Of a stretch of DNA of 64,000 nt, positions 1 through 64,000 are shown in pieces (position 1 is the stretch's first letter; each line of letters opens with the position of its first letter). The DNA is from Engelhardtia mirabilis (GTDB lineage Bacteria; Planctomycetota; UBA1135; GCA-002686595). The notes beneath the pieces are model-generated. The model was not told the DNA's origin. It saw only the letters and a list, made by a program, of their open reading frames with translations, and searched no databases. A program made the position numbers and the translations under genes. Where the stretch lies: assembly GCA_007751255.1 (NCBI GenBank), contig CP036296.1:4774001-4838000 (forward strand), written 5' to 3'.

Positions 1-1
1 G

Positions 2-841
2 GAGTTGGCCTACCGCTTCGAAGACGGCTCGATCATGGGCGGGCTGAAGATGGCCAACGGCACCAACCCCCAGGGCGACAAGCCCTTCCCGGGCACCCGC
101 GCCAAGTCGGCGGCCCTGGTGCGGCAGAAGTTCATCGACGCGGTGGCCTACCGCGACAAGCTGCGCGCTGCGGCGGACGACCCGGAGGTCGACGCGCCTG
201 CCCGCGACCTGGGGCTCGAGGCCCTGGTCGAGGTCCTGGACGGCAAACGCATCGTCCACCACCACACCCACCGCCACGACGACATCCTGACCGTGCTGCG
301 GCTGGCCGAGGAGTTCGGTTTCCGCGTCGTGCTGCACCACGTCTCCGAGGGCTGGCGCGTGGCGGACGAGATCGCGGCAGCGGGCGTGCCCTGCTCGGTG
401 ATCGTGGTCGACTCGCCCGGCGGCAAGCAGGAGGCCACGCGCCTGTCCTTCGACACCTGCCGCGTGCTCGACGAGGCCGGCGTGCGGGTGGCCCTGCACA
501 CCGACGACTACATCACCGACTCGCGCCTGTTCCTGCGCTCGGGCGCCCTGGCGGTGCGCGCGGGGCTGTCGGAGCAGAAGGCCCTCGAAGCCCTGACCAT
601 CGCGGGGGCCGAGATGCTCGACCTGGACGGGCGCGTGGGCAGCCTCGAGGTCGGCAAGGACGCCGACCTGGCGGTGCTCGACGGTCACCCCTTCTCGGTC
701 TACACCCAGGTGCTCGAGACCTGGGTCGAGGGCGAGCGGGTCTTCGACCTGTCCGACCCCGATGACCTGATCTACTCGATCGGCGGACCCGGCGCGGGCG
801 ACGACGTGCCTTTCACCCAGTGCTGCGCCAACGTCCGATGA
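2..841 (+). CDS. Amidohydrolase family protein, C-terminal part (5' end outside window)
   Basis: The reading frame is open from the first base, so this is the C-terminal ~279 residues of a longer imidazolonepropionase-like amidohydrolase. The visible part carries histidine-rich candidate metal positions: VHHHTHRHDDI, then VLHHVSEGW, then ALHTDDYITDSR with the late Asp typical of the fold. It ends with the usual GRVGSLEVGKDADLAVLDG beta-sandwich segment. The family hydrolyses C-N bonds in cyclic amides or peptides on a metal-dependent TIM barrel; the substrate cannot be read here. The stop overlaps the next start as ATGA, so the two amidohydrolase genes are probably translationally coupled. 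The N-terminal HxH motif lies outside the window. Confidence 0.85.
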   Translation, partial: ELAYRFEDGSIMGGLKMANGTNPQGDKPFPGTRAKSAALVRQKFIDAVAYRDKLRAAADDPEVDAPARDLGLEALVEVLDGKRIVHHHTHRHDDILTVLRLAEEFGFRVVLHHVSEGWRVADEIAAAGVPCSVIVVDSPGGKQEATRLSFDTCRVLDEAGVRVALHTDDYITDSRLFLRSGALAVRAGLSEQKALEALTIAGAEMLDLDGRVGSLEVGKDADLAVLDGHPFSVYTQVLETWVEGERVFDLSDPDDLIYSIGGPGAGDDVPFTQCCANVR

Positions 842-2109
842 GGTCTTCTGCGATGAACCACGTGATCACGAATCGACGGGGCCTGGGCGCGATGGCGTTG
901 GCGGTGGCGACCCTCGCCGCGACTGCCGGTGCGACCTCGAACGAGGGCGGGGGCCGAATCGCCATCAAGGCCGGCCTGATCCACACCGCGGCCGGCGAGC
1001 CGATCCGCGACGGGGTGATCCTGATCGACGAGGGTCGGATCACGGCCATCGGACCGGCTGCGCTGCTGACCGTTCCCGACGGCTGGACCGTGCGCGAAGC
1101 CGCGGTCGCCACGCCGGGCCTGGTCGACGCCCACACCTGCGTGGGCCTGGCGGGCTTCCTCAACACCGATCGTGTCAACGACGAGCTCGACCGCTCCGAG
1201 TCCGTGCAGCCGGAGTTGCGGGCCCTCGACGCCTACAACCTCGACGACCCGTTGATCGAGTGGGTGCGCAGCTTCGGCGTGACCACGGTCCACACCGGCC
1301 ACGCCCCGGGCGCCCTGGTCTCGGGTCAGTCGATGGTCGCCAAGACCACGGGCTCGTCGGTCGAGGAGGCGGTCATGGTGCCCGCGGCGATGGTCACCGC
1401 GAGCCTGTCCGACGCGGGGCGCGGCGGAGCCGGCAACCCCGGCACCCGCTCGAAGTCCGCGGCGGTGCTGCGCGCCAAGCTCTACGAGGGTCTGGAGTAC
1501 TCGAAGAAGCTCGCGGGCGAGGAAGCGCCGCCGCGCAACCTGCGCAGCGAGGCCCTGGCCCAGGTGGTCACCGGCGAGTTGCCGCTCCTGGTCACCGCGC
1601 ACACGAGCCAGGACATCGTCACCGCCCTGCGGATCGCGGCGGAGTTCCCCCACCTGCGCCTGGTGCTCGACGGCGCCGCGGAAGCCCCGCGGGTGATCGA
1701 CGAGATCCTGGCCGCCGGCGTGCCGGTGATCGTGCACCCGACCATGCAGCGCTCCGGCGGCGAGGCCGAGGAGCTCTCCATGGGCACGGCTCGCAGGCTG
1801 GTCGAGGCCGGCGTGACGGTGGCGCTGCAGACCGGCTACGAGGGCTACGTCCCCCGCGCGCGGGTGCTGTTGTTCGAAGCGGCGGTCGCGGCGCGCTACG
1901 GCTTGGACCGCGAGCGGGCCTTGGCCCTGGTGACGATCGAGGCCGCCAAGCTGTGCGGCGTGGGCGATCGCGTGGGCTCGCTGGAGGTGGGCAAGGACGG
2001 CGACGTGGCCCTGTTCGACGGCGACCCCTTCGAATACACGAGCCACTGCGTGGGCACCGTGATCGAAGGCCGGGTCGCCAGCGAGCACGAACTGTGGACC
2101 GTGCGCTGA
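838..2109 (+). CDS. Secreted amidohydrolase-like paralogue with degenerate metal site
   Basis: This is a second amidohydrolase-fold protein of about 423 residues, homologous along its length to the gene before it. The start at 838 overlaps the upstream stop (ATGA); an in-frame ATG at 853 is equally possible. A hydrophobic stretch (LGAMALAVATLAATAGA) suggests export. The fold signatures TPGLVDAHT and GDRVGSLEVGKDGDVALFDG are kept. The usual HxH reads HTC, the HHHTHRHDDI of the neighbour reads VTAHTSQDI, VLHHVSE reads VLDGAAE, and ALHTDDY reads ALQTGYE. Most metal ligands therefore seem lost. I infer a non-catalytic partner of the upstream enzyme; a differently built active site is possible. 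Confidence 0.8.
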   Translation: MRSSAMNHVITNRRGLGAMALAVATLAATAGATSNEGGGRIAIKAGLIHTAAGEPIRDGVILIDEGRITAIGPAALLTVPDGWTVREAAVATPGLVDAHTCVGLAGFLNTDRVNDELDRSESVQPELRALDAYNLDDPLIEWVRSFGVTTVHTGHAPGALVSGQSMVAKTTGSSVEEAVMVPAAMVTASLSDAGRGGAGNPGTRSKSAAVLRAKLYEGLEYSKKLAGEEAPPRNLRSEALAQVVTGELPLLVTAHTSQDIVTALRIAAEFPHLRLVLDGAAEAPRVIDEILAAGVPVIVHPTMQRSGGEAEELSMGTARRLVEAGVTVALQTGYEGYVPRARVLLFEAAVAARYGLDRERALALVTIEAAKLCGVGDRVGSLEVGKDGDVALFDGDPFEYTSHCVGTVIEGRVASEHELWTVR

Positions 2110-2165
2110 ACGAGCGCGCGGGCAACGGTCCGGGGCCGAGCCCCGGATCGCGAGCTGCTCGAACC

Positions 2166-2618
2166 ATGATCCGCCCCTACCGCGCGGACGACCTCGACGC
2201 GCTGCTCGAGGTCTGGTACGACGCCTCGCTGGTCGGGCACCCCTTCCTCGAGGCGGAGTTCCTGGCCACCGAGCGCCGCAACATCTCCAGCTTCTACATG
2301 GACGTGACCGAGACGCTGATCTTCGAGGTGGAGGGTCGCGTCGCGGGGTTCCTCTCGCTGGTCGGCAAGCGCGAAGTCGGCGCGCTATTCGTCGATCCCG
2401 CCCACCACCGCCGTGGCATCGGCCGCGCGTTGGTGGAGCGCGCCCGATCGATGCGCGGGCCGCTCGAGGTCGAGGTCTTCGTCCAGAACCCCGTCGGCCG
2501 CGCCTTCTACCGGAGCTGCGGCTTCCGCGAGCTCGCCCGCAAGCACCACCACGTCACCGGCGACGAGGTGCTGCGAATGCGGCAGCACCTCGAGGCCGGC
2601 GACCAGCGCGCCGACTAG
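2166..2618 (+). CDS. GNAT family N-acetyltransferase
   Basis: A 150-residue protein starting MIRPYRADDLDALLEVW, a standard GNAT N-terminus. The acetyl-CoA-binding motif A is clear: LFVDPAHHRRGIGRALVE matches the V-x-P-x-x-R-x-x-G-x-G/A signature. It is followed by EVFVQNPVGRAFYRSCGF, the usual motif B with the catalytic-loop Tyr. Such enzymes move an acetyl group from acetyl-CoA to an amine; the acceptor cannot be predicted. It lies 56 bp after the amidohydrolase-like gene on the same strand. The last base of its stop codon is the first base of the inverted-repeat element at 2618-2778. Confidence 0.88.
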   Translation: MIRPYRADDLDALLEVWYDASLVGHPFLEAEFLATERRNISSFYMDVTETLIFEVEGRVAGFLSLVGKREVGALFVDPAHHRRGIGRALVERARSMRGPLEVEVFVQNPVGRAFYRSCGFRELARKHHHVTGDEVLRMRQHLEAGDQRAD

Positions 2619-2778
2619 TGTCCTGGATCAGAAATTCGGCGTCACTTCCCGGGCCCCGATCACCGCTGGCGTCGCCAGCGCCTCCTCCGAGTATCGCAGC
2701 GGATACGCGTCGTCGGCGCGCCTAGCCAGCATCGATCGGACCTCCGGGAAGTGACGCCGAATTTCTGATCCAGGACAC
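2618..2778. repeat. MITE-like element with 35-bp perfect terminal inverted repeats
   Basis: Bases 2618-2652 and 2744-2778 are perfect reverse complements (35 bp) around a 91-bp interior. Two more matching bases follow a single mismatch further out. The interior holds a smaller palindrome at 2664-2680 (8-bp arms, 1-nt spacer). It sits between two convergent genes, starting at the GNAT stop codon and ending 10 bp from the next stop. It encodes nothing convincing. A non-autonomous transposable element or REP-like hairpin fits best; it may also act as a bidirectional terminator. No clear target-site duplication is visible. Confidence 0.7.
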
Positions 2779-2788
2779 CAGACGCCGC

Positions 2789-4264
2789 TCACAGGTTGCC
2801 CAGGGTCACGTCGAGGGCGTTGGCCAGGATGAGTCCACTCGGCTGGAGCGACGCCCCCTGGGTGCAGAGCTGCAGTCCGGGCAGCACCGGATCGTTCGGG
2901 ATCGGCACCTGGAACGGCGTGCCTGCTGCCGTGGCCAGGGTCTGGAACACCGTGGTCGGATCGCAGAGCAGCGTCCCCAGCCCCGCCAGGGGCAGGTTCG
3001 TCGGCGACAGCGCCAGGAGCGCGAAGTCTTGGGTCGCCGCCGTCGCGAACACGGCGTGGTCGATGGCCGGATCCCAAACCGCGCCGACGATCGGAGCGCT
3101 GGTCTGCCCGGCCAGGAACGCGTTGGGGTTCGGCGGAGTGCCCAGCCGCACCTCTTCCAAGGCCAGCACCGGCGGGTTGACGGGCCGCAGGATGCCGGTG
3201 CCGACGATCGAGAGGCCGCCGCTGTTGGTGAGCTGCACCAGGATCTCGCCGTCGTTGTTCACGTCGACCGGACGGGCGACGAACAACCCCGAGGGCACGA
3301 AGCACGACAGGTCGGTGAAGCTGCCGTTCTGCCACAGGAAGCCGCGCGTGAAGCCGAACAGGTCGTTGGGCGCCACAACCACCACCTGGCCGAGGTCGTT
3401 GACCGCCAGGGCGTCGGACACGAAGTAGCCGAAGGGCGAGCCGAGGGTGGTCAGGGTCTGGCCCTGGTCTGACCAGTAGGCGGACTGGTGGCCGAGGAAC
3501 TCGTCCAGGACCGTCCCGGCCACGTTGCCGCCGGGGCTCACGTCCACCGCACGCCCGCCGAAGCCCGTCGGCGACATGGCCAGGTCCTCGATGCCGTCGC
3601 GCTCGGACCAACGGTAGGGGCGCTCCAGGTACATGCCGGCGCCGTCCTCGAAGACCACCTCCCCACCCACCGCGACCCCGGCCGCGTTGATCGAGACGGC
3701 CCCCGACGTGCCGACGCCGACGGTCGGCACCTGCCCGAAGGCGATCGTGGTCGCCTCGCCTGTCGTCGCGTCGAGGGCGTAGCCGAACAGGCCGTCGGCA
3801 TCGAGGCCGACGACCGTGCGCGCGTCGTTCACGTCGGCGGGGTAGTGCTCGAAGGGCGCCTTGGCGAAGTCCACGGTGTCGGTGGCGCTGTCCCACAGGA
3901 AGGTCTGGGGCGGCGATCCCGCCGCGAACAGGTTGCCCACCACGAGGCCCCCATCGCTCAGGCCGCTGACCGACACCGTCGAGCCGGGGAAGGCGTGGGT
4001 CACGAGCTGGCCGTTCTGCCAGACGAAAGCCTGTTGGACGCCGCCGGGCTGGGTGGCCAAGATCTGCCCCGCCACCTGCCCGGCGTCGTTCAGCTCGACG
4101 GCGACGAAGCTCTGACCCTCGAGCCCGGTGAGGGGAATCAGGTCGAAGTCGATCGAATCCTGGGCGCAGCTCGTTCCCTGGGACCAGGCCACGGACGAGA
4201 GGGCGATGACTGCGGTGCAGCCCCGGATCGCGAAGGGACTGCGTGCGAGTACGGCGGGCGTCAT
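2789..4264 (-). CDS. Secreted HAF-repeat protein
   Basis: A protein of 491 residues. The start at 4264 is chosen over an upstream ATG because GAGGAG lies 6 nt before it and the product then begins with an export signal (FAIRGCTAVIALSSVAWS). The body repeats units such as ELNDAGQVAG, WQNGQLVTHAF, VNDARTVVGL and VNDLGQVVVV, the pattern of extracellular HAF repeats, which fold as a beta-propeller-like domain. The C-terminal ~130 residues (FALLALSPTNLPLAG and ILANALDVTLGN) resemble a domain I know from secreted proteins of large-genome planctomycetes. No catalytic motif is visible, so the role is unknown. It lies 163 bp downstream of another secreted repeat protein on the same strand. Confidence 0.75.
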   Translation of the reverse strand: MTPAVLARSPFAIRGCTAVIALSSVAWSQGTSCAQDSIDFDLIPLTGLEGQSFVAVELNDAGQVAGQILATQPGGVQQAFVWQNGQLVTHAFPGSTVSVSGLSDGGLVVGNLFAAGSPPQTFLWDSATDTVDFAKAPFEHYPADVNDARTVVGLDADGLFGYALDATTGEATTIAFGQVPTVGVGTSGAVSINAAGVAVGGEVVFEDGAGMYLERPYRWSERDGIEDLAMSPTGFGGRAVDVSPGGNVAGTVLDEFLGHQSAYWSDQGQTLTTLGSPFGYFVSDALAVNDLGQVVVVAPNDLFGFTRGFLWQNGSFTDLSCFVPSGLFVARPVDVNNDGEILVQLTNSGGLSIVGTGILRPVNPPVLALEEVRLGTPPNPNAFLAGQTSAPIVGAVWDPAIDHAVFATAATQDFALLALSPTNLPLAGLGTLLCDPTTVFQTLATAAGTPFQVPIPNDPVLPGLQLCTQGASLQPSGLILANALDVTLGNL

Positions 4265-4427
4265 GTCGATTCTCCTCGGTTGGATCACGGGGGGCGACCC
4301 GGGCGATGTGGGCGTCGGGGACCTGCGATCCTAACGGGCTCCGAGAATCCCGCCCGCATGCGCGCGAACGCGACGTGCGCCGCGACCGACGGAACGTCGG
4401 CCACGGCGCCCATTCGCTCGACGGCTC

Positions 4428-6923
4428 TCAGGGCTGGAACTGCGCCAAGATGCCGTTGGAGAACTCCACCTGGCCCGGCACGCTCGGGTTGATCACGAGC
4501 GCCTGCAGGAAGAGCGCCGGCGACAGCGGATGGCCCCCGGCCAGGCCGAGCTGCTCATACTCCCCGGCGGCGTCGGTCGCCAGGGGGATCGTCAGCACCG
4601 GATTGCCGGCGACGAGGATGCCCGCGAAGAGGGGTGTCGGCTGCTCCACCAGGCCGACGGCGAGCACTCCCAACGCGGCCGGCGCCGCACCGGTCAGTCG
4701 CAGGTCCGAACTCTGCCCGCTGCCCAGGCCGGTGCCGCACAGCGTCAGGACGCTCTGGCCCGGACCGCCGAAGCCCAGGTCCGCCTGGCACACCGGACCG
4801 CTCACGCCGGTGTCCCAGCGGCTGAAGTTGTGCGCGATCGCCCCCCCGGCCGACTGGAAGATGCCGCCGACGTCCAGGCTCCCACTCTGCTCATGGGTGG
4901 TCATGGTCAGCGGTTGTCCAACCATGCCCGTGCCCAGGGCCTCGAAGCTGCCGCCCGCGAGTCGCGCGATGTACTTGTTGGCCGGATTGCCGGGCACGAA
5001 GAGGTTGCCACCCACGAAGAGCTCTCCGCCCAGTGCCGCGAGGGCTGTCACCTCGGTACCGGTCAAGGGCCCGACACCGGACCAGCCGGAGTCGCTCCAA
5101 CGTGCGAGCAGCGGCGCCTGGACCCCACCGGCGGTGCCGAACTCGCCACCCACGTAGAGGTCGTCGCCCAAGGACGCGAAGGCGCGCACCGCGTCGTCGG
5201 TTCCACCGCCCAGGCTCGCGAGGGTCTGCCCGTCCCAGGCCAGAACGTTGCCCTGGCCGAATCCGTAGGAGCCGCCGACCAACAGCAGGTCCCCGTGAAC
5301 GTGCAGCGCGTAGGGCGCGCCGAAGATCGACATGCCCACCTGGTTCCAGGTCGAGCCCTCCAGACGCCACAGCCCGAAGTCCGCCAGTGCGTAGAGCTCG
5401 CCGCCGTAGACTGCCGCGGCCACCGCATTGGCCATCGCCCCCGACCCCAGGCTGTGCCAGGTCGTCCCGTCGAAGCGCGCCGCCGGCGCGGGCGTGCTCA
5501 CGCCATCGACACTGGTGAAGTTGCCCACGACGACCAAGTCGTTCTGAAACACGGTTCCGCCGTCTGCTGCTCCGTTGAACGTGCCCAGTGGGAACCAGTT
5601 GTCGCCGTCCAGGAGGGCCACGCTGTCGACCTGCTGGTCTCCCGCCTGGTTGAAGTCGCCGAAGGCCACCGTCGCGCCGTTCCAGTCCAGGCTCGCGCGC
5701 ACGGGCCCGTTGACACCCAAGCCCTTGCCGCCGCCGCTCCAGGAGCTGCCGTCGAAGGCGCCGACGCTGTTGGTCACGATCACCTCGCCGGCGGGTGGCA
5801 GGTAGCCGACCGAGGAGAACTCGCCGCCGACCCAGAGGGTGCCGTCGATGGCGACCATGTCGAAGACGAACTGGTTGATGCTCTGGGCGAAGATGCCCCC
5901 GGGAGAGGTCCAGGAGGTCCCGTCGAAGCGCGCCATCCGTCGCACCGAGAGCCCGTCGACGCTGACGATGTTGCCGCCCACGTAGACCTGGTCCTGGAAG
6001 ACGCAGATCGCATCCAGACGCGTTCCGACAGCGGAGTCGGGGAAGTTGCCCGCCGCCCGCCAGGTGCTGCCGTCGAAGATCGCGGCCTTCTCGTCACCCG
6101 CTCCGCCGGCGGCCAGGTCGTAGGTGCCCACGGCCCACAACTCGCCGTCGTACCAGGCCAGGTCACGGACGCTGGCGCCGCCGAAGACGTTGAAGCCCCC
6201 GCCCACGGACGCGAAGTTGCTGCCGTCCCAGGTCGCGATGTTGCCGGTCGCGGCCACTCCGCCCGCGGCGGGGAACTCGCCCGCCAGGTAGAGCAGGCCG
6301 TCGGGGCCGACGCTCATCTCCCATGCGAAGCCGGGCGTGCCGCCGGCGACGGGCGGCAGGCCGCCGCCGACAGCGTGCCACTGTTGTCCGTCCCAACGGG
6401 CGAGACCCTGGACCGGAATGCCGCCGGCCAGGTTGAACTGCCCACTGGCGTAGAGATCGCCTTGGAAGACCTCCAGGGAGAAGACCGACCCGGTGGGAGC
6501 GAAGCTCAGGTCCAAACCACCACCCAAGGGCTGCCAGTCGACGCCGTCGAACAGCGCGATGCTCTTGGCCGGTTGTCCGCCGGCGGAGGTGAAGGTGCCG
6601 GCCGCCACCAGCCCCCCGTCGTAGATCGCGAAGTCGCGCACGTCGTAGTCGACGAAGGCGCCGGCGCCGGGGATGCCGCTGCCAAGGGGGCTCCAGGACG
6701 TGCCATCGAAGGTCGCCACGAGGCCCAGGCTCTGGGCGTCGGCCTGGAGGTAGTCGTAGCCGCCGACCACCAACTGGTCCTGCCAGGAACTGGTCGAGAA
6801 GACACGGCCGGCGACGCCGGGCAGGTCGAACTCCTCGGACCAGCTCTGGGCCTGTGCCGGCGCGCCGATCAATGCGATCGAGGCCAGGGTCAGACCTGCG
6901 GTCCGTGAACGGTGCAATTTCAT
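4428..6923 (-). CDS. Secreted repeat protein (kelch/delta-60-like propeller repeats)
   Basis: A protein of 831 residues with a clear signal peptide (TAGLTLASIALIGAPAQAQ). The start at 6923 has AGGAGA 7 nt upstream; a longer ORF upstream lacks this. Over about 700 residues it repeats a ~50-residue unit of the type LARWDGQQWHAVGGGL, LYLAGEF, LDGDNWFPLGTF, as in delta-60/kelch-like beta-propellers. The last ~120 residues begin CQADLGFGGPGQSVLTLCG and end FSNGILAQFQ, a C-terminal domain I associate with secreted planctomycete proteins. A surface or extracellular role is inferred; ligand and partners are unknown. Confidence 0.75.
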   Translation of the reverse strand: MKLHRSRTAGLTLASIALIGAPAQAQSWSEEFDLPGVAGRVFSTSSWQDQLVVGGYDYLQADAQSLGLVATFDGTSWSPLGSGIPGAGAFVDYDVRDFAIYDGGLVAAGTFTSAGGQPAKSIALFDGVDWQPLGGGLDLSFAPTGSVFSLEVFQGDLYASGQFNLAGGIPVQGLARWDGQQWHAVGGGLPPVAGGTPGFAWEMSVGPDGLLYLAGEFPAAGGVAATGNIATWDGSNFASVGGGFNVFGGASVRDLAWYDGELWAVGTYDLAAGGAGDEKAAIFDGSTWRAAGNFPDSAVGTRLDAICVFQDQVYVGGNIVSVDGLSVRRMARFDGTSWTSPGGIFAQSINQFVFDMVAIDGTLWVGGEFSSVGYLPPAGEVIVTNSVGAFDGSSWSGGGKGLGVNGPVRASLDWNGATVAFGDFNQAGDQQVDSVALLDGDNWFPLGTFNGAADGGTVFQNDLVVVGNFTSVDGVSTPAPAARFDGTTWHSLGSGAMANAVAAAVYGGELYALADFGLWRLEGSTWNQVGMSIFGAPYALHVHGDLLLVGGSYGFGQGNVLAWDGQTLASLGGGTDDAVRAFASLGDDLYVGGEFGTAGGVQAPLLARWSDSGWSGVGPLTGTEVTALAALGGELFVGGNLFVPGNPANKYIARLAGGSFEALGTGMVGQPLTMTTHEQSGSLDVGGIFQSAGGAIAHNFSRWDTGVSGPVCQADLGFGGPGQSVLTLCGTGLGSGQSSDLRLTGAAPAALGVLAVGLVEQPTPLFAGILVAGNPVLTIPLATDAAGEYEQLGLAGGHPLSPALFLQALVINPSVPGQVEFSNGILAQFQP

Positions 6924-7158
6924 GTCGAGTTCTCCTGTGGCGGATGCGCCTGGATTCGGCGCCACTGATCGTGATCGCTCGTCTCGGCGCCTTGGTGGTG
7001 CCGAGCAGCCCAGGACCAGATCAAAAAGGGTGCCAGGCTCCTACAGGCCCCCAACGCGCGCTTGTGGCCGTACTCGCCTGCGGTGGCCCGATGACGTCCA
7101 AGGATTGGACGCACGTCCGACAAGCAGACCCGCGCCCCAACACGGAACGCGGCCGCGC
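6924..7158. other. Intergenic region between two minus-strand units
   Basis: About 235 bp separate the secretion cluster from the secreted repeat protein downstream of it. It includes the ribosome binding site of the repeat protein next to 6923 and presumably its promoter. No convincing ORF, RNA gene or strong hairpin was seen. A 10-bp match to the end of the palindrome near 47165 (GGTGCCAGGC at 7029) is too short to interpret. Confidence 0.4.
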
Positions 7159-9297
7159 TCAGCCGCGCAAGCGGTCGAGGAAGCGCTGGACGTTGCGGCG
7201 CATCCAGACTCCTACCGTCTCGGCGCGGGCAGGGAGCCACAGCCGGCCGAGGGCGCGGTCGGGCAGTCTGGCCGCAGCTTCGTCGTCGAGGATCGCGGTC
7301 ACCGTGAAGTGCGGGACCAGGGGCACGCCAGTGACCGGATCGACGGCGATCTCGCCGCCGCCCAAGTGCGTCAGGGACACTTCACCCAGGGCCGCCATGG
7401 CCAGGGGTTCGACCGCGGTCACCCGGCCCTCCAACTCGCCGCCGGGCCAGGCGCTCGGTCGGAAGCGCACCCGCTCGCCCACCTCCGGACGACCGCGTGC
7501 GAGCTGCTCGTCGCGCAGGAGCGCCCGCACCACCCTGCGCCCCGAGGCGATGCGAGCGATGGGCGTGCCGACGCGCAGGAAGGTGCCGCTCGTCCGCGGA
7601 TCGACGACTTCGACCACCCGACCGGCCTGGGACGCGACCGGCGTGCGCCGGGCAGCGCGCTCGACCCGCCAGCCGAAGTCGCTCACGAGGTAGTCGCGCT
7701 CGCGCTGCAGGCGCAGGGCCTGGGCCGGATCGACGTCGCGGGCGGCGGCCAGTCGCAGGTCCAGCTGGGCCAGCTCGGCCGCGGATTCGGCCATGCGGAG
7801 GTCCTCCTCCGGCGCCTCGATCGTCGCCAGCGTCGCACCGGCCTCGACCCAGTCGCCAACGCGCGCGGTGGTCTCGACCAGGGTCCCGGGAACCTCCACG
7901 TAGACCTCGGCCACGCGCTCGGAGGTCATGATCGCCGGGGCAGTGAACCAGGCCGGCAGGGGCGCCGCCACCACGCCCAGGGGCATGAGCCCAAGGCCCA
8001 CGACGCCCACGGCCACCGCTCGGTTGCGGACGTGCTGGGTCGACTGGCACAGGAACAGCAGCGAGATCAGCTTGCGGCCGAGCTTGAAGACCTCCATGCC
8101 GATGTAGGTCAACCCGATTGCCACGCCGATCGTGAAGTACTTGCTGGCGATGGCGGTCGAGATCCCCAACACGAGAGTGATCTTGTAGATCGCCGCGCTG
8201 ACCCCGTAGGTGACTAGCAGCGCGCGCAGTCGACGGCCCCGTTCCACCACCGCGGCTTCGGTTCCCAGGAACAGCCGCTTGATCAGATCGCCGGTATAGG
8301 CGCCCGCTCGCGCCCGCAAGTTGGGGATCTCTAGCAGGTCCGAGGCAACGTAATAGCCATCGAACCGCATCAGCGGATTCAGATTGAAGGCGACCGTGAC
8401 CACGCTGCCGAGCAGGGCCACGTTGTAGGCGAAGGCGTTGGTCAGTGAGGCCTCGGTCATGCTCCAGACGATCAGTCCGATCGCCGCCAGGAACAGCTCC
8501 ACGTACATCCCCGCCAAGCTGACCATCAGTCGGTGGGACTTCTTGTGGAAGCTCCAAGCGGCGCTGGCGTCCACGTAGGGCAGGGGCGTCAACACGATCA
8601 GGTTGACACCCATCTCGGGCACCGCGCCGCCCCAGAAGCGACAGGCGTAGGCGTGGCCGAACTCGTGCACGACCTTGAGACCGATCAGGCCGATCCAGAG
8701 CAGTGGCAGGTTCTGCAGCAGGAGCACCTGGCCCAGGGGAGCGCTGAGCTCGCTCCAGTTGGCTGCGGCGATCCAACCGGCCACGGCCAGGACCGCCAGC
8801 CAGATGCCGAAGGCGGTGCGCGTGAAGACCGGCGCCACGTAACGCTCGGTGCGCTCGAGGAACGGATCCGGATTCCACAGGCTGCGCTTGTGGAACAGAG
8901 GCGCGGAGATCAGAGATCGTTGCCGGCGCGCCAGGGCCTGGCGGTGGCGCCGGAAGAGGGCCTTGTCATCGGCGATCGGCAGGCGCAGGAGGCGCTTGCG
9001 GTGGAGCGAGACGATGAAGGCATAGAAGTGCTCCTCGTCGTCCTGTTCCAGGGTCCCGTCGCCCGCCAGGGACTCGAAGATGTCGCCCAGGGCAACTCCC
9101 GAGACCAGGCGTTGGACCACGCCGTAGTCCCCCACACCCAGGCGCGTGGACTCGAAGGTCAATGGGTCGCGCAGCACGTAGCACGGCTCGCCGCGGAACA
9201 GGTGCCGGGTGACGACCAGGTCCGAACGGGCCGCTACGACGCACTCACGCAGGCTGTCGGCGAGAGTCGGAGGTCCGGGCGCGGCAGCCTCGGTCAC
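7159..9297 (-). CDS. M50 site-2-type metalloprotease fused to HlyD-like adaptor
   Basis: A protein of 712 residues. The GTG start at 9297 overlaps the upstream stop as GTGA. Residues 1-150 form a cytoplasmic-type N-terminal region. Membrane helices follow, with the zinc motif HEFGH at 211-215 and a second site-2-protease motif NLNPLMRFDGYY at 305-316. After more helices the C-terminal third is a periplasmic HlyD/biotinyl-lipoyl barrel with a short coiled coil (VPGTLVETTARVGDWVEAG). The fold family combines intramembrane proteolysis with adaptor architecture and is usually found beside large exported proteins. Here it closes the operon with the giant LEPR-XLL protein, so a role in its export, processing or release is likely. 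The zinc ligands look intact. Confidence 0.85.
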   Translation of the reverse strand: MTEAAAPGPPTLADSLRECVVAARSDLVVTRHLFRGEPCYVLRDPLTFESTRLGVGDYGVVQRLVSGVALGDIFESLAGDGTLEQDDEEHFYAFIVSLHRKRLLRLPIADDKALFRRHRQALARRQRSLISAPLFHKRSLWNPDPFLERTERYVAPVFTRTAFGIWLAVLAVAGWIAAANWSELSAPLGQVLLLQNLPLLWIGLIGLKVVHEFGHAYACRFWGGAVPEMGVNLIVLTPLPYVDASAAWSFHKKSHRLMVSLAGMYVELFLAAIGLIVWSMTEASLTNAFAYNVALLGSVVTVAFNLNPLMRFDGYYVASDLLEIPNLRARAGAYTGDLIKRLFLGTEAAVVERGRRLRALLVTYGVSAAIYKITLVLGISTAIASKYFTIGVAIGLTYIGMEVFKLGRKLISLLFLCQSTQHVRNRAVAVGVVGLGLMPLGVVAAPLPAWFTAPAIMTSERVAEVYVEVPGTLVETTARVGDWVEAGATLATIEAPEEDLRMAESAAELAQLDLRLAAARDVDPAQALRLQRERDYLVSDFGWRVERAARRTPVASQAGRVVEVVDPRTSGTFLRVGTPIARIASGRRVVRALLRDEQLARGRPEVGERVRFRPSAWPGGELEGRVTAVEPLAMAALGEVSLTHLGGGEIAVDPVTGVPLVPHFTVTAILDDEAAARLPDRALGRLWLPARAETVGVWMRRNVQRFLDRLRG

Positions 9298-11168
9298 AGG
9301 ACGAACCTCAGTCGCAACCAGTCGATCAGGGGTCCCGTGACCTTCTTCCAGGGCGCGCGACCGGCCACGCGGAGCTGCGCCGATCCGGTCATGCCCGGTC
9401 GGACCCACGCCACTTGGTCGGTCACCGCGGCCTCGAGTCGCAGCACCGCGGCCCCGTGCACGGACTCGACGGCGCCACCTACGTGCTCGACCTCGAAGCC
9501 GTGGCGCACCTCCGGCCTGGCGCGGGTCGAGAACAGGCCGGTCTGTCCCACGGCCACCTCGAGGGCGTCCTTTTCGGCCACCAGCAACTCCACGCGCCAG
9601 CCGTCTCCCGGCGCCAACTCGAACAGGTCCTCACCCTGGGCCAGGGTGTCGCCGATGCGGTCGCGCAGGTCCCCGGACAGCACCACGCCGTCGAAGGGCG
9701 CCGTGATCCTCGCGCGGCCCAGGCGCAACTCCGAGAGGGCGAGCTGGGCGGAGAGCGATGCGCGCTGCTGCTCGAGGCGGCGTTGGGACAGGGCGTCATC
9801 GCCCGCCAACGCCTGGCGCAGGTCGACCTCCAGCACGTCCATCTCGGCCAAGAGGTGCGCGCGCTGTAGTTCCTCGAATGAGGTATCGAAGACGGCGAGC
9901 ACATCGCCTTCGCGGACCCGCCCTCCGGGGGTGAACGGCGCCGCGCGCAGGACCCCCTCGAAGGGCGCCGCGAGGTGACTGACTTCACTGGCGCGCACTT
10001 CGCAGGGCACGGACAGGCTGTGCGGGAGGCTGCCGAACAGGAACCAGAGTCCGAACAACGCTATGGCAGCCACGATCGCACGGCGGCCCCATGCGCCCGC
10101 TCGGCGCAAGGCGTCGAGCTGCGCGCGCCCGGTGTCCGCGACGTGGCGAGGCAGTCCCCGGCTGGCGCGGCGCAGGAGCTCGAGCGCCGGCAGGTAGGGC
10201 CCGATCAGTTCGGCCACCCGGTCTAGCTCCGCCGGCTCGAAGGTCAGTCCGGGCGCCCGCCGCAAGGCGACCACGCCGCGTGGCCCATCGCCACCGAGCA
10301 ACGGAATCACGGCCACGCTGCCACCCACCTTGTGGTGCCAGGCCGCGAGCAAGGCGGGGACGCGGTGTCCCGACTCCAACTCGGAAGCCGGCGCGCTGGC
10401 CCGTCGCTCCAGGTCGATGCCCTCGCCCATGGCCATCCGCAGGGCTTCGACTGCGGGGCTCTCCTCGCGCACGTCCTCGAATCCCGAGACGCTGAGCACC
10501 CGCACGGTCGGACCCTCGGCCAGGCCGATCGCGACCAGCTCGCAGTCCAGTCGCGTGCAGAGGTTGTTGGTCAGGGCGAAGGCCAGGGCCACGTCGGACT
10601 CGTAGGCGGCGGCCTTGCCCAGCTGGCTGGCCTGGGCCAGCACCGCGTCGTCGGCAACCGACGCCCGCCCCGCGACCGTGTTCCAGGAGGGCGCGAGTTC
10701 GACCAGGCGCGCAACGGCGTCGAGGTTTGCGAGCTGTCCCTCGAGGTCCGTGGCAGTGCGGACCGCGCAGGCGATCCCTACGGCGCCGACGGTCAGACCG
10801 GACTCGTCGTGCAACGGGGCGGCGACGAAGGCGATCTCGAGCCGCAGTTGCCGCGAGGCGAAACGGCGCTGGATCGACTGGTTCGCAGCCATCGCCTCGA
10901 TACAGGTGTCCTCGAGGCGCGATCCGAAGAACTCGCCCTCGCGGGCGTCGCGGGCGTACTCGGCGACGATCGGGGCGCCGCGCACGCGTCCGATCGCCCT
11001 CGCGGCATAAACGCCCAACCGCTCGACCAGCGGCCGAGGCAGGGCCTCGATCACGCCACCAGCGGTGTGTGCCCCGCGGACGGCTTCGAGCACGGCCACG
11101 AGGGCGGTCGCCGTTCGAAGGTCGCTGAGGGACCGGGCGCTGCGCGCCAGTTCGGGAGCGTCGGCCAT
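9294..11168 (-). CDS. GAF domain-HlyD fusion membrane adaptor
   Basis: A protein of 624 residues. The ATG at 11168 lies 4 bp after the upstream stop; the longer frame overlaps that gene and is rejected. The first ~350 residues are cytoplasmic, with a GAF-like sensory region (VALAFALTNNLCTRLDCELVAIGL, then VAVIPLLGGDGPRGVVALRR). One membrane helix (AIVAAIALFGLWFLFGSLP, about 360-380) leads to a periplasmic HlyD-type barrel and coiled-coil hairpin (APFEGVLRAAPFTPGGRVREGD; ITAPFDGVVLSGDL). It is an adaptor subunit of a type I-like exporter with a small-molecule or protein sensing domain on the inside. Its stop overlaps the M50-HlyD gene, so the two products probably work as one complex. Confidence 0.85.
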   Translation of the reverse strand: MADAPELARSARSLSDLRTATALVAVLEAVRGAHTAGGVIEALPRPLVERLGVYAARAIGRVRGAPIVAEYARDAREGEFFGSRLEDTCIEAMAANQSIQRRFASRQLRLEIAFVAAPLHDESGLTVGAVGIACAVRTATDLEGQLANLDAVARLVELAPSWNTVAGRASVADDAVLAQASQLGKAAAYESDVALAFALTNNLCTRLDCELVAIGLAEGPTVRVLSVSGFEDVREESPAVEALRMAMGEGIDLERRASAPASELESGHRVPALLAAWHHKVGGSVAVIPLLGGDGPRGVVALRRAPGLTFEPAELDRVAELIGPYLPALELLRRASRGLPRHVADTGRAQLDALRRAGAWGRRAIVAAIALFGLWFLFGSLPHSLSVPCEVRASEVSHLAAPFEGVLRAAPFTPGGRVREGDVLAVFDTSFEELQRAHLLAEMDVLEVDLRQALAGDDALSQRRLEQQRASLSAQLALSELRLGRARITAPFDGVVLSGDLRDRIGDTLAQGEDLFELAPGDGWRVELLVAEKDALEVAVGQTGLFSTRARPEVRHGFEVEHVGGAVESVHGAAVLRLEAAVTDQVAWVRPGMTGSAQLRVAGRAPWKKVTGPLIDWLRLRFVL

Positions 11169-11172
11169 GGGG

Positions 11173-11604
11173 TCAGCCCAGCAGGTCGTCGCTTCCAGGC
11201 GAGCGCTTGGCGAAGAGCTCGGAATCCTCCAAAGGCGAGAGGAACTGGAAGGCGGCTTCGACTTCCGCATCCCCGACCAGCGCCGTGCGCAGGCAGAGGG
11301 CATGGACGCGGGGCAAGGCTCGGCCGTCCATGCTGAGGTGGACCGTGTAGACGTCGCCAACGGTCGGCGGCGCGCTCAGGCGCATGCGGCAACCGCCGGG
11401 CGAGACGTCGAGTGTTCGGCCCTGGGCAATGGTGTGGACGCCCGCCGAGAGGTTGGCGGGCCTCAATTCGGCGTCCAGTCGCAGCTCCTGCCGCTCTTGG
11501 CCGCGGAGCTTGCTGATCTCGGCCTGCGTCTGGCGGGAGAGCTCATTCAAGAGCTCCCCTTCCGCGCGGTCGGGCTTGAGGGTCTTGCGTCGGGGGAGGG
11601 ACAT
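11173..11604 (-). CDS. PilZ domain protein (putative c-di-GMP receptor)
   Basis: A protein of 143 residues. The ATG at 11604 is preferred because the longer frame adds an unlikely leader. It carries both PilZ c-di-GMP-binding signatures: RxxxR at residues 38-42 (RQELR) and DxSxxG at 66-71 (DVSPGG), separated by the usual distance. The C-terminal half (VYTVHLSMDGRALPRVHALC) fits the PilZ beta-barrel. It lies 4 bp upstream of the GAF-HlyD adaptor and downstream of the giant protein gene. I infer that it couples cyclic-di-GMP level to export or display of the giant protein; direct evidence is only the motifs and the operon position. Confidence 0.8.
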   Translation of the reverse strand: MSLPRRKTLKPDRAEGELLNELSRQTQAEISKLRGQERQELRLDAELRPANLSAGVHTIAQGRTLDVSPGGCRMRLSAPPTVGDVYTVHLSMDGRALPRVHALCLRTALVGDAEVEAAFQFLSPLEDSELFAKRSPGSDDLLG

Positions 11605-11907
11605 CGTCGGGCAGGGCAGGGCCGTCGAGGGGGGGAGCAGACTTGTGAGTTGAGATCGGCCACCCAACTGAGACCCTGGAGGTTCGAATCAGCGCGATGC
11701 GCCCGATTCCGGGACATGGAGAGCGGGATCCGCGCGCATTCCTCTCCTGGCGATCTGGGATCGACGGCGGACGCGTCAAGGACGTGCCTCGCAGGTCGTC
11801 GACGGGTCGGGAGCGAGCACGGCTCCTCGCCCGACGCCCGCTGCATGGAATCGCACCGGTTCCCGCCGCGGATCAGCGCCTGGCCCGGCGACCCATGAAG
11901 CGTGCGA
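11605..11907. other. Intergenic region, giant protein gene to PilZ gene
   Basis: These 303 bp separate the end of the giant protein gene from the PilZ start. Small ORFs here are short and compositionally unlike genes. No RNA gene or strong terminator was recognised. The length leaves room for a second promoter serving the PilZ-GAF-M50 genes. Confidence 0.4.
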
Positions 11908-14900
11908 CTACCGCCCGCTGCGCCCCTCTTCACCCTCCCGGTCGTCCCGGACTCCGGCCAAGCCGCGCATCATGGCCCAGAGCCCGAGCAGGCCGCGCGG
12001 GCCCTCGACCTCGGGTTCCGCTCCGCCATCACCCCCAGCGTCCGAGCCGCCGTCGGGTAGGGCTACGGGCGTGAGTCGCACGGACTCCGCGCCGACTTCC
12101 CCACGATCGTCGACCGGCTCGAACAGGCTCTCGAAACCCGCGGCGAGGGCCTCGGCCGCCAGGGCCGGCGCCGTGTCGTCCAGGTCTTCATCGCTCGCTC
12201 CCAGCTCGGTCACGTCGTGACGCTCCATGGGGAGATCGGGCTCCACCTCGAGGCTGGGCAGCTCCATTGGAGCGCCTACACCAGTGGGCGAATGGGCAAC
12301 CTCCTCGAGCGATGCGCCAGCGCCGGCCGCCAGTCCGGTTCCAGAGGCCTGCGGAGCCTCGTCAGACTCCGGCTCGGGACCCGCGGCCTCGGGTCCACCG
12401 ACGTCAGCCCCGCCCCCGTCCTCGAGGCCAGAAGAACCGAGCACGTCGTCCTGGACGTGCAGCTCCACCATCTGGGTCACGACGTTGGTCCCGTCCGAGA
12501 CCTCCAGCTCGAAGCGCAGGGTGACATTGCCGAAGTCCGCCGGCACTCCGACGACCGGCTGCGGCGTGTCACCGTGGATCAGCGAGACGGGCGGTCCCTC
12601 GACCTGACGCCAGGTGTAGGTCAGCTCCTGCCCTTCCAGGTCGAAGGCACCGGTCTCGAACTGGATCGAGTCGCCGGCCTTGACGTAGAGGTCGCCCTCG
12701 TCGATGCGAATCACCGGCACGTCGTCTTCGGCCTGCACATGGACCGTGACCGTGTCGATCGAGGTGTTGGTCCCATCCGAGACGGCGAGCTGGAAGACGA
12801 GGTCGCTGTCGCCCGCGAGTTCTGGGGCGTCGAAGCGAAGGTCGGCCGAATCGGCGTCGTCGAGTTCGACCTCGGGACCCGAGACCTGGACCCACCTGTA
12901 GCTGAGCCCCTGTCCTTCCGGATCGACGCCACTGCCTGAGAGCACCACTGGCTCGTTCTCGCCCACGACCAGGTCTGCCCCCGCATCCGCGCTGGGCGCA
13001 TCGTCGTCGGCGGCCACGTGGATCGTGACCGTGTCGACCGAGGTATTCGCCCCGTCGGAGACCCGCAACTCGAAGGTCAGGTCGGTGTTGACGAGGCCCT
13101 CGGGCGCGTCGAAGGACGGCTCGGGTCCATCGGCGCCGACCAAGCCCACGGCGGGACCGCCGGTCTGCACCCACTCGTAGGTCAGGCCCTGGCCCTCCGG
13201 GTCGACGCCGAACCCCGAGAGCTGAACGCGGTCGTGCTCGTCCACCCACTGGTCGACCCCGGCGCCGGCCGTCGGCGCGTCGTCGTCGGCGGCGACGTGG
13301 ATCGTCAGAGTGTCGACCGACGTGTTCACGCCGTCCGAGACGCGCAGCTCGAAGGTCAGGTCGGTGTTGGCAAGGCCTTCGGGCGCGTCGAAGGTCGGGC
13401 TCGCGCCGTCGGCTCCGGTCAGTGCGACGGTCGGACCGCCGGTTTGCACCCACTCGTAGGTCAGGCCCTGGCCCTCGGGGTCGACGCCGGAGCCGGTCAG
13501 GGTCACCGGGGAGTTCTCGTCGACGAACTGATCGGAACCGGCGCTCGCGCTCGGCGCGTCATCGTCGGCGGCCACGTGGATCGTGACCGTGTCGACCGAG
13601 AGGTTGACGCCGTCGGAGACGCGCAGCTCGAAGGTCAGGTCGGTGTTGGCAAGGCCTTCGGGCGCGTCGAAGGTCGGGCTCGCGCCGTCGGCTCCGGTCA
13701 GTGCGACGGTCGGACCGCCAGTTTGCACCCACTCGTAGGTCAGGCCCTGGCCCTCGGGGTCGACGCCGGAACCGGTCAGGGTCACCGGGGCGTTCTCGTC
13801 GACGAACTGATCGGAACCCGCGCTCGCACTCGGCGCGTCATCGTCGGCGGCGACGTGGATCGTGACCGTGTCGACCGAGAGGTTCACGTCGTCGGAGACC
13901 CGCAACTCGAAGGTCAGGTCGGTGTTGACGAGGCCCTCGGGCGCGTCGAAGGTCGGGCTCGCGCCGTCGGCTCCGGTCAGTGCGACGGTCGGACCGCCGG
14001 TTTGCACCCACTCGTAGGTCAGGCCCTGGCCCTCGGGGTCGACGCCGGAGCCGGTCAGGGTCACCGGGGAGGTCTCGTCGACGAACTGATCGGAACCGGC
14101 GCTCGCGGTGGGCGCGTCATCGTCGGCGGCGACGTGGATCGTGACCGTGTCGACCGAGAGGTTCACGCCGTCGGAGACCCGCAACTCGAAGGTCAGGTCG
14201 GTGTTGACGAGGCCCTCGGGCGCGTCGAAGGTCGGGCTCGCGCCGTCGGCTCCGGTCAGTGCGACGGTCGGACCGCCGGTTTGCACCCATTGGTACGTCA
14301 GGCCCTGGCCTTCGGGGTCCACACCGGAACCGCTGAGCGTGACCGCATCGTTCTCGTCGACGAACTGGTCGGAGCCGGCGTCCGCGCTCGGCGCGTCATC
14401 GTCGGCTGCCACGTGCACCGTGACCGTATCCACCGAGGTGTTGACCCCGTCGGAGACGCGCAGTTCGAAGGTCAGGTCGGTGTTGGCGAGGCCTTCAGGA
14501 GCGTCGAAGGTCGGGCTCGCGCCGTCGGCTCCGGCCAGTGCGACGGTCGGACCGCCGGTTTGCACCCACTCGTAGGTCAGGCCCTGGCCCTCGGGGTCGA
14601 CGCCGGAGCCGGTCAGGGTCACCGCGGCGTTCTCGTCGACGAACTGATCGGAACCGGCGCTCGCGCTCGGCGCGTCATCGTCGGCGGCCACGTGGATCGT
14701 GACCGTGTCGACCGAGAGGTTCACGCCGTCGGAGACCCGCAACTCGAAGGTCAGGTCGGTGTTGGCAAGGCCTTCGGGCGCGTCGAAGGTCGGGCTCGCG
14801 CCGTCGGCTCCGGTCAGTGCGACGGTCGGACCGCCGGTTTGCACCCACTCGTAGGTCAGGCCCTGGCCCTCGGGGTCGACGCCGGAGCCGGTCAGAGTCA

Positions 14901-17900
14901 CCGCGGCGTTCTCGTCGACGAACTGATCGGAACCGGCGCTCGCGCTCGGCGCGTCATCGTCGGCGGCCACGTGGATCGTGACCGTGTCGACCGAGAGGTT
15001 CACGCCGTCGGAGACGCGCAGCTCGAAGGTCAGGTCGGTGTTGGCAAGGCCTTCGGGCGCGTCGAAGGTCGGGCTCGCGCCGTCGGCTCCGGTCAGTGCG
15101 ACGGTCGGACCGCCAGTTTGCACCCAGTCGTAGGTCAGGCCCTGGCCCTCGGGGTCGACGCCGGACCCGGTCAGAGTCACCGCGGCGTTCTCGTCGACGA
15201 ACTGATCGGAACCGGCGCTCGCGCTCGGCGCGTCATCGTCGGCGGCCACGTGGATCGTGACCGTGTCGACCGAGAGGTTCACGCCGTCGGAGACGCGCAG
15301 CTCGAAGGTCAGGTCGGTGTTGGCAAGGCCCTCGGGCGCGTCGAAGGTCGGGCTCGCGCCGTCGGCTCCGGTCAGTGCGACGGTCGGACCGCCGGTTTGC
15401 ACCCACTCGTAGGTCAGGCCCTGGCCCTCGGGGTCGACGCCGGAGCCGGTCAGGGTCACCAGGGCGTTCTCGTCGACGAACTGGTCGGCTCCAGCAATGG
15501 CGCTCGGAGCATCGTCGTCCGCAGCGACGTGGACGATGACGGTGTCCACCGACGTGTTCACGCCGTCCGAGACCCGCAGCTCGAAGGTCAGGTCGGTGTT
15601 GGCGAGGCCTTCAGGAGCGTCGAAGGTCGGGCTCGCGCCGTCGGCTCCGGCCAGTGCGACGGTCGGACCGCCGGTTTGCACCCACTCGTAGGTCAGGCCC
15701 TGGCCCTCGGGGTCGACGCCGGAGCCGGTCAGGGTCACGGTCGCGTTCTCGTCCACGAACTGATCCGCACCAGCGCTCGCGGTGGGCGCGTCGTCGTCGG
15801 CAGCGACGTGGACGGTCACCGTATCGACCGAAGTGTTCACGCCGTCCGAAACCCGCAACTCGAAGGTCAGGTCGGTGTTCGCGAGGCCTTCGGGGGCGTC
15901 GAAGGTCGGGGTCGCGCCATCGGCGCCGGTCAGCGCGACGGTCGGGCCGCCGGTCTGAACCCACTCGTAGGTCAGGCCCTGGCCCTCGGGGTCGACGCCG
16001 GAGCCGGTCAGAGTCACCGCGGCGTTCTCGTCGACGAACTGATCGGAACCGGCGCTCGCGCTCGGCGCGTCATCGTCGGCGGCCACGTGGATCGTGACCG
16101 TGTCGACCGAGAGGTTCACGCCGTCGGAGACGCGCAGCTCGAAGGTCAGGTCGGTGTTGGCAAGGCCCTCGGGCGCGTCGAAGGTCGGGCTCGCGCCGTC
16201 GGCTCCGGTCAGTGCGACGGTCGGACCGCCGGTTTGCACCCACTCGTAGGTCAGGCCCTGGCCCTCGGGGTCGACGCCGGAGCCGGTCAGGGTCACCAGG
16301 GCGTTCTCGTCGACGAACTGGTCGGCTCCAGCAATGGCGCTCGGAGCATCGTCGTCCGCAGCGACGTGGACGATGACGGTGTCCACCGACGTGTTCACGC
16401 CGTCCGAGACCCGCAGCTCGAAGGTCAGGTCGGTGTTGGCGAGGCCTTCAGGAGCGTCGAAGGTCGGGCTCGCGCCGTCGGCTCCGGCCAGTGCGACGGT
16501 CGGACCGCCGGTTTGCACCCACTCGTAGGTCAGGCCCTGGCCCTCGGGGTCGACGCCGGAGCCGGTCAGGGTCACGGTCGCGTTCTCGTCCACGAACTGA
16601 TCCGCACCAGCGCTCGCGGTGGGCGCGTCGTCGTCGGCAGCGACGTGGACGGTCACCGTATCGACCGAAGTGTTCACGCCGTCCGAAACCCGCAACTCGA
16701 AGGTCAGGTCGGTGTTCGCGAGGCCTTCGGGGGCGTCGAAGGTCGGGGTCGCGCCATCGGCGCCGGTCAGCGCGACGGTCGGGCCGCCGGTCTGAACCCA
16801 CTCGTAGGTCAGGCCCTGGCCCTCGGGATCGACTCCAGAACCCGTCAGGGTCACCGGCGTGTTCTCGTCGACGAACTGATCGGCCCCAGCACTAGCGCTC
16901 GGCGCGTCGTCGTCGGCAGCCACATGGACCGTCACGGTGTCGACCGACGTCACCTGCCCATCGGAGACCCGCAATTCGAAGGTCAAGTCGGTGTTGGAGA
17001 GGCCCTCGGGAGCCTCGAAGGTGGGGTTGGCTCCGTCTCCGCCGGTGAGAGTCACGGTCGGCCCGCCGGTCTGGACCCACTCGTAGGTCAGCGCGTCACC
17101 ATCCACGTCGCTGCCCGATCCACTGAGGGTCACGATGTCGCCCTCCGAGACCGCCTGATCGACGCCTGCGTCGACCGCCGCGGCGTCGTTGGCGGAGCGC
17201 ACGAAGACTTCGACGGTCCCCGTGGTCACGCCGCCGTCGGCGTCCACGGCCTCGTAGGTGAACGAGTCGGGGCCGCCGTAGTCCACGTCCGGCGTGTAGG
17301 TGAAGGTCCCGTCGCCGTTGTAGACCACCGAACCGTGCTCGGGCTGGGTGAAGGAGCCGACCGACAGGGCGCTGCCTTCGGGGTCGATATCGTTGGCCAG
17401 CACGTTCGGCGTGGTCAGCGGCACGTCCTCGAGGGTCACGAAGTCCGCGGAGACGATCGGCGTGTGGGAGTAGGCGATCTCGTCGATGACGAGCGCGTTG
17501 GCGAACTCGACGTTGGAGGAGTTCAGGATCTCGACCCGGGCGATGATCGCCTCGTCGAGCTGGACGGCGAAGGCCGACTCGTAGTTCTGGGTCGAGGAAG
17601 AGCTCTCCCAGAGCTCGGTGTCGAGCGTTCGCTGGCCGATCTGGTTGCCGTCGGCGTCGAACAGCGTGATCGTCAGGGTGTGATCAGTGCCCTGCACGCC
17701 CATGCCGACGATCGCCCCGATGCTGGCCACCGGCTCGTCGAAGGTGATCGTGAAGGGCGACGCCGGATCGTCGTTGGCGAACTTCACGTAGGCGCTGTCA
17801 CCGTGGGGACGGATCGAGCCGTCGTAGCCCGTGAGGTGCTCGACGATGTTGCCGCCCTCGGGGCGGACGCCCGAGTAGGCGGCGTACTTGTCGCCCACAG

Positions 17901-20900
17901 CGTTCTCGAAGTGCACCCCGTCTGCGGACCACTGCTCGCCGGCGATGGTGCCCTCGGACAGCCCGGTGAAGGAGATCGTGCTCTCCTGGTTACCGAGGAA
18001 GTCCGCGAAGTCCGAGTGCAGCTCCTGGAACGACTCGTACTCGCGGGCCTCGTCGAACCAGATGCTGTCGTCCCCGACCAAGGGGCCGTCGTTGTCGGCG
18101 GAGAGGTCGATTGAGACCGTGTCCGTGGTCTCGTTGACGCCGTCAGAGACGGTCAGCTCGAAGGTGAGCACCTCCCCCGCCACGAGGTTCGGTGCCTCGA
18201 AGGTGGGCCGGGCGGCGTTGGCGTCGCTCAACTCCACGGGCGTTCCGGAGGTTTGGACCCAGGTGTAGGTGAGGTCCTGGGCCTCGGGATCGATACCGGA
18301 GCCGTCGAGGGTCACGCTCGTGCCCTCGTCGACGAACTGGTCAGCGCCGGCGTTGGCGCTCGGCGCGTCGTCGTCGGCGGCCACGTGGACGGTCACGCTG
18401 TCGATCGACGTGTTGACGCCGTCGGACACCCGCAGCTCGAAGGTCAGGTCGGTGTTGGCCAGGCCCTCCGGGGCCTCGAAGTTCGGGCTCGCGCCGTCCG
18501 CTCCGGTCAAGGCCACCGTCGGGCCGCCGGTCTGCACCCACTCGTAGGTCAGCCCCTGGCCCTCGGGGTCGATCCCCGTTCCGGTCAGGGTCACGGCGTC
18601 GCCCTCGTCCACCGCCAGGTCCACACCGGCATCGGCGGAGGGCGCGTCGTCGTCGGCTTCGATCGTGATCGTGACCGATTCCGTCGACGTGTTCACGCCG
18701 TCCGAGACGCGCAGCTCGAAGCCGACCTCCGTGTTGGCCAGACCCTCGGGGGCCGTGAAGGTCGGCGTCTGGCTCGCGGCGTCGTCGAGTTGGACCGCGG
18801 GGCCGCTGACCTGCACCCACTCGTAGGTCAGCTCGCCGCCCTCGGGGTCGGTCCAGGTCTTCGTGGTCTCGAGCGTGTACTCGCCGCCCTCCTCGACCAC
18901 CGTTCCCGCGTCCGTCTGCGGACCCTGCATGGTCTGGGTGACCTCGTCGACGGACAGCACCCGACTGAAGACTCGAACGTCCGCGAACTCGGCCTCCAGG
19001 TGGACGTGGTCCGTGCCGTTGTAGTCGTTGGTCTGGCCCAGGTGTGCCTCGGGGATGGCGAACTCCCCGGTTGCGCCTGTCCCTTGCCCCACGAGCACGC
19101 CGTCGATGAAGATCTCGATCTCACCGGTGGCTGCGTCGCGTGAGAGGGCGACGTGGTGCCACTCCCCGTCGTTGATGGCGACGTTGCTTGCGACGCCACT
19201 GGAATTGCCGGTGGAAACGTGCAGGAAGCCGTTGGCGTCGATCGATCCCCAGCGCATGTCGTCGACGGCGCCACTGTCCTCCGAGCCGACGATCGACGGC
19301 CAACCCCAGACATTGCCCGTAGCGGCGCTGTCCGAGGTGCGGATCCAGGTCGTCAGGGTCGCCGTCCCACCGAGCACCTCGCCCACGTCGGGTCCGAGGT
19401 CCACGTAGTCGTCCACCCCGTCCAGGGCGATGGCGGCGTCGAAGGGGAGTCCCTCCGGCACGTCGACGGTGGACACACCGCCCACGAAGGTCGCGCTCTC
19501 GGCGACCACGGCGTCCGTGCCCGCGGCGCCGTCGACGCCGTCGAAGCTCCAGGCGAAGGACTCACCGACGTCCCCTCCCAGCGCGATCGGACCATCGTCG
19601 TCGGCGGCGACATGGACCGTGACCGTGTCGACCGAGGTACTGACCCCATCGGAGACCCGCAGCTCGAAGGTCAACTCCGAGTCCTCCAAGCCCTCGGGGG
19701 CGGCGAACGTCGGCCGGGTCGCGTTCGCTCCTGTAAGAGTCACCGACGGGCCCCCGGTCTGGACCCACTCGTAGGTCAGGCCCTGGCCCTCGGGGTCGAC
19801 GCCGGAGCCGGTCAGGGTGACGGTGTCGTTCTCGTCCACGAACTGGTCGGCGCCGGCGTTCGCACTCGGCGCGTCGTCGTCGGCGGCCACGTGAACGGTG
19901 ACCGTGTCGACCGAGGTGGTCTCGCCGTCGGAGACCCGCAGCTCGAAGACCAGATCGGTGTTCGTCAAGCCGTTCGGGGCCGTGAAGCTCGGCGAGGCCC
20001 CGTCGGCGCCAGTCAGGACCACGCTCGGTCCAGAGACCTGGACCCACTCGTAGGTGAGCGCGTCGCCCTGGGGGTCGACCCCGATTCCTCCGAGCGTCAC
20101 CAGGTCGCCTTCGTCGACAGACTGGTCGGCTCCCGCCTCGACCGTGGGAGCCGTGCCGTCCAAGGCGACGGCCATGTCCGCCAGCTCGACGACGGCCACG
20201 TTGGAGTAGACCACCGTGTAGCTCACGCCGTCGGTCGTGATCTGGAGCTGGCCCTCGCTGAACTCGACGTCCGACAGCGAGACGCCCGACAGGTCGATGG
20301 TGTTGCTGCCCCCTCCGCCGTCGATGGTGTAGGTCGCGCCGTCCGTCGGGCTCGTGAGCGCGATCGTGTCGTCGTACCTGCCGCCCACGAAGCCCTCGAT
20401 CCCGGACAGGGTGTCGATCCCGCCCCCACCCGTGTCCTGGGCAGTCTCGATCGTCAAGTCGACGGTGACGCCGGAGGATGCGTCGACGTAGGAGACCGTG
20501 TCCGTGCCCGCCCCACCGGTGAGGGTGTCCGCTCCGGCGCCGCCCTGCAGCAGATCGTCGCCGGCCCCGCCGTCGAGCACATCGTCTCCGGCACCACCGG
20601 TCAGCACGTTGGCCCCGGAGTCGCCGCTGAGCGTGTCGTCGAACGAACTGCCGGTGACGTTCTCGATCCCGCTCAACATGTCGTTGCCGGCACCGGTCGC
20701 GGTCCCGGCGACGAGGTCCACGACGACCCCACCGGCGGCGGCGGAGTAGTCCACCGTGTCGACGCCGGCGCCGCCGCTGATCGTATCGTCGTCACTGCTC
20801 GCCCGCTGGCCGTGGAGCGCCTCGACCTGCCCGTCGTCGAGCTGGCCGTCGATCAGCGCCACGTCGGCGATGCGCCCGCCGAAGAAGTCCTGCAGGCTGT

Positions 20901-22917
20901 TGGCCACGCCATCGCCCGAGACCCGTTGGCTGGCGCCGATGGTGATCGGCTCCGTGTTGCCCGATCCGCCCGAGGTGCTGCCGAGTCCCCCGGTGTAGGC
21001 ATCCGTGTCTTGCAACACTCCATCGACGAAGAGCTCCATCCCGCCGGCGCCGAAGGTGAAGGCCATGTCATGCCACTCGCCGGCGGTGATCCCCTCCGCG
21101 TAGACGTAATGGTTGGCAGTATCGCTCTGCAACCTGACGGTAAGGGTCGAGCCATCGAGCCAGGCCGTCAGATGGCCGCCGTTGTCGTAGCCGCTCGAGT
21201 CCTTGGAGAAGAGCGTCTGCGCGCCCGTCGTGTCGTCAGCGTTGAAGCTGATCTGCAGCGTTCCCGAGTCGAGCTCGAAGGCGCTGTCGTGGGGAATCTC
21301 GACGTAGTCGTCGCTGCCGTCGAAGCCGGCCGCGGTCTGCCCGGGCTCGGGGCCACTCTCACCGAGGGTCACGCCACCCGTGTACGTGCCCGCGGCGATG
21401 CCCATCTCGTCGACCGCGGCGGCGTCGGTGGAATCGCCCAGGCTCCAATGCCCGACGCGGGTGAAGTCCTCGAGCTCTGTCGGCGCCTCGACCTCGCCGG
21501 CGGCCAAGAGGGTGTCGTCCCCATCGCCGCCGTCGAGCACGTCGTTACCGCTGCCACCCTCGAGGACGTTATCGCCCGCGTCGCCGACCAGGGAATCGTC
21601 GTGGGCGGTTCCGACGACGTTCTCGATGTCGATCAGGGTGTCCATGCCCGCGCCGGAGGCGGTTCCGGCGGCCAGGTCCACGTCCACGGCCCCGTCCACC
21701 GCCGAGTAGTCGACCGTGTCGACGCCTGCGCCGCCGTCGATGGTGTCGTTGTCCGACTCGTCGGCGCGCGTGGCCGCGTGGAGGTTGGTGACGGTGTCCG
21801 CGTCCACCTGGCCAGCGGTGATCGCGACGTCGGCAATCTTGCCCGAGAAGAAGTGTTGCAGGTTGTCGGCCGCGCCGTCGCTGGAGCTCCATTGGTTGGC
21901 GCCGATGACGACAGGCTCGGTGTTCCCCGTGCCCCCGGAGTTCGAGCCCAGACCGCCCGTGTAGGCGTCCGAGTCCCGCAGGACCCCGTCGACGAAGAGC
22001 TGCATGCCCTCGGAGCCGAAGCTGAACGACACGTCGTGCCATTCTCCGGCGGTGATTCCGGTGGCCTCGACGAAGTAGGAGTCGCTGGCACTCTGCAGAC
22101 GAACCTTGAGGGTCGAGCCCTCCAGGTACATGGTCAGGTGACCGCCGTTGTCGAAGTCCGTGGAGTCCTTCGAGAGCAGCCCCTGGGTGCCCGAGGTGTC
22201 GTCGGCGTTGAAGGTCAGGTGCACCGCACCGTCATCGAGTTCGAGACCGGCGTCGTGCGGGATCTCGACGTAGTCGTCCGTGCCGTCGAAGTCCGCGGCG
22301 GTGGTTCCGGGCTCCGGGCCCTCGACGCCGACGACCGGGCCATGGTAGGTGCCCGCGGGGCCGCCCGCGTCGTCTACGACGGCGCTGTCATCGGCGTCGC
22401 CCAGGGACCAGTGCGAGACCCGCGTCAGGTCCTCGAGGTCGATCGGACCCGCGCCCTCCTGGGCCACGGTCTCGACGAAAGTGTCGTCGCCCTCGCCGCC
22501 CTCGAGCAGGTCGTCGCCCGAGCCGCCGCTGAGGACGTCGCCCCCATGGCCGCCGACTAGTTGGTCGTCACCGGCGCCGCCCAGGAGCGTGTCGTCGCCC
22601 TCGTCGCCGTCGAGCAGGTCCGCGCCGCCGCCGCCGTCCAGCAGATCGTCGCCGTGGTCGCCGAACAGCGAGTCGTCGCCGTCCAGGGCGTAGGCGATGT
22701 CATCCGCCTCGGTGCCGGTGTAGATGTCGTCGCCGTCGGTCGCTCCCCCGAGGGGATCGGCGGAGTCGGCATCGACCCAGGTGGCCGACAGGAGGATGCG
22801 CGGTTCGAGGCCCTCGGCGAACAGTGCAGGCCGATTCGGCCGCAGGGCCTTGGGCTGCTCCTCTTCCTCGGCCTCGGTCTGCGGCAGCTCGTTCTCTTCC
22901 AGGTTGTCGTCGGTCAT
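11908..22917 (-). CDS. Giant LEPR-XLL surface protein with RTX, LamG and PKD-like repeats
   Basis: A 3669-residue protein. Residues 37-45 read LEPRILLSA, the LEPR-XLL N-terminal segment of planctomycete giant proteins; no classical signal peptide is present. Glycine/aspartate-rich RTX-type nonapeptides (GGxGDDxL) occur at about 78-150, 390-470 and 700-810. Two LamG/concanavalin-like domains lie between them and a third lies at about 1120-1340. About 22 PKD/Ig-like repeats fill most of the rest. At about 1600-1910 there is an unrelated insert ending in a cadherin-type tandem domain (PNVLANDIDPEGSALS). Residues 1912-3400 hold near-identical 93-residue repeats. The C-terminal 180 residues are acidic and low in complexity. 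It probably acts as a calcium-binding adhesin or cell-surface fibre. Neighbouring HlyD, GAF-HlyD and M50-HlyD genes are the likely export apparatus; no ABC ATPase is adjacent. Confidence 0.88.
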   Translation of the reverse strand: MTDDNLEENELPQTEAEEEEQPKALRPNRPALFAEGLEPRILLSATWVDADSADPLGGATDGDDIYTGTEADDIAYALDGDDSLFGDHGDDLLDGGGGADLLDGDEGDDTLLGGAGDDQLVGGHGGDVLSGGSGDDLLEGGEGDDTFVETVAQEGAGPIDLEDLTRVSHWSLGDADDSAVVDDAGGPAGTYHGPVVGVEGPEPGTTAADFDGTDDYVEIPHDAGLELDDGAVHLTFNADDTSGTQGLLSKDSTDFDNGGHLTMYLEGSTLKVRLQSASDSYFVEATGITAGEWHDVSFSFGSEGMQLFVDGVLRDSDAYTGGLGSNSGGTGNTEPVVIGANQWSSSDGAADNLQHFFSGKIADVAITAGQVDADTVTNLHAATRADESDNDTIDGGAGVDTVDYSAVDGAVDVDLAAGTASGAGMDTLIDIENVVGTAHDDSLVGDAGDNVLEGGSGNDVLDGGDGDDTLLAAGEVEAPTELEDFTRVGHWSLGDSTDAAAVDEMGIAAGTYTGGVTLGESGPEPGQTAAGFDGSDDYVEIPHDSAFELDSGTLQISFNADDTTGAQTLFSKDSSGYDNGGHLTAWLDGSTLTVRLQSDTANHYVYAEGITAGEWHDMAFTFGAGGMELFVDGVLQDTDAYTGGLGSTSGGSGNTEPITIGASQRVSGDGVANSLQDFFGGRIADVALIDGQLDDGQVEALHGQRASSDDDTISGGAGVDTVDYSAAAGGVVVDLVAGTATGAGNDMLSGIENVTGSSFDDTLSGDSGANVLTGGAGDDVLDGGAGDDLLQGGAGADTLTGGAGTDTVSYVDASSGVTVDLTIETAQDTGGGGIDTLSGIEGFVGGRYDDTIALTSPTDGATYTIDGGGGSNTIDLSGVSLSDVEFSEGQLQITTDGVSYTVVYSNVAVVELADMAVALDGTAPTVEAGADQSVDEGDLVTLGGIGVDPQGDALTYEWVQVSGPSVVLTGADGASPSFTAPNGLTNTDLVFELRVSDGETTSVDTVTVHVAADDDAPSANAGADQFVDENDTVTLTGSGVDPEGQGLTYEWVQTGGPSVTLTGANATRPTFAAPEGLEDSELTFELRVSDGVSTSVDTVTVHVAADDDGPIALGGDVGESFAWSFDGVDGAAGTDAVVAESATFVGGVSTVDVPEGLPFDAAIALDGVDDYVDLGPDVGEVLGGTATLTTWIRTSDSAATGNVWGWPSIVGSEDSGAVDDMRWGSIDANGFLHVSTGNSSGVASNVAINDGEWHHVALSRDAATGEIEIFIDGVLVGQGTGATGEFAIPEAHLGQTNDYNGTDHVHLEAEFADVRVFSRVLSVDEVTQTMQGPQTDAGTVVEEGGEYTLETTKTWTDPEGGELTYEWVQVSGPAVQLDDAASQTPTFTAPEGLANTEVGFELRVSDGVNTSTESVTITIEADDDAPSADAGVDLAVDEGDAVTLTGTGIDPEGQGLTYEWVQTGGPTVALTGADGASPNFEAPEGLANTDLTFELRVSDGVNTSIDSVTVHVAADDDAPSANAGADQFVDEGTSVTLDGSGIDPEAQDLTYTWVQTSGTPVELSDANAARPTFEAPNLVAGEVLTFELTVSDGVNETTDTVSIDLSADNDGPLVGDDSIWFDEAREYESFQELHSDFADFLGNQESTISFTGLSEGTIAGEQWSADGVHFENAVGDKYAAYSGVRPEGGNIVEHLTGYDGSIRPHGDSAYVKFANDDPASPFTITFDEPVASIGAIVGMGVQGTDHTLTITLFDADGNQIGQRTLDTELWESSSSTQNYESAFAVQLDEAIIARVEILNSSNVEFANALVIDEIAYSHTPIVSADFVTLEDVPLTTPNVLANDIDPEGSALSVGSFTQPEHGSVVYNGDGTFTYTPDVDYGGPDSFTYEAVDADGGVTTGTVEVFVRSANDAAAVDAGVDQAVSEGDIVTLSGSGSDVDGDALTYEWVQTGGPTVTLTGGDGANPTFEAPEGLSNTDLTFELRVSDGQVTSVDTVTVHVAADDDAPSASAGADQFVDENTPVTLTGSGVDPEGQGLTYEWVQTGGPTVALTGADGATPTFDAPEGLANTDLTFELRVSDGVNTSVDTVTVHVAADDDAPTASAGADQFVDENATVTLTGSGVDPEGQGLTYEWVQTGGPTVALAGADGASPTFDAPEGLANTDLTFELRVSDGVNTSVDTVIVHVAADDDAPSAIAGADQFVDENALVTLTGSGVDPEGQGLTYEWVQTGGPTVALTGADGASPTFDAPEGLANTDLTFELRVSDGVNLSVDTVTIHVAADDDAPSASAGSDQFVDENAAVTLTGSGVDPEGQGLTYEWVQTGGPTVALTGADGATPTFDAPEGLANTDLTFELRVSDGVNTSVDTVTVHVAADDDAPTASAGADQFVDENATVTLTGSGVDPEGQGLTYEWVQTGGPTVALAGADGASPTFDAPEGLANTDLTFELRVSDGVNTSVDTVIVHVAADDDAPSAIAGADQFVDENALVTLTGSGVDPEGQGLTYEWVQTGGPTVALTGADGASPTFDAPEGLANTDLTFELRVSDGVNLSVDTVTIHVAADDDAPSASAGSDQFVDENAAVTLTGSGVDPEGQGLTYDWVQTGGPTVALTGADGASPTFDAPEGLANTDLTFELRVSDGVNLSVDTVTIHVAADDDAPSASAGSDQFVDENAAVTLTGSGVDPEGQGLTYEWVQTGGPTVALTGADGASPTFDAPEGLANTDLTFELRVSDGVNLSVDTVTIHVAADDDAPSASAGSDQFVDENAAVTLTGSGVDPEGQGLTYEWVQTGGPTVALAGADGASPTFDAPEGLANTDLTFELRVSDGVNTSVDTVTVHVAADDDAPSADAGSDQFVDENDAVTLSGSGVDPEGQGLTYQWVQTGGPTVALTGADGASPTFDAPEGLVNTDLTFELRVSDGVNLSVDTVTIHVAADDDAPTASAGSDQFVDETSPVTLTGSGVDPEGQGLTYEWVQTGGPTVALTGADGASPTFDAPEGLVNTDLTFELRVSDDVNLSVDTVTIHVAADDDAPSASAGSDQFVDENAPVTLTGSGVDPEGQGLTYEWVQTGGPTVALTGADGASPTFDAPEGLANTDLTFELRVSDGVNLSVDTVTIHVAADDDAPSASAGSDQFVDENSPVTLTGSGVDPEGQGLTYEWVQTGGPTVALTGADGASPTFDAPEGLANTDLTFELRVSDGVNTSVDTLTIHVAADDDAPTAGAGVDQWVDEHDRVQLSGFGVDPEGQGLTYEWVQTGGPAVGLVGADGPEPSFDAPEGLVNTDLTFELRVSDGANTSVDTVTIHVAADDDAPSADAGADLVVGENEPVVLSGSGVDPEGQGLSYRWVQVSGPEVELDDADSADLRFDAPELAGDSDLVFQLAVSDGTNTSIDTVTVHVQAEDDVPVIRIDEGDLYVKAGDSIQFETGAFDLEGQELTYTWRQVEGPPVSLIHGDTPQPVVGVPADFGNVTLRFELEVSDGTNVVTQMVELHVQDDVLGSSGLEDGGGADVGGPEAAGPEPESDEAPQASGTGLAAGAGASLEEVAHSPTGVGAPMELPSLEVEPDLPMERHDVTELGASDEDLDDTAPALAAEALAAGFESLFEPVDDRGEVGAESVRLTPVALPDGGSDAGGDGGAEPEVEGPRGLLGLWAMMRGLAGVRDDREGEEGRSGR
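13000..17180 (-). repeat. Tandem 279-bp repeat array inside the giant gene
   Basis: About fifteen copies of a 279-bp (93-codon) unit follow each other in frame. Each encodes a PKD-like domain with the core DQFVDEN, VDPEGQGLTY, GPTVALTGADGA and FELRVSDGVN. Copies in the middle are nearly identical at the DNA level, while those at both ends diverge. The lack of synonymous change points to recent expansion or gene conversion. Confidence 0.9.
15167..16827 (-). repeat. Higher-order direct repeat (two ~824-bp copies, period 837 bp)
   Basis: Bases 15167-15990 and 16004-16827 appear identical at a spacing of 837 bp, exactly three 279-bp units. The first differences I find outside the block are at 15166/16003 on one side and 15991/16828 on the other. 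A whole three-unit block was duplicated, most simply by unequal recombination. An assembly error in this array is also possible. Confidence 0.8.
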
Positions 22918-22970
22918 GGCGGGGCTCGTTGATCGTGGCGGCGGACTGCGAAGAGGCGGTCGGAGACGTC

Positions 22971-23807
22971 TCAGTCCAGACTGCTGAAGAGCACTCGCGC
23001 GGGAGCACCAGCGGGCAAGGCGTCGTCGGCGTTGGGCAACTCGATTCGCACTCGGATCGTCCCGCTGGCGGCGTCGGCCACGCGGTCGACCGCGGTGACC
23101 CGCGCCTCGACCTCGAGCCCGCCATCCAGGTCGACGCGGGCGGTGACCACGTCCCCCACGCGCACGTCGTCGAACAGCGTCAGCGGCACGCGCACGTCCG
23201 CGATCAGCGGGTCGATCGCCGCGAGCTCGACCAAGGCGACCTCGCCGGAGCGGGACGAGAACTCGCCCACCTCGAGGTGCAGCTCGGTCACGATCCCGTC
23301 GACCGGGGAGCGCAGCTCGCGCTGGGCCAGGCGGGCCTGGGCGCGCTGGGCCTCGAGGCCGGCGATGTCGGCCTCGACGGCGGCCTGTTCGAGTTGAAGG
23401 CGGGCGGTGGCGAGCTCGACCTGGGCCCCGTCGAAGACCTCGGCGCTCGCGATGCGCTGCTCGGCCAGGGGTGCGAGGCGAGCCACCTTGCGCTCGAGCT
23501 CGTCGACGCGGACGCGGGCCAGCTCTACCCCGCGGTCCTGGTCGGCGCGCGTCCTGGCGAGGGCCAGCTCGGCGGCCTCGACGCCGCTCTCGAGCCTGGC
23601 CACCAGGTCACCGGCGCGGACGCTGTCGCCCCGCTCTACCAGGATCTCGGCCAGGACCCCGTCCGCGGCCGGCGACAGGCGCACCTGGGCCGAAGGCAGC
23701 AGGACGCAGGGATAGCCGGGGTCCTCGATTCGGGAGGCGGTGGTCGGGAACGACGCGAGCGCCGCTACTCCGGCCACCAACAGGGCGGGGAGAAGTCGAT
23801 TGGCCAT
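22971..23807 (-). CDS. HlyD-family periplasmic adaptor protein
   Basis: A protein of 278 residues with an N-terminal export or anchor helix (LLPALLVAGVAALASFPTTA); the ATG at 23807 is chosen because it opens with this helix. It shows the membrane-fusion-protein order: lipoyl half (AADGVLAEILVERGDSVRAGD), a coiled-coil hairpin rich in Ala, Arg and Glu (about 95-165), the second lipoyl half (LRSPVDGIVTELHLEVGE), then a beta-barrel (GTIRVRIELPNADDALPAGAP). It lies 53 bp upstream of the giant LEPR-XLL gene and is probably the first gene of that operon. It would bridge inner-membrane exporter and outer-membrane channel for that protein. Confidence 0.85.
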   Translation of the reverse strand: MANRLLPALLVAGVAALASFPTTASRIEDPGYPCVLLPSAQVRLSPAADGVLAEILVERGDSVRAGDLVARLESGVEAAELALARTRADQDRGVELARVRVDELERKVARLAPLAEQRIASAEVFDGAQVELATARLQLEQAAVEADIAGLEAQRAQARLAQRELRSPVDGIVTELHLEVGEFSSRSGEVALVELAAIDPLIADVRVPLTLFDDVRVGDVVTARVDLDGGLEVEARVTAVDRVADAASGTIRVRIELPNADDALPAGAPARVLFSSLD

Positions 23808-23934
23808 GGGGAGAGACGAGGCGCGGCCACCAGGGAGTTGGCTTACCGCAGCCCGACGGCCGGATCGGCGGCGGCGCGCGAGCACCTTGAGGCGATCGAT
23901 CGAATCGGGAGCACCCCGCGGGGGCCCTGGGGCC

Positions 23935-24237
23935 CTACCAGCCCCGCGGGTCGGCGCCCATGGAGAGGGCGGCGATGCCGTACAGGGCACCCAGCCAGAT
24001 CACCGTCGCCAGGGCCAAGCGCCACTGGAAGCTGCGCTTGACGGTCTTGTGCCGGAAGGTCCGCATTCCCAGGAGCAGGCCGGGGAGGGCTCCGAGGTAG
24101 ACCAGGCCGATCAAGCGCGCCTCGGGGATTCGCCGCCCGCCGCGGATCGCCCGTCGCTTGTCCCAACCCAGGAGCGCAAAGGCGAAGAGGTTCGTCGCGA
24201 GCAGGATCACGGCCAGGGAGAGCCAGGGCTGGGGCAT
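23935..24237 (-). CDS. DUF1294 family small membrane protein
   Basis: A protein of 100 residues with the DUF1294 pattern. An N-terminal helix (LAVILLATNLFAFALLGWDK) is followed by the charged motif WDKRRA, then RIPEARLIGLVYLGALPG, GMRTFRHKTVK, and a last helix (LALATVIWLGALYGIAAL). The conserved W-D-K and R-H-K-T residues are all present. The family is widespread and of unknown function. It stands 127 bp upstream of the HlyD adaptor on the same strand, so it could share a transcript with the secretion cluster, but nothing links it functionally. Confidence 0.85.
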   Translation of the reverse strand: MPQPWLSLAVILLATNLFAFALLGWDKRRAIRGGRRIPEARLIGLVYLGALPGLLLGMRTFRHKTVKRSFQWRLALATVIWLGALYGIAALSMGADPRGW

Positions 24238-24828
24238 GGCGGGATCCTAGCCGGCTTCGGAGATCAGGATCCGTGGGCGGTGCGCGCAACTCGTTCGGAG
24301 GCGGGGCCTCGGGGCCCAATCATCCCGGGCGGGGCTCCGCGACGGGCTGGGAACGATTGGGTTCGGGAGATGCGGTCAGCGAGCAGGAGGCTGCCGCAGG
24401 GGCGCCCGCGGGGCGTCCTGGGCGTGGATGCGATCGACCGATGGGAGTTGGCCGCTCCCGCGACATTTTGCGGGCGAAGTTGGCAACGCATCTGGCCCCA
24501 TTGCCGTTCCTACCCCACGGGGCCTGGAATCTCTCCGCTCACTGGTCGTACCAAGCCCCGTACAACCAGTCCGCGGGCAGCAACCCTTGCGTAACACGAC
24601 GGTTCAGGGTCGCTAGCACTCCTCTCATCCGCTATCACGCCGTAGCCCGCCCGCGCCCCGCCCACTCATGGCGGAGCAGAACACCGCTCAGCTGACATGC
24701 AACCCAGCCGATCGATCTCCGCCCGGCTCGCCGATTCGCCGTCTGCCGTTCCGACTACCACAGCCCTGTTGAACGTGCTTGATTCCCCGATAGTGTCCGG
24801 TTCCACGGGTTCGCCCGCATCGTCGCCC
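24238..24828. other. 591-bp intergenic region between divergent genes
   Basis: This is the longest gap in the window. ORFs inside it (for example a 140-codon frame at 24273-24695) have no recognisable product and gene-unlike composition. An in-frame upstream ATG of the following gene (24697) would add 44 residues rich in Ser, Thr and Pro before its signal peptide, which I consider unlikely. No tRNA, strong hairpin or repeat was recognised. Promoters for both flanking genes are expected here. Confidence 0.4.
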
Positions 24829-26019
24829 ATGTTGTTGAATCTTGGCCGGATCTTGTCAGTCGGGCTCCTGATCGGGAGTTTCGCCGGTTTGTCGAACCCG
24901 GCCGCAGCGGCTGCGCTGCAGGCTTCCCACGCGAAGCCGGTTCCCGTCGAGTGGGAGGGCAAGAAGTACGCGGTCGACGAGCTGCCCGAGGCGCTCTCGG
25001 ATGCTTCGATCAAGGCCATCCTCGGCTGGGCCCAATGGGCGGGCGACAACGACTATCGGATGTCGTTGACCGACGACCAGCGCGTCCTGGTCGTCCAGCA
25101 CGAGCGGCGCAAGCCGAAGGACTCGTTCAAGCTGATCGAGGAGACCGCCGCCATCGTCGACGCGCTGCTGCCGGCCCCTGCGCGCGAAGAGGAAGACTCG
25201 CAGACGACGAAGCGCGGCGAGACGCCGGTTCCGATCTACGACGAGGACGGCACTTGGACCTGGAAGTGGGAGGACGACGGCGGGCCGCTCGAGACGGACA
25301 CCGCGGTCATCCTGCAGCTTCGCAGCGAGCCGGCGCAGGTCGCCGCCGTCGAGAAGTTGACCCGCGACTTCGACTACCTCGCGGAGTGGGGTGCCTCCGC
25401 GGCGGCACGGGCGGGTTTCTCGCTCGAACGTCCCCTCTGCTCCGCCTGGCTCGAATCCGCCAACGGTCAGGAGGAGTGGGACCCCGACCACGAGTTGATC
25501 AACCGCGTGGCGAACATGCTCGTGCTCCGGCGGTTCGGGCAGTTGCCCTTCTGGCTGCAACAGGGCATCGCCTGGCACGTGGAGTGGGAGTCGAAGGAGA
25601 CGCTCTACTGCTATCCCTATCGGGCGGAGTTCGTCTACGAGTCCGAGCACAGCACCTGGCCGACGCTGCTCAAGCAGGAGTTCAAGGAGCGCAAGGACGA
25701 CCCCATGGCCCTGGCCGAGGTCGCCGAGTGGCACCGCGGCACCTTCGACCGCGAGCGCGCACGCAAGGCCTTCGGCTTCGCGCGCTTCGTGGCCGAGCAC
25801 CACGCCGACAAGTTCTCGGCGATCCTCGAGGACCTGCGCCTGAACCGCGACGCCAACGGCCGCTTCTTCAAGGAGGACGGCAGCTGGACCCGGATCCCCG
25901 GCTGGGAGGTCCCGATCAAGGACCAGGACGCGATCTTCGCCAAGCACCTGGGGGACGATTACCTGAGCGAGGCCTCCGAATACTTCGCCAAAGGAAAGTC
26001 GTACCGCCCGCCGAGCTAG
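24829..26019 (+). CDS. Secreted protein resembling an inactive gluzincin peptidase
   Basis: A protein of 396 residues, starting at the ATG (24829) that opens directly with a signal peptide (LSVGLLIGSFAGLSNPAAAAA). Residues 221-246 look like the active-site region of DUF1570/gluzincin-type peptidases, HExxH followed by LPxWLxEG. Here it reads HELIN at 221-225 and LPFWLQQGIAW at 239-249. The second zinc His is Asn and the third-ligand Glu is Gln. I infer a pseudopeptidase acting in binding rather than hydrolysis; this is a motif argument only. The flanking regions (WTWKWEDD; LYCYPYRAEFVYESEH) are unfamiliar. It is probably transcribed alone; the next gene starts 134 bp later. Confidence 0.65.
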   Translation: MLLNLGRILSVGLLIGSFAGLSNPAAAAALQASHAKPVPVEWEGKKYAVDELPEALSDASIKAILGWAQWAGDNDYRMSLTDDQRVLVVQHERRKPKDSFKLIEETAAIVDALLPAPAREEEDSQTTKRGETPVPIYDEDGTWTWKWEDDGGPLETDTAVILQLRSEPAQVAAVEKLTRDFDYLAEWGASAAARAGFSLERPLCSAWLESANGQEEWDPDHELINRVANMLVLRRFGQLPFWLQQGIAWHVEWESKETLYCYPYRAEFVYESEHSTWPTLLKQEFKERKDDPMALAEVAEWHRGTFDRERARKAFGFARFVAEHHADKFSAILEDLRLNRDANGRFFKEDGSWTRIPGWEVPIKDQDAIFAKHLGDDYLSEASEYFAKGKSYRPPS

Positions 26020-26152
26020 AACTGACGCCCCTGGGGTCTCCCACGCGCCCAAGGAGGCACTCCCCCTCGGGGGCACTCTAGACGGGGACGCCCCGGTTCA
26101 GGATCATGGTCGGCCTCCGACGGCCGGCCAGGACGTCGGGAACCGATCCCCC

Positions 26153-26794
26153 ATGCGCGTCCTCAACCTGACCGTCAATGGCGACGCGACCGAGGTCGCC
26201 GCCCCCGCCCACTGGACCCTGCTCGAGGTCCTGCGCTATCGAATGGGCCTCACGGGCTCCAAGCAGGGCTGCGACAAGGGCGACTGCGGCGCCTGCACCG
26301 TCCTGATCGACGGCGAACCCCAACTCTCGTGCCTGACCGTGGCCGCACTGGCCGAGGGCCACGAGATCACGACCATCGAAGGCTTGCTGCCGGCCCACCT
26401 GAGGGCGGGCGGCGAAGGTCCCGATCCGGTCCAGGAGGCCTTCGATCGCTGTGGGGCGCTCCAGTGCGGATTCTGCCAGCCGGGGATGATCCTCTCGGCC
26501 CGCGCCCTCTTGAGTGAGAACCCCGCCCCCACCCGGGACGAGATCAAGGCCGCCCTGTCCGGAAATCTCTGTCGCTGTACCGGCTACACCCAGATCTACC
26601 AAGCGGTCGAGCTGGCCCTGGCCGAGGCCACCGGGGCGGAGCCAGCCAGCCCCTCCTGGGCGCCGGGAGAGAATCCTTGGGCCAAGACGCCCGAGGGCAA
26701 CGCGCGCCCGGCGGTCGGCGCCGCGGGTCTGACCGAGGGCACAGGCGTCGCGCCCTCCGGCGGCGACTCACGAACCAACGGGAAGGCGCACTGA
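26153..26794 (+). CDS. hcrC: (2Fe-2S) subunit of 4-hydroxybenzoyl-CoA reductase-like enzyme
   Basis: A protein of 213 residues, the small iron-sulfur subunit of a xanthine-oxidase-family molybdenum enzyme. The plant-type ferredoxin cluster motif is GCDKGDCGACTVL (about 41-53). The second all-helical cluster domain has CGFCQPGM and NLCRCTGY. The C-terminal ~50 residues (after AEATGA) form a proline-rich tail longer than usual. It passes electrons between the molybdenum site and the FAD subunit. Its stop overlaps the next start (TGATG). The order small-large-medium subunit matches hcrCAB of anaerobic aromatic degraders; the symbol is given by that analogy. Confidence 0.85.
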   Translation: MRVLNLTVNGDATEVAAPAHWTLLEVLRYRMGLTGSKQGCDKGDCGACTVLIDGEPQLSCLTVAALAEGHEITTIEGLLPAHLRAGGEGPDPVQEAFDRCGALQCGFCQPGMILSARALLSENPAPTRDEIKAALSGNLCRCTGYTQIYQAVELALAEATGAEPASPSWAPGENPWAKTPEGNARPAVGAAGLTEGTGVAPSGGDSRTNGKAH

Positions 26795-29175
26795 TGGCCT
26801 CCCGCGACCAACACGGGATCCACCCGCCCTTCGCTGACGCCGACGGCAAGCGCCGGTTCGGCGTGATCGGCAAGCCCCTGCGCAAGGTGGACGGCATCGC
26901 CAAGGCCACCGGCCAGGCGGTTTATGCCGACGACATTCAACTCCCGGGCATGCTGCACGCGAAGACGCTGCGCAGCCCCCACGCCCACGCGCGCATCGTC
27001 CGCATCGACACCAGCCGCGCCGAGGCCCTGCCCGGGGTGCACGCGGTGATCACCGGGCGCTCGATGCCGATCCCCTACGGCGTGATCCCCTGGACGCCGG
27101 ACGAGAACGCCCTGGCCGTCGACCGGGTGCGCTTCATCGGTGACGAGGTGGCCGCGGTCGCCGCCGTCGACGAAGACACCGCCAATGCGGCGCTGGAGCT
27201 GATCGACGTCGAGTACGAGCTGCTCGCCGTCTACCTGGATCCCGTCGAGGCGCTCGAGAACTGCACCGACGCGATCCATCCCAACCCGAAGCGACCCGAG
27301 CGCGGCAACCTCTCCAAGCGCGTCGAGCTCGACTTCGGCGACGTGGCCGACGGCTTCGAGCGGGCGGACGTCATCGTCGAGGACGACTACACCTTCCACG
27401 GCACCACCCACACGGCGATCGAGCCCCACTGCGCGGTCGCCACCTACTCGCCCGACAAGCTCCTGACCCTCTGGTCGGCGACCCAGATCACCCACTACGT
27501 GCACCGCGCCCTGGCGCGGGTGCTCGAGCTGCCGGCCCACTCGATCCGCGTGATCCAGCCCTGCCTGGGCGGCGCCTTCGGCGGCAAGTCGGACCCCTTC
27601 AGCCTCGAGTTCTGCGTGGCCAAGCTGGCCATGATCACGGGCCGGCCGGTGAAGATGCTGTGGACCCGCGAGGAGGTCTTCTACGCCCACCGCGGCCGCC
27701 ACCCCATGCGGCTGCACTACAAGACCGGCGCCACCAAGGACGGCAAGGTCACCGCGGTCGACGCCAAGATCCTGATCGACGGCGGCGCCTACAGCTCCTT
27801 CGGCCTGGTCACGACCTACTACTCGGGCCAGCTGTTGACCGGGCCCTACGACTTCCCGGCCTACCACTACGACTCGACGCGCGTCTTCACCAACAAGCCG
27901 CCCTGCGGGCCGAAGCGCGGCCACGGGTCGGTCCAGCCGCGCTTCGCCTTCGAGGTCCAGCTCGACGAGGTCGCCGAGGCGCTCGCGATGGACCCGATCG
28001 AGCTGCGCCGCGCCAACTGGCAGGGCGAGCACACCAAGACCGTCAACGGTCAGCGCATCACCTCCAACGGCTTCATGCAGTGCCTCGCCGAGGTTGAGCG
28101 CGCCAGCCGCTGGAAGGAGCGTCGCGGCAAGCTGCCCTTCGGCCGCGGGCTCGGCGTCGCGGGCTCGATGTATATCTCGGGCACCAACTATCCGATCTAC
28201 CCCAACGACATGCCCCAGGCGGGCATCCAGCTCAAGGTCGATCGCTCGGGGCTGGTGATGGCCTTCACCGGCGGCAACGACATCGGCCAGGGCTCGAACA
28301 CGGTGGTGCGCACGATCGTGTGCGAGGAGCTCGGCCTGGAGCCGGACATGGTGCGCGTGGTCGCCGCCGACACGGACCTGTGCCCGGTGGACCTGGGCGC
28401 CTACTCGAGCCGCGTGACGTTCATGGTCGGAAACGCCACCATCGACGCGGCCCGCAAGCTGCGCCACCAGATCGCCGGCGCGGTCGCCGCCGAGTGGGAG
28501 ATTGACCCTGGGCGCATCTTCATGGGCTCGGGCCAGGTCTTCGACCTGGAGGACCGCGCCAAGTGCATCTCCTCGATGGAGGCCTTCCAGATCGCCGAGG
28601 CGCGCTGCGACACCCTGGGCTCCACCGGCGCCTACAACACCCCCACCCTGGGCGGCGACTACCGCGGCGGCACCATCGGCGCTTCCCCGGCCTACTCCTT
28701 CACCGCCCACGCGGTCGAGGTGCAGGTCGACGTGGAGACCGGGCGCATCACCGTCGACAACTGCTGGATCGCCCACGACTGCGGGCGGGCTCTGAACCCG
28801 ATGCTGGTCGCGGGCCAGATGGAGGGCTCGGCCTACATGGGCCTGGCGGAGGCCGTGCTCGAGCACCACGACGTGAACCGCTTCGGCCTACACGCCGGGC
28901 CGTCGCTGCTCGACTACCGCATCCCGACCTCGGTCGACACGCCGGAGCTGCACGCCTTGATCGTCGAGAGCCTGGACCCCGAGGGTCCCTACGGCGCCAA
29001 GGAAGCGGGCGAGGGTCCCCTGCACCCGTCGATACCGGCCATCTCCAACGCGGTCTTCGACGCGGTCGGCATCCGCCTTCGGCACCTGCCCTTCACCCCC
29101 GGCAAGGTGCTCGCCGCCCTGCGCGAGCGGCGCGCGGCCGAGACCGCAGTCGGCTCTGCCAAGGAGAGCGTCTGA
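26794..29175 (+). CDS. hcrA: Molybdenum-binding large subunit, 4-hydroxybenzoyl-CoA reductase-like
   Basis: A protein of 793 residues of the aldehyde oxidase/xanthine dehydrogenase large-subunit family. The N-terminal domain starts GKPLRKVDGIAKATGQAVYADDI; the molybdopterin domain follows with GGAFGGKSDPF (about residue 260), CGPKRGHGSVQP (about 370) and GGNDIGQGSNTV. Near the C-terminus the usual catalytic Glu segment reads YGAKEAGEGPL. The GHGSVQP variant differs from GFGxPQ of xanthine dehydrogenases. The enzyme would bind Mo-pterin cytosine or guanine dinucleotide in the cytoplasm. The substrate is inferred from the partner FAD subunit to be an aromatic acyl-CoA, but other N-heterocyclic or aromatic substrates remain possible. 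Confidence 0.85.
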   Translation: MASRDQHGIHPPFADADGKRRFGVIGKPLRKVDGIAKATGQAVYADDIQLPGMLHAKTLRSPHAHARIVRIDTSRAEALPGVHAVITGRSMPIPYGVIPWTPDENALAVDRVRFIGDEVAAVAAVDEDTANAALELIDVEYELLAVYLDPVEALENCTDAIHPNPKRPERGNLSKRVELDFGDVADGFERADVIVEDDYTFHGTTHTAIEPHCAVATYSPDKLLTLWSATQITHYVHRALARVLELPAHSIRVIQPCLGGAFGGKSDPFSLEFCVAKLAMITGRPVKMLWTREEVFYAHRGRHPMRLHYKTGATKDGKVTAVDAKILIDGGAYSSFGLVTTYYSGQLLTGPYDFPAYHYDSTRVFTNKPPCGPKRGHGSVQPRFAFEVQLDEVAEALAMDPIELRRANWQGEHTKTVNGQRITSNGFMQCLAEVERASRWKERRGKLPFGRGLGVAGSMYISGTNYPIYPNDMPQAGIQLKVDRSGLVMAFTGGNDIGQGSNTVVRTIVCEELGLEPDMVRVVAADTDLCPVDLGAYSSRVTFMVGNATIDAARKLRHQIAGAVAAEWEIDPGRIFMGSGQVFDLEDRAKCISSMEAFQIAEARCDTLGSTGAYNTPTLGGDYRGGTIGASPAYSFTAHAVEVQVDVETGRITVDNCWIAHDCGRALNPMLVAGQMEGSAYMGLAEAVLEHHDVNRFGLHAGPSLLDYRIPTSVDTPELHALIVESLDPEGPYGAKEAGEGPLHPSIPAISNAVFDAVGIRLRHLPFTPGKVLAALRERRAAETAVGSAKESV

Positions 29176-30212
29176 TGCTGCGCCTGCCCAAGTTCGAGGT
29201 GGCCGCGCCCCAGACGGTGGACGAGGCCCTGGCCCTTCTGGCCGAGTACGGCGCGGACGCCATGCTGATGGCCGGCGGCACCGACCTGGTGCCGAACATG
29301 AAGCACGGGCTGTTCGAGCCCAAGCTGGTGGTGTCGGTCTCCGCCATCGACGAGCTGCAGGGCGTGGCCATCGAAGACGACGGCACCCTCGTGATCGGAG
29401 CGGCCACGACGCTCCAAGCCGTCGCGACGAACGACGAGGTTCGGCGCCGCGCGCCCGCCTTCGCCCAGGCCGCCGGCCTGGTCGCCGGGCCCCAGCTCCG
29501 CCGCATGGGCACCGTGGGCGGCAACGTGATGCTCGACACGCGCTGCCAGTGGTACAACCAGACCCACTTCTGGCGGAAGTCCCTGGGCTTCTGCCTGAAG
29601 AAGGACGGCAGCCTGTGCCACGTGGTCGAGGGCGGCTCCAAGTGCGTGGCCGCGGCCAGCAACGACACCGCGCCGACCCTGATGAGCCTGGGCGCCAAGC
29701 TGGTCTTCGCGCGCCGCAACTCCGAGGGCCAGGTCGTCCGCAAGACCCTCGCCGTCGACGACCTCTACAAGTCCGACGGGGCCTTCAACAAGAAGGTCGC
29801 CGGCGACGAGCTCTTGATCGCGGTCCGCATCCCGGCCGGCGCGCCGCAGCACCGCGGCGCCTACGGCAAGCTGCGCGACCGCGGCTCGATCGACTTCCCG
29901 CTGCTCGGCGTGGCCGTGCGGATCGACCTCGACGACGCCGGCGCCGTGGCCGACGCGGACCTGGTCGCCGTGGCATTGCAGGCCCGCCCGATCCGGCTCA
30001 AGAAGGCCGCCGAGGCCCTGGTCGGCAACACGCCCGGCAAGCCCGGTTGGGATGAAGCCGTCGACGCCGCCGCCGAGGCCGCCTACGGCCAGTGCCACCC
30101 CATGCCGAACATCCCCGGCGACCACGACTACCGCCGCGAGATGGTGCCGGTCTACGTGCGCCGCACGATCCGCGCCGCCGTCGCCGGCGAGGGGCCGGTC
30201 CACCACGTCTGA
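29175..30212 (+). CDS. hcrB: FAD subunit with [4Fe-4S] insertion, 4-hydroxybenzoyl-CoA reductase beta-like
   Basis: A protein of 345 residues; its ATG overlaps the preceding stop (TGATG). The FAD-binding motifs are AGGTDLVPNMK (33-43) and GTVGGNVMLDT (112-122). Between the FAD half-domains lies a ~40-residue loop with four cysteines at 124, 140, 148 and 157. Their spacing C-x15-C-x7-C-x8-C is, as far as I recall, that of the [4Fe-4S] loop in HcrB, which ordinary xanthine dehydrogenases and CO dehydrogenases lack. In the known enzyme this cluster lets electrons flow towards the molybdenum site for reductive dehydroxylation. This is the best evidence that the three-gene unit is an HCR-type reductase. 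Confidence 0.82.
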   Translation: MLRLPKFEVAAPQTVDEALALLAEYGADAMLMAGGTDLVPNMKHGLFEPKLVVSVSAIDELQGVAIEDDGTLVIGAATTLQAVATNDEVRRRAPAFAQAAGLVAGPQLRRMGTVGGNVMLDTRCQWYNQTHFWRKSLGFCLKKDGSLCHVVEGGSKCVAAASNDTAPTLMSLGAKLVFARRNSEGQVVRKTLAVDDLYKSDGAFNKKVAGDELLIAVRIPAGAPQHRGAYGKLRDRGSIDFPLLGVAVRIDLDDAGAVADADLVAVALQARPIRLKKAAEALVGNTPGKPGWDEAVDAAAEAAYGQCHPMPNIPGDHDYRREMVPVYVRRTIRAAVAGEGPVHHV

Positions 30213-30266
30213 CCGTCGACGCCGGCCGGGCGCCGGCGGGTCGAGGCCCGTGCACACCGCCGCACC

Positions 30267-30905
30267 GTGATCCAACCCGTCGATCGCCCCTCGCGCTTCG
30301 CCCGCGCGCTCTTCGCCGACGAACCGGCCCCGCGCCTGTGGCGAGTGGGCTGGTGGGTCGTCTGGGCGGTGCTGTTCTGCGCGGTCTTCGCCCTGTTGGC
30401 GGACCTGCCGCCGGGCTCCTACATGCCCCTGGCCGGCTTCGCGACCTTCGTGGCAGCCTTGGTCGCGCCGATCTGGTTGGTGGGCACCTACCTCGGGATC
30501 CGCACCGCCCTGGCGCGGCGGCGTTGGGTCGACGTGGCCCCGCTCATGCCCTGGGCCATGGCCGCGCTGCTCGCCACCGGCGTGATCGGCACCGTGCTGG
30601 GCGACTTCCCCGAGCGTGCCGCTTTCGCCCTCTCCCGCCCCGCCCTGGACGACCTGGTGGCCGAGGTCACCGCCGTCGAGCCCGAGCTCCAGGAATTCCC
30701 CCCGCGCCTCGTCGGCCTCTACCTGGCCGACGAGATCACCCACTTCCGGTCGGGGCGCGTGCGCTTCACCGTCCTGGGCACGCGCGACTTCTGGGGCCAG
30801 TACGGCCTGTTGTGGATCCCCGAGGGCGGCGCGATCCCCGCCGGCAACGACTACGAGTTCGAGGACTGGGGCCACGGCTGGTTCGCCTGGCGCCGGGACT
30901 ACTGA
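30267..30905 (+). CDS. Hypothetical membrane protein
   Basis: A protein of 212 residues with a GTG start 54 bp after the reductase operon. Three hydrophobic segments are visible: VGWWVVWAVLFCAVFALLADL, LAGFATFVAALVAPIWLVGTYLG and LMPWAMAALLATGVIGTVLG. A soluble C-terminal domain of about 90 residues follows (ALDDLVAEVTAVEPELQEF; ITHFRSGRVRFTVLGTRDFW) and ends in an aromatic-rich tail. I recognise no family. The stop codon overlaps the convergent sigma-factor gene by 7 bp, so the two transcripts must run into each other. Confidence 0.7.
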   Translation: MIQPVDRPSRFARALFADEPAPRLWRVGWWVVWAVLFCAVFALLADLPPGSYMPLAGFATFVAALVAPIWLVGTYLGIRTALARRRWVDVAPLMPWAMAALLATGVIGTVLGDFPERAAFALSRPALDDLVAEVTAVEPELQEFPPRLVGLYLADEITHFRSGRVRFTVLGTRDFWGQYGLLWIPEGGAIPAGNDYEFEDWGHGWFAWRRDY

Positions 30906-33682
30906 TCGAACTCGAGGAATCCGAGTTCGAGGGTCTGGCCCGCCTCGACCCGCAGGCCCTCGCGCGTCGCCCGCCGGTCGCCGCTGAACACCTTCAGGGT
31001 GTAGACACCCGGCTGCAGCGGCGGACGACTCCATTGCCCCCCGGGGTCACACCAGGCCCGGTCGGGGAGAGTCACGCCGTCGCGCTCGAGGGTCGCGACG
31101 GTCATATCGAGTTGACTGCCCTCAGGCGGCCGCTCGAAGGCGATCGCGCCGGGTTGCTCGAAGACGATGGACAAGTCACGACGTGCGAAGGGCAGCAGGT
31201 CGACATCGGGAACCACGATCGAGCCCATCGACGTGGAACGCGCTTGGACCTCGAGCCGCGTCGCCGCGAGCGGACCGATGGTCACGCCGTCCGAGCCTGC
31301 GTCGAGGTTGAAGCGCTGCACCCTGAACTCCGAATCGCTGGGACTGACCCAGAGCTGCACGTCGCGCACAGGGTTGCCGAGGCTGTCGGTGACCCGGACG
31401 CGCAGCTCCGCGGTCGGCATCCGCTCCGCGGGAACCTGGAGCAGCAACCCAGTCGTCCCCGGCTCGACGTCTTCGACCAGCAGAGCAGGGTTCAACCCGG
31501 AGATCCCCGGAGGCTGAACCTCGAGGTCCCCGGGGGTGTTGAACGTGCCAGTGATCTCGAACTCTCCCTGCGGGCCGGTTCGCACCGTCGAATGGCCCAC
31601 CACACCCGGTCCGCCGCCGCTGAACGAGACTCCCCAACCCTCGAGGCCCGAGCCCCCGTCTCCGACCAACTGGCCCGAGAGGGTCGTCATCGCGGGCACG
31701 ACCAGCTCGACTCCATCCAAGCCGGTCGGACCCACTTCGACCTCGAGTTCGACGGCGGCGCCGCGCATCGCCCCCCTGCCCACCTTGGCCGCCAGCCGCG
31801 CCTTGCCCCCGGGCGAGATCCGACGCAACTCGAAGCTCCCATCGTCGTCCGTACGTGCGACGTCCGCGGCGCCGGCCATGCCATCCCAAGACCAAGCTCG
31901 AGGCTCGCGCCGATCGTAGACAACCGCGCCCGCGACCGGGTTCCCGTCGACCTCCGTCACGCGACCGCGAATCGAGACCGCCGCCTCGAGGACGATCCGG
32001 AGCGCCTCGACTCCATCCACGCGCACGTCGACGGACTCGATCGCGTGACCCGCGGCGCGCACCCCGATCTGATAGTCGCCCGGCGCGACGTCGTCGAAGT
32101 GGACGTTGCCCCGCTCATCGGTGCGCTCGAACAGGTTCGGCGATTCGGTCCAGACGCTTCGCGAGCCGTAGTTGGACACCCGCACCGAGTTGGAGCGAGG
32201 GGCCAGGAGTACATCGGCGCCTACGGCAGCGGCGCCATCGGCACCCACCACGGTCACGACCAGGGATCCGCCCCCCGGCGCCAGGATCAGATCGATTCCG
32301 GCTGCATCCTTGCCGTGGAACATCGGGCTCACCGTCTCCGTGGCGTGCCAACCGGGCTTGCTAGCGTGAAGTCGCCCAGTGCTGCCGGCGCCGTCGTAGG
32401 CGAATGTGCCGTCGGCTCGGGACTCCGCAATTGGGAGCACGATCCCGCCTTGGCAGACGACACAGACTTCGGCGCCTGCGACTGGCATGCCGCGGGTGTC
32501 GAGAACCCTCCCAGAGACTCGAGAACTCCCGACGAGGTCGATCACGACCTCGACCTCACCTATCTCGGGCACGGTGACCGACCGCCGCAATCCGCTGGCC
32601 AACATCACCACGGCGATGCCGCTAGGCAGATCCGAAACGAACGCCTGACCTTCTCGATCGGAGAAGAGCGCAATCGGATCGTGACCCAGCCCCTCACCCT
32701 GCGGATCGACGATCACGTGGCGCCCCGGAACGGGCTCATCGCCTCGCACCAGGCGCACCCGGATCGAGCGTCCCATCGGAACTTCTGCGGCGGGGACCTC
32801 GGCCGGCCCCTCGACTGGTATCCGATCGACCGCAGCCTGCCCTTCGAGCATCGCGAGTGGGCTTGTAGCGGCGTCCGCAACCTCGTCGTCCGCGACGAGA
32901 GCCCGACCCTGCGCCTGGGCCTGGTCCGGGATCGACGGCCGGACTCCGATCGGATCGAGGGACCAGATCGAGAACGCCGCCAGGGCCACCAACGCCGCCG
33001 CCACACTCCAGGTCTTCCAAGTCATCAGCACACTCAGGACGCCGGAGGCGCCGATCAGGGTCTTCGTCGTCGCAGCCCGGGCGAGCACGACTTCACGCAC
33101 ATGTCCCAGGCCGCTGTCCACATCGACCCCGCCCCACCACACCGGCAACACCCCCGCCGGGACCGAGCGCCGCAAGAGCGCCACGGCCCGGTGCAACTGG
33201 CTGCGCACGGTGCCCGGGCTACGCCGCAGGGTGTGCGCGATCTCCCCCGGCTCGAGGCCGTGGCGAAAGCGCATCAGGGCGGGCTCGCGATAGGGCTCCG
33301 GCAGTCCATCCAGAGCCTGCAGCAGGGCGATCGAGAGCTCGCGATGGGCGAGGATCTCGACCGGGTCGTCGAGGTCGAGCCCCCGGGCCAACCATTCCAC
33401 GTCGAGCGCGCGCCCGCGGTCGCGATGCACGCGGCGCGCGCGGTTGGCCAGGATCCCCGCCAGCCAGGCGCCTAGCTTGCGCTGGCCGTCGAACTCCTCG
33501 GGAGCCTCGATGGCCGCCAGGAAGGTCTGCTGGACCAAGTCCTCCGCCGTAGCGACGTCCCCGACCAGATGCAGCGCGAGCTGCAAGAGGTCGGTCGCCG
33601 TGGCGTCGAAGACCTCCGCCAGCCGGCGCGGGTCGCCGGTCCGGCGCCAGGCGAGGAATCCGTTCGTAACGCTGTCAGTCAC
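30899..33682 (-). CDS. ECF sigma factor fused to membrane helix and carboxypeptidase-regulatory-like domains (copy 1)
   Basis: A protein of 927 residues with a GTG start. Residues 31-90 match sigma region 2 (ALHLVGDVATAEDLVQQTF) and 118-172 match region 4 with its helix-turn-helix (IAHTLRRSPGTVRSQLHRAV). The motif MTWKTW precedes one membrane helix at about 225-241. The C-terminal ~680 residues are periplasmic, with several carboxypeptidase-D-regulatory-like beta-sandwiches (SSRVSGRVLDTRGMPVAGA; SIRGRVTEVDGNPVAGAVVY) of the kind that bind or stabilise at the cell surface. A sigma factor tethered in the membrane would need proteolytic release or would act at the membrane. It is the last of four tandem paralogues, with a private -35-like motif exactly 35 nt before its start. 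Confidence 0.85.
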   Translation of the reverse strand: MTDSVTNGFLAWRRTGDPRRLAEVFDATATDLLQLALHLVGDVATAEDLVQQTFLAAIEAPEEFDGQRKLGAWLAGILANRARRVHRDRGRALDVEWLARGLDLDDPVEILAHRELSIALLQALDGLPEPYREPALMRFRHGLEPGEIAHTLRRSPGTVRSQLHRAVALLRRSVPAGVLPVWWGGVDVDSGLGHVREVVLARAATTKTLIGASGVLSVLMTWKTWSVAAALVALAAFSIWSLDPIGVRPSIPDQAQAQGRALVADDEVADAATSPLAMLEGQAAVDRIPVEGPAEVPAAEVPMGRSIRVRLVRGDEPVPGRHVIVDPQGEGLGHDPIALFSDREGQAFVSDLPSGIAVVMLASGLRRSVTVPEIGEVEVVIDLVGSSRVSGRVLDTRGMPVAGAEVCVVCQGGIVLPIAESRADGTFAYDGAGSTGRLHASKPGWHATETVSPMFHGKDAAGIDLILAPGGGSLVVTVVGADGAAAVGADVLLAPRSNSVRVSNYGSRSVWTESPNLFERTDERGNVHFDDVAPGDYQIGVRAAGHAIESVDVRVDGVEALRIVLEAAVSIRGRVTEVDGNPVAGAVVYDRREPRAWSWDGMAGAADVARTDDDGSFELRRISPGGKARLAAKVGRGAMRGAAVELEVEVGPTGLDGVELVVPAMTTLSGQLVGDGGSGLEGWGVSFSGGGPGVVGHSTVRTGPQGEFEITGTFNTPGDLEVQPPGISGLNPALLVEDVEPGTTGLLLQVPAERMPTAELRVRVTDSLGNPVRDVQLWVSPSDSEFRVQRFNLDAGSDGVTIGPLAATRLEVQARSTSMGSIVVPDVDLLPFARRDLSIVFEQPGAIAFERPPEGSQLDMTVATLERDGVTLPDRAWCDPGGQWSRPPLQPGVYTLKVFSGDRRATREGLRVEAGQTLELGFLEFDQ

Positions 33683-33703
33683 CGCGGGCCCTGCACTTCA
33701 GGA

Positions 33704-33717
33704 CGCCCAGCGTTGCA
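33704..33717 (-). promoter_or_regulatory. Conserved -35-like motif, sigma copy 1
   Basis: On the gene strand it reads TGCAACGCTGGGCG. Its first T is exactly 35 nt before the first base of the GTG start at 33682. A GTGCA at about -13 is shared with copies 3 and 4 and may be the -10 region. It is preceded by GGAATC. Confidence 0.65.
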
Positions 33718-33810
33718 GATTCCTGGGGGATTCGTTCCGCCCGCTCGTGGAGCGTCAGGCTCGTGGCCTGGCCTGGGCCGGGGCCCGGCTCCCCCAACCT
33801 CGCTCAGGGC

Positions 33811-36585
33811 TCAGGAACCCAGGTCGATGCGGCCCAGGTCGAGGGTCTCGCCGGCCTCGATCACGAGGCCCTCGAACTCGCGGGCGCGGTCCGAGTCCAG
33901 GATGCGGAGCAGGTAGCGTCCGGGTTGCAGGGGCGGGCACCACCAGCGGCCCGCACGGTCGCGCCAGATCCTGGTCCCGACCTCGGCCCCCTGCGCTTGC
34001 ACGGCGGCGTAGTTCGAGATCGACGCACCGGTCGCCCACTCGAAGCGCAGGCAACCGGGCTGCTCGAACCGGGCCTCGACCTCGGTCGTCTCGCCCGGCT
34101 CGAGCACGAGCGGGCCGACCACGAGGCTGCCGCAGGACGACGAGGTCACCTCGAGCATGACGGCACCCGGCGGCATGGGTCCGAGGGTCACGACCGGCGC
34201 GCCCGGCACCACCGCAGTCCGTCGCCGCGCGTCGGGCCCGGGGTCCTCGCCCTCCATCCACAGGTCGACGACGGCGTCGTCGAGGGGCCGCCCCGCCTGG
34301 TCTACGACTCGCATCGAGATCAGAGCGCTCTCCTCCTCGATGGCGGGCACGCTGAAGTCCTGACTCGGGCCACCAGGCACGATGCCGTCCCAACTAGCGA
34401 CTTCTCGCGAGCTCAATTGGCCCGGCCGGAACACCGACAGGGTGCCCTGCTGGTCGGACTGCAACTGGAGCTCGAAACGGCCGTCGGGTCCGCTGGCTCC
34501 CTGCGCCAGACCGGCGACGCTGAACTGTTCGGCCACAAACCTCAGCCCCCAACCCTCCAGGGGCTCGCCCGTCGCACTCACCAAGCGTCCGGCGATGAGA
34601 TGGAGCTGCGGCAGCTCGAAGTCGACCGTTCGAGTCCGCCCCTCCCGCGTGTCGATCGACTGCGAGACGCTGCGCCCGAACAACGTTGTCGAAGCGGCGG
34701 ACAGCCGTACGGCCGATCGCCGGGGAACCAGCGGCAGCACGTAGCGCCCGGCCGCGTCGGTCAGGGCCGCGATGCGCGCCTCCGACCACGGCATCATGTC
34801 TCCTGCAATGCCGAAGTACACGGCAGCGCCCTTGACCGGTCGACCGTCGCTGCCTGTGACCCGACCGGCGACCTCGACTCCGGGCTCGAGGGTGATCTCG
34901 CGCGACGCCTCGTCGCCTACCTCGTGATCGATCTGCTGCACGGCGAAACCGGCTGCTCGGACCGTCAAGAAGTACGGTCCGGGCGACAGGTCGTCGAGTC
35001 GTAGCCTCCCCGCTGCGTCCGTCAGACCGCTGGCTCCGGGTGGTTGGTCGCACGATTCGAAGGGCCCGCGATCTACCGACCGCACTTCGGTGACCCGAGC
35101 GATCGCGTCCACTGCCGCCCCAATCACCGGCTGACCGGCCGGATCGACCACGGTCAGGTCCACACCAGCCGATCCAGGGGCGAGCACCAACTCCACGTGA
35201 TCGGCGTCTCGCCCCATGAAGTTCGGCGTCGCCGATCCACGGGCCGACCAACCGGGCTTCGTCGCGTGGAGTCGGACCCGTCCCACGGCGCCGTCGAACT
35301 CGAAGCTCCCGTCATCCCTCGACCGTGCAACGGCCAGGATTCGACCTCCCCGTACCTGCGCGAAGACGACGGCGTCCGGAACGGCCATGCCACTCGGATC
35401 GACCGTGGTACCGCGAACTCGAGCGCTGCCGACCAGGTCGAACTCGATCGTGGCCGTGTGTCCAGCTTCGATGCGAGCAGTCCGCCGCTCGCCACCGGCC
35501 AGCTCGACCTCGTAGTCGCCGGGCACGATCCCGTCGAGCCTGAACCGTCCCTGTGAGTCGGTCCGCCCATTCGACGCGGGGGCCTCGATAGCCGAGCCGG
35601 GCCGGACGAGCAGCTCACGCCCCGCGACCGGACTGCCGGCACGATGAACTCGGATGGCGAGCGCGCCGTCGAGGACCGCGCTGGCGGCCGCGGCGGAGAC
35701 TGACTCCGACCGAACAGGAACCCGCTCGACGACTGCGATCGATTCGAGCTCCTCGAGCGCGCGACTCCCCTCGGCGACGCCGTGAACGAGGACCAGCCCC
35801 GCCTCCCCGGCTTCGATCGCCGCTCCCTCGCCGTGGCCCGAGCCGGCGAATAGCCCGCGCAGGCCCTCGCCGACGAACGCCACCGCCAGCAACACCAATG
35901 CGGCCCCGATCCAACTCTTCGCGCTTGTCATCAATGCTCCGACTCCGGCCAGGTTGACCGCGACTTCCGACTTGCTTGCAGCAGCGACGATCCGCTCTCT
36001 CAACGACCCCCACGAAGGGGCCGGATCGAATCCGGTGACCCAAGCCGGCAGCACCCCCGCCGGTAGCGACCGACGCAGGAGCGCCACGGCCCGGTGCAAC
36101 TGGCTGCGCACGGTTCCGGGGCTGCGTTCGAGGGTGTGGGCGATCTCGAGCGGTTCGAGGCCGTGGTGGAAGCGCAACAGGGCTACCGCGCGGTAGGGCT
36201 CGGGCAGGCCGTCGAGGGCCTCGAGCAGCGCCGCCGAGAGGTCCCGGTCGGCCGCCAACTGGGCGGGGTCGGGGGCTTCGAGGGCGGCGGTGAGCCGCTC
36301 GGGGTCGACCTCGCGCGCCTGTTCCCGCCGATGACGGCGCGCGCGGTTGGCCAGCACTCCGGCCAACCAGGCGGCGACGAACCCCTCGCTGGCGAAGTCC
36401 TCGGGGGACTCGATCGCGACCATGAAGGTCTGCTGCACCAGGTCCTCGGCGGTGGCGACGTCACCGACCAGGTGCAGGGCCAGCTTGACCAGCTCGGGCG
36501 CGGTGGCGTCGAAGACCTCACCCAAGAGGCGCGGGTCGCGGCGGCGTCGCCAGGCGAGGAAGAGCTCTGTGGACGGGTCGTTCAC
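33811..36585 (-). CDS. ECF sigma factor fused to membrane helix and carboxypeptidase-regulatory-like domains (copy 2)
   Basis: A protein of 924 residues. The GTG at 36585 is chosen because the product then aligns with the other copies (NDPSTELFLAWRR) and the conserved upstream motif has the same spacing. Sigma regions 2 (LALHLVGDVATAEDLVQQTF) and 4 (IAHTLERSPGTVRSQLHRAV) are intact. The pre-helix motif is MTSAKSW, followed by the helix IGAALVLLAVAFVGEGLRGLF. The extracytoplasmic part holds repeats such as SARVRGTTVDPSGMAVPDAVV and VEVAGRVTGSDGRPVKGAAVY. It lies 128 bp upstream of copy 1 on the same strand. Such fusions belong to the planctomycete-type ECF groups with C-terminal extensions; target promoters are unknown, but autoregulation of the array is suggested by the shared promoter motif. 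Confidence 0.85.
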   Translation of the reverse strand: MNDPSTELFLAWRRRRDPRLLGEVFDATAPELVKLALHLVGDVATAEDLVQQTFMVAIESPEDFASEGFVAAWLAGVLANRARRHRREQAREVDPERLTAALEAPDPAQLAADRDLSAALLEALDGLPEPYRAVALLRFHHGLEPLEIAHTLERSPGTVRSQLHRAVALLRRSLPAGVLPAWVTGFDPAPSWGSLRERIVAAASKSEVAVNLAGVGALMTSAKSWIGAALVLLAVAFVGEGLRGLFAGSGHGEGAAIEAGEAGLVLVHGVAEGSRALEELESIAVVERVPVRSESVSAAAASAVLDGALAIRVHRAGSPVAGRELLVRPGSAIEAPASNGRTDSQGRFRLDGIVPGDYEVELAGGERRTARIEAGHTATIEFDLVGSARVRGTTVDPSGMAVPDAVVFAQVRGGRILAVARSRDDGSFEFDGAVGRVRLHATKPGWSARGSATPNFMGRDADHVELVLAPGSAGVDLTVVDPAGQPVIGAAVDAIARVTEVRSVDRGPFESCDQPPGASGLTDAAGRLRLDDLSPGPYFLTVRAAGFAVQQIDHEVGDEASREITLEPGVEVAGRVTGSDGRPVKGAAVYFGIAGDMMPWSEARIAALTDAAGRYVLPLVPRRSAVRLSAASTTLFGRSVSQSIDTREGRTRTVDFELPQLHLIAGRLVSATGEPLEGWGLRFVAEQFSVAGLAQGASGPDGRFELQLQSDQQGTLSVFRPGQLSSREVASWDGIVPGGPSQDFSVPAIEEESALISMRVVDQAGRPLDDAVVDLWMEGEDPGPDARRRTAVVPGAPVVTLGPMPPGAVMLEVTSSSCGSLVVGPLVLEPGETTEVEARFEQPGCLRFEWATGASISNYAAVQAQGAEVGTRIWRDRAGRWWCPPLQPGRYLLRILDSDRAREFEGLVIEAGETLDLGRIDLGS

Positions 36586-36606
36586 GGTGAACTGGCGCGT
36601 GGCGCC

Positions 36607-36620
36607 CGCCCAGCGTTGCA
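36607..36620 (-). promoter_or_regulatory. Conserved -35-like motif, sigma copy 2
   Basis: On the gene strand it reads TGCAACGCTGGGCG, identical over 14 nt to the motif of copy 1, and is preceded by GGAACC. It begins exactly 35 nt before the GTG at 36585. The presumed -10 region differs from the other three copies. Confidence 0.65.
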
Positions 36621-36650
36621 GGTTCCCGGCGGATTCTCGACGCCTCCGCG

Positions 36651-39416
36651 TCAGTCGAGCGCGACTTGCCCCAGCTCCAGCGTCTCGCCGGCGACCACGA
36701 CGAGCCCTCGGCACGGCACAAGCGGCTCGCCGTCGCGATCCACCAGCAAGAGGTCGTAGGTGCCGGGTTGGAGCGGTCCGACCCGCCAACGCCCGTCGCC
36801 CATGCGGGTCGCAGCCTCGGTCAGGCCGGGGCTCTCGGTCGACCGCGCAAAGACCGCGGGCTCGACGACGTCGGCCGTCGGCCGCCAACTGAGGTCGATG
36901 TTACCGGCCTCGAGGATCGCCGCCGTGCCGAGGTCGCGCAGCTCCCCTGCGCGGAGCTCGACCTCACCGAGGGACAGCCGCCCGCGATCGGCCGTGCGGA
37001 CCTCGACGCGCACGGGACCCGGCGCGAGCTGTCCGACCTCGAGCACACCGGTTGCAGGTTCGACCGGCTCGAGGCTGCCCATGGTCGGGTAGCCCTCGCG
37101 CTCTACCGCGTAGCCGATCTGCGCACCCGACAGGGGCCTGCCCGCACCGTCGACCACCGCGATCCGAAAGCCCGCATCGGGGAAGCGCTCGGACTCGACC
37201 CACAGGTCCACGCGATCGCCCGGACGCACGTCACAACGCTCGGCCACGGGCGGCAGGCCCCCGCGTGCGGGCGGCATCGCGACCAGGCAACCTGGCTCCG
37301 TCCCGGCGGCGTCGACCTCGAAGGAGCCGTCGGCGCCGGTGGCCTCTTGTCGGCCGCGCGCGACCAGGTCGCCGCGGGTCTCGAAGGCCACCCACCAGCC
37401 CGCGAGGGGCTCGCCGTCGGGGCCGCGCAGGCGACCGCCGATCCGCGCGTCGGGTGCGAGGGTCAACTCGACCGTGGTCAGCTCGCCGGCGCGCAGGGCA
37501 CGGGTCGCCCGGGCGCCGGACTCGTCCGCGCCGGCGCGGCGAGCGGTGATGGTCGCCTCGGGATCGGGCTCGACGCCGTCCAGACGGAAAGCCCCATCGC
37601 CGTCGGTAAGCGTCGTCACGCGCGCGAACTCCACGCCGCTGGGACCTGCGACCTGGGCCCCGGCCAGCGGCCGCCCCTGCGGGTCGCGCACGTGTCCAGC
37701 CACCGTCGCTCCGTCGGTCAGACGCAGGGTCACGCGCGTCGTGCGACCCGGTTCGAGCTCGACCGTGCGCGACTCGCCGACGCGACCCGGCGCGCGAGCG
37801 CCGACCGCCACGGTGGCCGCGGGCAGGGACTCGAAGCGAAAGCGCCCCTGGTCGTCGACCCGCACGGCCCGCGGCCGCAGGCCCAGGGTGATGCCCTCGC
37901 CACGGCGCCGCATCTCGACCTCGGTCCAAAGGGCCAGCTCGGCCCAGGTGCCGGGCACCGGATCGCCGCGCTCGTCCACGGCGAGCCCCTCGAGCACCGC
38001 GGACTCGGCGTGCATGACCAGCCGGACGTCGATCGTCGTGCGCGGCTTGGCGTCGGCCCAGACCGTGTCGAGCACGTGGTAGTCCGGGTGCTCAGCGACC
38101 AGTCGCAAATCACTGCCGGCCCCGTCGATCGTGAAGCGGCCGTCGGCGTCGCTGACGGCTACCTCCATCGGCGGCGCGTGGCGATTCAGGGCCAGGATCC
38201 GCGCGCCCGCGATCGGCTCGTCCAGGGCGTCGACGACGTTGCCTTCGACGCGCGCCAACTGCGCCAGATCGATCTCGATCGACTTCGACTCGTCCCTCCC
38301 GATGGCTCCGTCGCGCCAGATGCCGCCGGCAACCTCCACGGCGAACGAACACGGGGGAAGTCGGTCGACGACGGCCAGCCCGCGCTCGTCGGTCTTGCGC
38401 CAGCGCGCGTTGAGCTCCGGATCGGGCCCGTCGACACGCAGACGCAGCTCGCGCCCGGCGACCGGGCGACCGTCCGCATGGATGTGAATCGTCACGCTCC
38501 CGTCCGCTGCAGAGTCGTCCACGGTGGATCCGATCGGCGAGTGTGCGCCAGGAACGTCGACTGCAGACGATAGCAGCGCTGACCGCTCGGTGTCGGCGGG
38601 CGTCGTCAGCGCGACCAGTGCGTCGCCGCCGGCCTCGGGACTGGCGGTCGGTGCAGCGGGGGCCGCGTCGCGGCCGCCCTCGAACACGATCAGGGCGAGT
38701 AGGGAAACGGCCGCCGCGGCCGCTGCGATCCAGATCTTGGTGGTCACGATCAGTGCTCCCGCATGGGTGAGGGCGGTGAGCGACCCCGCGACCAGGCCGG
38801 GCTTGGTGCCCGCGGCCAGGACCGCCTCGCGGACGCCAGCGAGCGAGGCTCGAGCATCGAACAGCGGCAGGATCCCCAGGGCCGCACCAGTTGGCAGCGC
38901 CCGCCGGAGTTGCTCCAGAGCCCGGTGCAACTGCACGCGCACGGTCCCCGGCGCGCGGCCGAGGGCGTGGGCGATCTGCGCCGGCTCGAGGCCGTGGACC
39001 AGCCGCAGCACCGCCGCCTGGCGGTAGGGCTCGTCCAGGGCGTCGAGGGCCTCGAGCACCGCGGCGGAGAGCTCACGGTTCGCCGCCAACTCGGCCGGGT
39101 CCGCGGCGGCGAGGGCGCGCTCGACCCGCTCCGGGTCGATCCGCCTCGCGCGGTCGCGGTGCACCCGCCGGGCGCGGTTGGCCAGGATCCCCGCCAGCCA
39201 GGCCTCGACCCCGCGCGCGGCGTCGAAGAGCTCGGGCGCCTCGATGGCCGCCAGGAAGGTCTGCTGCACCAGGTCCTCGGCCACCTGCGCGTCCCCCACC
39301 AGGTGCAGGGCCAGGCGCAAGAGGCCCGGCGCAGTGGCGTCGAACACGGCCTCCAGGGAGGCCGCGTCCCGGCGCCCGCGCCAGGTCAGGAAGTGCCGTG
39401 TGGAGAGGTCGTTCAC
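36651..39416 (-). CDS. ECF sigma factor fused to membrane helix and carboxypeptidase-regulatory-like domains (copy 3)
   Basis: A protein of 921 residues with a GTG start (NDLSTRHFLTWRGRR). Region 2 (LALHLVGDAQVAEDLVQQTF) and region 4 (IAHALGRAPGTVRVQLHRAL) are intact; region 4 is the most diverged of the four. The pre-helix motif is VTTKIW, then the helix IAAAAAAVSLLALIVF. The extracytoplasmic part has carboxypeptidase-regulatory-like units (LARVEGNVVDALDEPIAGARI; TVAGHVRDPQGRPLAGAQV; ARIGGRLRGPDGEPLAGWWV). It lies 65 bp upstream of copy 2. The first ~190 residues are well conserved among copies while the sensor half varies, which suggests that the copies answer different external signals. 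Confidence 0.85.
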   Translation of the reverse strand: MNDLSTRHFLTWRGRRDAASLEAVFDATAPGLLRLALHLVGDAQVAEDLVQQTFLAAIEAPELFDAARGVEAWLAGILANRARRVHRDRARRIDPERVERALAAADPAELAANRELSAAVLEALDALDEPYRQAAVLRLVHGLEPAQIAHALGRAPGTVRVQLHRALEQLRRALPTGAALGILPLFDARASLAGVREAVLAAGTKPGLVAGSLTALTHAGALIVTTKIWIAAAAAAVSLLALIVFEGGRDAAPAAPTASPEAGGDALVALTTPADTERSALLSSAVDVPGAHSPIGSTVDDSAADGSVTIHIHADGRPVAGRELRLRVDGPDPELNARWRKTDERGLAVVDRLPPCSFAVEVAGGIWRDGAIGRDESKSIEIDLAQLARVEGNVVDALDEPIAGARILALNRHAPPMEVAVSDADGRFTIDGAGSDLRLVAEHPDYHVLDTVWADAKPRTTIDVRLVMHAESAVLEGLAVDERGDPVPGTWAELALWTEVEMRRRGEGITLGLRPRAVRVDDQGRFRFESLPAATVAVGARAPGRVGESRTVELEPGRTTRVTLRLTDGATVAGHVRDPQGRPLAGAQVAGPSGVEFARVTTLTDGDGAFRLDGVEPDPEATITARRAGADESGARATRALRAGELTTVELTLAPDARIGGRLRGPDGEPLAGWWVAFETRGDLVARGRQEATGADGSFEVDAAGTEPGCLVAMPPARGGLPPVAERCDVRPGDRVDLWVESERFPDAGFRIAVVDGAGRPLSGAQIGYAVEREGYPTMGSLEPVEPATGVLEVGQLAPGPVRVEVRTADRGRLSLGEVELRAGELRDLGTAAILEAGNIDLSWRPTADVVEPAVFARSTESPGLTEAATRMGDGRWRVGPLQPGTYDLLLVDRDGEPLVPCRGLVVVAGETLELGQVALD

Positions 39417-39436
39417 CGGGGGGTCTGCACCAGAGC

Positions 39437-39451
39437 CGCCCCATCGTTACA
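39437..39451 (-). promoter_or_regulatory. Conserved -35-like motif, sigma copy 3
   Basis: On the gene strand it reads TGTAACGATGGGGCG and begins exactly 35 nt before the GTG at 39416. GTGCAG follows at the same position as in copies 1 and 4. It is preceded by GGAATTCC. Confidence 0.65.
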
Positions 39452-39549
39452 GGAATTCCGGCAACCGCGGTCCGCCGCTCGCTCGGTGGTCGGGCCGAGT
39501 GAAGGCCTTCCGGAGGCCGCGCTACACGAAGCTCCGAGTCGAGCCTCCT

Positions 39550-42303
39550 CTAGCGACTGAAGTCGACGGGACCGACCGCGAGGACCTCGCCCGCGGCGAC
39601 CACCAGGTCCTCGAGTCGGTGCTCCTCGCCGCCGCTCGACAGCGCGAGCGAATAGCGCCCGGGCTGCAGCGGGGGGCAGCGCCACTGGCCTCCAGCGTCG
39701 CGCCAGAGGCTGTCGACCTGGTGTCCCTCGCTGTCCTGCAGCTCGACCTCGCCCGCCCCGCGCGGGCTCCAGTCGAGGGCGATCGAGCCCGGCTCGGCGA
39801 GGGTGATCGTGTGCTCGACCGTCGAGCCGGCCACGAGCTCGAAGCTCTCCGACCGCAGCCGACCGTGGGCGGGGGACTCGATCAGGACGCTCACGGGACC
39901 GGGCGGTCGACGGCCGAGGTCGAGGGTGGACTGCCCCTCGGTCAAGAGGCCACTCGCCAACGAACGATTGCGACGGTCGACGACCACGTAGCGCGCGCCC
40001 ACGGCGGGCAGGCCCCGCGCGTCGACGATCGACAGGAGCAGCCCCGCCGTGTCCGCTGGATCGCCGCCGAGGACCAAGTCGTGGGGAGACTGCGACGGCC
40101 GCACGCCCTCGAAGGAGCCGCTGTCGGCGAAGCCGCCGACGTCCGGCGTGTCGACGTACAGCGTGCCGATCGAATCGGGACGCACCACGACTGCGAAGCC
40201 GCCGTCGTCCTCGGCCGTCGCCCCCGCGGCGCCCTGTGGATCGCCGTCGTCGGGGATGAAGATCAGGGACGCCCGGCCGACCGGCGAGCCGTCGGCGAAG
40301 ACGACCCGGCCGCTGATCGATTCGGCGGGCGGGAAGGTCAACAAGAGGTCGTCGATCCCCGCGCCGGCGAGTCGGACCTCGGTCGACGTGCGCAGGATGC
40401 GCGAGTCATTCACCTGCGCGAGGATCTGGACCGACCGCTCGAGCGGCACCGCGCGGAGCACGAAGCGCCCGTCGTCATCGGTCTCGACGGTGACGCCGCC
40501 GCCGCGCTCGAAGCCGAGTGGCCCGCTGGCTCCCTGACGACTTACCGTCGCGCCGGCCACGGGGCGTCCGTCGGCGCCGACCACTTGCCCGGCGACGGTG
40601 CCCCCGCGCTCGAGTGCAATCGCCATCTCGCGCGAAGCGGACAGCTCGACCTGCGTCCGGACATCGGCGAAGCCATCGGCCCAGACCGTGAGCAGGTAGT
40701 CACCCCGCGCCAGCCCGCCGAGCCGCAGAGTCCCGTCCGTGCTGGATCGCCCACCGCCACCGGGCGGTAGGTCGGTCACCTGCATCCCACCCCGGAACTG
40801 GGTCGCGCCCTCGACCAACACGGGTGCGAGGTCGACCAGGGCCCCGGGCACGGGTCCGCCGCCGTCGTCCGTCAGATGCAGGTCGAGCCAGGTCTCTCCC
40901 GCCTGGAGCACGAGCTCGACGCCGAGCACGTCACGTGAGAGGAACCGCGGATGGAACGTCTGCGCCGCCGAGTAGCCGGGGAGCGTCGCGCGCAGCTCGA
41001 TCTGCGTCCTGGCACCGTCGAACTCGAAGCGCCCTTCGCGGTCCGTGCGGGCGACGGCTTGCGGCTCCCCGTCGCGCGGCAGGCACCAAACTCGGGCCTC
41101 CGCCAGGGGCATGCCCGCGCCATCGACCACGCGGCCGGCGACCCGCGACGAGTCGGCGAGGTCGAATTCGGCCACGGCCGGCTCACCGGCCACTAACTCG
41201 ACGGTCCGGGTGAGCCCGCCGCCGAGCTCGACGGTCGCCGTTCCCTCGCGCAGCTCGCCCACGCGCGCGCGGCCGTCCGAGTCCGTCACGCCACTGACCT
41301 CGACGCTCGTGGACGCTGCGCCATCGCCGCGCGCGACGAAGTGTCGACCCTCGACCGGAATGCCGCCGCGGCGGACCGCAATGGTGAGCAGCGGCCGCGG
41401 ATCGACGGCAGCGACTCGGGCCTGCGGCTGCGTGGGCTCGACCTCAACCCGCGAAGCGTCGACGGGGCCGAGCCCGGAGACGTCCGGCGTGGTGACGGCG
41501 TCGAGGGACGACAGGCTGGCGCCACCGCTGGGCGAGTGCGCCGCGACCGGTTCGCCGGAGGCGGCCTCGGGCCGCAGGAACGCGCCGCCGACGGCGACGG
41601 CGGTGGTGACGATCAGGGCGACGACGATCCAGCTCTTGAGTCCCATGACGAGGGCGAGGGCGCCCGCGGCGCCCGTAGGAATCGGAGCCCCGGCGGCCCG
41701 CGCGAGAACGGTCTCGCGCAGGCGTCCGAGGCGGGCTTCAGCGTCGATCGTCAACATCCAGACCGGCAGCGCGCCGGCCGGGACCGCCCGCCGCAGGAGC
41801 TCCGCCGCGCGGTGGAGCTGGCTGCGTACGGTCCCCGGACTGCGCCGCAGGGCGTGGGCGACCTCCGCCGGCGAGAGGCCGTGGCGGAAGCGCAGCAGGG
41901 CGGGCTCGCGGTAGAGCTCGGGCAGGGCGTCGAGGGCGCGTAGGAGCGCCGCCGAGAGCTCGCGGTCCGCGAGCGCCTCGGACGGGTCCTCGCCACCGAG
42001 CACCCGCTCGAGCCGCTCGGGGTCGAGCTCACGCCGCCGCTCCCGGTGCACCCGCCGGGCCCGGTTGGCCAGGATTCCCGCCAACCAGGCGCCGGCGGGG
42101 CGCTCGCCGTCGAAGCGCTCGGGCGCCTCGATCGCGGCCAGGAAGGCCTGCTGGACCAGGTCCTCGGCCGTCGCCCCGTCGCCCACCAGGTGCAACGCCA
42201 GCTTCAGAAGCTCTGGCGCCACCGCGTCGAAGACCCGCGCCAGGAACCGCGGATCGCCGCCGCGGCGCCAAGCCACGAAGTCGGCTGTGACTGAATCGGA
42301 CAC
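39550..42303 (-). CDS. ECF sigma factor fused to membrane helix and carboxypeptidase-regulatory-like domains (copy 4)
   Basis: A protein of 917 residues. The GTG at 42303 gives SDSVTADFVAWRRGGD, aligned with the other copies; a longer frame exists but crosses the conserved promoter motif. Region 2 (LALHLVGDGATAEDLVQQAF) and region 4 (VAHALRRSPGTVRSQLHRAA) are intact. The pre-helix motif is MGLKSW, then the helix IVVALIVTTAVAVGGAFL. Extracytoplasmic units include SSRVAGRVVDGAGMPLAEARV and GTVAGQVVGADGRPVAGATV. It is the first gene of the array, 133 bp upstream of copy 3. No anti-sigma factor gene is found near any copy, so control probably runs through the attached extracytoplasmic domain. Confidence 0.85.
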   Translation of the reverse strand: MSDSVTADFVAWRRGGDPRFLARVFDAVAPELLKLALHLVGDGATAEDLVQQAFLAAIEAPERFDGERPAGAWLAGILANRARRVHRERRRELDPERLERVLGGEDPSEALADRELSAALLRALDALPELYREPALLRFRHGLSPAEVAHALRRSPGTVRSQLHRAAELLRRAVPAGALPVWMLTIDAEARLGRLRETVLARAAGAPIPTGAAGALALVMGLKSWIVVALIVTTAVAVGGAFLRPEAASGEPVAAHSPSGGASLSSLDAVTTPDVSGLGPVDASRVEVEPTQPQARVAAVDPRPLLTIAVRRGGIPVEGRHFVARGDGAASTSVEVSGVTDSDGRARVGELREGTATVELGGGLTRTVELVAGEPAVAEFDLADSSRVAGRVVDGAGMPLAEARVWCLPRDGEPQAVARTDREGRFEFDGARTQIELRATLPGYSAAQTFHPRFLSRDVLGVELVLQAGETWLDLHLTDDGGGPVPGALVDLAPVLVEGATQFRGGMQVTDLPPGGGGRSSTDGTLRLGGLARGDYLLTVWADGFADVRTQVELSASREMAIALERGGTVAGQVVGADGRPVAGATVSRQGASGPLGFERGGGVTVETDDDGRFVLRAVPLERSVQILAQVNDSRILRTSTEVRLAGAGIDDLLLTFPPAESISGRVVFADGSPVGRASLIFIPDDGDPQGAAGATAEDDGGFAVVVRPDSIGTLYVDTPDVGGFADSGSFEGVRPSQSPHDLVLGGDPADTAGLLLSIVDARGLPAVGARYVVVDRRNRSLASGLLTEGQSTLDLGRRPPGPVSVLIESPAHGRLRSESFELVAGSTVEHTITLAEPGSIALDWSPRGAGEVELQDSEGHQVDSLWRDAGGQWRCPPLQPGRYSLALSSGGEEHRLEDLVVAAGEVLAVGPVDFSR

Positions 42304-42631
42304 TGGAACCCTTGCACCCACAGCGCCCGATCGTTGCACGGATCGAGCGATTCGTCGGGGACCGTCGCCGAGGGAGGCATCGCCGGCCGATCGAGAACGC
42401 ATCGATTCGGGACCCCGGCGAGCTGGGGGCCCGACGCGGTCGGCGGCCGTCGCGCGCCCCCTGGCGGCGACGCGTGCGCGCCCCCACTCGGCGAGGGGGC
42501 CGGCGGGGGGCTCGGACGGCGATCCGCGCCAGGCACGGGCCGACGGGCGGCCGACCCCCGCGCTTCCCGTGCGCGCTGCGGCGCAGGGGCGTCGGCCGCT
42601 GCCGCTCCGGTGTTCCTACAATCGCGCCGCT
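42304..42631. other. Divergent intergenic region between sigma copy 4 and hydrolase
   Basis: These 328 bp hold the promoter motif of sigma copy 4 next to its start. The rest should contain the promoter of the hydrolase gene, which I cannot place. No RNA gene or repeat was seen; ORFs crossing it are extensions or shadows of the flanking genes. Confidence 0.4.
42324..42338 (-). promoter_or_regulatory. Conserved -35-like motif, sigma copy 4
   Basis: On the gene strand it reads TGCAACGATCGGGCG and begins exactly 35 nt before the GTG at 42303. GTGCAAG follows at the position shared with copies 1 and 3. Confidence 0.65.
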
Positions 42632-43999
42632 ATGTCCGTGTCCCGAAGCTCGACTCGCATCGCACTGGCCCTGGCCCTCGTCGCCACGGCGGCCAGCGCC
42701 AGCCTTCGACCGCACCCGTCAGCCCAGGAGCAGGGGGGCCCGCTCGACAAGCGCTACGCCAAGGAGCTCTCGAAGCTGGCCGAGGACTGGTTCGAGGTGC
42801 GGCCGGTCTCGCGCTTCGAGGACTGGGACGCCGAGGTTCGCGCGGAACTCGAGCAGCGCGTGGCGGAGTTCGAGCCCCTGCCCGCCGGTCATCTCGCCGA
42901 GGCGACCCAGATCCTCTTCGAGGCCGCCCAGGACGAGTGGCCCGTCCCGTCGCCCAAGGGCGGCAAGTTGACCTTCGAGACGCCCTGGGGCGAGGCCTGG
43001 TCCTTCGTCGGCAACACCAAGAAGGATGAAGGCTTCGTCGTCGGCCTGCACGGCGGCGGTCCGGGCGTGGGCGACGCGGGGGCGGCGCGTTCCAACTGGC
43101 CGATCAAGGAGCTGGCCGCGGCCTGGCCCCAGGCCGTGCGCCTGGACACCGACGCCTGGAGCACGGTGCACGGCGAACGCATGGTCCTGAGCCTGATCGA
43201 CTGGGCCAAGATCGCCCTGGGCGTCGACCCCGACCGGGTCTACAGCGTCGGCTTCTCCATGGGCGGCACCGGCACTTGGCACCTGGCCGGTCGCTATCCC
43301 GACCTCCTGGCCGGCGCGATCCCCGCCCACGGCGTGATCATGGCCGCGCCCAAGGCGCAGTTGCCGGCGCCCGAGGACGTGACCGCCATGCAGCACGGGG
43401 TCCTGCCCAACGTCCGCAACCTGGCCATGTACTGGTACACGGGTTCGGTGGACAGGAACTGCATGCCCGGCACCTACCTCTACGCCTGGAAGCGTTTGCA
43501 GGAGTTGGCGGCGGCCGACGAGGGCGGCTACGTGAAGCAACACTTCACCCTGCACGAGGGCCTCGACCACAGCTTCCCCGGCGGCGAGCCCGGCGCGGGG
43601 CTCGAGTGGATCTTCGAGCAACGGCGCGACACCTTCCCCGGGACGATCGTGTGGGAGTACGCGACCGAGCCCTTCCCCTTGCAGACCGACCAGGACCCCC
43701 TGGGGCGGCTCGAACAGCACGGCCTGTACTGGCTCGGCTGCGATCGACCTGGCGACGTGATGCGCGTGCGGGCCACGCGCGACGGCGCGCACTTCGTCCT
43801 CGATGCACGCGGGGGTCGCGATTTCTCGATCCTGCTGCACCCGGACATGGTTCCCTACGGCGCCGAGGTGACCGTCGTCGACGCCGCCGGCAAAGTGCTC
43901 TACCGCGGCACCCCCGAGCCCGACCTCGCGGTCCTGTTCGAGACCTTCGACGCCCGTCTCGATCGGCGCCTGGTCTTCGACCGCCGCATCGACCTTTGA
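42632..43999 (+). CDS. Secreted alpha/beta hydrolase (esterase/depolymerase-like)
   Basis: A protein of 455 residues with a signal peptide (STRIALALALVATAASASL). The core has an oxyanion-hole segment VVGLHGGGPG (137-146), the nucleophile elbow GFSMGG with Ser209, and a late His in EGLDHSFPGG, consistent with a Ser-Asp-His triad. The last ~120 residues (VMRVRATRDGAHFVLDARGG; VPYGAEVTVVDAAGKVLYRG) form a beta-rich C-terminal domain also seen in planctomycete secreted peptidases and depolymerases. It would act outside the cytoplasm on esters or polyesters; the substrate is not inferable. The next gene (YaeQ) begins 8 bp downstream, so they are likely cotranscribed. Confidence 0.8.
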   Translation: MSVSRSSTRIALALALVATAASASLRPHPSAQEQGGPLDKRYAKELSKLAEDWFEVRPVSRFEDWDAEVRAELEQRVAEFEPLPAGHLAEATQILFEAAQDEWPVPSPKGGKLTFETPWGEAWSFVGNTKKDEGFVVGLHGGGPGVGDAGAARSNWPIKELAAAWPQAVRLDTDAWSTVHGERMVLSLIDWAKIALGVDPDRVYSVGFSMGGTGTWHLAGRYPDLLAGAIPAHGVIMAAPKAQLPAPEDVTAMQHGVLPNVRNLAMYWYTGSVDRNCMPGTYLYAWKRLQELAAADEGGYVKQHFTLHEGLDHSFPGGEPGAGLEWIFEQRRDTFPGTIVWEYATEPFPLQTDQDPLGRLEQHGLYWLGCDRPGDVMRVRATRDGAHFVLDARGGRDFSILLHPDMVPYGAEVTVVDAAGKVLYRGTPEPDLAVLFETFDARLDRRLVFDRRIDL

Positions 44000-44007
44000 G
44001 CCCAGCC

Positions 44008-44541
44008 GTGCGTGACGTCGTCCACACCCTCCAACTCGAGCTCGCCGACGAGACGCGCAACCTGTGGCGCAGTCTGAGCCTGCGCGTGGCGCGCCATCCC
44101 TCCGAGACGGTAGCCATGTTCCACACGCGGCTGATCGCCTGGGCCCTGTTCTGGTCCGAGAACCTGCAGCTGCGCGAGGGGGTCTGCAAGGGCAACGAGC
44201 CGGCCCTGTGGGAAGAGGACTTCACCGGCCAGACCAAGTTGTGGATCGACGTGGGCCTGCCCGATATGGCACGCCTGCGCCACGCCATCAGTCGCGCCGA
44301 GGAGGTCGTGCTGGTCGCCTGCCCGGCCAACGAGACGGCGCTGGCCGCCTGGAAGGGCAAGCTTTGGAAGGGCCGCCGCTTCCCGCGCTTCATCCTGCCG
44401 CCGCCGGCTGTGATCGCGGCCCTGGAGGACGAGCAGGAGCGGCGCCTGGAGTGGCACGTGCACCGCGAGGCCGACGAACTCACGGTCTCGACGCCCAAGG
44501 GCATGCATACGGGGTTGTTGGTCGAGGTTCAGTTGACCTGA
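44008..44541 (+). CDS. yaeQ: YaeQ family protein
   Basis: A protein of 177 residues. The GTG at 44008 aligns with the usual YaeQ N-terminus; a TTG at 43996 would add four residues. Family signatures are clear: ARHPSETVAMFHTRLIAWAL (about 25-45), LREGVCKGNEPALWEEDFTG, LWIDVGLPDMARLRHAISRA, and the closing VSTPKGMHTGLLVEVQ. YaeQ proteins have a restriction-endonuclease-like (PD-D/EXK) fold and a poorly known cellular role. The conserved D-x-G-x-P of the fold is present. It is probably cotranscribed with the upstream hydrolase; no functional link is evident. Confidence 0.88.
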   Translation: MRDVVHTLQLELADETRNLWRSLSLRVARHPSETVAMFHTRLIAWALFWSENLQLREGVCKGNEPALWEEDFTGQTKLWIDVGLPDMARLRHAISRAEEVVLVACPANETALAAWKGKLWKGRRFPRFILPPPAVIAALEDEQERRLEWHVHREADELTVSTPKGMHTGLLVEVQLT

Positions 44542-44659
44542 CCGGTCGGGCCAGGCCGCGGTCCGCCCTGCATCGCCTGGAAGCCCATCGTCCCCGAACC
44601 CGGCCGATGGTTCATCCGAACGCACCGCGTCGTGGGACTCGCGCTAGCATCTTCAAGGC

Positions 44660-44983
44660 ATGAACATCCTCAAGCAGGTCTGGGGCGCGTTGGTTCCCAA
44701 GTTCCTCGGCGGCGAGGTCCTCACCACCGTGGGCAGCGTGCGTGGCCAGGCCGGCGTGGGCGTCACCGCCGATCCGCAGAAGGCCACGGGCGAGGTTCGC
44801 GTGCACCTGGTCAAGCAGATCGACGGGCAGCCCCTCGTGACCCTCGAGTTGGCCCAGGCGGAGTTGCCGGGCGATGGGCGTGAGTTGCTCTGCGTGCGAC
44901 TCTCGCCGTCGGAGGCGGAGCACCTGGCGTCGATGTTGGGTTCGGCGGTCGTGTCGGCGCGCCGCAACTCCGGCGAGCGTTGA
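44660..44983 (+). CDS. Small hypothetical protein
   Basis: A protein of 107 residues starting MNILKQVWGALVPKFLGGEVL. It has no signal peptide, membrane helix or cysteine cluster. The middle (GEVRVHLVKQIDGQPLVTLELAQAEL) looks like a short beta-sheet domain, and the C-terminus (LSPSEAEHLASMLGSAVVSARR) an amphipathic helix. I do not recognise the family. Composition fits the neighbouring genes. It stands 118 bp after yaeQ and 31 bp before the glutamine amidotransferase on the same strand, so cotranscription with the latter is likely. Confidence 0.6.
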   Translation: MNILKQVWGALVPKFLGGEVLTTVGSVRGQAGVGVTADPQKATGEVRVHLVKQIDGQPLVTLELAQAELPGDGRELLCVRLSPSEAEHLASMLGSAVVSARRNSGER

Positions 44984-45014
44984 ACGGCGGCGACGATCGC
45001 GCGAGACTCGGCCC

Positions 45015-45770
45015 ATGAGCCACGGCCCCATCGCCATCTTCGTGTGCGGCACGACGGTTCCGCCGGTCAAGGAACGACGCGGCGACTTTGCAGACTGGTT
45101 CCGCAGCGGACTCGGTCTCGACCCCGCGGGGGTGCTCGTGGTCGACGTGGAGGGCGGTGAGGCCCTGCCGGCGGTCGAGCAGCTCAGTGGCTGCGTCGTG
45201 ACGGGCTCGTCCGCGATGGTCACCGACGGCCTCGCTTGGAGCCTGGCGATGGAACGCTGGCTCACCGCTGCCCACGGCCGCGGGCTGCCGATCCTGGGCG
45301 TCTGCTACGGCCACCAGGCCCTGGCGCGCGCCCTGGGTGGAGCGGCGGATTGGAACCCGGCTGGCCGCGAGGTCGGTGCGGTCGCGCTCGACCTGCTCGA
45401 GGCTGCCGAGGACGACGCGCTGCTGGGCGATTTCTCGGGGCCGCTGATCGCGCAGGAGAGTCACAGCCAATCCGTCACCGAGTTGCCCCCCGGCGCGATC
45501 CTCCTGGCGCGCAGTGAACTCGATCCGCACCAGGCCTTCCGCGTGGGTGCGAGCACCTGGGGCCTGCAGTTCCACCCGGAGTTCGACGCCGACATCACGC
45601 GCGGCTACCTCGAGCATCGACGCGAGTCGATCGAGGCCGAGGGCATCGACGTCGGCGCGCTCCTCGAGCGGCTCCGCGACGACGATCGCGCGACCCAGAT
45701 CCTAGCTCGCTTCCGCGCGGTCGCCCTGGGGCGGGACCTTGGTGCGAACCAGGCGCAGGGCGCTCACTAG
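45015..45770 (+). CDS. Class I glutamine amidotransferase (GMP synthase-like)
   Basis: A protein of 251 residues with the class I GATase fold. The nucleophile elbow is GVCYGHQ with Cys97, and the His-Glu pair lies in LQFHPEFDADI; TGSSAMVTD forms the oxyanion region. It lacks a synthetase domain, so it belongs with the stand-alone GuaA-like amidotransferases that hydrolyse glutamine or gamma-glutamyl compounds. The partner is unknown. The start at 45015 opens directly with the fold (GPIAIFVCGTT). The C-terminal end overlaps the convergent MATE gene by 69 bp, which is unusually long; the residues past QILARFRA may be dispensable. Confidence 0.85.
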   Translation: MSHGPIAIFVCGTTVPPVKERRGDFADWFRSGLGLDPAGVLVVDVEGGEALPAVEQLSGCVVTGSSAMVTDGLAWSLAMERWLTAAHGRGLPILGVCYGHQALARALGGAADWNPAGREVGAVALDLLEAAEDDALLGDFSGPLIAQESHSQSVTELPPGAILLARSELDPHQAFRVGASTWGLQFHPEFDADITRGYLEHRRESIEAEGIDVGALLERLRDDDRATQILARFRAVALGRDLGANQAQGAH

Positions 45771-47126
45771 CGCGATCGTCGTCCCGCCGGCCACGCCCAG
45801 GCCGTTGCCGGCCAGCATTCCGCCCATCTCGCTGGCCCCCATGGCGACCGCGATCAGTCCGCCCGCGAAGGTGCAGGGCACGATCAGCCCCAGGCTCCGC
45901 AAGCAGCTCAGGAGCAGGCCGGTCCTCGACGCGGCCATGGCATCGAACAGGGGCCGCGTGATCATGAAGGGTCCGAGCACCAGCACCACGAGCGGCAGGA
46001 TCCAGCGCGCTCGGGCGGCGAACTGGATCGCCTGCTCGCTCTCGAGCAGAACGTCGGTGAGCCAGGGCCAGCCGAACAGCCCCAGGGGCACCACGACCAA
46101 CAGACCGAAGCCGGCCCAGGCCAAGAGCGCCGTCCGCAGCTCGCTACGCAGTCGACCTCCCTCGGCCGCACCGCCCAGGCGCGCCGCCAGGGGCAACATG
46201 GCGACCCCGACCGCGATGGCCGGCATGGCCAGGAAGGACACCGCCGCGCCGAACACCGACCAGGCCGCGAGGGCGTCCGCCTGGATCGCCTTGAGCGCGG
46301 CACCGGTCGCACCGGAGCTGGTGTGGCTGTTGGCCAGGATGCCGTTGACCGCGAAGCCCTCGGCCGCCATCAGGACGTAGGTCAGCCCCGAGGGGATCGC
46401 GATCGTCAACAGCGCCCGGATGGGACGGTCGTAGAGCCCCGGCGCCGTGTCGCGACCGGCGCCGACGCGGGCGCGCTCGTGCTGGCCGGCCTTCCAGATC
46501 GAGTAGGCCAGGCCGCCCAGGCGTCCGATTGCCGTGGACAGCCCGATGCCGAACAGGCCCCAGTGGAAGACGAACACGAACAGCGTGTTGAAGGCCACGT
46601 TGACCACGGACGAGATGATTCCCGCCCACATGGTCGTGCGCGTGTCCTGGTGGGCCTTGACCAGGCTGTCGGGCAGGATCGCCCAGAAGCCGGTCAAGGC
46701 CGAGCCACCGATCAGGGCCACGCCGTAGACCTGGAAGCCGCGGGCCAGATTGGCCTCGAGTCCTAGCCGCGGCGCGCTGAACCAGATCGCGGCGGCGATC
46801 AGGACGAACAGGACAACCAAGCTCCAGATCAGCCGCAGGCTGGCTCGCTTGAGCTGCTCGACGCGCGCGCCTTCGCGGGCTCCCATGGCTGCGGCCAGGC
46901 GCGAGGTCAGACCGTTCGAGCTGCCGACCCAACAGGCGATCAAGAGGAACTCGATCGGCTGGGCGAGTCCGATGGCGGCCTGGGCCACGTCCGGATCGGG
47001 CAGGTAGGCCGCGTAGATCCGGTCGACCCAGGTGAACGCCGCTCGCAGCGCGAACGAGACCACCAGCGGCCAGGCCAGGTGGAGGATCCCCGGAATCCGG
47101 GGCTGCGGTTCGGCCGGGCTCGTCAC
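45702..47126 (-). CDS. MATE family multidrug/Na+ efflux transporter
   Basis: A protein of 474 residues with about 12 membrane helices and a GTG start. The N-terminus (GILHLAWPLVVSFALRAAFTWVDRIYAAYL) matches the first MATE helix with its conserved Pro. The segments LAQPIEFLLIACWVGSSNGLTSRLAAAMGA and the second half (IPSGLTYVLMAAEGFAVNGIL) show the two-fold repeat of the family. MATE proteins export cationic drugs or metabolites using Na+ or H+ gradients; the substrate is unknown. The gene converges on and overlaps the GATase gene. Upstream lies the 95-nt palindrome shared with the divergent neighbour. Confidence 0.85.
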   Translation of the reverse strand: MTSPAEPQPRIPGILHLAWPLVVSFALRAAFTWVDRIYAAYLPDPDVAQAAIGLAQPIEFLLIACWVGSSNGLTSRLAAAMGAREGARVEQLKRASLRLIWSLVVLFVLIAAAIWFSAPRLGLEANLARGFQVYGVALIGGSALTGFWAILPDSLVKAHQDTRTTMWAGIISSVVNVAFNTLFVFVFHWGLFGIGLSTAIGRLGGLAYSIWKAGQHERARVGAGRDTAPGLYDRPIRALLTIAIPSGLTYVLMAAEGFAVNGILANSHTSSGATGAALKAIQADALAAWSVFGAAVSFLAMPAIAVGVAMLPLAARLGGAAEGGRLRSELRTALLAWAGFGLLVVVPLGLFGWPWLTDVLLESEQAIQFAARARWILPLVVLVLGPFMITRPLFDAMAASRTGLLLSCLRSLGLIVPCTFAGGLIAVAMGASEMGGMLAGNGLGVAGGTTIALVSALRLVRTKVPPQGDRAEAS

Positions 47127-47164
47127 GGGGCGGGCACGATACTCGGGAGCTCAGGCGCGCGAGC

Positions 47165-47259
47165 GGTGCCAGGCACGAAACCGCCGCCTAGCGGGAGACG
47201 CCCTGCCGCCTGTGGCGGCAGGGCGTCTCCCGTTAGGCGGCGGTTTCGTGCCTGGCACC
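47165..47259. repeat. 95-nt near-perfect palindrome (long hairpin)
   Basis: Arms 47165-47210 and 47214-47259 (46 bp) are reverse complements apart from one G/T mismatch (47191/47233), with a 3-nt loop. The ends read GGTGCCAGGC and its complement. It lies between divergent genes, about 38 bp upstream of the MATE start and 57 bp before the start of the DUF5916 gene. A REP/MITE-like mobile hairpin is the likeliest origin; a terminator role is less likely because no gene ends here. Confidence 0.75.
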
Positions 47260-47315
47260 TGACGTCCGCCTGAGCTCTTGAGCCCCGTGGCCGTACTCGT
47301 TGCACTGGGCGCGAT

Positions 47316-49466
47316 TTGCTCCTCGCCCTGTTGACGCTCGCTGCCGGTGCTCCCACGCCGGAATCGGAACTCCCCTCGCACGATCTCCTGCGCCGACCGG
47401 CGCAGGTGCCCGCTCCCGTCGTGGACGGCCGACTCGACGACCCGATCTGGGACCTGTGTCACGTGATCGACGAGTTCGTCCAGGTCCTGCCGATCGAGGG
47501 CGGCGAACCCAGCCAACGCACCGAGGTGCGAGTGGCCTACGACGAGGAAGCGATCTACATCGGCGTCGCGTGCCTCGACGACCGGCCGGATCTCATTCGG
47601 GGCACCCAGATGGCGCGGGACGCGGTCCTGGATCCGGACGATCGGGTCGAGATCCTGATCGACACCTTCCTGACCCGCCGCGACGCCCACTGGTTCCAGA
47701 TCGGGCCGGCCGGGGGCAAGGGCGACGCGCTCTTGACCAAGAACGGCTCGCGCTTCGACAAGAACTGGGACGGGATCTTCGACGCGGCCTCGACCTGGAC
47801 CGACGAGGGTTGGTTCTGCGAGTTCGCGATTCCCTACGCCACCACCGGCTTCGCGCCCGACGCGGAGCGCTGGGGCTTCAACGTGCGGCGCTTCATCCGG
47901 CGCAACTCCGAGAGCGTGCGCTGGGCCAGCCCCGAGCGGCGGCTGGGCTTCTTCGAGGCGAACAGCGCCGGCTTCCTCGACGGCGTCGGGGGACTCGAGC
48001 CGGTGCTCGGGCTCGACTTGAAGCCCTTCGTGGTCGCCGGCTATTCGCGTGACGACGAGAGCGGCGACCGCGACCACAGCGGCGACGCCGGCCTCGACCT
48101 GTTCTGGCGCGTCCGGCCCCAGACCAAGCTGGCCCTGAGCCTGAACACCGACTTCGCCGAGACCGAGGTCGACGCGCGGCAGGTGAACCTGACGCGCTTC
48201 CCGCTGTTCTTCCCGGAGAAGCGCGACTTCTTCCTGGAGGACTCCGGTGCCTTCTTCTTCGGTCCGCCGGGCGCCGGGCAGTCGGGCTCGGACCTGATCC
48301 CCTTCTTCAGCCGGCGCATCGGTCTCGACGCCGATGGCAGCGAGACGCCGATCCTGGCCGCGGCCAAGCTCACCAGCCGCGGTGACGGCTACACGGTCGG
48401 GGTGCTCGACGTGCAGACCGGGGACGCGGGCGATCTGGACGGCCAGAACCTGTCGGTGGCGCGCGCTTCCTTCGACCTGTTCGAGCAGTCCGACGTGGGC
48501 GGCATCGTGACCTGGGGCGACCCGGCGGGCGACGGCCGCGCGGTCACCTACGGTGCCGATCTCAACCTGCGAACCGACGACTTCCTCGGCGATCGCAGCC
48601 TGCGCTTCTCGTCCTACGTCGTGGGCACCGACAACGAGGACGGTGGCGGCGCGGCCAACGCGGTGCTGTTCGAGCTCGACTACCCCAACGACGAGATCCA
48701 GCTCGAGACCAAGTACGTGGAGATCGGCGCGGACCTCGATCCGCGCCTGGGTTTCGTGCCGCGCACGGACATTCGGCGCTGGGCGGGAACCTACAAGTGG
48801 GAACCGCGCATCAACGGCACGATCCGAGCCCTGGAGTTCGCGATCGACCCCAGCATCGTGACCGACCGGGAGGGCAACACCGAGAGCGAGCGCCTGCGCC
48901 TGCAGCCGCTCGAGATCGACCTGGAGTCCGGCGACGAGCTGTCCCTCTCCGCCATACGCGAGCGCGAGGTCCTCGACGAGGACTTCGAGATCGCGGACGG
49001 GGTCACGATCCCGGCCGGGGACTACGACTGGTGGCGCTACTCCGCGAGCCTCGCCAGCAGCGACAAGCGCGAGGTCAGCGGCACCCTGAGCCTGGTCCTG
49101 GGCGACTTCTACGAGGGCGACCGGCTGGACCTCTCGACCGGCATCGAGTGGCGCCCGAACCGCTACATCACCCTGGACCTCGACTACGTCTACCGCGAGG
49201 TCGACCTGCCCCAGGGCGCCTTCGACGTGCACCTGGGACGCGCGCGGATCGACTGGACCTTCACCCCGCAACTGGCCTGGTCGATCTTCGCCCAGTACGA
49301 CAACGGCTCGAGGCTGGTGGGGCTCAACAGCCGCCTGCGTTGGATCATCGAGCCGGGCAGCGAGGCCTTCTTCGTGCTCAACCAGGACTGGGAAGCGACC
49401 GGCGGAGACTACGCCCCTCGCGACAGCGCGATCGCGGGCAAGCTCGGCTGGACCTTCCGCTTCTGA
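47316..49466 (+). CDS. DUF5916 outer-membrane-type protein with CBM9-like N-terminal domain
   Basis: A protein of 716 residues from a TTG start. The N-terminal domain (PVVDGRLDDPIWDLCHVID, then VRVAYDEEAIYIGVACLDD) is a carbohydrate-binding family 9-like beta-sandwich. The rest is DUF5916, with the hallmark LNTDFAETEVDARQVNLTRF and FPEKRDFFLEDSGAFFFG at about 275-315 and a long beta-strand-rich C-terminus ending in Phe, as in outer-membrane barrels. The signal peptide from this start is very short (LLALLTLAAGAP). An out-of-frame GTG at 47287 would supply a proper signal, so a small frameshift near 47315 is possible. Function is unknown; surface binding is inferred. Confidence 0.75.
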   Translation: MLLALLTLAAGAPTPESELPSHDLLRRPAQVPAPVVDGRLDDPIWDLCHVIDEFVQVLPIEGGEPSQRTEVRVAYDEEAIYIGVACLDDRPDLIRGTQMARDAVLDPDDRVEILIDTFLTRRDAHWFQIGPAGGKGDALLTKNGSRFDKNWDGIFDAASTWTDEGWFCEFAIPYATTGFAPDAERWGFNVRRFIRRNSESVRWASPERRLGFFEANSAGFLDGVGGLEPVLGLDLKPFVVAGYSRDDESGDRDHSGDAGLDLFWRVRPQTKLALSLNTDFAETEVDARQVNLTRFPLFFPEKRDFFLEDSGAFFFGPPGAGQSGSDLIPFFSRRIGLDADGSETPILAAAKLTSRGDGYTVGVLDVQTGDAGDLDGQNLSVARASFDLFEQSDVGGIVTWGDPAGDGRAVTYGADLNLRTDDFLGDRSLRFSSYVVGTDNEDGGGAANAVLFELDYPNDEIQLETKYVEIGADLDPRLGFVPRTDIRRWAGTYKWEPRINGTIRALEFAIDPSIVTDREGNTESERLRLQPLEIDLESGDELSLSAIREREVLDEDFEIADGVTIPAGDYDWWRYSASLASSDKREVSGTLSLVLGDFYEGDRLDLSTGIEWRPNRYITLDLDYVYREVDLPQGAFDVHLGRARIDWTFTPQLAWSIFAQYDNGSRLVGLNSRLRWIIEPGSEAFFVLNQDWEATGGDYAPRDSAIAGKLGWTFRF

Positions 49467-49594
49467 GGCCGAATGAGCGGCGGGCTCGACAGCCGGCCGA
49501 CACCACGCGCCCGCTGGTCGATCCCCGCCGGCTGCTAGACTCCGGCCATGGCACGACCTCGCACCGAGGCCAGGGTGAATCCGGAAGCCGTCCG

Positions 49595-50932
49595 ATGATC
49601 CCCGGCAGCGCACACCTGGCCAAGTTCTTGGACGGGCTGCGATCCAGCTACTGGTTCGTTCCCACGCTGATGGTCTTCGCCGCCGGCACCCTGGCGGCCG
49701 GGACGATCACTCTGGACTTGGGCGGTGTGATCCCGACCAGAGTGTTCCCGCCTTGGCTGCAGGTCGGGGACTCGGAGGCCGCCCGGGCGGTGCTGTCGAC
49801 GATCGCGGGAGCGACGATCACGATCGTCAGCCTGACCTTCTCGATCTCGATCGTGGCCCTGAGCCTGGCCTCGAACCAGTTCGGCTCGCGCCTGCTCTAC
49901 AACTTCATGCGCGACCGCATGAACCAGATCGTGCTCGGAACGTTCCTGGGGACCTTTGTCTACTGCGTGATCGGGCTGACCTCCTTCAGCTCGAGCCTTG
50001 GAGGAGGAAAGCACCAGATGGCGCTGATGGGCGCGGTGCTGCTCTCCCTGGCCAACGTCGGGGTGCTGATCTTCTTCATCCACCACGTGGCTGAGTCGAT
50101 CCAAGCCACCAACGTGATCTCCACCGTCGGCCGCGAGCTCCACAACCTGATTCCGCGCGTCCTGCCTGCGCTCGACGAAGAAGCCGACGCGGACCGACTG
50201 GACGGCGCACCGAACAGCAACCGCGGCTTCGAAGAGCCCGAGGGCGGGCTGCCCGTACTCGCCCACCAATCGGGCACCCTGCAGGCCGTCGACTCACCGG
50301 CCTTGCTGCGCCACGCCGAGTCCGAAGACTTGGTCCTGTGGGTCGCCCGTCGCCCCGGCGACTACGTCTTCGCCGGCGGGGTACTCGCGCGGGTCCACGG
50401 GACCCCGCAAGTCTCCGACGAGATCGCCGACTCGATCCGCCGCGCCGTGATCATCGGTAGTCGCCGCACCCTCATCCAAGACCTGGAGTTCGGCTTTCAC
50501 CAGCTGGTCGAGATCGCGGTGCGGGCCCTCTCGCCCGGCATCAACGACCCCTTCACCGCCATGGGTTGCATCGACGAGCTGGGAACCGCCCTGTCCAGCG
50601 TGGCCCAGCGCGGCGCGATGCAGACCCACCTCGAGGACAGCGAGGGCCGAGTCCGTGTGCACCTGGACGCCACCGACTTCCGGGGGGTCGTCGACACCGC
50701 CATCGACCAGATTCGTCAGCAGGCCCAGAACGATCCTGCAGTCATGATCCACATGCTCGACATGCTGCGCTGGATCCTGCCCCTGATGCGAACCGACGAG
50801 CAGCGCGAGGCCATCGCCCGCCAGGCCCACTTGACCCACGAGCTGGCAGTCGCGCGAGTCTCCCTCGACGCCGATCGCGACTCGCTCGACGCTCGACTCG
50901 AAGCCTTTGATCTCGCTCGGAACCGCCGATGA
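49595..50932 (+). CDS. DUF2254 family membrane protein
   Basis: A protein of 445 residues. The first ~180 hold four membrane helices (YWFVPTLMVFAAGTLAAGTI; TIAGATITIVSLTFSISIVALSLASNQFG; VLGTFLGTFVYCVIGLTSF; LLSLANVGVLIFFIHHVAESI). The conserved family block SLASNQFGSRLLYNFMRD and the later ALSPGINDPFTAMGCIDEL are both present. The C-terminal half is cytoplasmic and rich in charged residues. The DUF2254 family is common and functionally uncharacterised. It follows the DUF5916 gene after 128 bp and converges on the DUF1080 gene with only 16 bp between stops. Confidence 0.85.
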   Translation: MIPGSAHLAKFLDGLRSSYWFVPTLMVFAAGTLAAGTITLDLGGVIPTRVFPPWLQVGDSEAARAVLSTIAGATITIVSLTFSISIVALSLASNQFGSRLLYNFMRDRMNQIVLGTFLGTFVYCVIGLTSFSSSLGGGKHQMALMGAVLLSLANVGVLIFFIHHVAESIQATNVISTVGRELHNLIPRVLPALDEEADADRLDGAPNSNRGFEEPEGGLPVLAHQSGTLQAVDSPALLRHAESEDLVLWVARRPGDYVFAGGVLARVHGTPQVSDEIADSIRRAVIIGSRRTLIQDLEFGFHQLVEIAVRALSPGINDPFTAMGCIDELGTALSSVAQRGAMQTHLEDSEGRVRVHLDATDFRGVVDTAIDQIRQQAQNDPAVMIHMLDMLRWILPLMRTDEQREAIARQAHLTHELAVARVSLDADRDSLDARLEAFDLARNRR

Positions 50933-50948
50933 CCCTGGCCGCCGCGAC

Positions 50949-51770
50949 TCAGTCGGTCTCGGGCAGCATCAACAGCTCGATTCGTCGCACCTCGAGCGGA
51001 TGACTCTCGGCCTGGATCGAGATCCAGCCGTGGTCGAGCTCCAGGGCTGCACCAGCCTCGAGCAAGCGCGCCGCATCCGCATCGCCGGGGTCGAGCTGCA
51101 GGCCGCCGTACTCGAGCACGGGCTCGCCCTCGAGCCAGTGGACCACCCGCTCGGAGCCGTGGACCTCGAGCTCCAACAGCACCCACTCGTCCCCGTGGTA
51201 GGTGTGCGAGGTCGAGTCGGTGCAGTGGCGCGTGATCAGCTCGCCCCCCATCTCCACGTGGGTGCCCGGCGTGCACAGGTTGCCGTTGTGCCGCTCATGG
51301 ACGCCGTCGCCGCCCAACATCTGGGCCTCGATCGAGACCGGGAACGACTGGTCCAGCCCCATCGTCGCGGGGTCCTGGCAATGCAGCATCACGCCGCTGT
51401 TGCGCAGAGCCCAGCCCGGCCCACCCGGGACCTGCTCACCCACGAAGCGGTACTCGATCCGCAGGCGGTAGTGCGACAGGGGCAGCTCGTGGAACAGGTG
51501 GCCGAAGCGCTCGGCGAAGTCGCCCTCGTAGTCGCCGTAGTCGACCACCAGCAGGCCATCGCGGACGCGGAAGGTCCGATCGGTATCACTGCCCAGGGGC
51601 TGGCCGACGAGCTTGGGCGTCCAACCGTCCAAGCTGGCGCCGTCGAAGAGCGCGATCCAATCCTCGCCCGCCTCCGACGCGGAGACCACGCCCCTGTCGG
51701 CGGCGCAGGAGGACAGGGCCATCAAACCACCGAGGAAGAGGACCTGGAGCACAGGTTGGGCGCGTCGCAT
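50949..51770 (-). CDS. DUF1080 (3-keto-disaccharide hydrolase-type) lipoprotein
   Basis: A protein of 273 residues. The ATG at 51770 opens with a lipoprotein signal ending in the lipobox LSSC (Cys about 22). The body is a DUF1080/3-keto-disaccharide-hydrolase beta-sandwich: WIALFDGASLDGWTP, then FRVRDGLLVVDYGDYEGDF, WALRNSGVMLHCQDP, VSIEAQMLGG and the closing GWISIQAESHPLEVRRIEL. Members are abundant in planctomycetes and some hydrolyse 3-keto-glycosides or bind sugars. It would sit on the outer or inner membrane surface. The gap of 119 bp to the upstream coiled-coil lipoprotein leaves cotranscription possible. Confidence 0.88.
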   Translation of the reverse strand: MRRAQPVLQVLFLGGLMALSSCAADRGVVSASEAGEDWIALFDGASLDGWTPKLVGQPLGSDTDRTFRVRDGLLVVDYGDYEGDFAERFGHLFHELPLSHYRLRIEYRFVGEQVPGGPGWALRNSGVMLHCQDPATMGLDQSFPVSIEAQMLGGDGVHERHNGNLCTPGTHVEMGGELITRHCTDSTSHTYHGDEWVLLELEVHGSERVVHWLEGEPVLEYGGLQLDPGDADAARLLEAGAALELDHGWISIQAESHPLEVRRIELLMLPETD

Positions 51771-51889
51771 GGCGCCATGTTGCCCACAGCAGCCGAGGTT
51801 CACCAGCGCGCGGGATGGACGAGTTCGCCCACCGTGGTCGGCGCAGGCCGCAGCAGCAACCGCTTCGACCACAGGCCGCGCCGCCCCCC

Positions 51890-53215
51890 CTACTGCAACC
51901 CGCCCAGCTCCTCGGTCAAGCGCATGAACTCCGCCTGCAGCTCGCTGTTCTCGAAGGCGCGCAGGCGCGGCACCTCGAGGTTCAGCAGCGTGTCCAGATC
52001 GCGCGCGCTCTCGCGCAGGATCTCGGCCACCTGGCTGGCCACCCGCACCGTCTCGTAGGTGTTGACCGCGTCGCGCAGGCGCGGTTGCAGGCGCGCGTTC
52101 TGCCGCTCCACGTCGGTGGCCTGGGCACTCAGGTACTCGACGTAGATCTCGGTGGCCTGGATCGTCAGGCGGTTGGCGGTGATGTTCTTGGCGCCGATGG
52201 TCGGGTCCCCGTCGCGGCGCAGGTTGCGCTCCGCCTGGACGATGTTGTCGCGCGCCTGGGAGGCCAGCTCGCGCAGGCGCGGAATCTGCTCCTCGCGCAC
52301 CTTGGCAACGAAGTCCAGCTGCAGGCGATCCATGATCCGGATCAGCACCACGTACACGCCGTAGTAGCGCCGCGCCGTCTCCAGGTTCTCGCCCGACTGC
52401 TCGGTCAGCTCCTGGAGCTGCTCGGTCACCAGGCGCACGTTGTCGAAGACCGCGCAGAGCTTGATGAACTCGTCGCCGGACACGGCCGCGAGCAGACCCT
52501 CGGCGGCCTCGCGGTCGAGCTCGACGCCCACCGCCCGCAGCTCGTCGACGAAGCGATCGACCAGCTCGTCGGACTCGCGACGCAGGCCCTCTAGCGTCTC
52601 TTGGTCCTGGGCGATGCGCGCGTCGTACTCCTCGACGGTGACGGTGATCGCATCCTCGATTGCGTTCACCTCGTCCGAGCGCGGGGCCGAGACCCGCGCC
52701 TCGCGGTCGCGGGCGAGGCGGCGTTCGAGCTCGCTCGCCTGGTCCTCGAGTCCGCGCAACTCGGTCCGCACGTCGTCCAGGGACGACAGCTCGAGGGCCT
52801 CGACGGCCTTGTCCAGCAGCCGATCGATGGACTCCTGGTTGTCGCGCTGGTCGCGCCCGAAGAGGCTGCGGCGCTCGAGGCTCCCGTGCTCCTCGTAGCG
52901 CTCGGCGGCCTCCTCGATCGGCGGCAGGACCTTGGAGAAGACCCGCCGCACGCGATCGCGACGGGCACGCTGCCACTCGGCGATCTGCTCCTCGGTCCAA
53001 CCCTCGAAGGGGTCGACGGGCTCCGGTTCGACGACGGGCGCCTGCACGCCCGCCGCGCCCTGCTGCCCGGCCACTTGGGAGGTGATGCTGCCGCGCCCAC
53101 CCCGACCGCTGCCGGACGTGCCCCCCGGGCCATCGCTCGCTGGCGCGCAGCCGATCAGGCCGAGCGCGGCCATGAGCACCGCGACGAGGGTGCTCCGTGC
53201 TTCGGATCTGACCAT
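51890..53215 (-). CDS. Coiled-coil lipoprotein of unknown function
   Basis: A protein of 441 residues with a lipoprotein signal (STLVAVLMAALGLIGC, lipid Cys at 23). A low-complexity Gly/Ser linker follows (about 30-55). Residues from about 75 to the end are almost entirely charged helix and predicted coiled coil (SELERRLARDREARV; TLEGLRRESDELVDRFVDEL; ENLETARRYYG; EQIPRLRELASQARDNIVQAERNL). A late stretch (TIGAKNITANRLTIQATEIYVEYL) resembles the cell-surface helical proteins found near toxic-anion-resistance (TelA-like) families, but similarity is weak. It starts 65 bp after the TonB gene, so it is likely part of the TPR-ExbB-ExbD-TonB transcript. Confidence 0.7.
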   Translation of the reverse strand: MVRSEARSTLVAVLMAALGLIGCAPASDGPGGTSGSGRGGRGSITSQVAGQQGAAGVQAPVVEPEPVDPFEGWTEEQIAEWQRARRDRVRRVFSKVLPPIEEAAERYEEHGSLERRSLFGRDQRDNQESIDRLLDKAVEALELSSLDDVRTELRGLEDQASELERRLARDREARVSAPRSDEVNAIEDAITVTVEEYDARIAQDQETLEGLRRESDELVDRFVDELRAVGVELDREAAEGLLAAVSGDEFIKLCAVFDNVRLVTEQLQELTEQSGENLETARRYYGVYVVLIRIMDRLQLDFVAKVREEQIPRLRELASQARDNIVQAERNLRRDGDPTIGAKNITANRLTIQATEIYVEYLSAQATDVERQNARLQPRLRDAVNTYETVRVASQVAEILRESARDLDTLLNLEVPRLRAFENSELQAEFMRLTEELGGLQ

Positions 53216-53280
53216 GGGCTACTTCTACGCCAAGCGTGCGGGAGGATTCCACCCGCGGCGCTCCTCGAGCGGCCGGGATC

Positions 53281-54144
53281 TCAGGGCGGGTTCGTGCCGA
53301 ACCCGATGCTCACGCGGAACTTCTTGCCGACCCAACCCCGCGCGGAGAGCTGCGACAGGGGAAAGCGCCACAGTCGCAGGGCGCGCTCGGCCCCGTCATC
53401 GAGGAGCCAGTGACCGCCGCTCTGGAGCCGCACGATGTTCTCGGCGCGGCCGAGGCTGTTGACGGTGAACTCGAAGCGCACGATGCCCTTGACGCCCCGT
53501 GCTGCCAGCTCCGGCGGGTAGGCGGGAGAGATGCGAATTACCGACAGGGCGTCGAGAGTCGCCGTGTCGAGCCCGATGGCTCGATCCCCGTCGGCCGCGC
53601 CGGTGTCCCGCGCCTGCTGCCCACCGCTGCCGGCCAGCTCCCCCGCCCCCGACTCGTCCGGACCCTCGGTCGGGTCGTCGGCGGACTCGCTCCCGGCCAG
53701 GTTCGGTTGGTTGGGCGACCCCGACTCCGGTGTCGGCGCGGCGGGCAGCGACTCGGGCGCGCCGAGGACCGACTCGCGCAGGGTTTCGCGGGTCGGGGCC
53801 TGGCCGCTGCGCCCCGCGCCGAGATCGCCCAGGGTCGGCCCGCCCCCGAGGGACGAGCCGCTCGGGCCCTGGGGTCGCGGTGACAAGAGCGGGATCGGCG
53901 TGGTCGTGGCCGACCGCCCCGCGCCGCCGGCCTCGACCAGGATCGGCACGCGCTCGGAGCCCCGCCGTGCCAGCAGCAGGCGGGCCTGGTCCGGCGTCAG
54001 GGCGACGACCTTGAAGTCACCGCGTGGCCCCATCCCGTGGCCCAGGGCCAGGGGCTTCGCGTCGAGGGAGTCGGATCCCATCAACAGCACCCCGGCATGG
54101 ACCAAGGCCGCCACCAGCAGCGCCGCGCGCCAGTCGCGCCCCAT
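53281..54144 (-). CDS. TonB-like energy transducer
   Basis: A protein of 287 residues. One N-terminal membrane helix (ALLVAALVHAGVLLMGS) is followed by a ~160-residue periplasmic spacer rich in Pro, Gly and Ser. The C-terminal ~90 residues form a TonB_C domain: ISPAYPPELAARGVKGIVRFEFTV with the usual YPxxA motif, then LDDGAERALRLWRF. Its start overlaps the ExbD stop by ATGA, so it works with the ExbB/ExbD pair encoded just upstream. The complex transmits the proton gradient to an outer-membrane receptor or to envelope proteins; no TonB-dependent receptor lies in the window. Confidence 0.85.
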   Translation of the reverse strand: MGRDWRAALLVAALVHAGVLLMGSDSLDAKPLALGHGMGPRGDFKVVALTPDQARLLLARRGSERVPILVEAGGAGRSATTTPIPLLSPRPQGPSGSSLGGGPTLGDLGAGRSGQAPTRETLRESVLGAPESLPAAPTPESGSPNQPNLAGSESADDPTEGPDESGAGELAGSGGQQARDTGAADGDRAIGLDTATLDALSVIRISPAYPPELAARGVKGIVRFEFTVNSLGRAENIVRLQSGGHWLLDDGAERALRLWRFPLSQLSARGWVGKKFRVSIGFGTNPP

Positions 54145-54587
54145 CAGCCGTCTCCACCGCTGAGCGGCGCGGGCTCGGCCACCAACAGAACTTGGCCCGC
54201 GCCCTCCGCGCGCACCGCGTCGAGCAGCTCGGCCACGTCCCCGTGGCGCGCCTCGCGGTCGGCCTGCAGCAGGACCTGCAACTCGGGATCGGCGGAGAGC
54301 GACGCGCGCAGCCGCTCCCGCAGTCCCGCGAGGGTCGTCTCTTCACCCGCCGCGAACAGGCGGCCCTGGGCGTCGACGCCCAGCAGCAGCACCGCCGGCA
54401 CGTCGGCCTGCACTCCGGTGGCCATGGCCGGTAGGTCCACCGGCACGGCGTAGGAGCGCACCATGCGAACCACCGAGAGCAGGAACACCGCCAGCAACAG
54501 GAACACCACGTCGAGCAGCGGCAGCATCTCGACGCGCGCGCCGCGCTCCCAACGGGCCGCGCGCGATCGGGGCCGCGAGGCTCTCAC
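54144..54587 (-). CDS. exbD: ExbD/TolR family biopolymer transport protein
   Basis: A protein of 147 residues with a GTG start that overlaps the ExbB stop (GTGA). A single helix (MLPLLDVVFLLLAVFLLSVV, about 21-40) includes the conserved Asp of the family (LLDVVF), which carries protons. The periplasmic domain contains VLLLGVDAQGRLF, LQVLLQADREARHGDVAELLDAVRAEGAGQVLLV, matching ExbD/TolR. The N-terminal segment before the helix is Arg-rich. It forms the stator/rotor-like motor with ExbB and energises the TonB protein encoded next. Confidence 0.87.
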   Translation of the reverse strand: MRASRPRSRAARWERGARVEMLPLLDVVFLLLAVFLLSVVRMVRSYAVPVDLPAMATGVQADVPAVLLLGVDAQGRLFAAGEETTLAGLRERLRASLSADPELQVLLQADREARHGDVAELLDAVRAEGAGQVLLVAEPAPLSGGDG

Positions 54588-55099
54588 CCGCGCGCCTCCG
54601 AGTCCTCGCCGACGATGCGCCAGTCCCGCTCCAGACGCCCGATGCGCCGGCCGACCGCCGCGCGTAGAGCGTTGAACGGCAGCAGCGCCAGGAGCGCGAT
54701 GGCCAGGCCCGTGGCGGTCGTGATCAGTGCCTGGGCCACGCCGCCCGAGATCGCCAGGGGATCCACCGCCCCGTCGGCGGCGAGCAGCTCGAAGCTGTCG
54801 ATGATGCCGAGCACGGTGCCGAGGATCCCGAGCATCGGCGCGGCGGTGACCGCGGTGTCGAGCCAGCCCAACCCGCGCGACAGGCGCCCTTCCTCGCGGT
54901 CGAGCAGGCGTTCGATCTCCGACTGGCGGCGACCGGGAACGCCCAGGCGTTTGCAGGCCGATTGCAGTGCGTCCGCGCTGCTGACCCGCGCCTCGCGCAG
55001 CCAGAACAGCAGGCGCTCAACGACGATCGTCAGGGTCACGAACGAAACCGCCAGGAGCGGCCACATGATCGGCCCGCCGCGCTCGATCCAGGCGCTCAT
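54584..55099 (-). CDS. exbB: ExbB/TolQ/MotA family proton-channel protein
   Basis: A protein of 171 residues. The ATG at 55099 overlaps the stop of the TPR gene (ATGA). An N-terminal helix (IMWPLLAVSFVTLTIVVERLLFWL) and the family block APMLGILGTVLGIIDSFELL and ISGGVAQALITTATGLAIALLALLPFNAL are present, with the conserved Thr and Pro residues of the ExbB pore. It is shorter than Escherichia coli ExbB (about 240) and lacks most of the first cytoplasmic loop. It forms the pentameric channel around the ExbD helix. Confidence 0.87.
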   Translation of the reverse strand: MSAWIERGGPIMWPLLAVSFVTLTIVVERLLFWLREARVSSADALQSACKRLGVPGRRQSEIERLLDREEGRLSRGLGWLDTAVTAAPMLGILGTVLGIIDSFELLAADGAVDPLAISGGVAQALITTATGLAIALLALLPFNALRAAVGRRIGRLERDWRIVGEDSEARG

Positions 55100-56565
55100 T
55101 CGACCTCCTGCAGCCAGGCGCGCACCTGGGCGTCCTCCCCGGCCACGGCCAGGAAGCGCCGGTAGGCGGCCGCCGCACGGGCACGGTCGCCGAGACGGAA
55201 GTGGTAGTCGTTGCCGAGCTGCATCCAGGCCTGGGCCATGTCCGGCTGGGCGGCTACCGCGGCCTCGTAGGCCGCGACGGCTTCGGTGTAGCGGCCCAGG
55301 CGATCGAGCACGGCGCCGCGGTTGAACTGGGCCAATCCGCTCAACTCGCCGCTCGCGGCCCGTTCGAAGTCGGCGGCGGCCAGCTCGAGCTGACCCAGGG
55401 CGAAGCGCGCCAGGGCCCGTTCGTAGAAGGCGCGGGCCGGCCCGCCGGCGGCGCACAGGGGCTCGAGCACGGCGATCGCCTCGGACTCGCGCCCGCCGCG
55501 GCGCAGGGCCTCCGCGCGCAGCAGTTGGAGCTCGGCCGTCGCACCCTGCTCGCCCAGCAGCTCGAGCGCTTCGCCGACGCGGCCGTCGTCCAGGGCGCGG
55601 CGACCGAGCCAAGCCCGGGCCAGGTTGTCGTCGTCACGCTCGAGGCGCGAGCGCAGCAGAGTCTCGACCAGGCGATCGGACTCGCCCAAGAGCTCGACCG
55701 TGGCGTCCAGGGCCGCGGCCGACGCGCCGTCGCGATCGAGCGCCGCCAGGGAGGCGCGCAGGGCCTGTAGCTCGCGCCCCGAGGCCCGAGCCGCACGCGC
55801 CGCGAGCACCAGCGCATCGACGTCGGGAGCGCTGGACGGCGCGACCAGCCAGGGATCCGCCGCATTGACTGCGCGGCCCGCGCGGCCGGCGTCCAGGGCG
55901 ATCTCGATCGTCGCCCGCCGGACGGAGCCGATCGCGTCGTCCCCCGCCAGGGCGGCCTCCAACTCGGCCAGCGCCGCGTCCACGTGCCCCTGGGCCGCGC
56001 GCAGACGCGCGTCGGAAGCCACCGCCCAGGCCAGGTCGGGCGCCTGGAGCCGCAGTCGCGTCAACTGCGCGCGCGCCTCTTCGGGGCGTCCGCTCGAGCG
56101 CAGGAGCTCGATCAGCTCGGCCCGCGCCGGGCCACTGGCCGGGTAGAGCGCCAGGGCCCCGCGGGCGTCCTGCTCGGCCCCGCTCCGGTCTCCGGCTCCC
56201 ACCTTCGCGCGGGCCCGAGCGGTCAGGGCTCGGGCCGACTCGCCGCGCGCGGCGATCAACTCGTCCAACGCCTCGATCGCCTCGCCGTGGCGGCCGAGGT
56301 CCACCAAGAGCTCCGCACGCACCAGCCACGCCGCTGGATCGCGGGGAGCCACCGAGAGGGCGCGATCGGCCGCCGCCAGGGCCGTGTCGAGATGCCCCGC
56401 CGCGCGCTCGAGCGCCGAGCTCTCGAGCGCGCTCGCCAGGGGGTCGTAGCCCACGACCGAAGGCTCCGTCTGCGCAGCGCTCGCTCCCCATCCGCCGGCG
56501 GCGCCGACGAGGACCCCGGCCAGGGCCCCCAGGGCGATCCCCCCGATTCGATTCCTGAGCCTCAT
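55096..56565 (-). CDS. TPR-repeat protein, first gene of ExbB-ExbD-TonB operon
   Basis: A protein of 489 residues with an N-terminal export helix (IGGIALGALAGVLVGAAGGWGASA). At least ten tetratricopeptide repeats follow, such as HLDTALAAADRALSVAPRDPAAW, HGEAIEALDELIAARGES and RYTEAVAAYEAAVAAQPDMAQAW. The start at 56565 is chosen because it opens with the signal; a longer frame crosses the divergent promoter. TPR proteins scaffold complexes. Four genes (TPR, ExbB, ExbD, TonB) overlap one after another by 4 nt, so the TPR protein is likely a periplasmic part of the same envelope-energising machine. Confidence 0.82.
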   Translation of the reverse strand: MRLRNRIGGIALGALAGVLVGAAGGWGASAAQTEPSVVGYDPLASALESSALERAAGHLDTALAAADRALSVAPRDPAAWLVRAELLVDLGRHGEAIEALDELIAARGESARALTARARAKVGAGDRSGAEQDARGALALYPASGPARAELIELLRSSGRPEEARAQLTRLRLQAPDLAWAVASDARLRAAQGHVDAALAELEAALAGDDAIGSVRRATIEIALDAGRAGRAVNAADPWLVAPSSAPDVDALVLAARAARASGRELQALRASLAALDRDGASAAALDATVELLGESDRLVETLLRSRLERDDDNLARAWLGRRALDDGRVGEALELLGEQGATAELQLLRAEALRRGGRESEAIAVLEPLCAAGGPARAFYERALARFALGQLELAAADFERAASGELSGLAQFNRGAVLDRLGRYTEAVAAYEAAVAAQPDMAQAWMQLGNDYHFRLGDRARAAAAYRRFLAVAGEDAQVRAWLQEVE

Positions 56566-56671
56566 GGCCGCCAGTCTCGCAGGCGACGGCCCGGGCACCA
56601 ACCGCCGATCCCGCCCGGGTCCCGCAGGACCTCGAAAGGCTCGTCTTCCGGCCACGCCGACCCGGGACCAC

Positions 56672-56688
56672 GGGCTTAACATGAGCCC
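56672..56688. promoter_or_regulatory. Small inverted repeat abutting the response-regulator start
   Basis: GGGCT (56672-56676) and AGCCC (56684-56688) flank TAACATG and end one base before the ATG at 56689. It lies in the divergent region of 123 bp between the TPR operon and the two-component genes. It could be an operator or a translation-blocking hairpin; at 5-bp arms it may also be chance. Confidence 0.25.
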
Positions 56689-57357
56689 ATGCGCCTGCTC
56701 GTGGTTGACGACGATCCGCGACTTCGAGACTACGTCGGCCGCGGCCTGCGCGAGGCCGGACACGAGTGCGAGACGGCGGCCGATGGCGCCGAGGCCCGGG
56801 CCGCCGTCAAGGCTGGCGGCTTCGACGTCGTGCTGCTCGACGTGATGCTGCCGGACGAGGACGGTTGGAGCGTCCTGAACGACCTGCGGAGCCAAGGCGA
56901 CGAGACTCCCGTGATCTTCGTTACCGCCCGTGACGCCGTGGCCGAGCGCGTTCGCGGCCTCGATGCTGGCGCGGACGACTACCTGATCAAGCCCTTCGCC
57001 TTCGACGAGCTGCTCGCCCGCGTGACGGCGGTGGTCCGTCGCAGGCAGGGTTCAGCGATGGTGCGCGGCCCCCTGCGGATCGACCCGATCGATCGCCACG
57101 CGGACCTGGGCGGTCACCGCATCGATCTCAGTCCGCGCGAATTCGACCTGCTGGTGGCCCTGGCCCGCGCCGACGGGCGGACCCTTTCGCGGCCGGACCT
57201 GTTGCGCTCGGTCTGGGGCATCGAGTTCGATCCGGGAACGAACACCGTCGACGTGCACGTGGGTCGCCTGCGACGTCGATTGGGCTCCGCGGCGAGCTGC
57301 ATCCAAACCGTCGTGGGCGAGGGCTATCGGCTGCAATCGGGCGAGGCGGCGCATTGA
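56689..57357 (+). CDS. OmpR/PhoB family response regulator
   Basis: A protein of 222 residues. The receiver domain has the acidic pair VVDDDP (6-9), the phospho-acceptor Asp51 in LLDVMLPDEDGW, Thr/Ala at VTARD and Lys101 in YLIKPFAF. The C-terminal winged helix (LSPREFDLLVALARADGRTLSRPDLLRSVWG, then NTVDVHVGRLRRRLG and VVGEGYRL) is OmpR/PhoB-type and binds DNA after phosphorylation. The stop overlaps the kinase start (TTGA), so regulator and kinase are translated together. Targets are unknown. Confidence 0.92.
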   Translation: MRLLVVDDDPRLRDYVGRGLREAGHECETAADGAEARAAVKAGGFDVVLLDVMLPDEDGWSVLNDLRSQGDETPVIFVTARDAVAERVRGLDAGADDYLIKPFAFDELLARVTAVVRRRQGSAMVRGPLRIDPIDRHADLGGHRIDLSPREFDLLVALARADGRTLSRPDLLRSVWGIEFDPGTNTVDVHVGRLRRRLGSAASCIQTVVGEGYRLQSGEAAH

Positions 57358-58748
57358 AGTCACCGGGCTGGACCCTGCGCAACCGCCTGCGGTTGACCTT
57401 CGGCCTGCTCTCAGTCGGTCTGGTCGTGGCGATCGGGCTGGTCAGCACCTGGTGGCTGGGCCAGGGGGCGCTCGACCAACTGGCGGCCCTCTCCCAGGAA
57501 GAGGTGCACGAGTTCAGCGTGCTCTTCGACACCGGCAATCGCTCCGACGAGCTGGCGAAGTCGATCGCGTTGCAGTTGGACGCCGAGCACATCGACGTCG
57601 AGCTCGGCTGGCGGGTCAAGCCCGCGGGGGCTCCGGTCTACGTGATCGATCCCCACGGGCTCCTGCCCCGCCTGCCCGCGGGTGGCCTCCAGGACGACGG
57701 TCCGGTGCACCTCGAGCGCGGCGTGGTGGCGTTCGGGATGACGACGCAGGAGGGCACGCGCGTCGAGTTGGTGCTCGACGGGATGGAGTTGGTCGATCGC
57801 CTGCGAGGCTTCGAGTGGGCGCTGGTCGTGCTGCTCTTGGGCGCCCTCGCCCTGGGCTGCAGCGTGGGCGAGTTCGCGAGCCGCCGGGTCGCGGCCATGT
57901 TGGCCGGGGTGGCCAGCGCGGTGCGCGCCCAGCGCGATGCGGAGTCGCCGCTCGAAGTGCTCTTGGAACACCCTCCCGAGGAGGTGCGCGAGGTGGCCGA
58001 GGAGCTGCAGCGGATGCTGGAGCGGATCCGCGCCGAGAACGAGAGCGCGCGAGTGATGACCGCCGGCCTGGCCCACGAACTGCGGGCCCCGATCCAGAAC
58101 CTGATCGGCGAGACCGAGGTGTGCCTGATGTCCGAGCGCGAGCCGGCGGAGTACGCGGGCGTGCTCGGCGAACAGCTCGGTTCCCTGCACGAGTTGGCCG
58201 ACGCCGTCGACAACCTCTTGGCCCTGTGCCGCGATCGGCAGACGACCGAACCCACGCGGGCGGAGCGCTTCGACCTGACCCACGAGATCGAGCTGCGTTC
58301 AGGCCGTTGGCGCCGCAGCGCCGAGCGGGCTGGGGTCGACCTGCGCTTCGAGCTGGGTGGCGGTCTGGCCCTCGACGGCGACCGCGAGGCGATCCTGCGC
58401 GCGGTCCGCAACCTCGTGGCCAACGCCCTGTCGGTCTCCCCGGTTGGCGCCGCGGTCGAAGTCTGCCTGCGCGGCGACGCGAAATCGGTCGAGCTGACCG
58501 TCGACGACCGCGGACCGGGCATCCCCGCAACCGAACGGACGCGGGTCTTCGAACCCTTCTATCGCGGCGCTTCCGCGGCCGGCAAGCGGGCCGGCTACGG
58601 CCTCGGGTTGGCGCTGGTGCGAGCCGCCGTCGACGCCCACCGCGGCTCGGTCCAGATCGAGGAGCGCAGCGGCGGCGGCACGCGCTTTCGCCTGACGTTG
58701 CCGCGCGCCGGTGGGGCCACCCCCCACCAGGGCCTCGGCGCCGCCTGA
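57354..58748 (+). CDS. Two-component sensor histidine kinase
   Basis: A protein of 464 residues from a TTG start overlapping the regulator stop. Two membrane helices (about 16-36 and 154-174) enclose a ~115-residue periplasmic sensor domain. A HAMP-like linker follows, then the H-box GLAHELRAPIQNL with His241. The ATPase part has the N-box AVRNLVANALSV, G1 VDDRGPGIP and G2 GYGLGLALVRAAVDAH. All catalytic boxes are intact. It phosphorylates the response regulator encoded just before it. The signal is unknown. It ends 1 bp from the convergent ApbE gene. Confidence 0.9.
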   Translation: MKSPGWTLRNRLRLTFGLLSVGLVVAIGLVSTWWLGQGALDQLAALSQEEVHEFSVLFDTGNRSDELAKSIALQLDAEHIDVELGWRVKPAGAPVYVIDPHGLLPRLPAGGLQDDGPVHLERGVVAFGMTTQEGTRVELVLDGMELVDRLRGFEWALVVLLLGALALGCSVGEFASRRVAAMLAGVASAVRAQRDAESPLEVLLEHPPEEVREVAEELQRMLERIRAENESARVMTAGLAHELRAPIQNLIGETEVCLMSEREPAEYAGVLGEQLGSLHELADAVDNLLALCRDRQTTEPTRAERFDLTHEIELRSGRWRRSAERAGVDLRFELGGGLALDGDREAILRAVRNLVANALSVSPVGAAVEVCLRGDAKSVELTVDDRGPGIPATERTRVFEPFYRGASAAGKRAGYGLGLALVRAAVDAHRGSVQIEERSGGGTRFRLTLPRAGGATPHQGLGAA

Positions 58749-58749
58749 G

Positions 58750-59859
58750 TCAGGGCCGCTCGTCCGCCCGCGGCAGGCCGCTGGACAGGTGCATTTCACC
58801 GTTCAGGTCGACGATCAGCGCCTCGACGCGCTCCATGCGCTCGATCAGCTCGAGCCCCTGCTCAGGGCCCATCACGCACAGGGCCGTGGCGAGCGCGTCG
58901 CACAGCCCCGCCTCGGGACCGATCACCGTGGCGCTCATGGCGCCGGTCGCCGGGCGGCCCGTGCGCGGATCGAGGATGTGGTGGTAGCGCACGCCGTCCA
59001 ATTCGAAGAAGCGCTCGTAGTCGCCGCTGGTGACCACCGCGATGTTGGCCAGGGGAATCACCGCCAGCACGTCCCCGCGCCGACGCGGGTGACGCACCGC
59101 GATCTGCCACACCTCCCCGTGCTTGCGGCCGATCACGCGCAGGTCACCGCCCGCGTCGACCATGCCGTGCTCGATGCCGTGCTCGCGCAGCACCGCCAGG
59201 GCGCGGTCGACACCGTAGCCCTTGGCGATCCCGCCCAGGCCCAGGACGGTACCGGCTTCCAGCTCCACCGTCGAAGCGGCCAGGTCGACCTTCACGCGGC
59301 CGTAGCCGACGTGCTCGAGGGCAGTCGCGATGTCCTCGCCCGCGGGGATCGTCGGCACCGGCGCCTTGAAGTCCCACAGCTTCCCGGCCGAATACCACGT
59401 CGGGTCGAAGGCACCGCCGGTGGCCTCGGCCACCCGCAGGGACTGGTCGATGATCTGCGCCAGCTCGCGTTCGACGACCACCGGACCTTGCCCGCTGCGA
59501 GCGTTGAGCTCGGTCAGTGGCGAGGTGCGCCAGGTGGTCATCAAGTCCTCGATGCGGCGCAGCTCGGCCTCGGCGGCGTCCAGGGCGGCGTCGAGGCGCT
59601 CGGCGTCGGCGCCCAGGGCCTCGAGCATGAAGGTCGTGCCCATCACCCCGCCGCGGCGCTCGCGCAGGATCAGCCCATCGGCCGCCGCCGGTTCGCTGAC
59701 TGCGGGCTCTTGGCTCCCACCCGCCTGGACCGCGACCTCACCCGCGGGGGCCAGCGATCGATGGACTCCCGCCGGCCCGGCGCAGGCGGCGGAAACAACC
59801 GCGACCAGCCCCAGGCCCCACCGTGCCAGTCGGCGCCGTGCCGGGCCGCGCAGGATCAC
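58750..59859 (-). CDS. apbE: FAD:protein FMN transferase (ApbE), lipoprotein
   Basis: A protein of 369 residues. The GTG at 59859 overlaps the thioredoxin-like stop (GTGA) and opens with a lipoprotein signal (WGLGLVAVVSAAC). The ApbE core includes VMGTTFMLEALG, LMTTWRTSPLTELNA, GAFDPTWYSAGKLWDF, DAGGDLRVIG and YHHILDPRTGRPATG, with the Mg-binding TALCVMGPEQGL region. The enzyme attaches FMN from FAD to a threonine in exported flavoproteins. Its genomic partner is the DUF4266-DUF3570-thioredoxin set, a recurrent arrangement. No target flavoprotein with the usual D-x-T-T motif was recognised in this window. Confidence 0.9.
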   Translation of the reverse strand: MILRGPARRRLARWGLGLVAVVSAACAGPAGVHRSLAPAGEVAVQAGGSQEPAVSEPAAADGLILRERRGGVMGTTFMLEALGADAERLDAALDAAEAELRRIEDLMTTWRTSPLTELNARSGQGPVVVERELAQIIDQSLRVAEATGGAFDPTWYSAGKLWDFKAPVPTIPAGEDIATALEHVGYGRVKVDLAASTVELEAGTVLGLGGIAKGYGVDRALAVLREHGIEHGMVDAGGDLRVIGRKHGEVWQIAVRHPRRRGDVLAVIPLANIAVVTSGDYERFFELDGVRYHHILDPRTGRPATGAMSATVIGPEAGLCDALATALCVMGPEQGLELIERMERVEALIVDLNGEMHLSSGLPRADERP

Positions 59860-60359
59860 CGGGCCAGCCAATCCTCGGGCACTTCGTGGCCGCGGAAGGA
59901 GACCTTGCCGTCGGGACCGATCACCAGCAGCGTAGGCGTGCCCTGAACGTCGAAGGTCTCGGTCAGCGACAGGTCGCGATCGCGGATCTGCGGGTAGGTC
60001 ATGCCCTGCTGCTCGACCTTGGCCAGGACCTCGAAGTCGTTCACGTCGTCGTCGGTGCCGGGCACCACACCGAAGAAGGCCAGGTCCGGCCGCGCCTTGG
60101 CGGCGGCGACGACCGAAGCCGCCTCGCGCTCGCAGGACAGGCACCAGGTCTGCCAGAAGACCAGCACCACGCTGCGCCCGGCGGACCATTCGGCTTGGAC
60201 CGGGTGCTGTCGGCCGTTCATGTCGACCAGCACCAGGTCCGCGAGGTCCGCGGGCGCGGCACTCGACTCCAGCGTGGCGCCCGTCGGTGTCCCGGCGCAG
60301 GCGCCGAGCAGAACCAACGACGCCACCAGGGCGCCGCGCATCGATGTCACTCGGTTCAT
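59856..60359 (-). CDS. TlpA-like thioredoxin-fold lipoprotein
   Basis: A protein of 167 residues. The second of two adjacent ATGs (60359) is chosen because GAGGAA then lies 6 nt upstream. The lipobox is LLGAC with Cys21. The thioredoxin fold has the redox motif WCLSC (Cys73 and Cys76), FWQTWC before it, and the cis-Pro in VQGTPTLLVIG. It would reduce or relay disulfides outside the cytoplasm, as TlpA and ResA do. Neighbours are DUF3570 upstream (22 bp) and ApbE downstream (4-nt overlap), in the conserved order of this cluster. Confidence 0.88.
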   Translation of the reverse strand: MNRVTSMRGALVASLVLLGACAGTPTGATLESSAAPADLADLVLVDMNGRQHPVQAEWSAGRSVVLVFWQTWCLSCEREAASVVAAAKARPDLAFFGVVPGTDDDVNDFEVLAKVEQQGMTYPQIRDRDLSLTETFDVQGTPTLLVIGPDGKVSFRGHEVPEDWLAR

Positions 60360-60381
60360 CATCGGTTCCTCGAACAGGCGC

Positions 60382-61560
60382 TCAGAATGACCACGTGTAG
60401 CCCAACCAGGCCCATACGTAGTCGAGTCCATCACTGCGCAGGGTGTAGTTCAGTCCCAGTCGCCAGCGTCGACTGAGGCCGTTGCCGAAGCTCACGATGC
60501 CGCCCAGGGTGTGGGCGTCGAGGTCCCCCAAGTCCGGGTCCTGGGTGCGGAACTCCGGCGTCCCGTCGGCCAGCAGGAACTGGTCGGAGAAGTCGTCCGC
60601 CGCCGACTGGACGTAGAAGCGGTACAGGAGCTCCAGGTCGACGCGGTCGGGGACCAGGTTCATGAAGTAGCGCGGCTCGAGGGTCAGGCTGGTGATACCC
60701 CAGTCGTCCCCGTAGAGCCGTCCGCCCAACTCGACGGCCCGACCCGGCCCCAGGTAGCGGCGCGCGCGGCTGGTGACCGACAGGCGCAGGCGCGAGTCCG
60801 GCAGCTCTTCGTTGACCACCTCGCCGGACACCGGCGTGTCGAAGATGGTGATCGGGGTTCCGGCCGTGTCCTCGAGCACGACGGCGTTGTACGGCGTCTC
60901 GAGGAAGCCCGACTGGGCGCCGAGGGTCACGACCATCTCGCCGCGCCACTTGGGGTTCAAGAGGCGCGAGTGGGCCCAAGTCCCGGCCAAAGACGTGCGC
61001 GTGTCCGTGCCGTCGGCGGTGGTGCCGTCGTAGCGGATGATCTCGACGTCGTCGTAGTAGCCGTCCAGGCTCCAGGTCGTGGTCGAGCCGTTCTGGGCCT
61101 GGGTCGAGTAGCCGCCGCCAAAGCCGATCGAGGTGTAGTCGTACTCGGTGCTGACTCCGAGGTGCCAGTCGTATTGGCTCTCGGCGTTCAGGCGGTGGCG
61201 CGACCCGTAGCGCAGGCCCGTGTAGTTGTCGCCGCTAGCCCCCGACTGCTCGGGGAACTGGCTCAGGCGATCGATCGAGGCGCTGGTCACCAGGTCGTAG
61301 GAGAACTCGAGGCTGTAGCCCCAGTCGTCGCTCACCTGGTGGTCCCAGACCACGACCGGTTCGATCACGGTCAAGGCCTCGTCGATGAAAGGGTTGCCCT
61401 CCGAGACGGCGGCCGACTGGTCGTAGAAGCCCAGCTGCAGGGTCAGGGACCTGGTCCCCGCCTCACCATGGCCGGCGGCCTCGAGGGGGGCGGGCGCGTC
61501 CGCACCGACGGCGCCCGCGGGGCCGTCCTGGAGCGCGACGAGAGCGAGGGTCAGTAGCAC
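60382..61560 (-). CDS. DUF3570 outer-membrane beta-barrel-type protein
   Basis: A protein of 392 residues. The GTG at 61560 is preferred because GGAGG lies 6 nt upstream; a TTG two codons earlier leaves no spacing. A short signal (LLTLALVALQDGPAGAVGA) leads into beta-strand-rich sequence (LTLQLGFYDQSAAVSEGN; WGYSLEFSYDLVTSASID; HRLNAESQYDWHLGVSTEYDY) ending in a C-terminal aromatic (AWLGYTWSF), as in outer-membrane barrels. DUF3570 proteins occur next to DUF4266, thioredoxin-like and ApbE genes. The start overlaps the DUF4266 stop by 10 bp. Confidence 0.87.
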   Translation of the reverse strand: MLLTLALVALQDGPAGAVGADAPAPLEAAGHGEAGTRSLTLQLGFYDQSAAVSEGNPFIDEALTVIEPVVVWDHQVSDDWGYSLEFSYDLVTSASIDRLSQFPEQSGASGDNYTGLRYGSRHRLNAESQYDWHLGVSTEYDYTSIGFGGGYSTQAQNGSTTTWSLDGYYDDVEIIRYDGTTADGTDTRTSLAGTWAHSRLLNPKWRGEMVVTLGAQSGFLETPYNAVVLEDTAGTPITIFDTPVSGEVVNEELPDSRLRLSVTSRARRYLGPGRAVELGGRLYGDDWGITSLTLEPRYFMNLVPDRVDLELLYRFYVQSAADDFSDQFLLADGTPEFRTQDPDLGDLDAHTLGGIVSFGNGLSRRWRLGLNYTLRSDGLDYVWAWLGYTWSF

Positions 61561-61796
61561 CCGCAACCTCCGCCGCCGCTGGTGCCGATGCCGCCGATGC
61601 TGCCTTCGTTGCTGTAGATGACCTTGGCCGCGAAGTGGGACTCCGCGGAACTGGCTCCGGGGTACGCGTAGGTGCCCATCACGGGGTCCGCGAATGCCTG
61701 CCGCTGGTAGAACGGCACCTCACTGGTGCAGCCCATGAGGGCCCCCAGTCCTGCCAGGCCGAGGCCTGCCAGCGACTTGCTGATCTTGGTGTTCAC
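61551..61796 (-). CDS. DUF4266 small lipoprotein
   Basis: An 81-residue protein from a GTG start with GAGGAT 6 nt upstream. The lipobox is ALMGC (Cys about 23), followed by VPFYQRQAFADPVM and a C-terminal glycine tail ending CGC plus one residue. This is the DUF4266 pattern (V-P-x-x-Q-R, A-D-P-x-M, H-F-x-x-K and a GGGGCGC end). Its function is unknown; it is nearly always encoded directly before DUF3570 and may be its lipoprotein partner at the outer membrane. It is the first gene of the minus-strand cluster, divergent from the ABC importer. Confidence 0.88.
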   Translation of the reverse strand: MNTKISKSLAGLGLAGLGALMGCTSEVPFYQRQAFADPVMGTYAYPGASSAESHFAAKVIYSNEGSIGGIGTSGGGGCGCY

Positions 61797-61987
61797 CGGC
61801 AAATCCTCGTCGCCAGGTCGGACGAAATCCGGTGACAAGGCTGTCATCCGGGGGGGGTCTCCCCGAGATCGATGCTCGGATCGATCGAAGTTCGGACCTG
61901 GACAGGATTCGCGGCGCTATCCTGCCCGGCTCGCATCCTTCCCGTCCCCGACGGCTTCCTCAAGTGAAAGGTAGGAAGATCACGCCC

Positions 61988-62884
61988 ATGACGGTCATGA
62001 CCAACCGCCGCACCCTACTCGGTGTGGCCGGCTGCGCGTTATTGATGGCAGCCTGCAGCGGCTCCTCCACCAGCGCCAGCGCTCCCCCCCTGCGCTTCAC
62101 CGCGATCCCCGACGCCGACGCGACTGAGTTGGAGGCCAAGTTCGCCCCCCTGGCCGCCCACCTCAGCCGGGAACTCGGGGTCCCGGTCGAGTACCTGCCC
62201 TCCGACGACTACACGGCGTCGGTGGAGATGTTCAAGAACGGCGACATCCAGCTCGCCTGGTTCGGCGGCCTGACCGGCGTCCAGGCCCGCCAGGCCGTCG
62301 ATGGCTCCCAGGCCATCGCCCAGGGTCGCACGGACGAGCTCTTCAAGAGCTACTTCATCGCCAACGCGAGCACCGGCCTCGAGCGCAGCGACGACTTCCC
62401 CACCGAGCTGGCCGAGTTCACCTTCCTGTTCGGCTCGCCTAGCTCGACCTCCGGTCGACTGATGCCCGAGTACTTCATCCTCGAGGCGACCGGCAAGTCC
62501 GCAGAGAAGTTCTTCGGGACCCTGCCGACGTTCTCCGGGGACCACAAGCAGACGGCCCTGATGGTCGCCCGCGGCGAGGCCGACGCCGGCGCCCTGAACT
62601 ACGTGGTCTACGACGACCTGGTCGCCTCGGGCGAGATCGACCCGGAGGTCTGCCGGGTGATCTGGGAGACGCCGGCCTACGTGGACTACAACTGGACCGT
62701 GCGACCCGAGGTCGACACCGACTGGCCCGGGGTCTCCAGCGCCAAGTTGCGCGAGGTGCTGCTGGCGATCGACGACCCCGAGCTGCTCGCGGCGCTCCGC
62801 CGTCCGGAGGGGCTGATCGCTGCGGAGAACTCCGACTACAGCTCGATCGAGGCCACGGCCAAGGCCCTGGGCCTGATCCGCTGA
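61988..62884 (+). CDS. PhnD-type ABC importer substrate-binding lipoprotein (putative selenate type)
   Basis: A protein of 298 residues; ATG at 61988 with a GGTAGG-like site upstream (a second ATG follows at 61997). The lipobox is LLMAAC. The fold is the PhnD/transferrin-like binding protein. Segments such as FTAIPDADATELEAKFAPLA, GDIQLAWFGGLTGVQARQAV, GSQAIAQG, LFKSYFIANASTGL and WETPAYVDYNWTVR match, from memory, the group named putative selenate ABC transporter substrate-binding protein more closely than phosphonate PhnD. The ligand is therefore uncertain (selenate, phosphonate or phosphite). It is the first gene of a three-gene importer and faces the ApbE cluster across 191 bp. Confidence 0.82.
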   Translation: MTVMTNRRTLLGVAGCALLMAACSGSSTSASAPPLRFTAIPDADATELEAKFAPLAAHLSRELGVPVEYLPSDDYTASVEMFKNGDIQLAWFGGLTGVQARQAVDGSQAIAQGRTDELFKSYFIANASTGLERSDDFPTELAEFTFLFGSPSSTSGRLMPEYFILEATGKSAEKFFGTLPTFSGDHKQTALMVARGEADAGALNYVVYDDLVASGEIDPEVCRVIWETPAYVDYNWTVRPEVDTDWPGVSSAKLREVLLAIDDPELLAALRRPEGLIAAENSDYSSIEATAKALGLIR

Positions 62885-62891
62885 GCGTCGC

Positions 62892-63665
62892 TTGAACCTC
62901 GGAACCCGCTTCGAGCTCGCGGGGGTGGGACTCGAGCTGGGCGGCAATCCGGTGCTCGAGGGCCTCGACCTCGTCGTGGAACCCGGCGAGTGCGTGGCGC
63001 TCGTCGGGCCTTCGGGGGCGGGCAAGACCAGCCTGTTGCAGATCCTGTCGACCGGGCACGCCCCCACCCGCGGGCGCGTCACGATCGACGGGATCGACCC
63101 CGCCACCGCTTCGGCCGAGGTCCTGCGCGAGCTGCGCTCGAATGTGGGCTCCGTGCACCAGCACCACGCGCTGGTGCCGGAGCTGCGCGCGCTGCAGAAC
63201 GTGCTCGTCGGCCGCTTCGGTCGGCAGGGCACGCTGGCGGGACTGCGCAGCCTCTACCTCCCCCGCCGCCGGGAGCTGCGCGAGGTCCACGCGGTGCTCG
63301 ATCGCGTAGGGATCGGCGAGCTGCTCTACCGCCCGACGACCCAGCTCTCCGGCGGCGAGCGTCAGCGCGTGGCCATCGCACGCGCCCTTTACCAGGCACC
63401 CCGAGCGCTGTTGGCCGACGAGCCCGTCGCGTCGGTGGACCCGGCGCGCGCGCGCGACACCATCGCCCTGTTGGTCGAGCTGGCGCGGGAGCGCGGGATG
63501 ACCCTGCTGGTCTCGCTGCACGACCTTCGACTGGCGCTTGACCACTTCCCGCGCCTGATCGGGCTACGCAACGGCCGGGTGGAGTTCGACCTCGCCACCG
63601 ACGAGGTCGGTCCCAGCCGATTCGACGACCTCTACAGGCTGCCGCGGACGGCCGGGGGGACGTGA
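62892..63665 (+). CDS. PhnC-like ABC transporter ATP-binding protein
   Basis: A protein of 257 residues from a TTG start 8 bp after the binding-protein gene. Walker A is GPSGAGKTS, the signature LSGGERQR, Walker B ALLADEPVAS and the switch His in SLHDLRLAL; all are intact. The A-loop and helical region (LRSNVGSVHQHHALVPELRALQNVLVGR) fit PhnC-type importers. It hydrolyses ATP to drive uptake by the permease encoded immediately downstream, whose GTG start overlaps this stop (GTGA). Confidence 0.88.
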   Translation: MNLGTRFELAGVGLELGGNPVLEGLDLVVEPGECVALVGPSGAGKTSLLQILSTGHAPTRGRVTIDGIDPATASAEVLRELRSNVGSVHQHHALVPELRALQNVLVGRFGRQGTLAGLRSLYLPRRRELREVHAVLDRVGIGELLYRPTTQLSGGERQRVAIARALYQAPRALLADEPVASVDPARARDTIALLVELARERGMTLLVSLHDLRLALDHFPRLIGLRNGRVEFDLATDEVGPSRFDDLYRLPRTAGGT

Positions 63666-64000
63666 GCGCTGGCTTCACCGCGCGACCGCTCCTGGGGCGT
63701 CGCTCGGCCACGGTACTGGCCGCTCTGGGCCTGGGCGTGATCGCCTGGTTCCAGCTCGGTCTGACCCTCGACGATCTCCTGCCGGATCCGGCTCGCGGCG
63801 CCACGGCGCGGGCCTTCGCCACGGCCGCCCTGCACCCGGCCTTCGACTACCAGGGCGACTTCGTGCCCGCCGCCGCACCGCCCTTCTGGCGCGGCGTCGC
63901 CGCCGCGGCCCTGCGCACGGTGGTCTTCGCCGCCGGGGGCATGTTCCTGGCGGTGATCGGCGGACTGGTCCTGGGCATGCTGGCCTCGGCCAGTTGGTGG
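63662..64000 (+). CDS. PhnE-like ABC transporter permease, N-terminal part (3' end outside window)
   Basis: The frame stays open to the window end, giving the first 113 residues. It starts at a GTG overlapping the ATPase stop. A first membrane helix (TVLAALGLGVIAWFQLGLTL) and a periplasmic stretch are followed by a second helix (ALRTVVFAAGGMFLAVIGGLVLGMLASAS), matching the start of the permease core. It would form the membrane channel of the importer with the two preceding genes. No frameshift or stop is seen. Confidence 0.8.
   Translation, partial: MSAGFTARPLLGRRSATVLAALGLGVIAWFQLGLTLDDLLPDPARGATARAFATAALHPAFDYQGDFVPAAAPPFWRGVAAAALRTVVFAAGGMFLAVIGGLVLGMLASASWW

Follow-up and report, generated by a model that had tools for sequence, protein, structure and literature searches.

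Autoregulation, and the prediction of promoter specificity from DNA-contacting residues, are already known in principle for ECF sigma factors, about 55% of which are predicted to be autoregulated (PMC8103513, citing Todor et al. 2020). According to the same source, autoregulated ECF promoters generally have a -35 box with AAC and are activated by their own product (PMC8103513). The locus described here appears to resemble them in both respects, and differs from general ECF promoters in that its start codons lie at the predicted start of transcription and its -10 region is GTGCA- or AAG-like, not CGT. In the structure of B. subtilis SigW with DNA, T171 and T168 contact A-34, K170 contacts G'-31 and R175 contacts G-35, and in SigZ a Ser is paired with C-34 (PMC6713349). 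In membrane-fused ECFs (ECF48, ECF52, ECF53 and IutY/ECF243), the sigma part is followed on its C-terminal side by a transmembrane part and an outer domain, and proteolysis is believed to release it (PMC8999054). The proteins studied here share this layout, whereas they differ in having a CarboxypepD_reg C-terminus, in being encoded in tandem arrays, and in lacking a zinc-finger anti-sigma domain among their Pfam matches up to E 0.01. Planctomycetes have further been placed among the low-SD phyla with a leaderless and/or RPS1-like bias (PMC5397173); compared with the leaderless genes of these phyla, an ECF rather than a housekeeping promoter would abut the start codon here.

The window (the whole 64,000-nucleotide stretch of DNA that was analysed) belongs to a genome of 6.95 Mb in 2 contigs and has a G+C content of 67-75% across its length. 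It contains four ECF sigma genes in tandem, all on the minus strand, with products of 917-927 residues:

30899..33682, minus strand: sigma gene 1, 927 aa, GTG start, helix TVRSQLHRA (Ser161)
33811..36585, minus strand: sigma gene 2, 924 aa, GTG start, Ser161
36651..39416, minus strand: sigma gene 3, 921 aa, GTG start, Val161
39550..42303, minus strand: sigma gene 4, 917 aa, GTG start, Ser161

For gene 4, a longer ATG-started reading to 42402 is possible, and homology starts only at the GTG. All four proteins match Pfam Sigma70_r2 and Sigma70_r4_2 above the gathering scores and reach 70-80 bits against TIGR02937 (cut-off 42.9), and are ECF (group IV) sigma factors with regions 2 and 4 above curated cut-offs. 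They do not belong to TIGR02984 (NCBIfam Planctomycetaceae subfamily 1; 49-57 bits, cut-off 183.75) or to the best listed NCBIfam model, TIGR02983 (SigE-fam_strep; 78-92 bits, cut-off 141.55). Among named genomes, the best 20 matches to the window sigma domain comprise 16 planctomycetes and 4 records titled 'bacterium', and the other 47 matches score lower, most of them coming from other phyla.

The products of all four genes consist of ECF sigma domains, a transmembrane helix and CarboxypepD_reg repeats. A hydropathy peak beginning at residues 224-228 marks a transmembrane helix after the sigma domain in all four window proteins, and such a peak follows the sigma domain in each of the 59 family members with at least 320 residues of sequence. 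The AlphaFold2 model (mean pLDDT 85) has a helix at residues 214-242, across which pLDDT is about 55-86, and residues 156-173 form a single helix. The window proteins are thus classed as membrane-fused ECFs, with a transmembrane helix after the sigma domain. From this architecture and from the ECF52/IutY-type cases we infer their membrane topology and release by proteolysis: the sigma domain, tethered to the transmembrane helix and C-terminal beta-sandwich-type repeats, would be kept at the membrane until its release activates it.

Upstream of each gene, the following elements were assigned:

33711..33717, minus strand: -35 element of gene 1, TGCAACG
33691..33696, minus strand: -10 region of gene 1, GTGCAG (indices 20-25 counted from the -35 G; assigned from the family logo and the covariation of indices 21-23)
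36614..36620, minus strand: -35 element of gene 2, TGCAACG
36593..36599, minus strand: -10 region of gene 2, by position only (a poor match, with the conserved A shifted by 2)
39445..39451, minus strand: -35 element of gene 3, TGTAACG
39425..39430, minus strand: -10 region of gene 3, GTGCAG
42332..42338, minus strand: -35 element of gene 4, TGCAACG
42312..42317, minus strand: -10 region of gene 4, GTGCAA

The original prediction held that one promoter motif stands exactly 35 nt before all four GTG starts. Its positions are correct: the motif T lies at 33717, 36620, 39451 and 42338 on the minus strand, in each of the four cases 35 nt from the first base of the GTG (33682, 36585, 39416 and 42303 respectively). 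GTGCA is likewise present in three of the four (genes 1, 3 and 4, with G at -14 and A at -10) and missing from gene 2. The intergenic DNA is otherwise unconserved, as had been claimed: when the 150 nt upstream of the four GTG starts are compared in register, mean pairwise identity is 0.83 at -35..-26 against 0.31-0.45 in six other segments, and the best 9-column window (identity 0.87) was equalled in none of 2000 shuffles. The 15-mer TGYAACGMTSGGGCG was over-extended as a unit, and only TGYAACG and a weak -10 are retained from it. The full string is exact at two sites only, with 3 and 2 mismatches at the other two, and allowing up to 3 mismatches finds it 20 times in the window against 23.1 expected, which is no enrichment. 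The shared core is the -35 element G(T/C)AACG plus the -10 region.

The family of these sigma factors was gathered by profile searches of the same genome, 41 genomes (this one and 40 relatives), 81 genomes of the same family, and named records. Dropping 20 duplicates, 6 members with scores under 100, 3 that lacked a start and 1 unmatched at the N-terminus left 145 non-redundant members with upstream DNA, seven of them from the window's own genome (window genes included); start codons were assigned by us, favouring an ATG near the start of homology. A de novo search of 53 of the first 57 members, with the window genes left out, returned ttt..gcggatttcc.GTaACGc. with the hexamer near -35, and the log-likelihood of this 24-column motif was 218, compared with 78-85 in five shuffled sets. 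An eight-column de novo search gave another, weaker motif at scattered positions. When 100 nt upstream of all 145 members were scanned with the motif as a seed and free choice of position, 101 placements fell at -40..-31 against 16.7 expected for uniform placement. When a prior in favour of -35 was applied, the number placed at -42..-31 rose to 134 of the 145, partly through the prior itself and with some poor matches among them, and even so the motif is absent from the expected place in 11 members. The strict form G[TC][AGT]ACG occurs 32-38 nt from the start in 61 of the 145, compared with 8 of 168 called genes of the window's genome (allowing any start within the first 50 codons) and 6 of 168 internal controls.

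In the 134 placed members, the hexamer reads G 96%, T 69%, A 49%, A 72%, C 88% and G 83%, and outside it index 24 is A in 70%, positions -7..-5 form an A/T block and positions -16..-14 are rich in T. Members from other genera have the same promoter. The 35-nt spacing, exact in the window array, is looser in the family, where the hexamer G lies 32-42 nt before the assigned start.

We then compared each promoter position with the columns of the sigma alignment by mutual information (MI). Residue 161 is the top column by z-score for -35 bases 1, 2 and 3, with an excess MI of 0.39, 0.43 and 0.24 bits respectively (runner-up 0.16, 0.18 and 0.19). Base 5 points to residue 158, and base 4 to residue 150 followed by 160 by excess MI, with 160 first by z-score. 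Within the -10 region, indices 21-22 pair with residue 84 and index 23 with residue 81, both in region 2. Excess MI does not exceed 0.18 at the upstream (-18..-1) and spacer (6-19) positions. The peak of index 25 at residue 31 (0.26) does not fit neatly, and the A at index 24, the best conserved -10 base, has no clear partner residue in the MI analysis. In a rerun on 141 members, without the window genes and with placement blind to bases 1-3, bases 1 and 2 still pointed first to residue 161, base 4 to 160, and indices 21-23 to 84 and 81; base 3 was no longer topped by residue 161.

The association also holds across 67 independent pairs on a tree built without the recognition helix. Of the 41 pairs that agree at residue 161, 26 keep the motif, compared with 2 of the 26 that differ there (p = 4e-6), residue 161 being the best of 188 columns and 164 the second. 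Fifteen of the 41 same-residue pairs fail to keep the motif, and different-residue pairs are more diverged on average (median distance 1.40 vs 0.96); among pairs at a distance above 0.4, the motif is kept in 19 of 33 with the same residue and 2 of 25 with a different one. Residue 161 aligns with T171 of SigW and residue 160 with K170. As in SigW and SigZ, the residue equivalent to 161 would read -34, with Ser facing C-34 as in SigZ (PMC6713349), except that -35 recognition in the window family is deduced from covariation rather than from a structure.

Because the elements are conserved family-wide and their bases covary with the residues that would read them, we read them as the -35 and -10 of the adjacent gene's own sigma factor. 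This bears out TGYAACG as the -35 box and, through the covariation with DNA-reading residues of the same gene, the encoded sigma factors as its candidate readers. Each window gene is preceded by a promoter that matches the specificity of its own product, as expected of an autoregulated ECF, and autoregulation of the window sigma genes is strongly supported by these comparisons. The conservation, spacing and covariation of the promoter are computed results; the start site and positive feedback in the cell are what we infer from them. The explanation we favour, and consider quite probable, is that an ECF-type promoter (-35 G(T/C)AACG, about 14 nt, and a -10 around GTGCA) stands directly against each start codon and is read by the sigma factor that the gene encodes. 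The freed or activated sigma domain would transcribe its own gene, giving positive feedback, and transcription would begin no more than about 2 nt from the start codon, giving a leaderless mRNA.

The leaderless part of this explanation is supported by the promoter-to-start spacing alone. The hexamer G lies 33-37 nt from the start codon in 118 of the 134 placed members, and SigW numbering (G = -35) puts the start codon at about -1 to +1. Shine-Dalgarno-like matches of at least 5 nt occur in 10 of the 134, compared with 7.9% in shuffles, which is chance level. Their absence is weak evidence, since sampled genes of the window's genome likewise lack Shine-Dalgarno enrichment (7.2% of 138 first ATGs vs 7.4% of 889 internal ones, with crude gene calls); the anti-SD is intact in its 16S gene. 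Among 407 candidate starts, 20 have a TANNNT beginning at -13 or -12, compared with about 0.8 for each position outside -14..-10. Because of this pile-up and the lack of Shine-Dalgarno enrichment, the data suggest that many genes of this genome have leaderless starts. With the predicted +1 at the start codon and no Shine-Dalgarno signal, the latter being the weaker half of the argument, the transcripts of the four sigma genes are likely leaderless.

Alternatively, the self-read promoter may be real and its closeness to the start incidental, with most mRNA coming from a promoter further upstream and carrying a leader. Several promoters are possible for one ECF gene, as for rpoE (PMC8103513). 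We regard this as rather unlikely, because a spacing of 33-37 nt in 118 of 134 members would then have no reason; the chance-level Shine-Dalgarno matches and the apparent commonness of leaderless starts in the genome also speak against it.

Ser161 goes with GCAACG in window genes 1, 2 and 4, and Val161 with GTAACG in gene 3, so the four do not form one uniform set, and gene 3 is predicted to differ in specificity from the others. Across the family, members with Val161 and His164 mostly have GTAACG, those with Val161 and Ala or Gln164 have GTTACG in 6 of 7 cases, Met161 goes mostly with GTGACG or GTTGCG, and Ala161 with GCAACG in 4 of 6; the Ser161 class is mixed (GCAACG, GCCGCG, GAGTCG and others). 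A five-gene array in another genome (G085, locus L154) has four Met161/GTGACG genes and one Ser161/GCAACG gene, its gene 5, the sigma domain of which is 77% identical to that of the Met161/GTGACG gene 4. Gene 3 of the window and gene 5 of the G085 array are examples of paired changes by which channels could split. General insulation of paralogues within genomes is unsupported among 80 members from 19 genomes (assigned to genomes by hand): the hexamer is the same in 11.3% of 151 within-genome and 7.1% of 3009 between-genome pairs, and in 7.0% of 128 and 6.5% of 2909 respectively when only pairs below 50% identity are taken.

It could be asked whether another sigma factor, housekeeping or ECF, reads the promoter in place of the gene's own product. 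The window's genome is rich in ECF genes, with 36 matches found at E<=1e-10. Of 23 other ECF loci in it, among which one gene was counted twice, 2 have the strict motif 32-38 nt from a start. Both motif-bearing loci fit the helix rule, with Ser/GCAACG at L026 and Val/GTAACG at L029. A wider list of class motifs has any hit in 7 of 30 ECF loci, the helix being read in 18 of the 30, and five of the seven hits are GCCGCG, GAGTCG or GTAGCG only, numbers too small for scoring the rule. Since GCAACG is common to genes 1, 2 and 4 and L026, cross-reading is likely, and genes 1, 2 and 4, which share one specificity, may activate one another. Reading by another sigma instead of the own product is nevertheless very improbable, as the promoter bases track the recognition residues of the adjacent gene, also in tree-independent pairs.

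Further targets of the self-read promoter are unsupported in the 464 kb scanned (the window plus 20 other stretches, roughly 6.7% of the 6.95-Mb genome), where 55 sites scored at least 6 with an 80-codon ORF against 36-92 for ten column-permuted profiles. The profile drew on all 134 placed members, among them the window genes, so that the top scores of gene 3 (26.2, best in the 464 kb) and gene 4 (18.8, second) come from a profile that contains both; genes 1 and 2 scored 9.8 and 9.1 and ranked fifth and eighth of the 55 sites. Two other high-scoring sites, L267 and L272, precede short, doubtful ORFs. The pattern TGYAACGN{16,18}TGCA gave 5 hits in the genome against 8 for the reversed control, the real spacing being 15.

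The remaining explanations have almost no probability left: recent tandem duplication could leave a shared motif in four paralogues whose sigma domains have 60-73% identity to the first, but the DNA around the motif is unconserved, the C-terminal parts are only 29-36% identical pairwise, and distant relatives in other genera have the same promoter. Equally negligible is a leader RNA or translation signal, which closeness to the start codon would allow, but which is contradicted by two blocks at -35/-10 spacing that each covary with the matching DNA-binding region of the sigma factor.

A literature search found neither leaderless autoregulated ECFs in Planctomycetes nor the promoter code of the window family, which Todor et al. 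2020 or the 2021 ECF classification could contain; passages of PMC8567305 and PMC11588781 yielded nothing on this family. As far as that search goes, three findings are new: a promoter for this subfamily of membrane-fused planctomycete ECFs, the tie between that promoter and the start codon, and the matched switches seen inside arrays. We tentatively suggest, as a possibility still open to doubt, that the arrays are one-protein circuits from surface to gene, in which the tethered sigma would serve as sensor, switch and amplifier behind a leaderless self-read promoter, and in which channels would split or merge through a helix-residue change paired with changes in one or two promoter bases. Working from sequence alone, the analysis links membrane-fused sigma factors of the Planctomycetota to a target promoter at the level of single bases and predicts which paralogues of an array can cross-activate. 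It also provides a natural set of matched helix and promoter changes for testing and extending the rules of ECF specificity, and a clear case of a regulated promoter joined to the start codon.

Upstream of the -35 element, T-rich and A/T blocks were found at indices -16 to -14 and -7 to -5 (counted from the G of the -35 hexamer) in the 134 family members with a placed promoter, and perhaps represent an UP-like element; no strong covariation of these blocks with sigma residues was detected among the 134 members. In the same 134-member alignment, sigma residue 31, which lies outside the known DNA-reading residues, covaried with promoter index 25 at a peak of 0.26 bits.

Two further ECF genes of E. 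mirabilis (L026 and L029) carry a like promoter 35-36 nt upstream of an ATG, and both obey the helix rule that pairs recognition-helix residue 161 with the -35 bases. A further array, of five sigma genes in tandem, is present in a relative (G085, L154:1-15001), with Met161/GTGACG in four of the five and Ser161/GCAACG in the other. Another relative contains a match to the sigma family with one in-frame TGA (G064:C9:54012-54434), perhaps a decayed copy.

Four copies of TACAACGCTCGGGCG occur in the E. mirabilis genome (G000):

C1 1745334, copy of TACAACGCTCGGGCG
C1 1780906, copy
C1 3923930, copy
C1 4729028, copy

One of these sites, L005, was inspected: a single start lies there at promoter spacing, and the frame that begins with it is 58 codons long. 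A further frame lies in the window:

11908-22917, minus strand, 3669-codon open reading frame

Of 407 candidate starts in the window and 20 stretches of the same genome (L253-L272), 20 have TANNNT at -13 or -12, vs. about 0.8 per position outside -14 to -10; this peak is a sequence signal suggesting that leaderless housekeeping transcripts are widespread in E. mirabilis.
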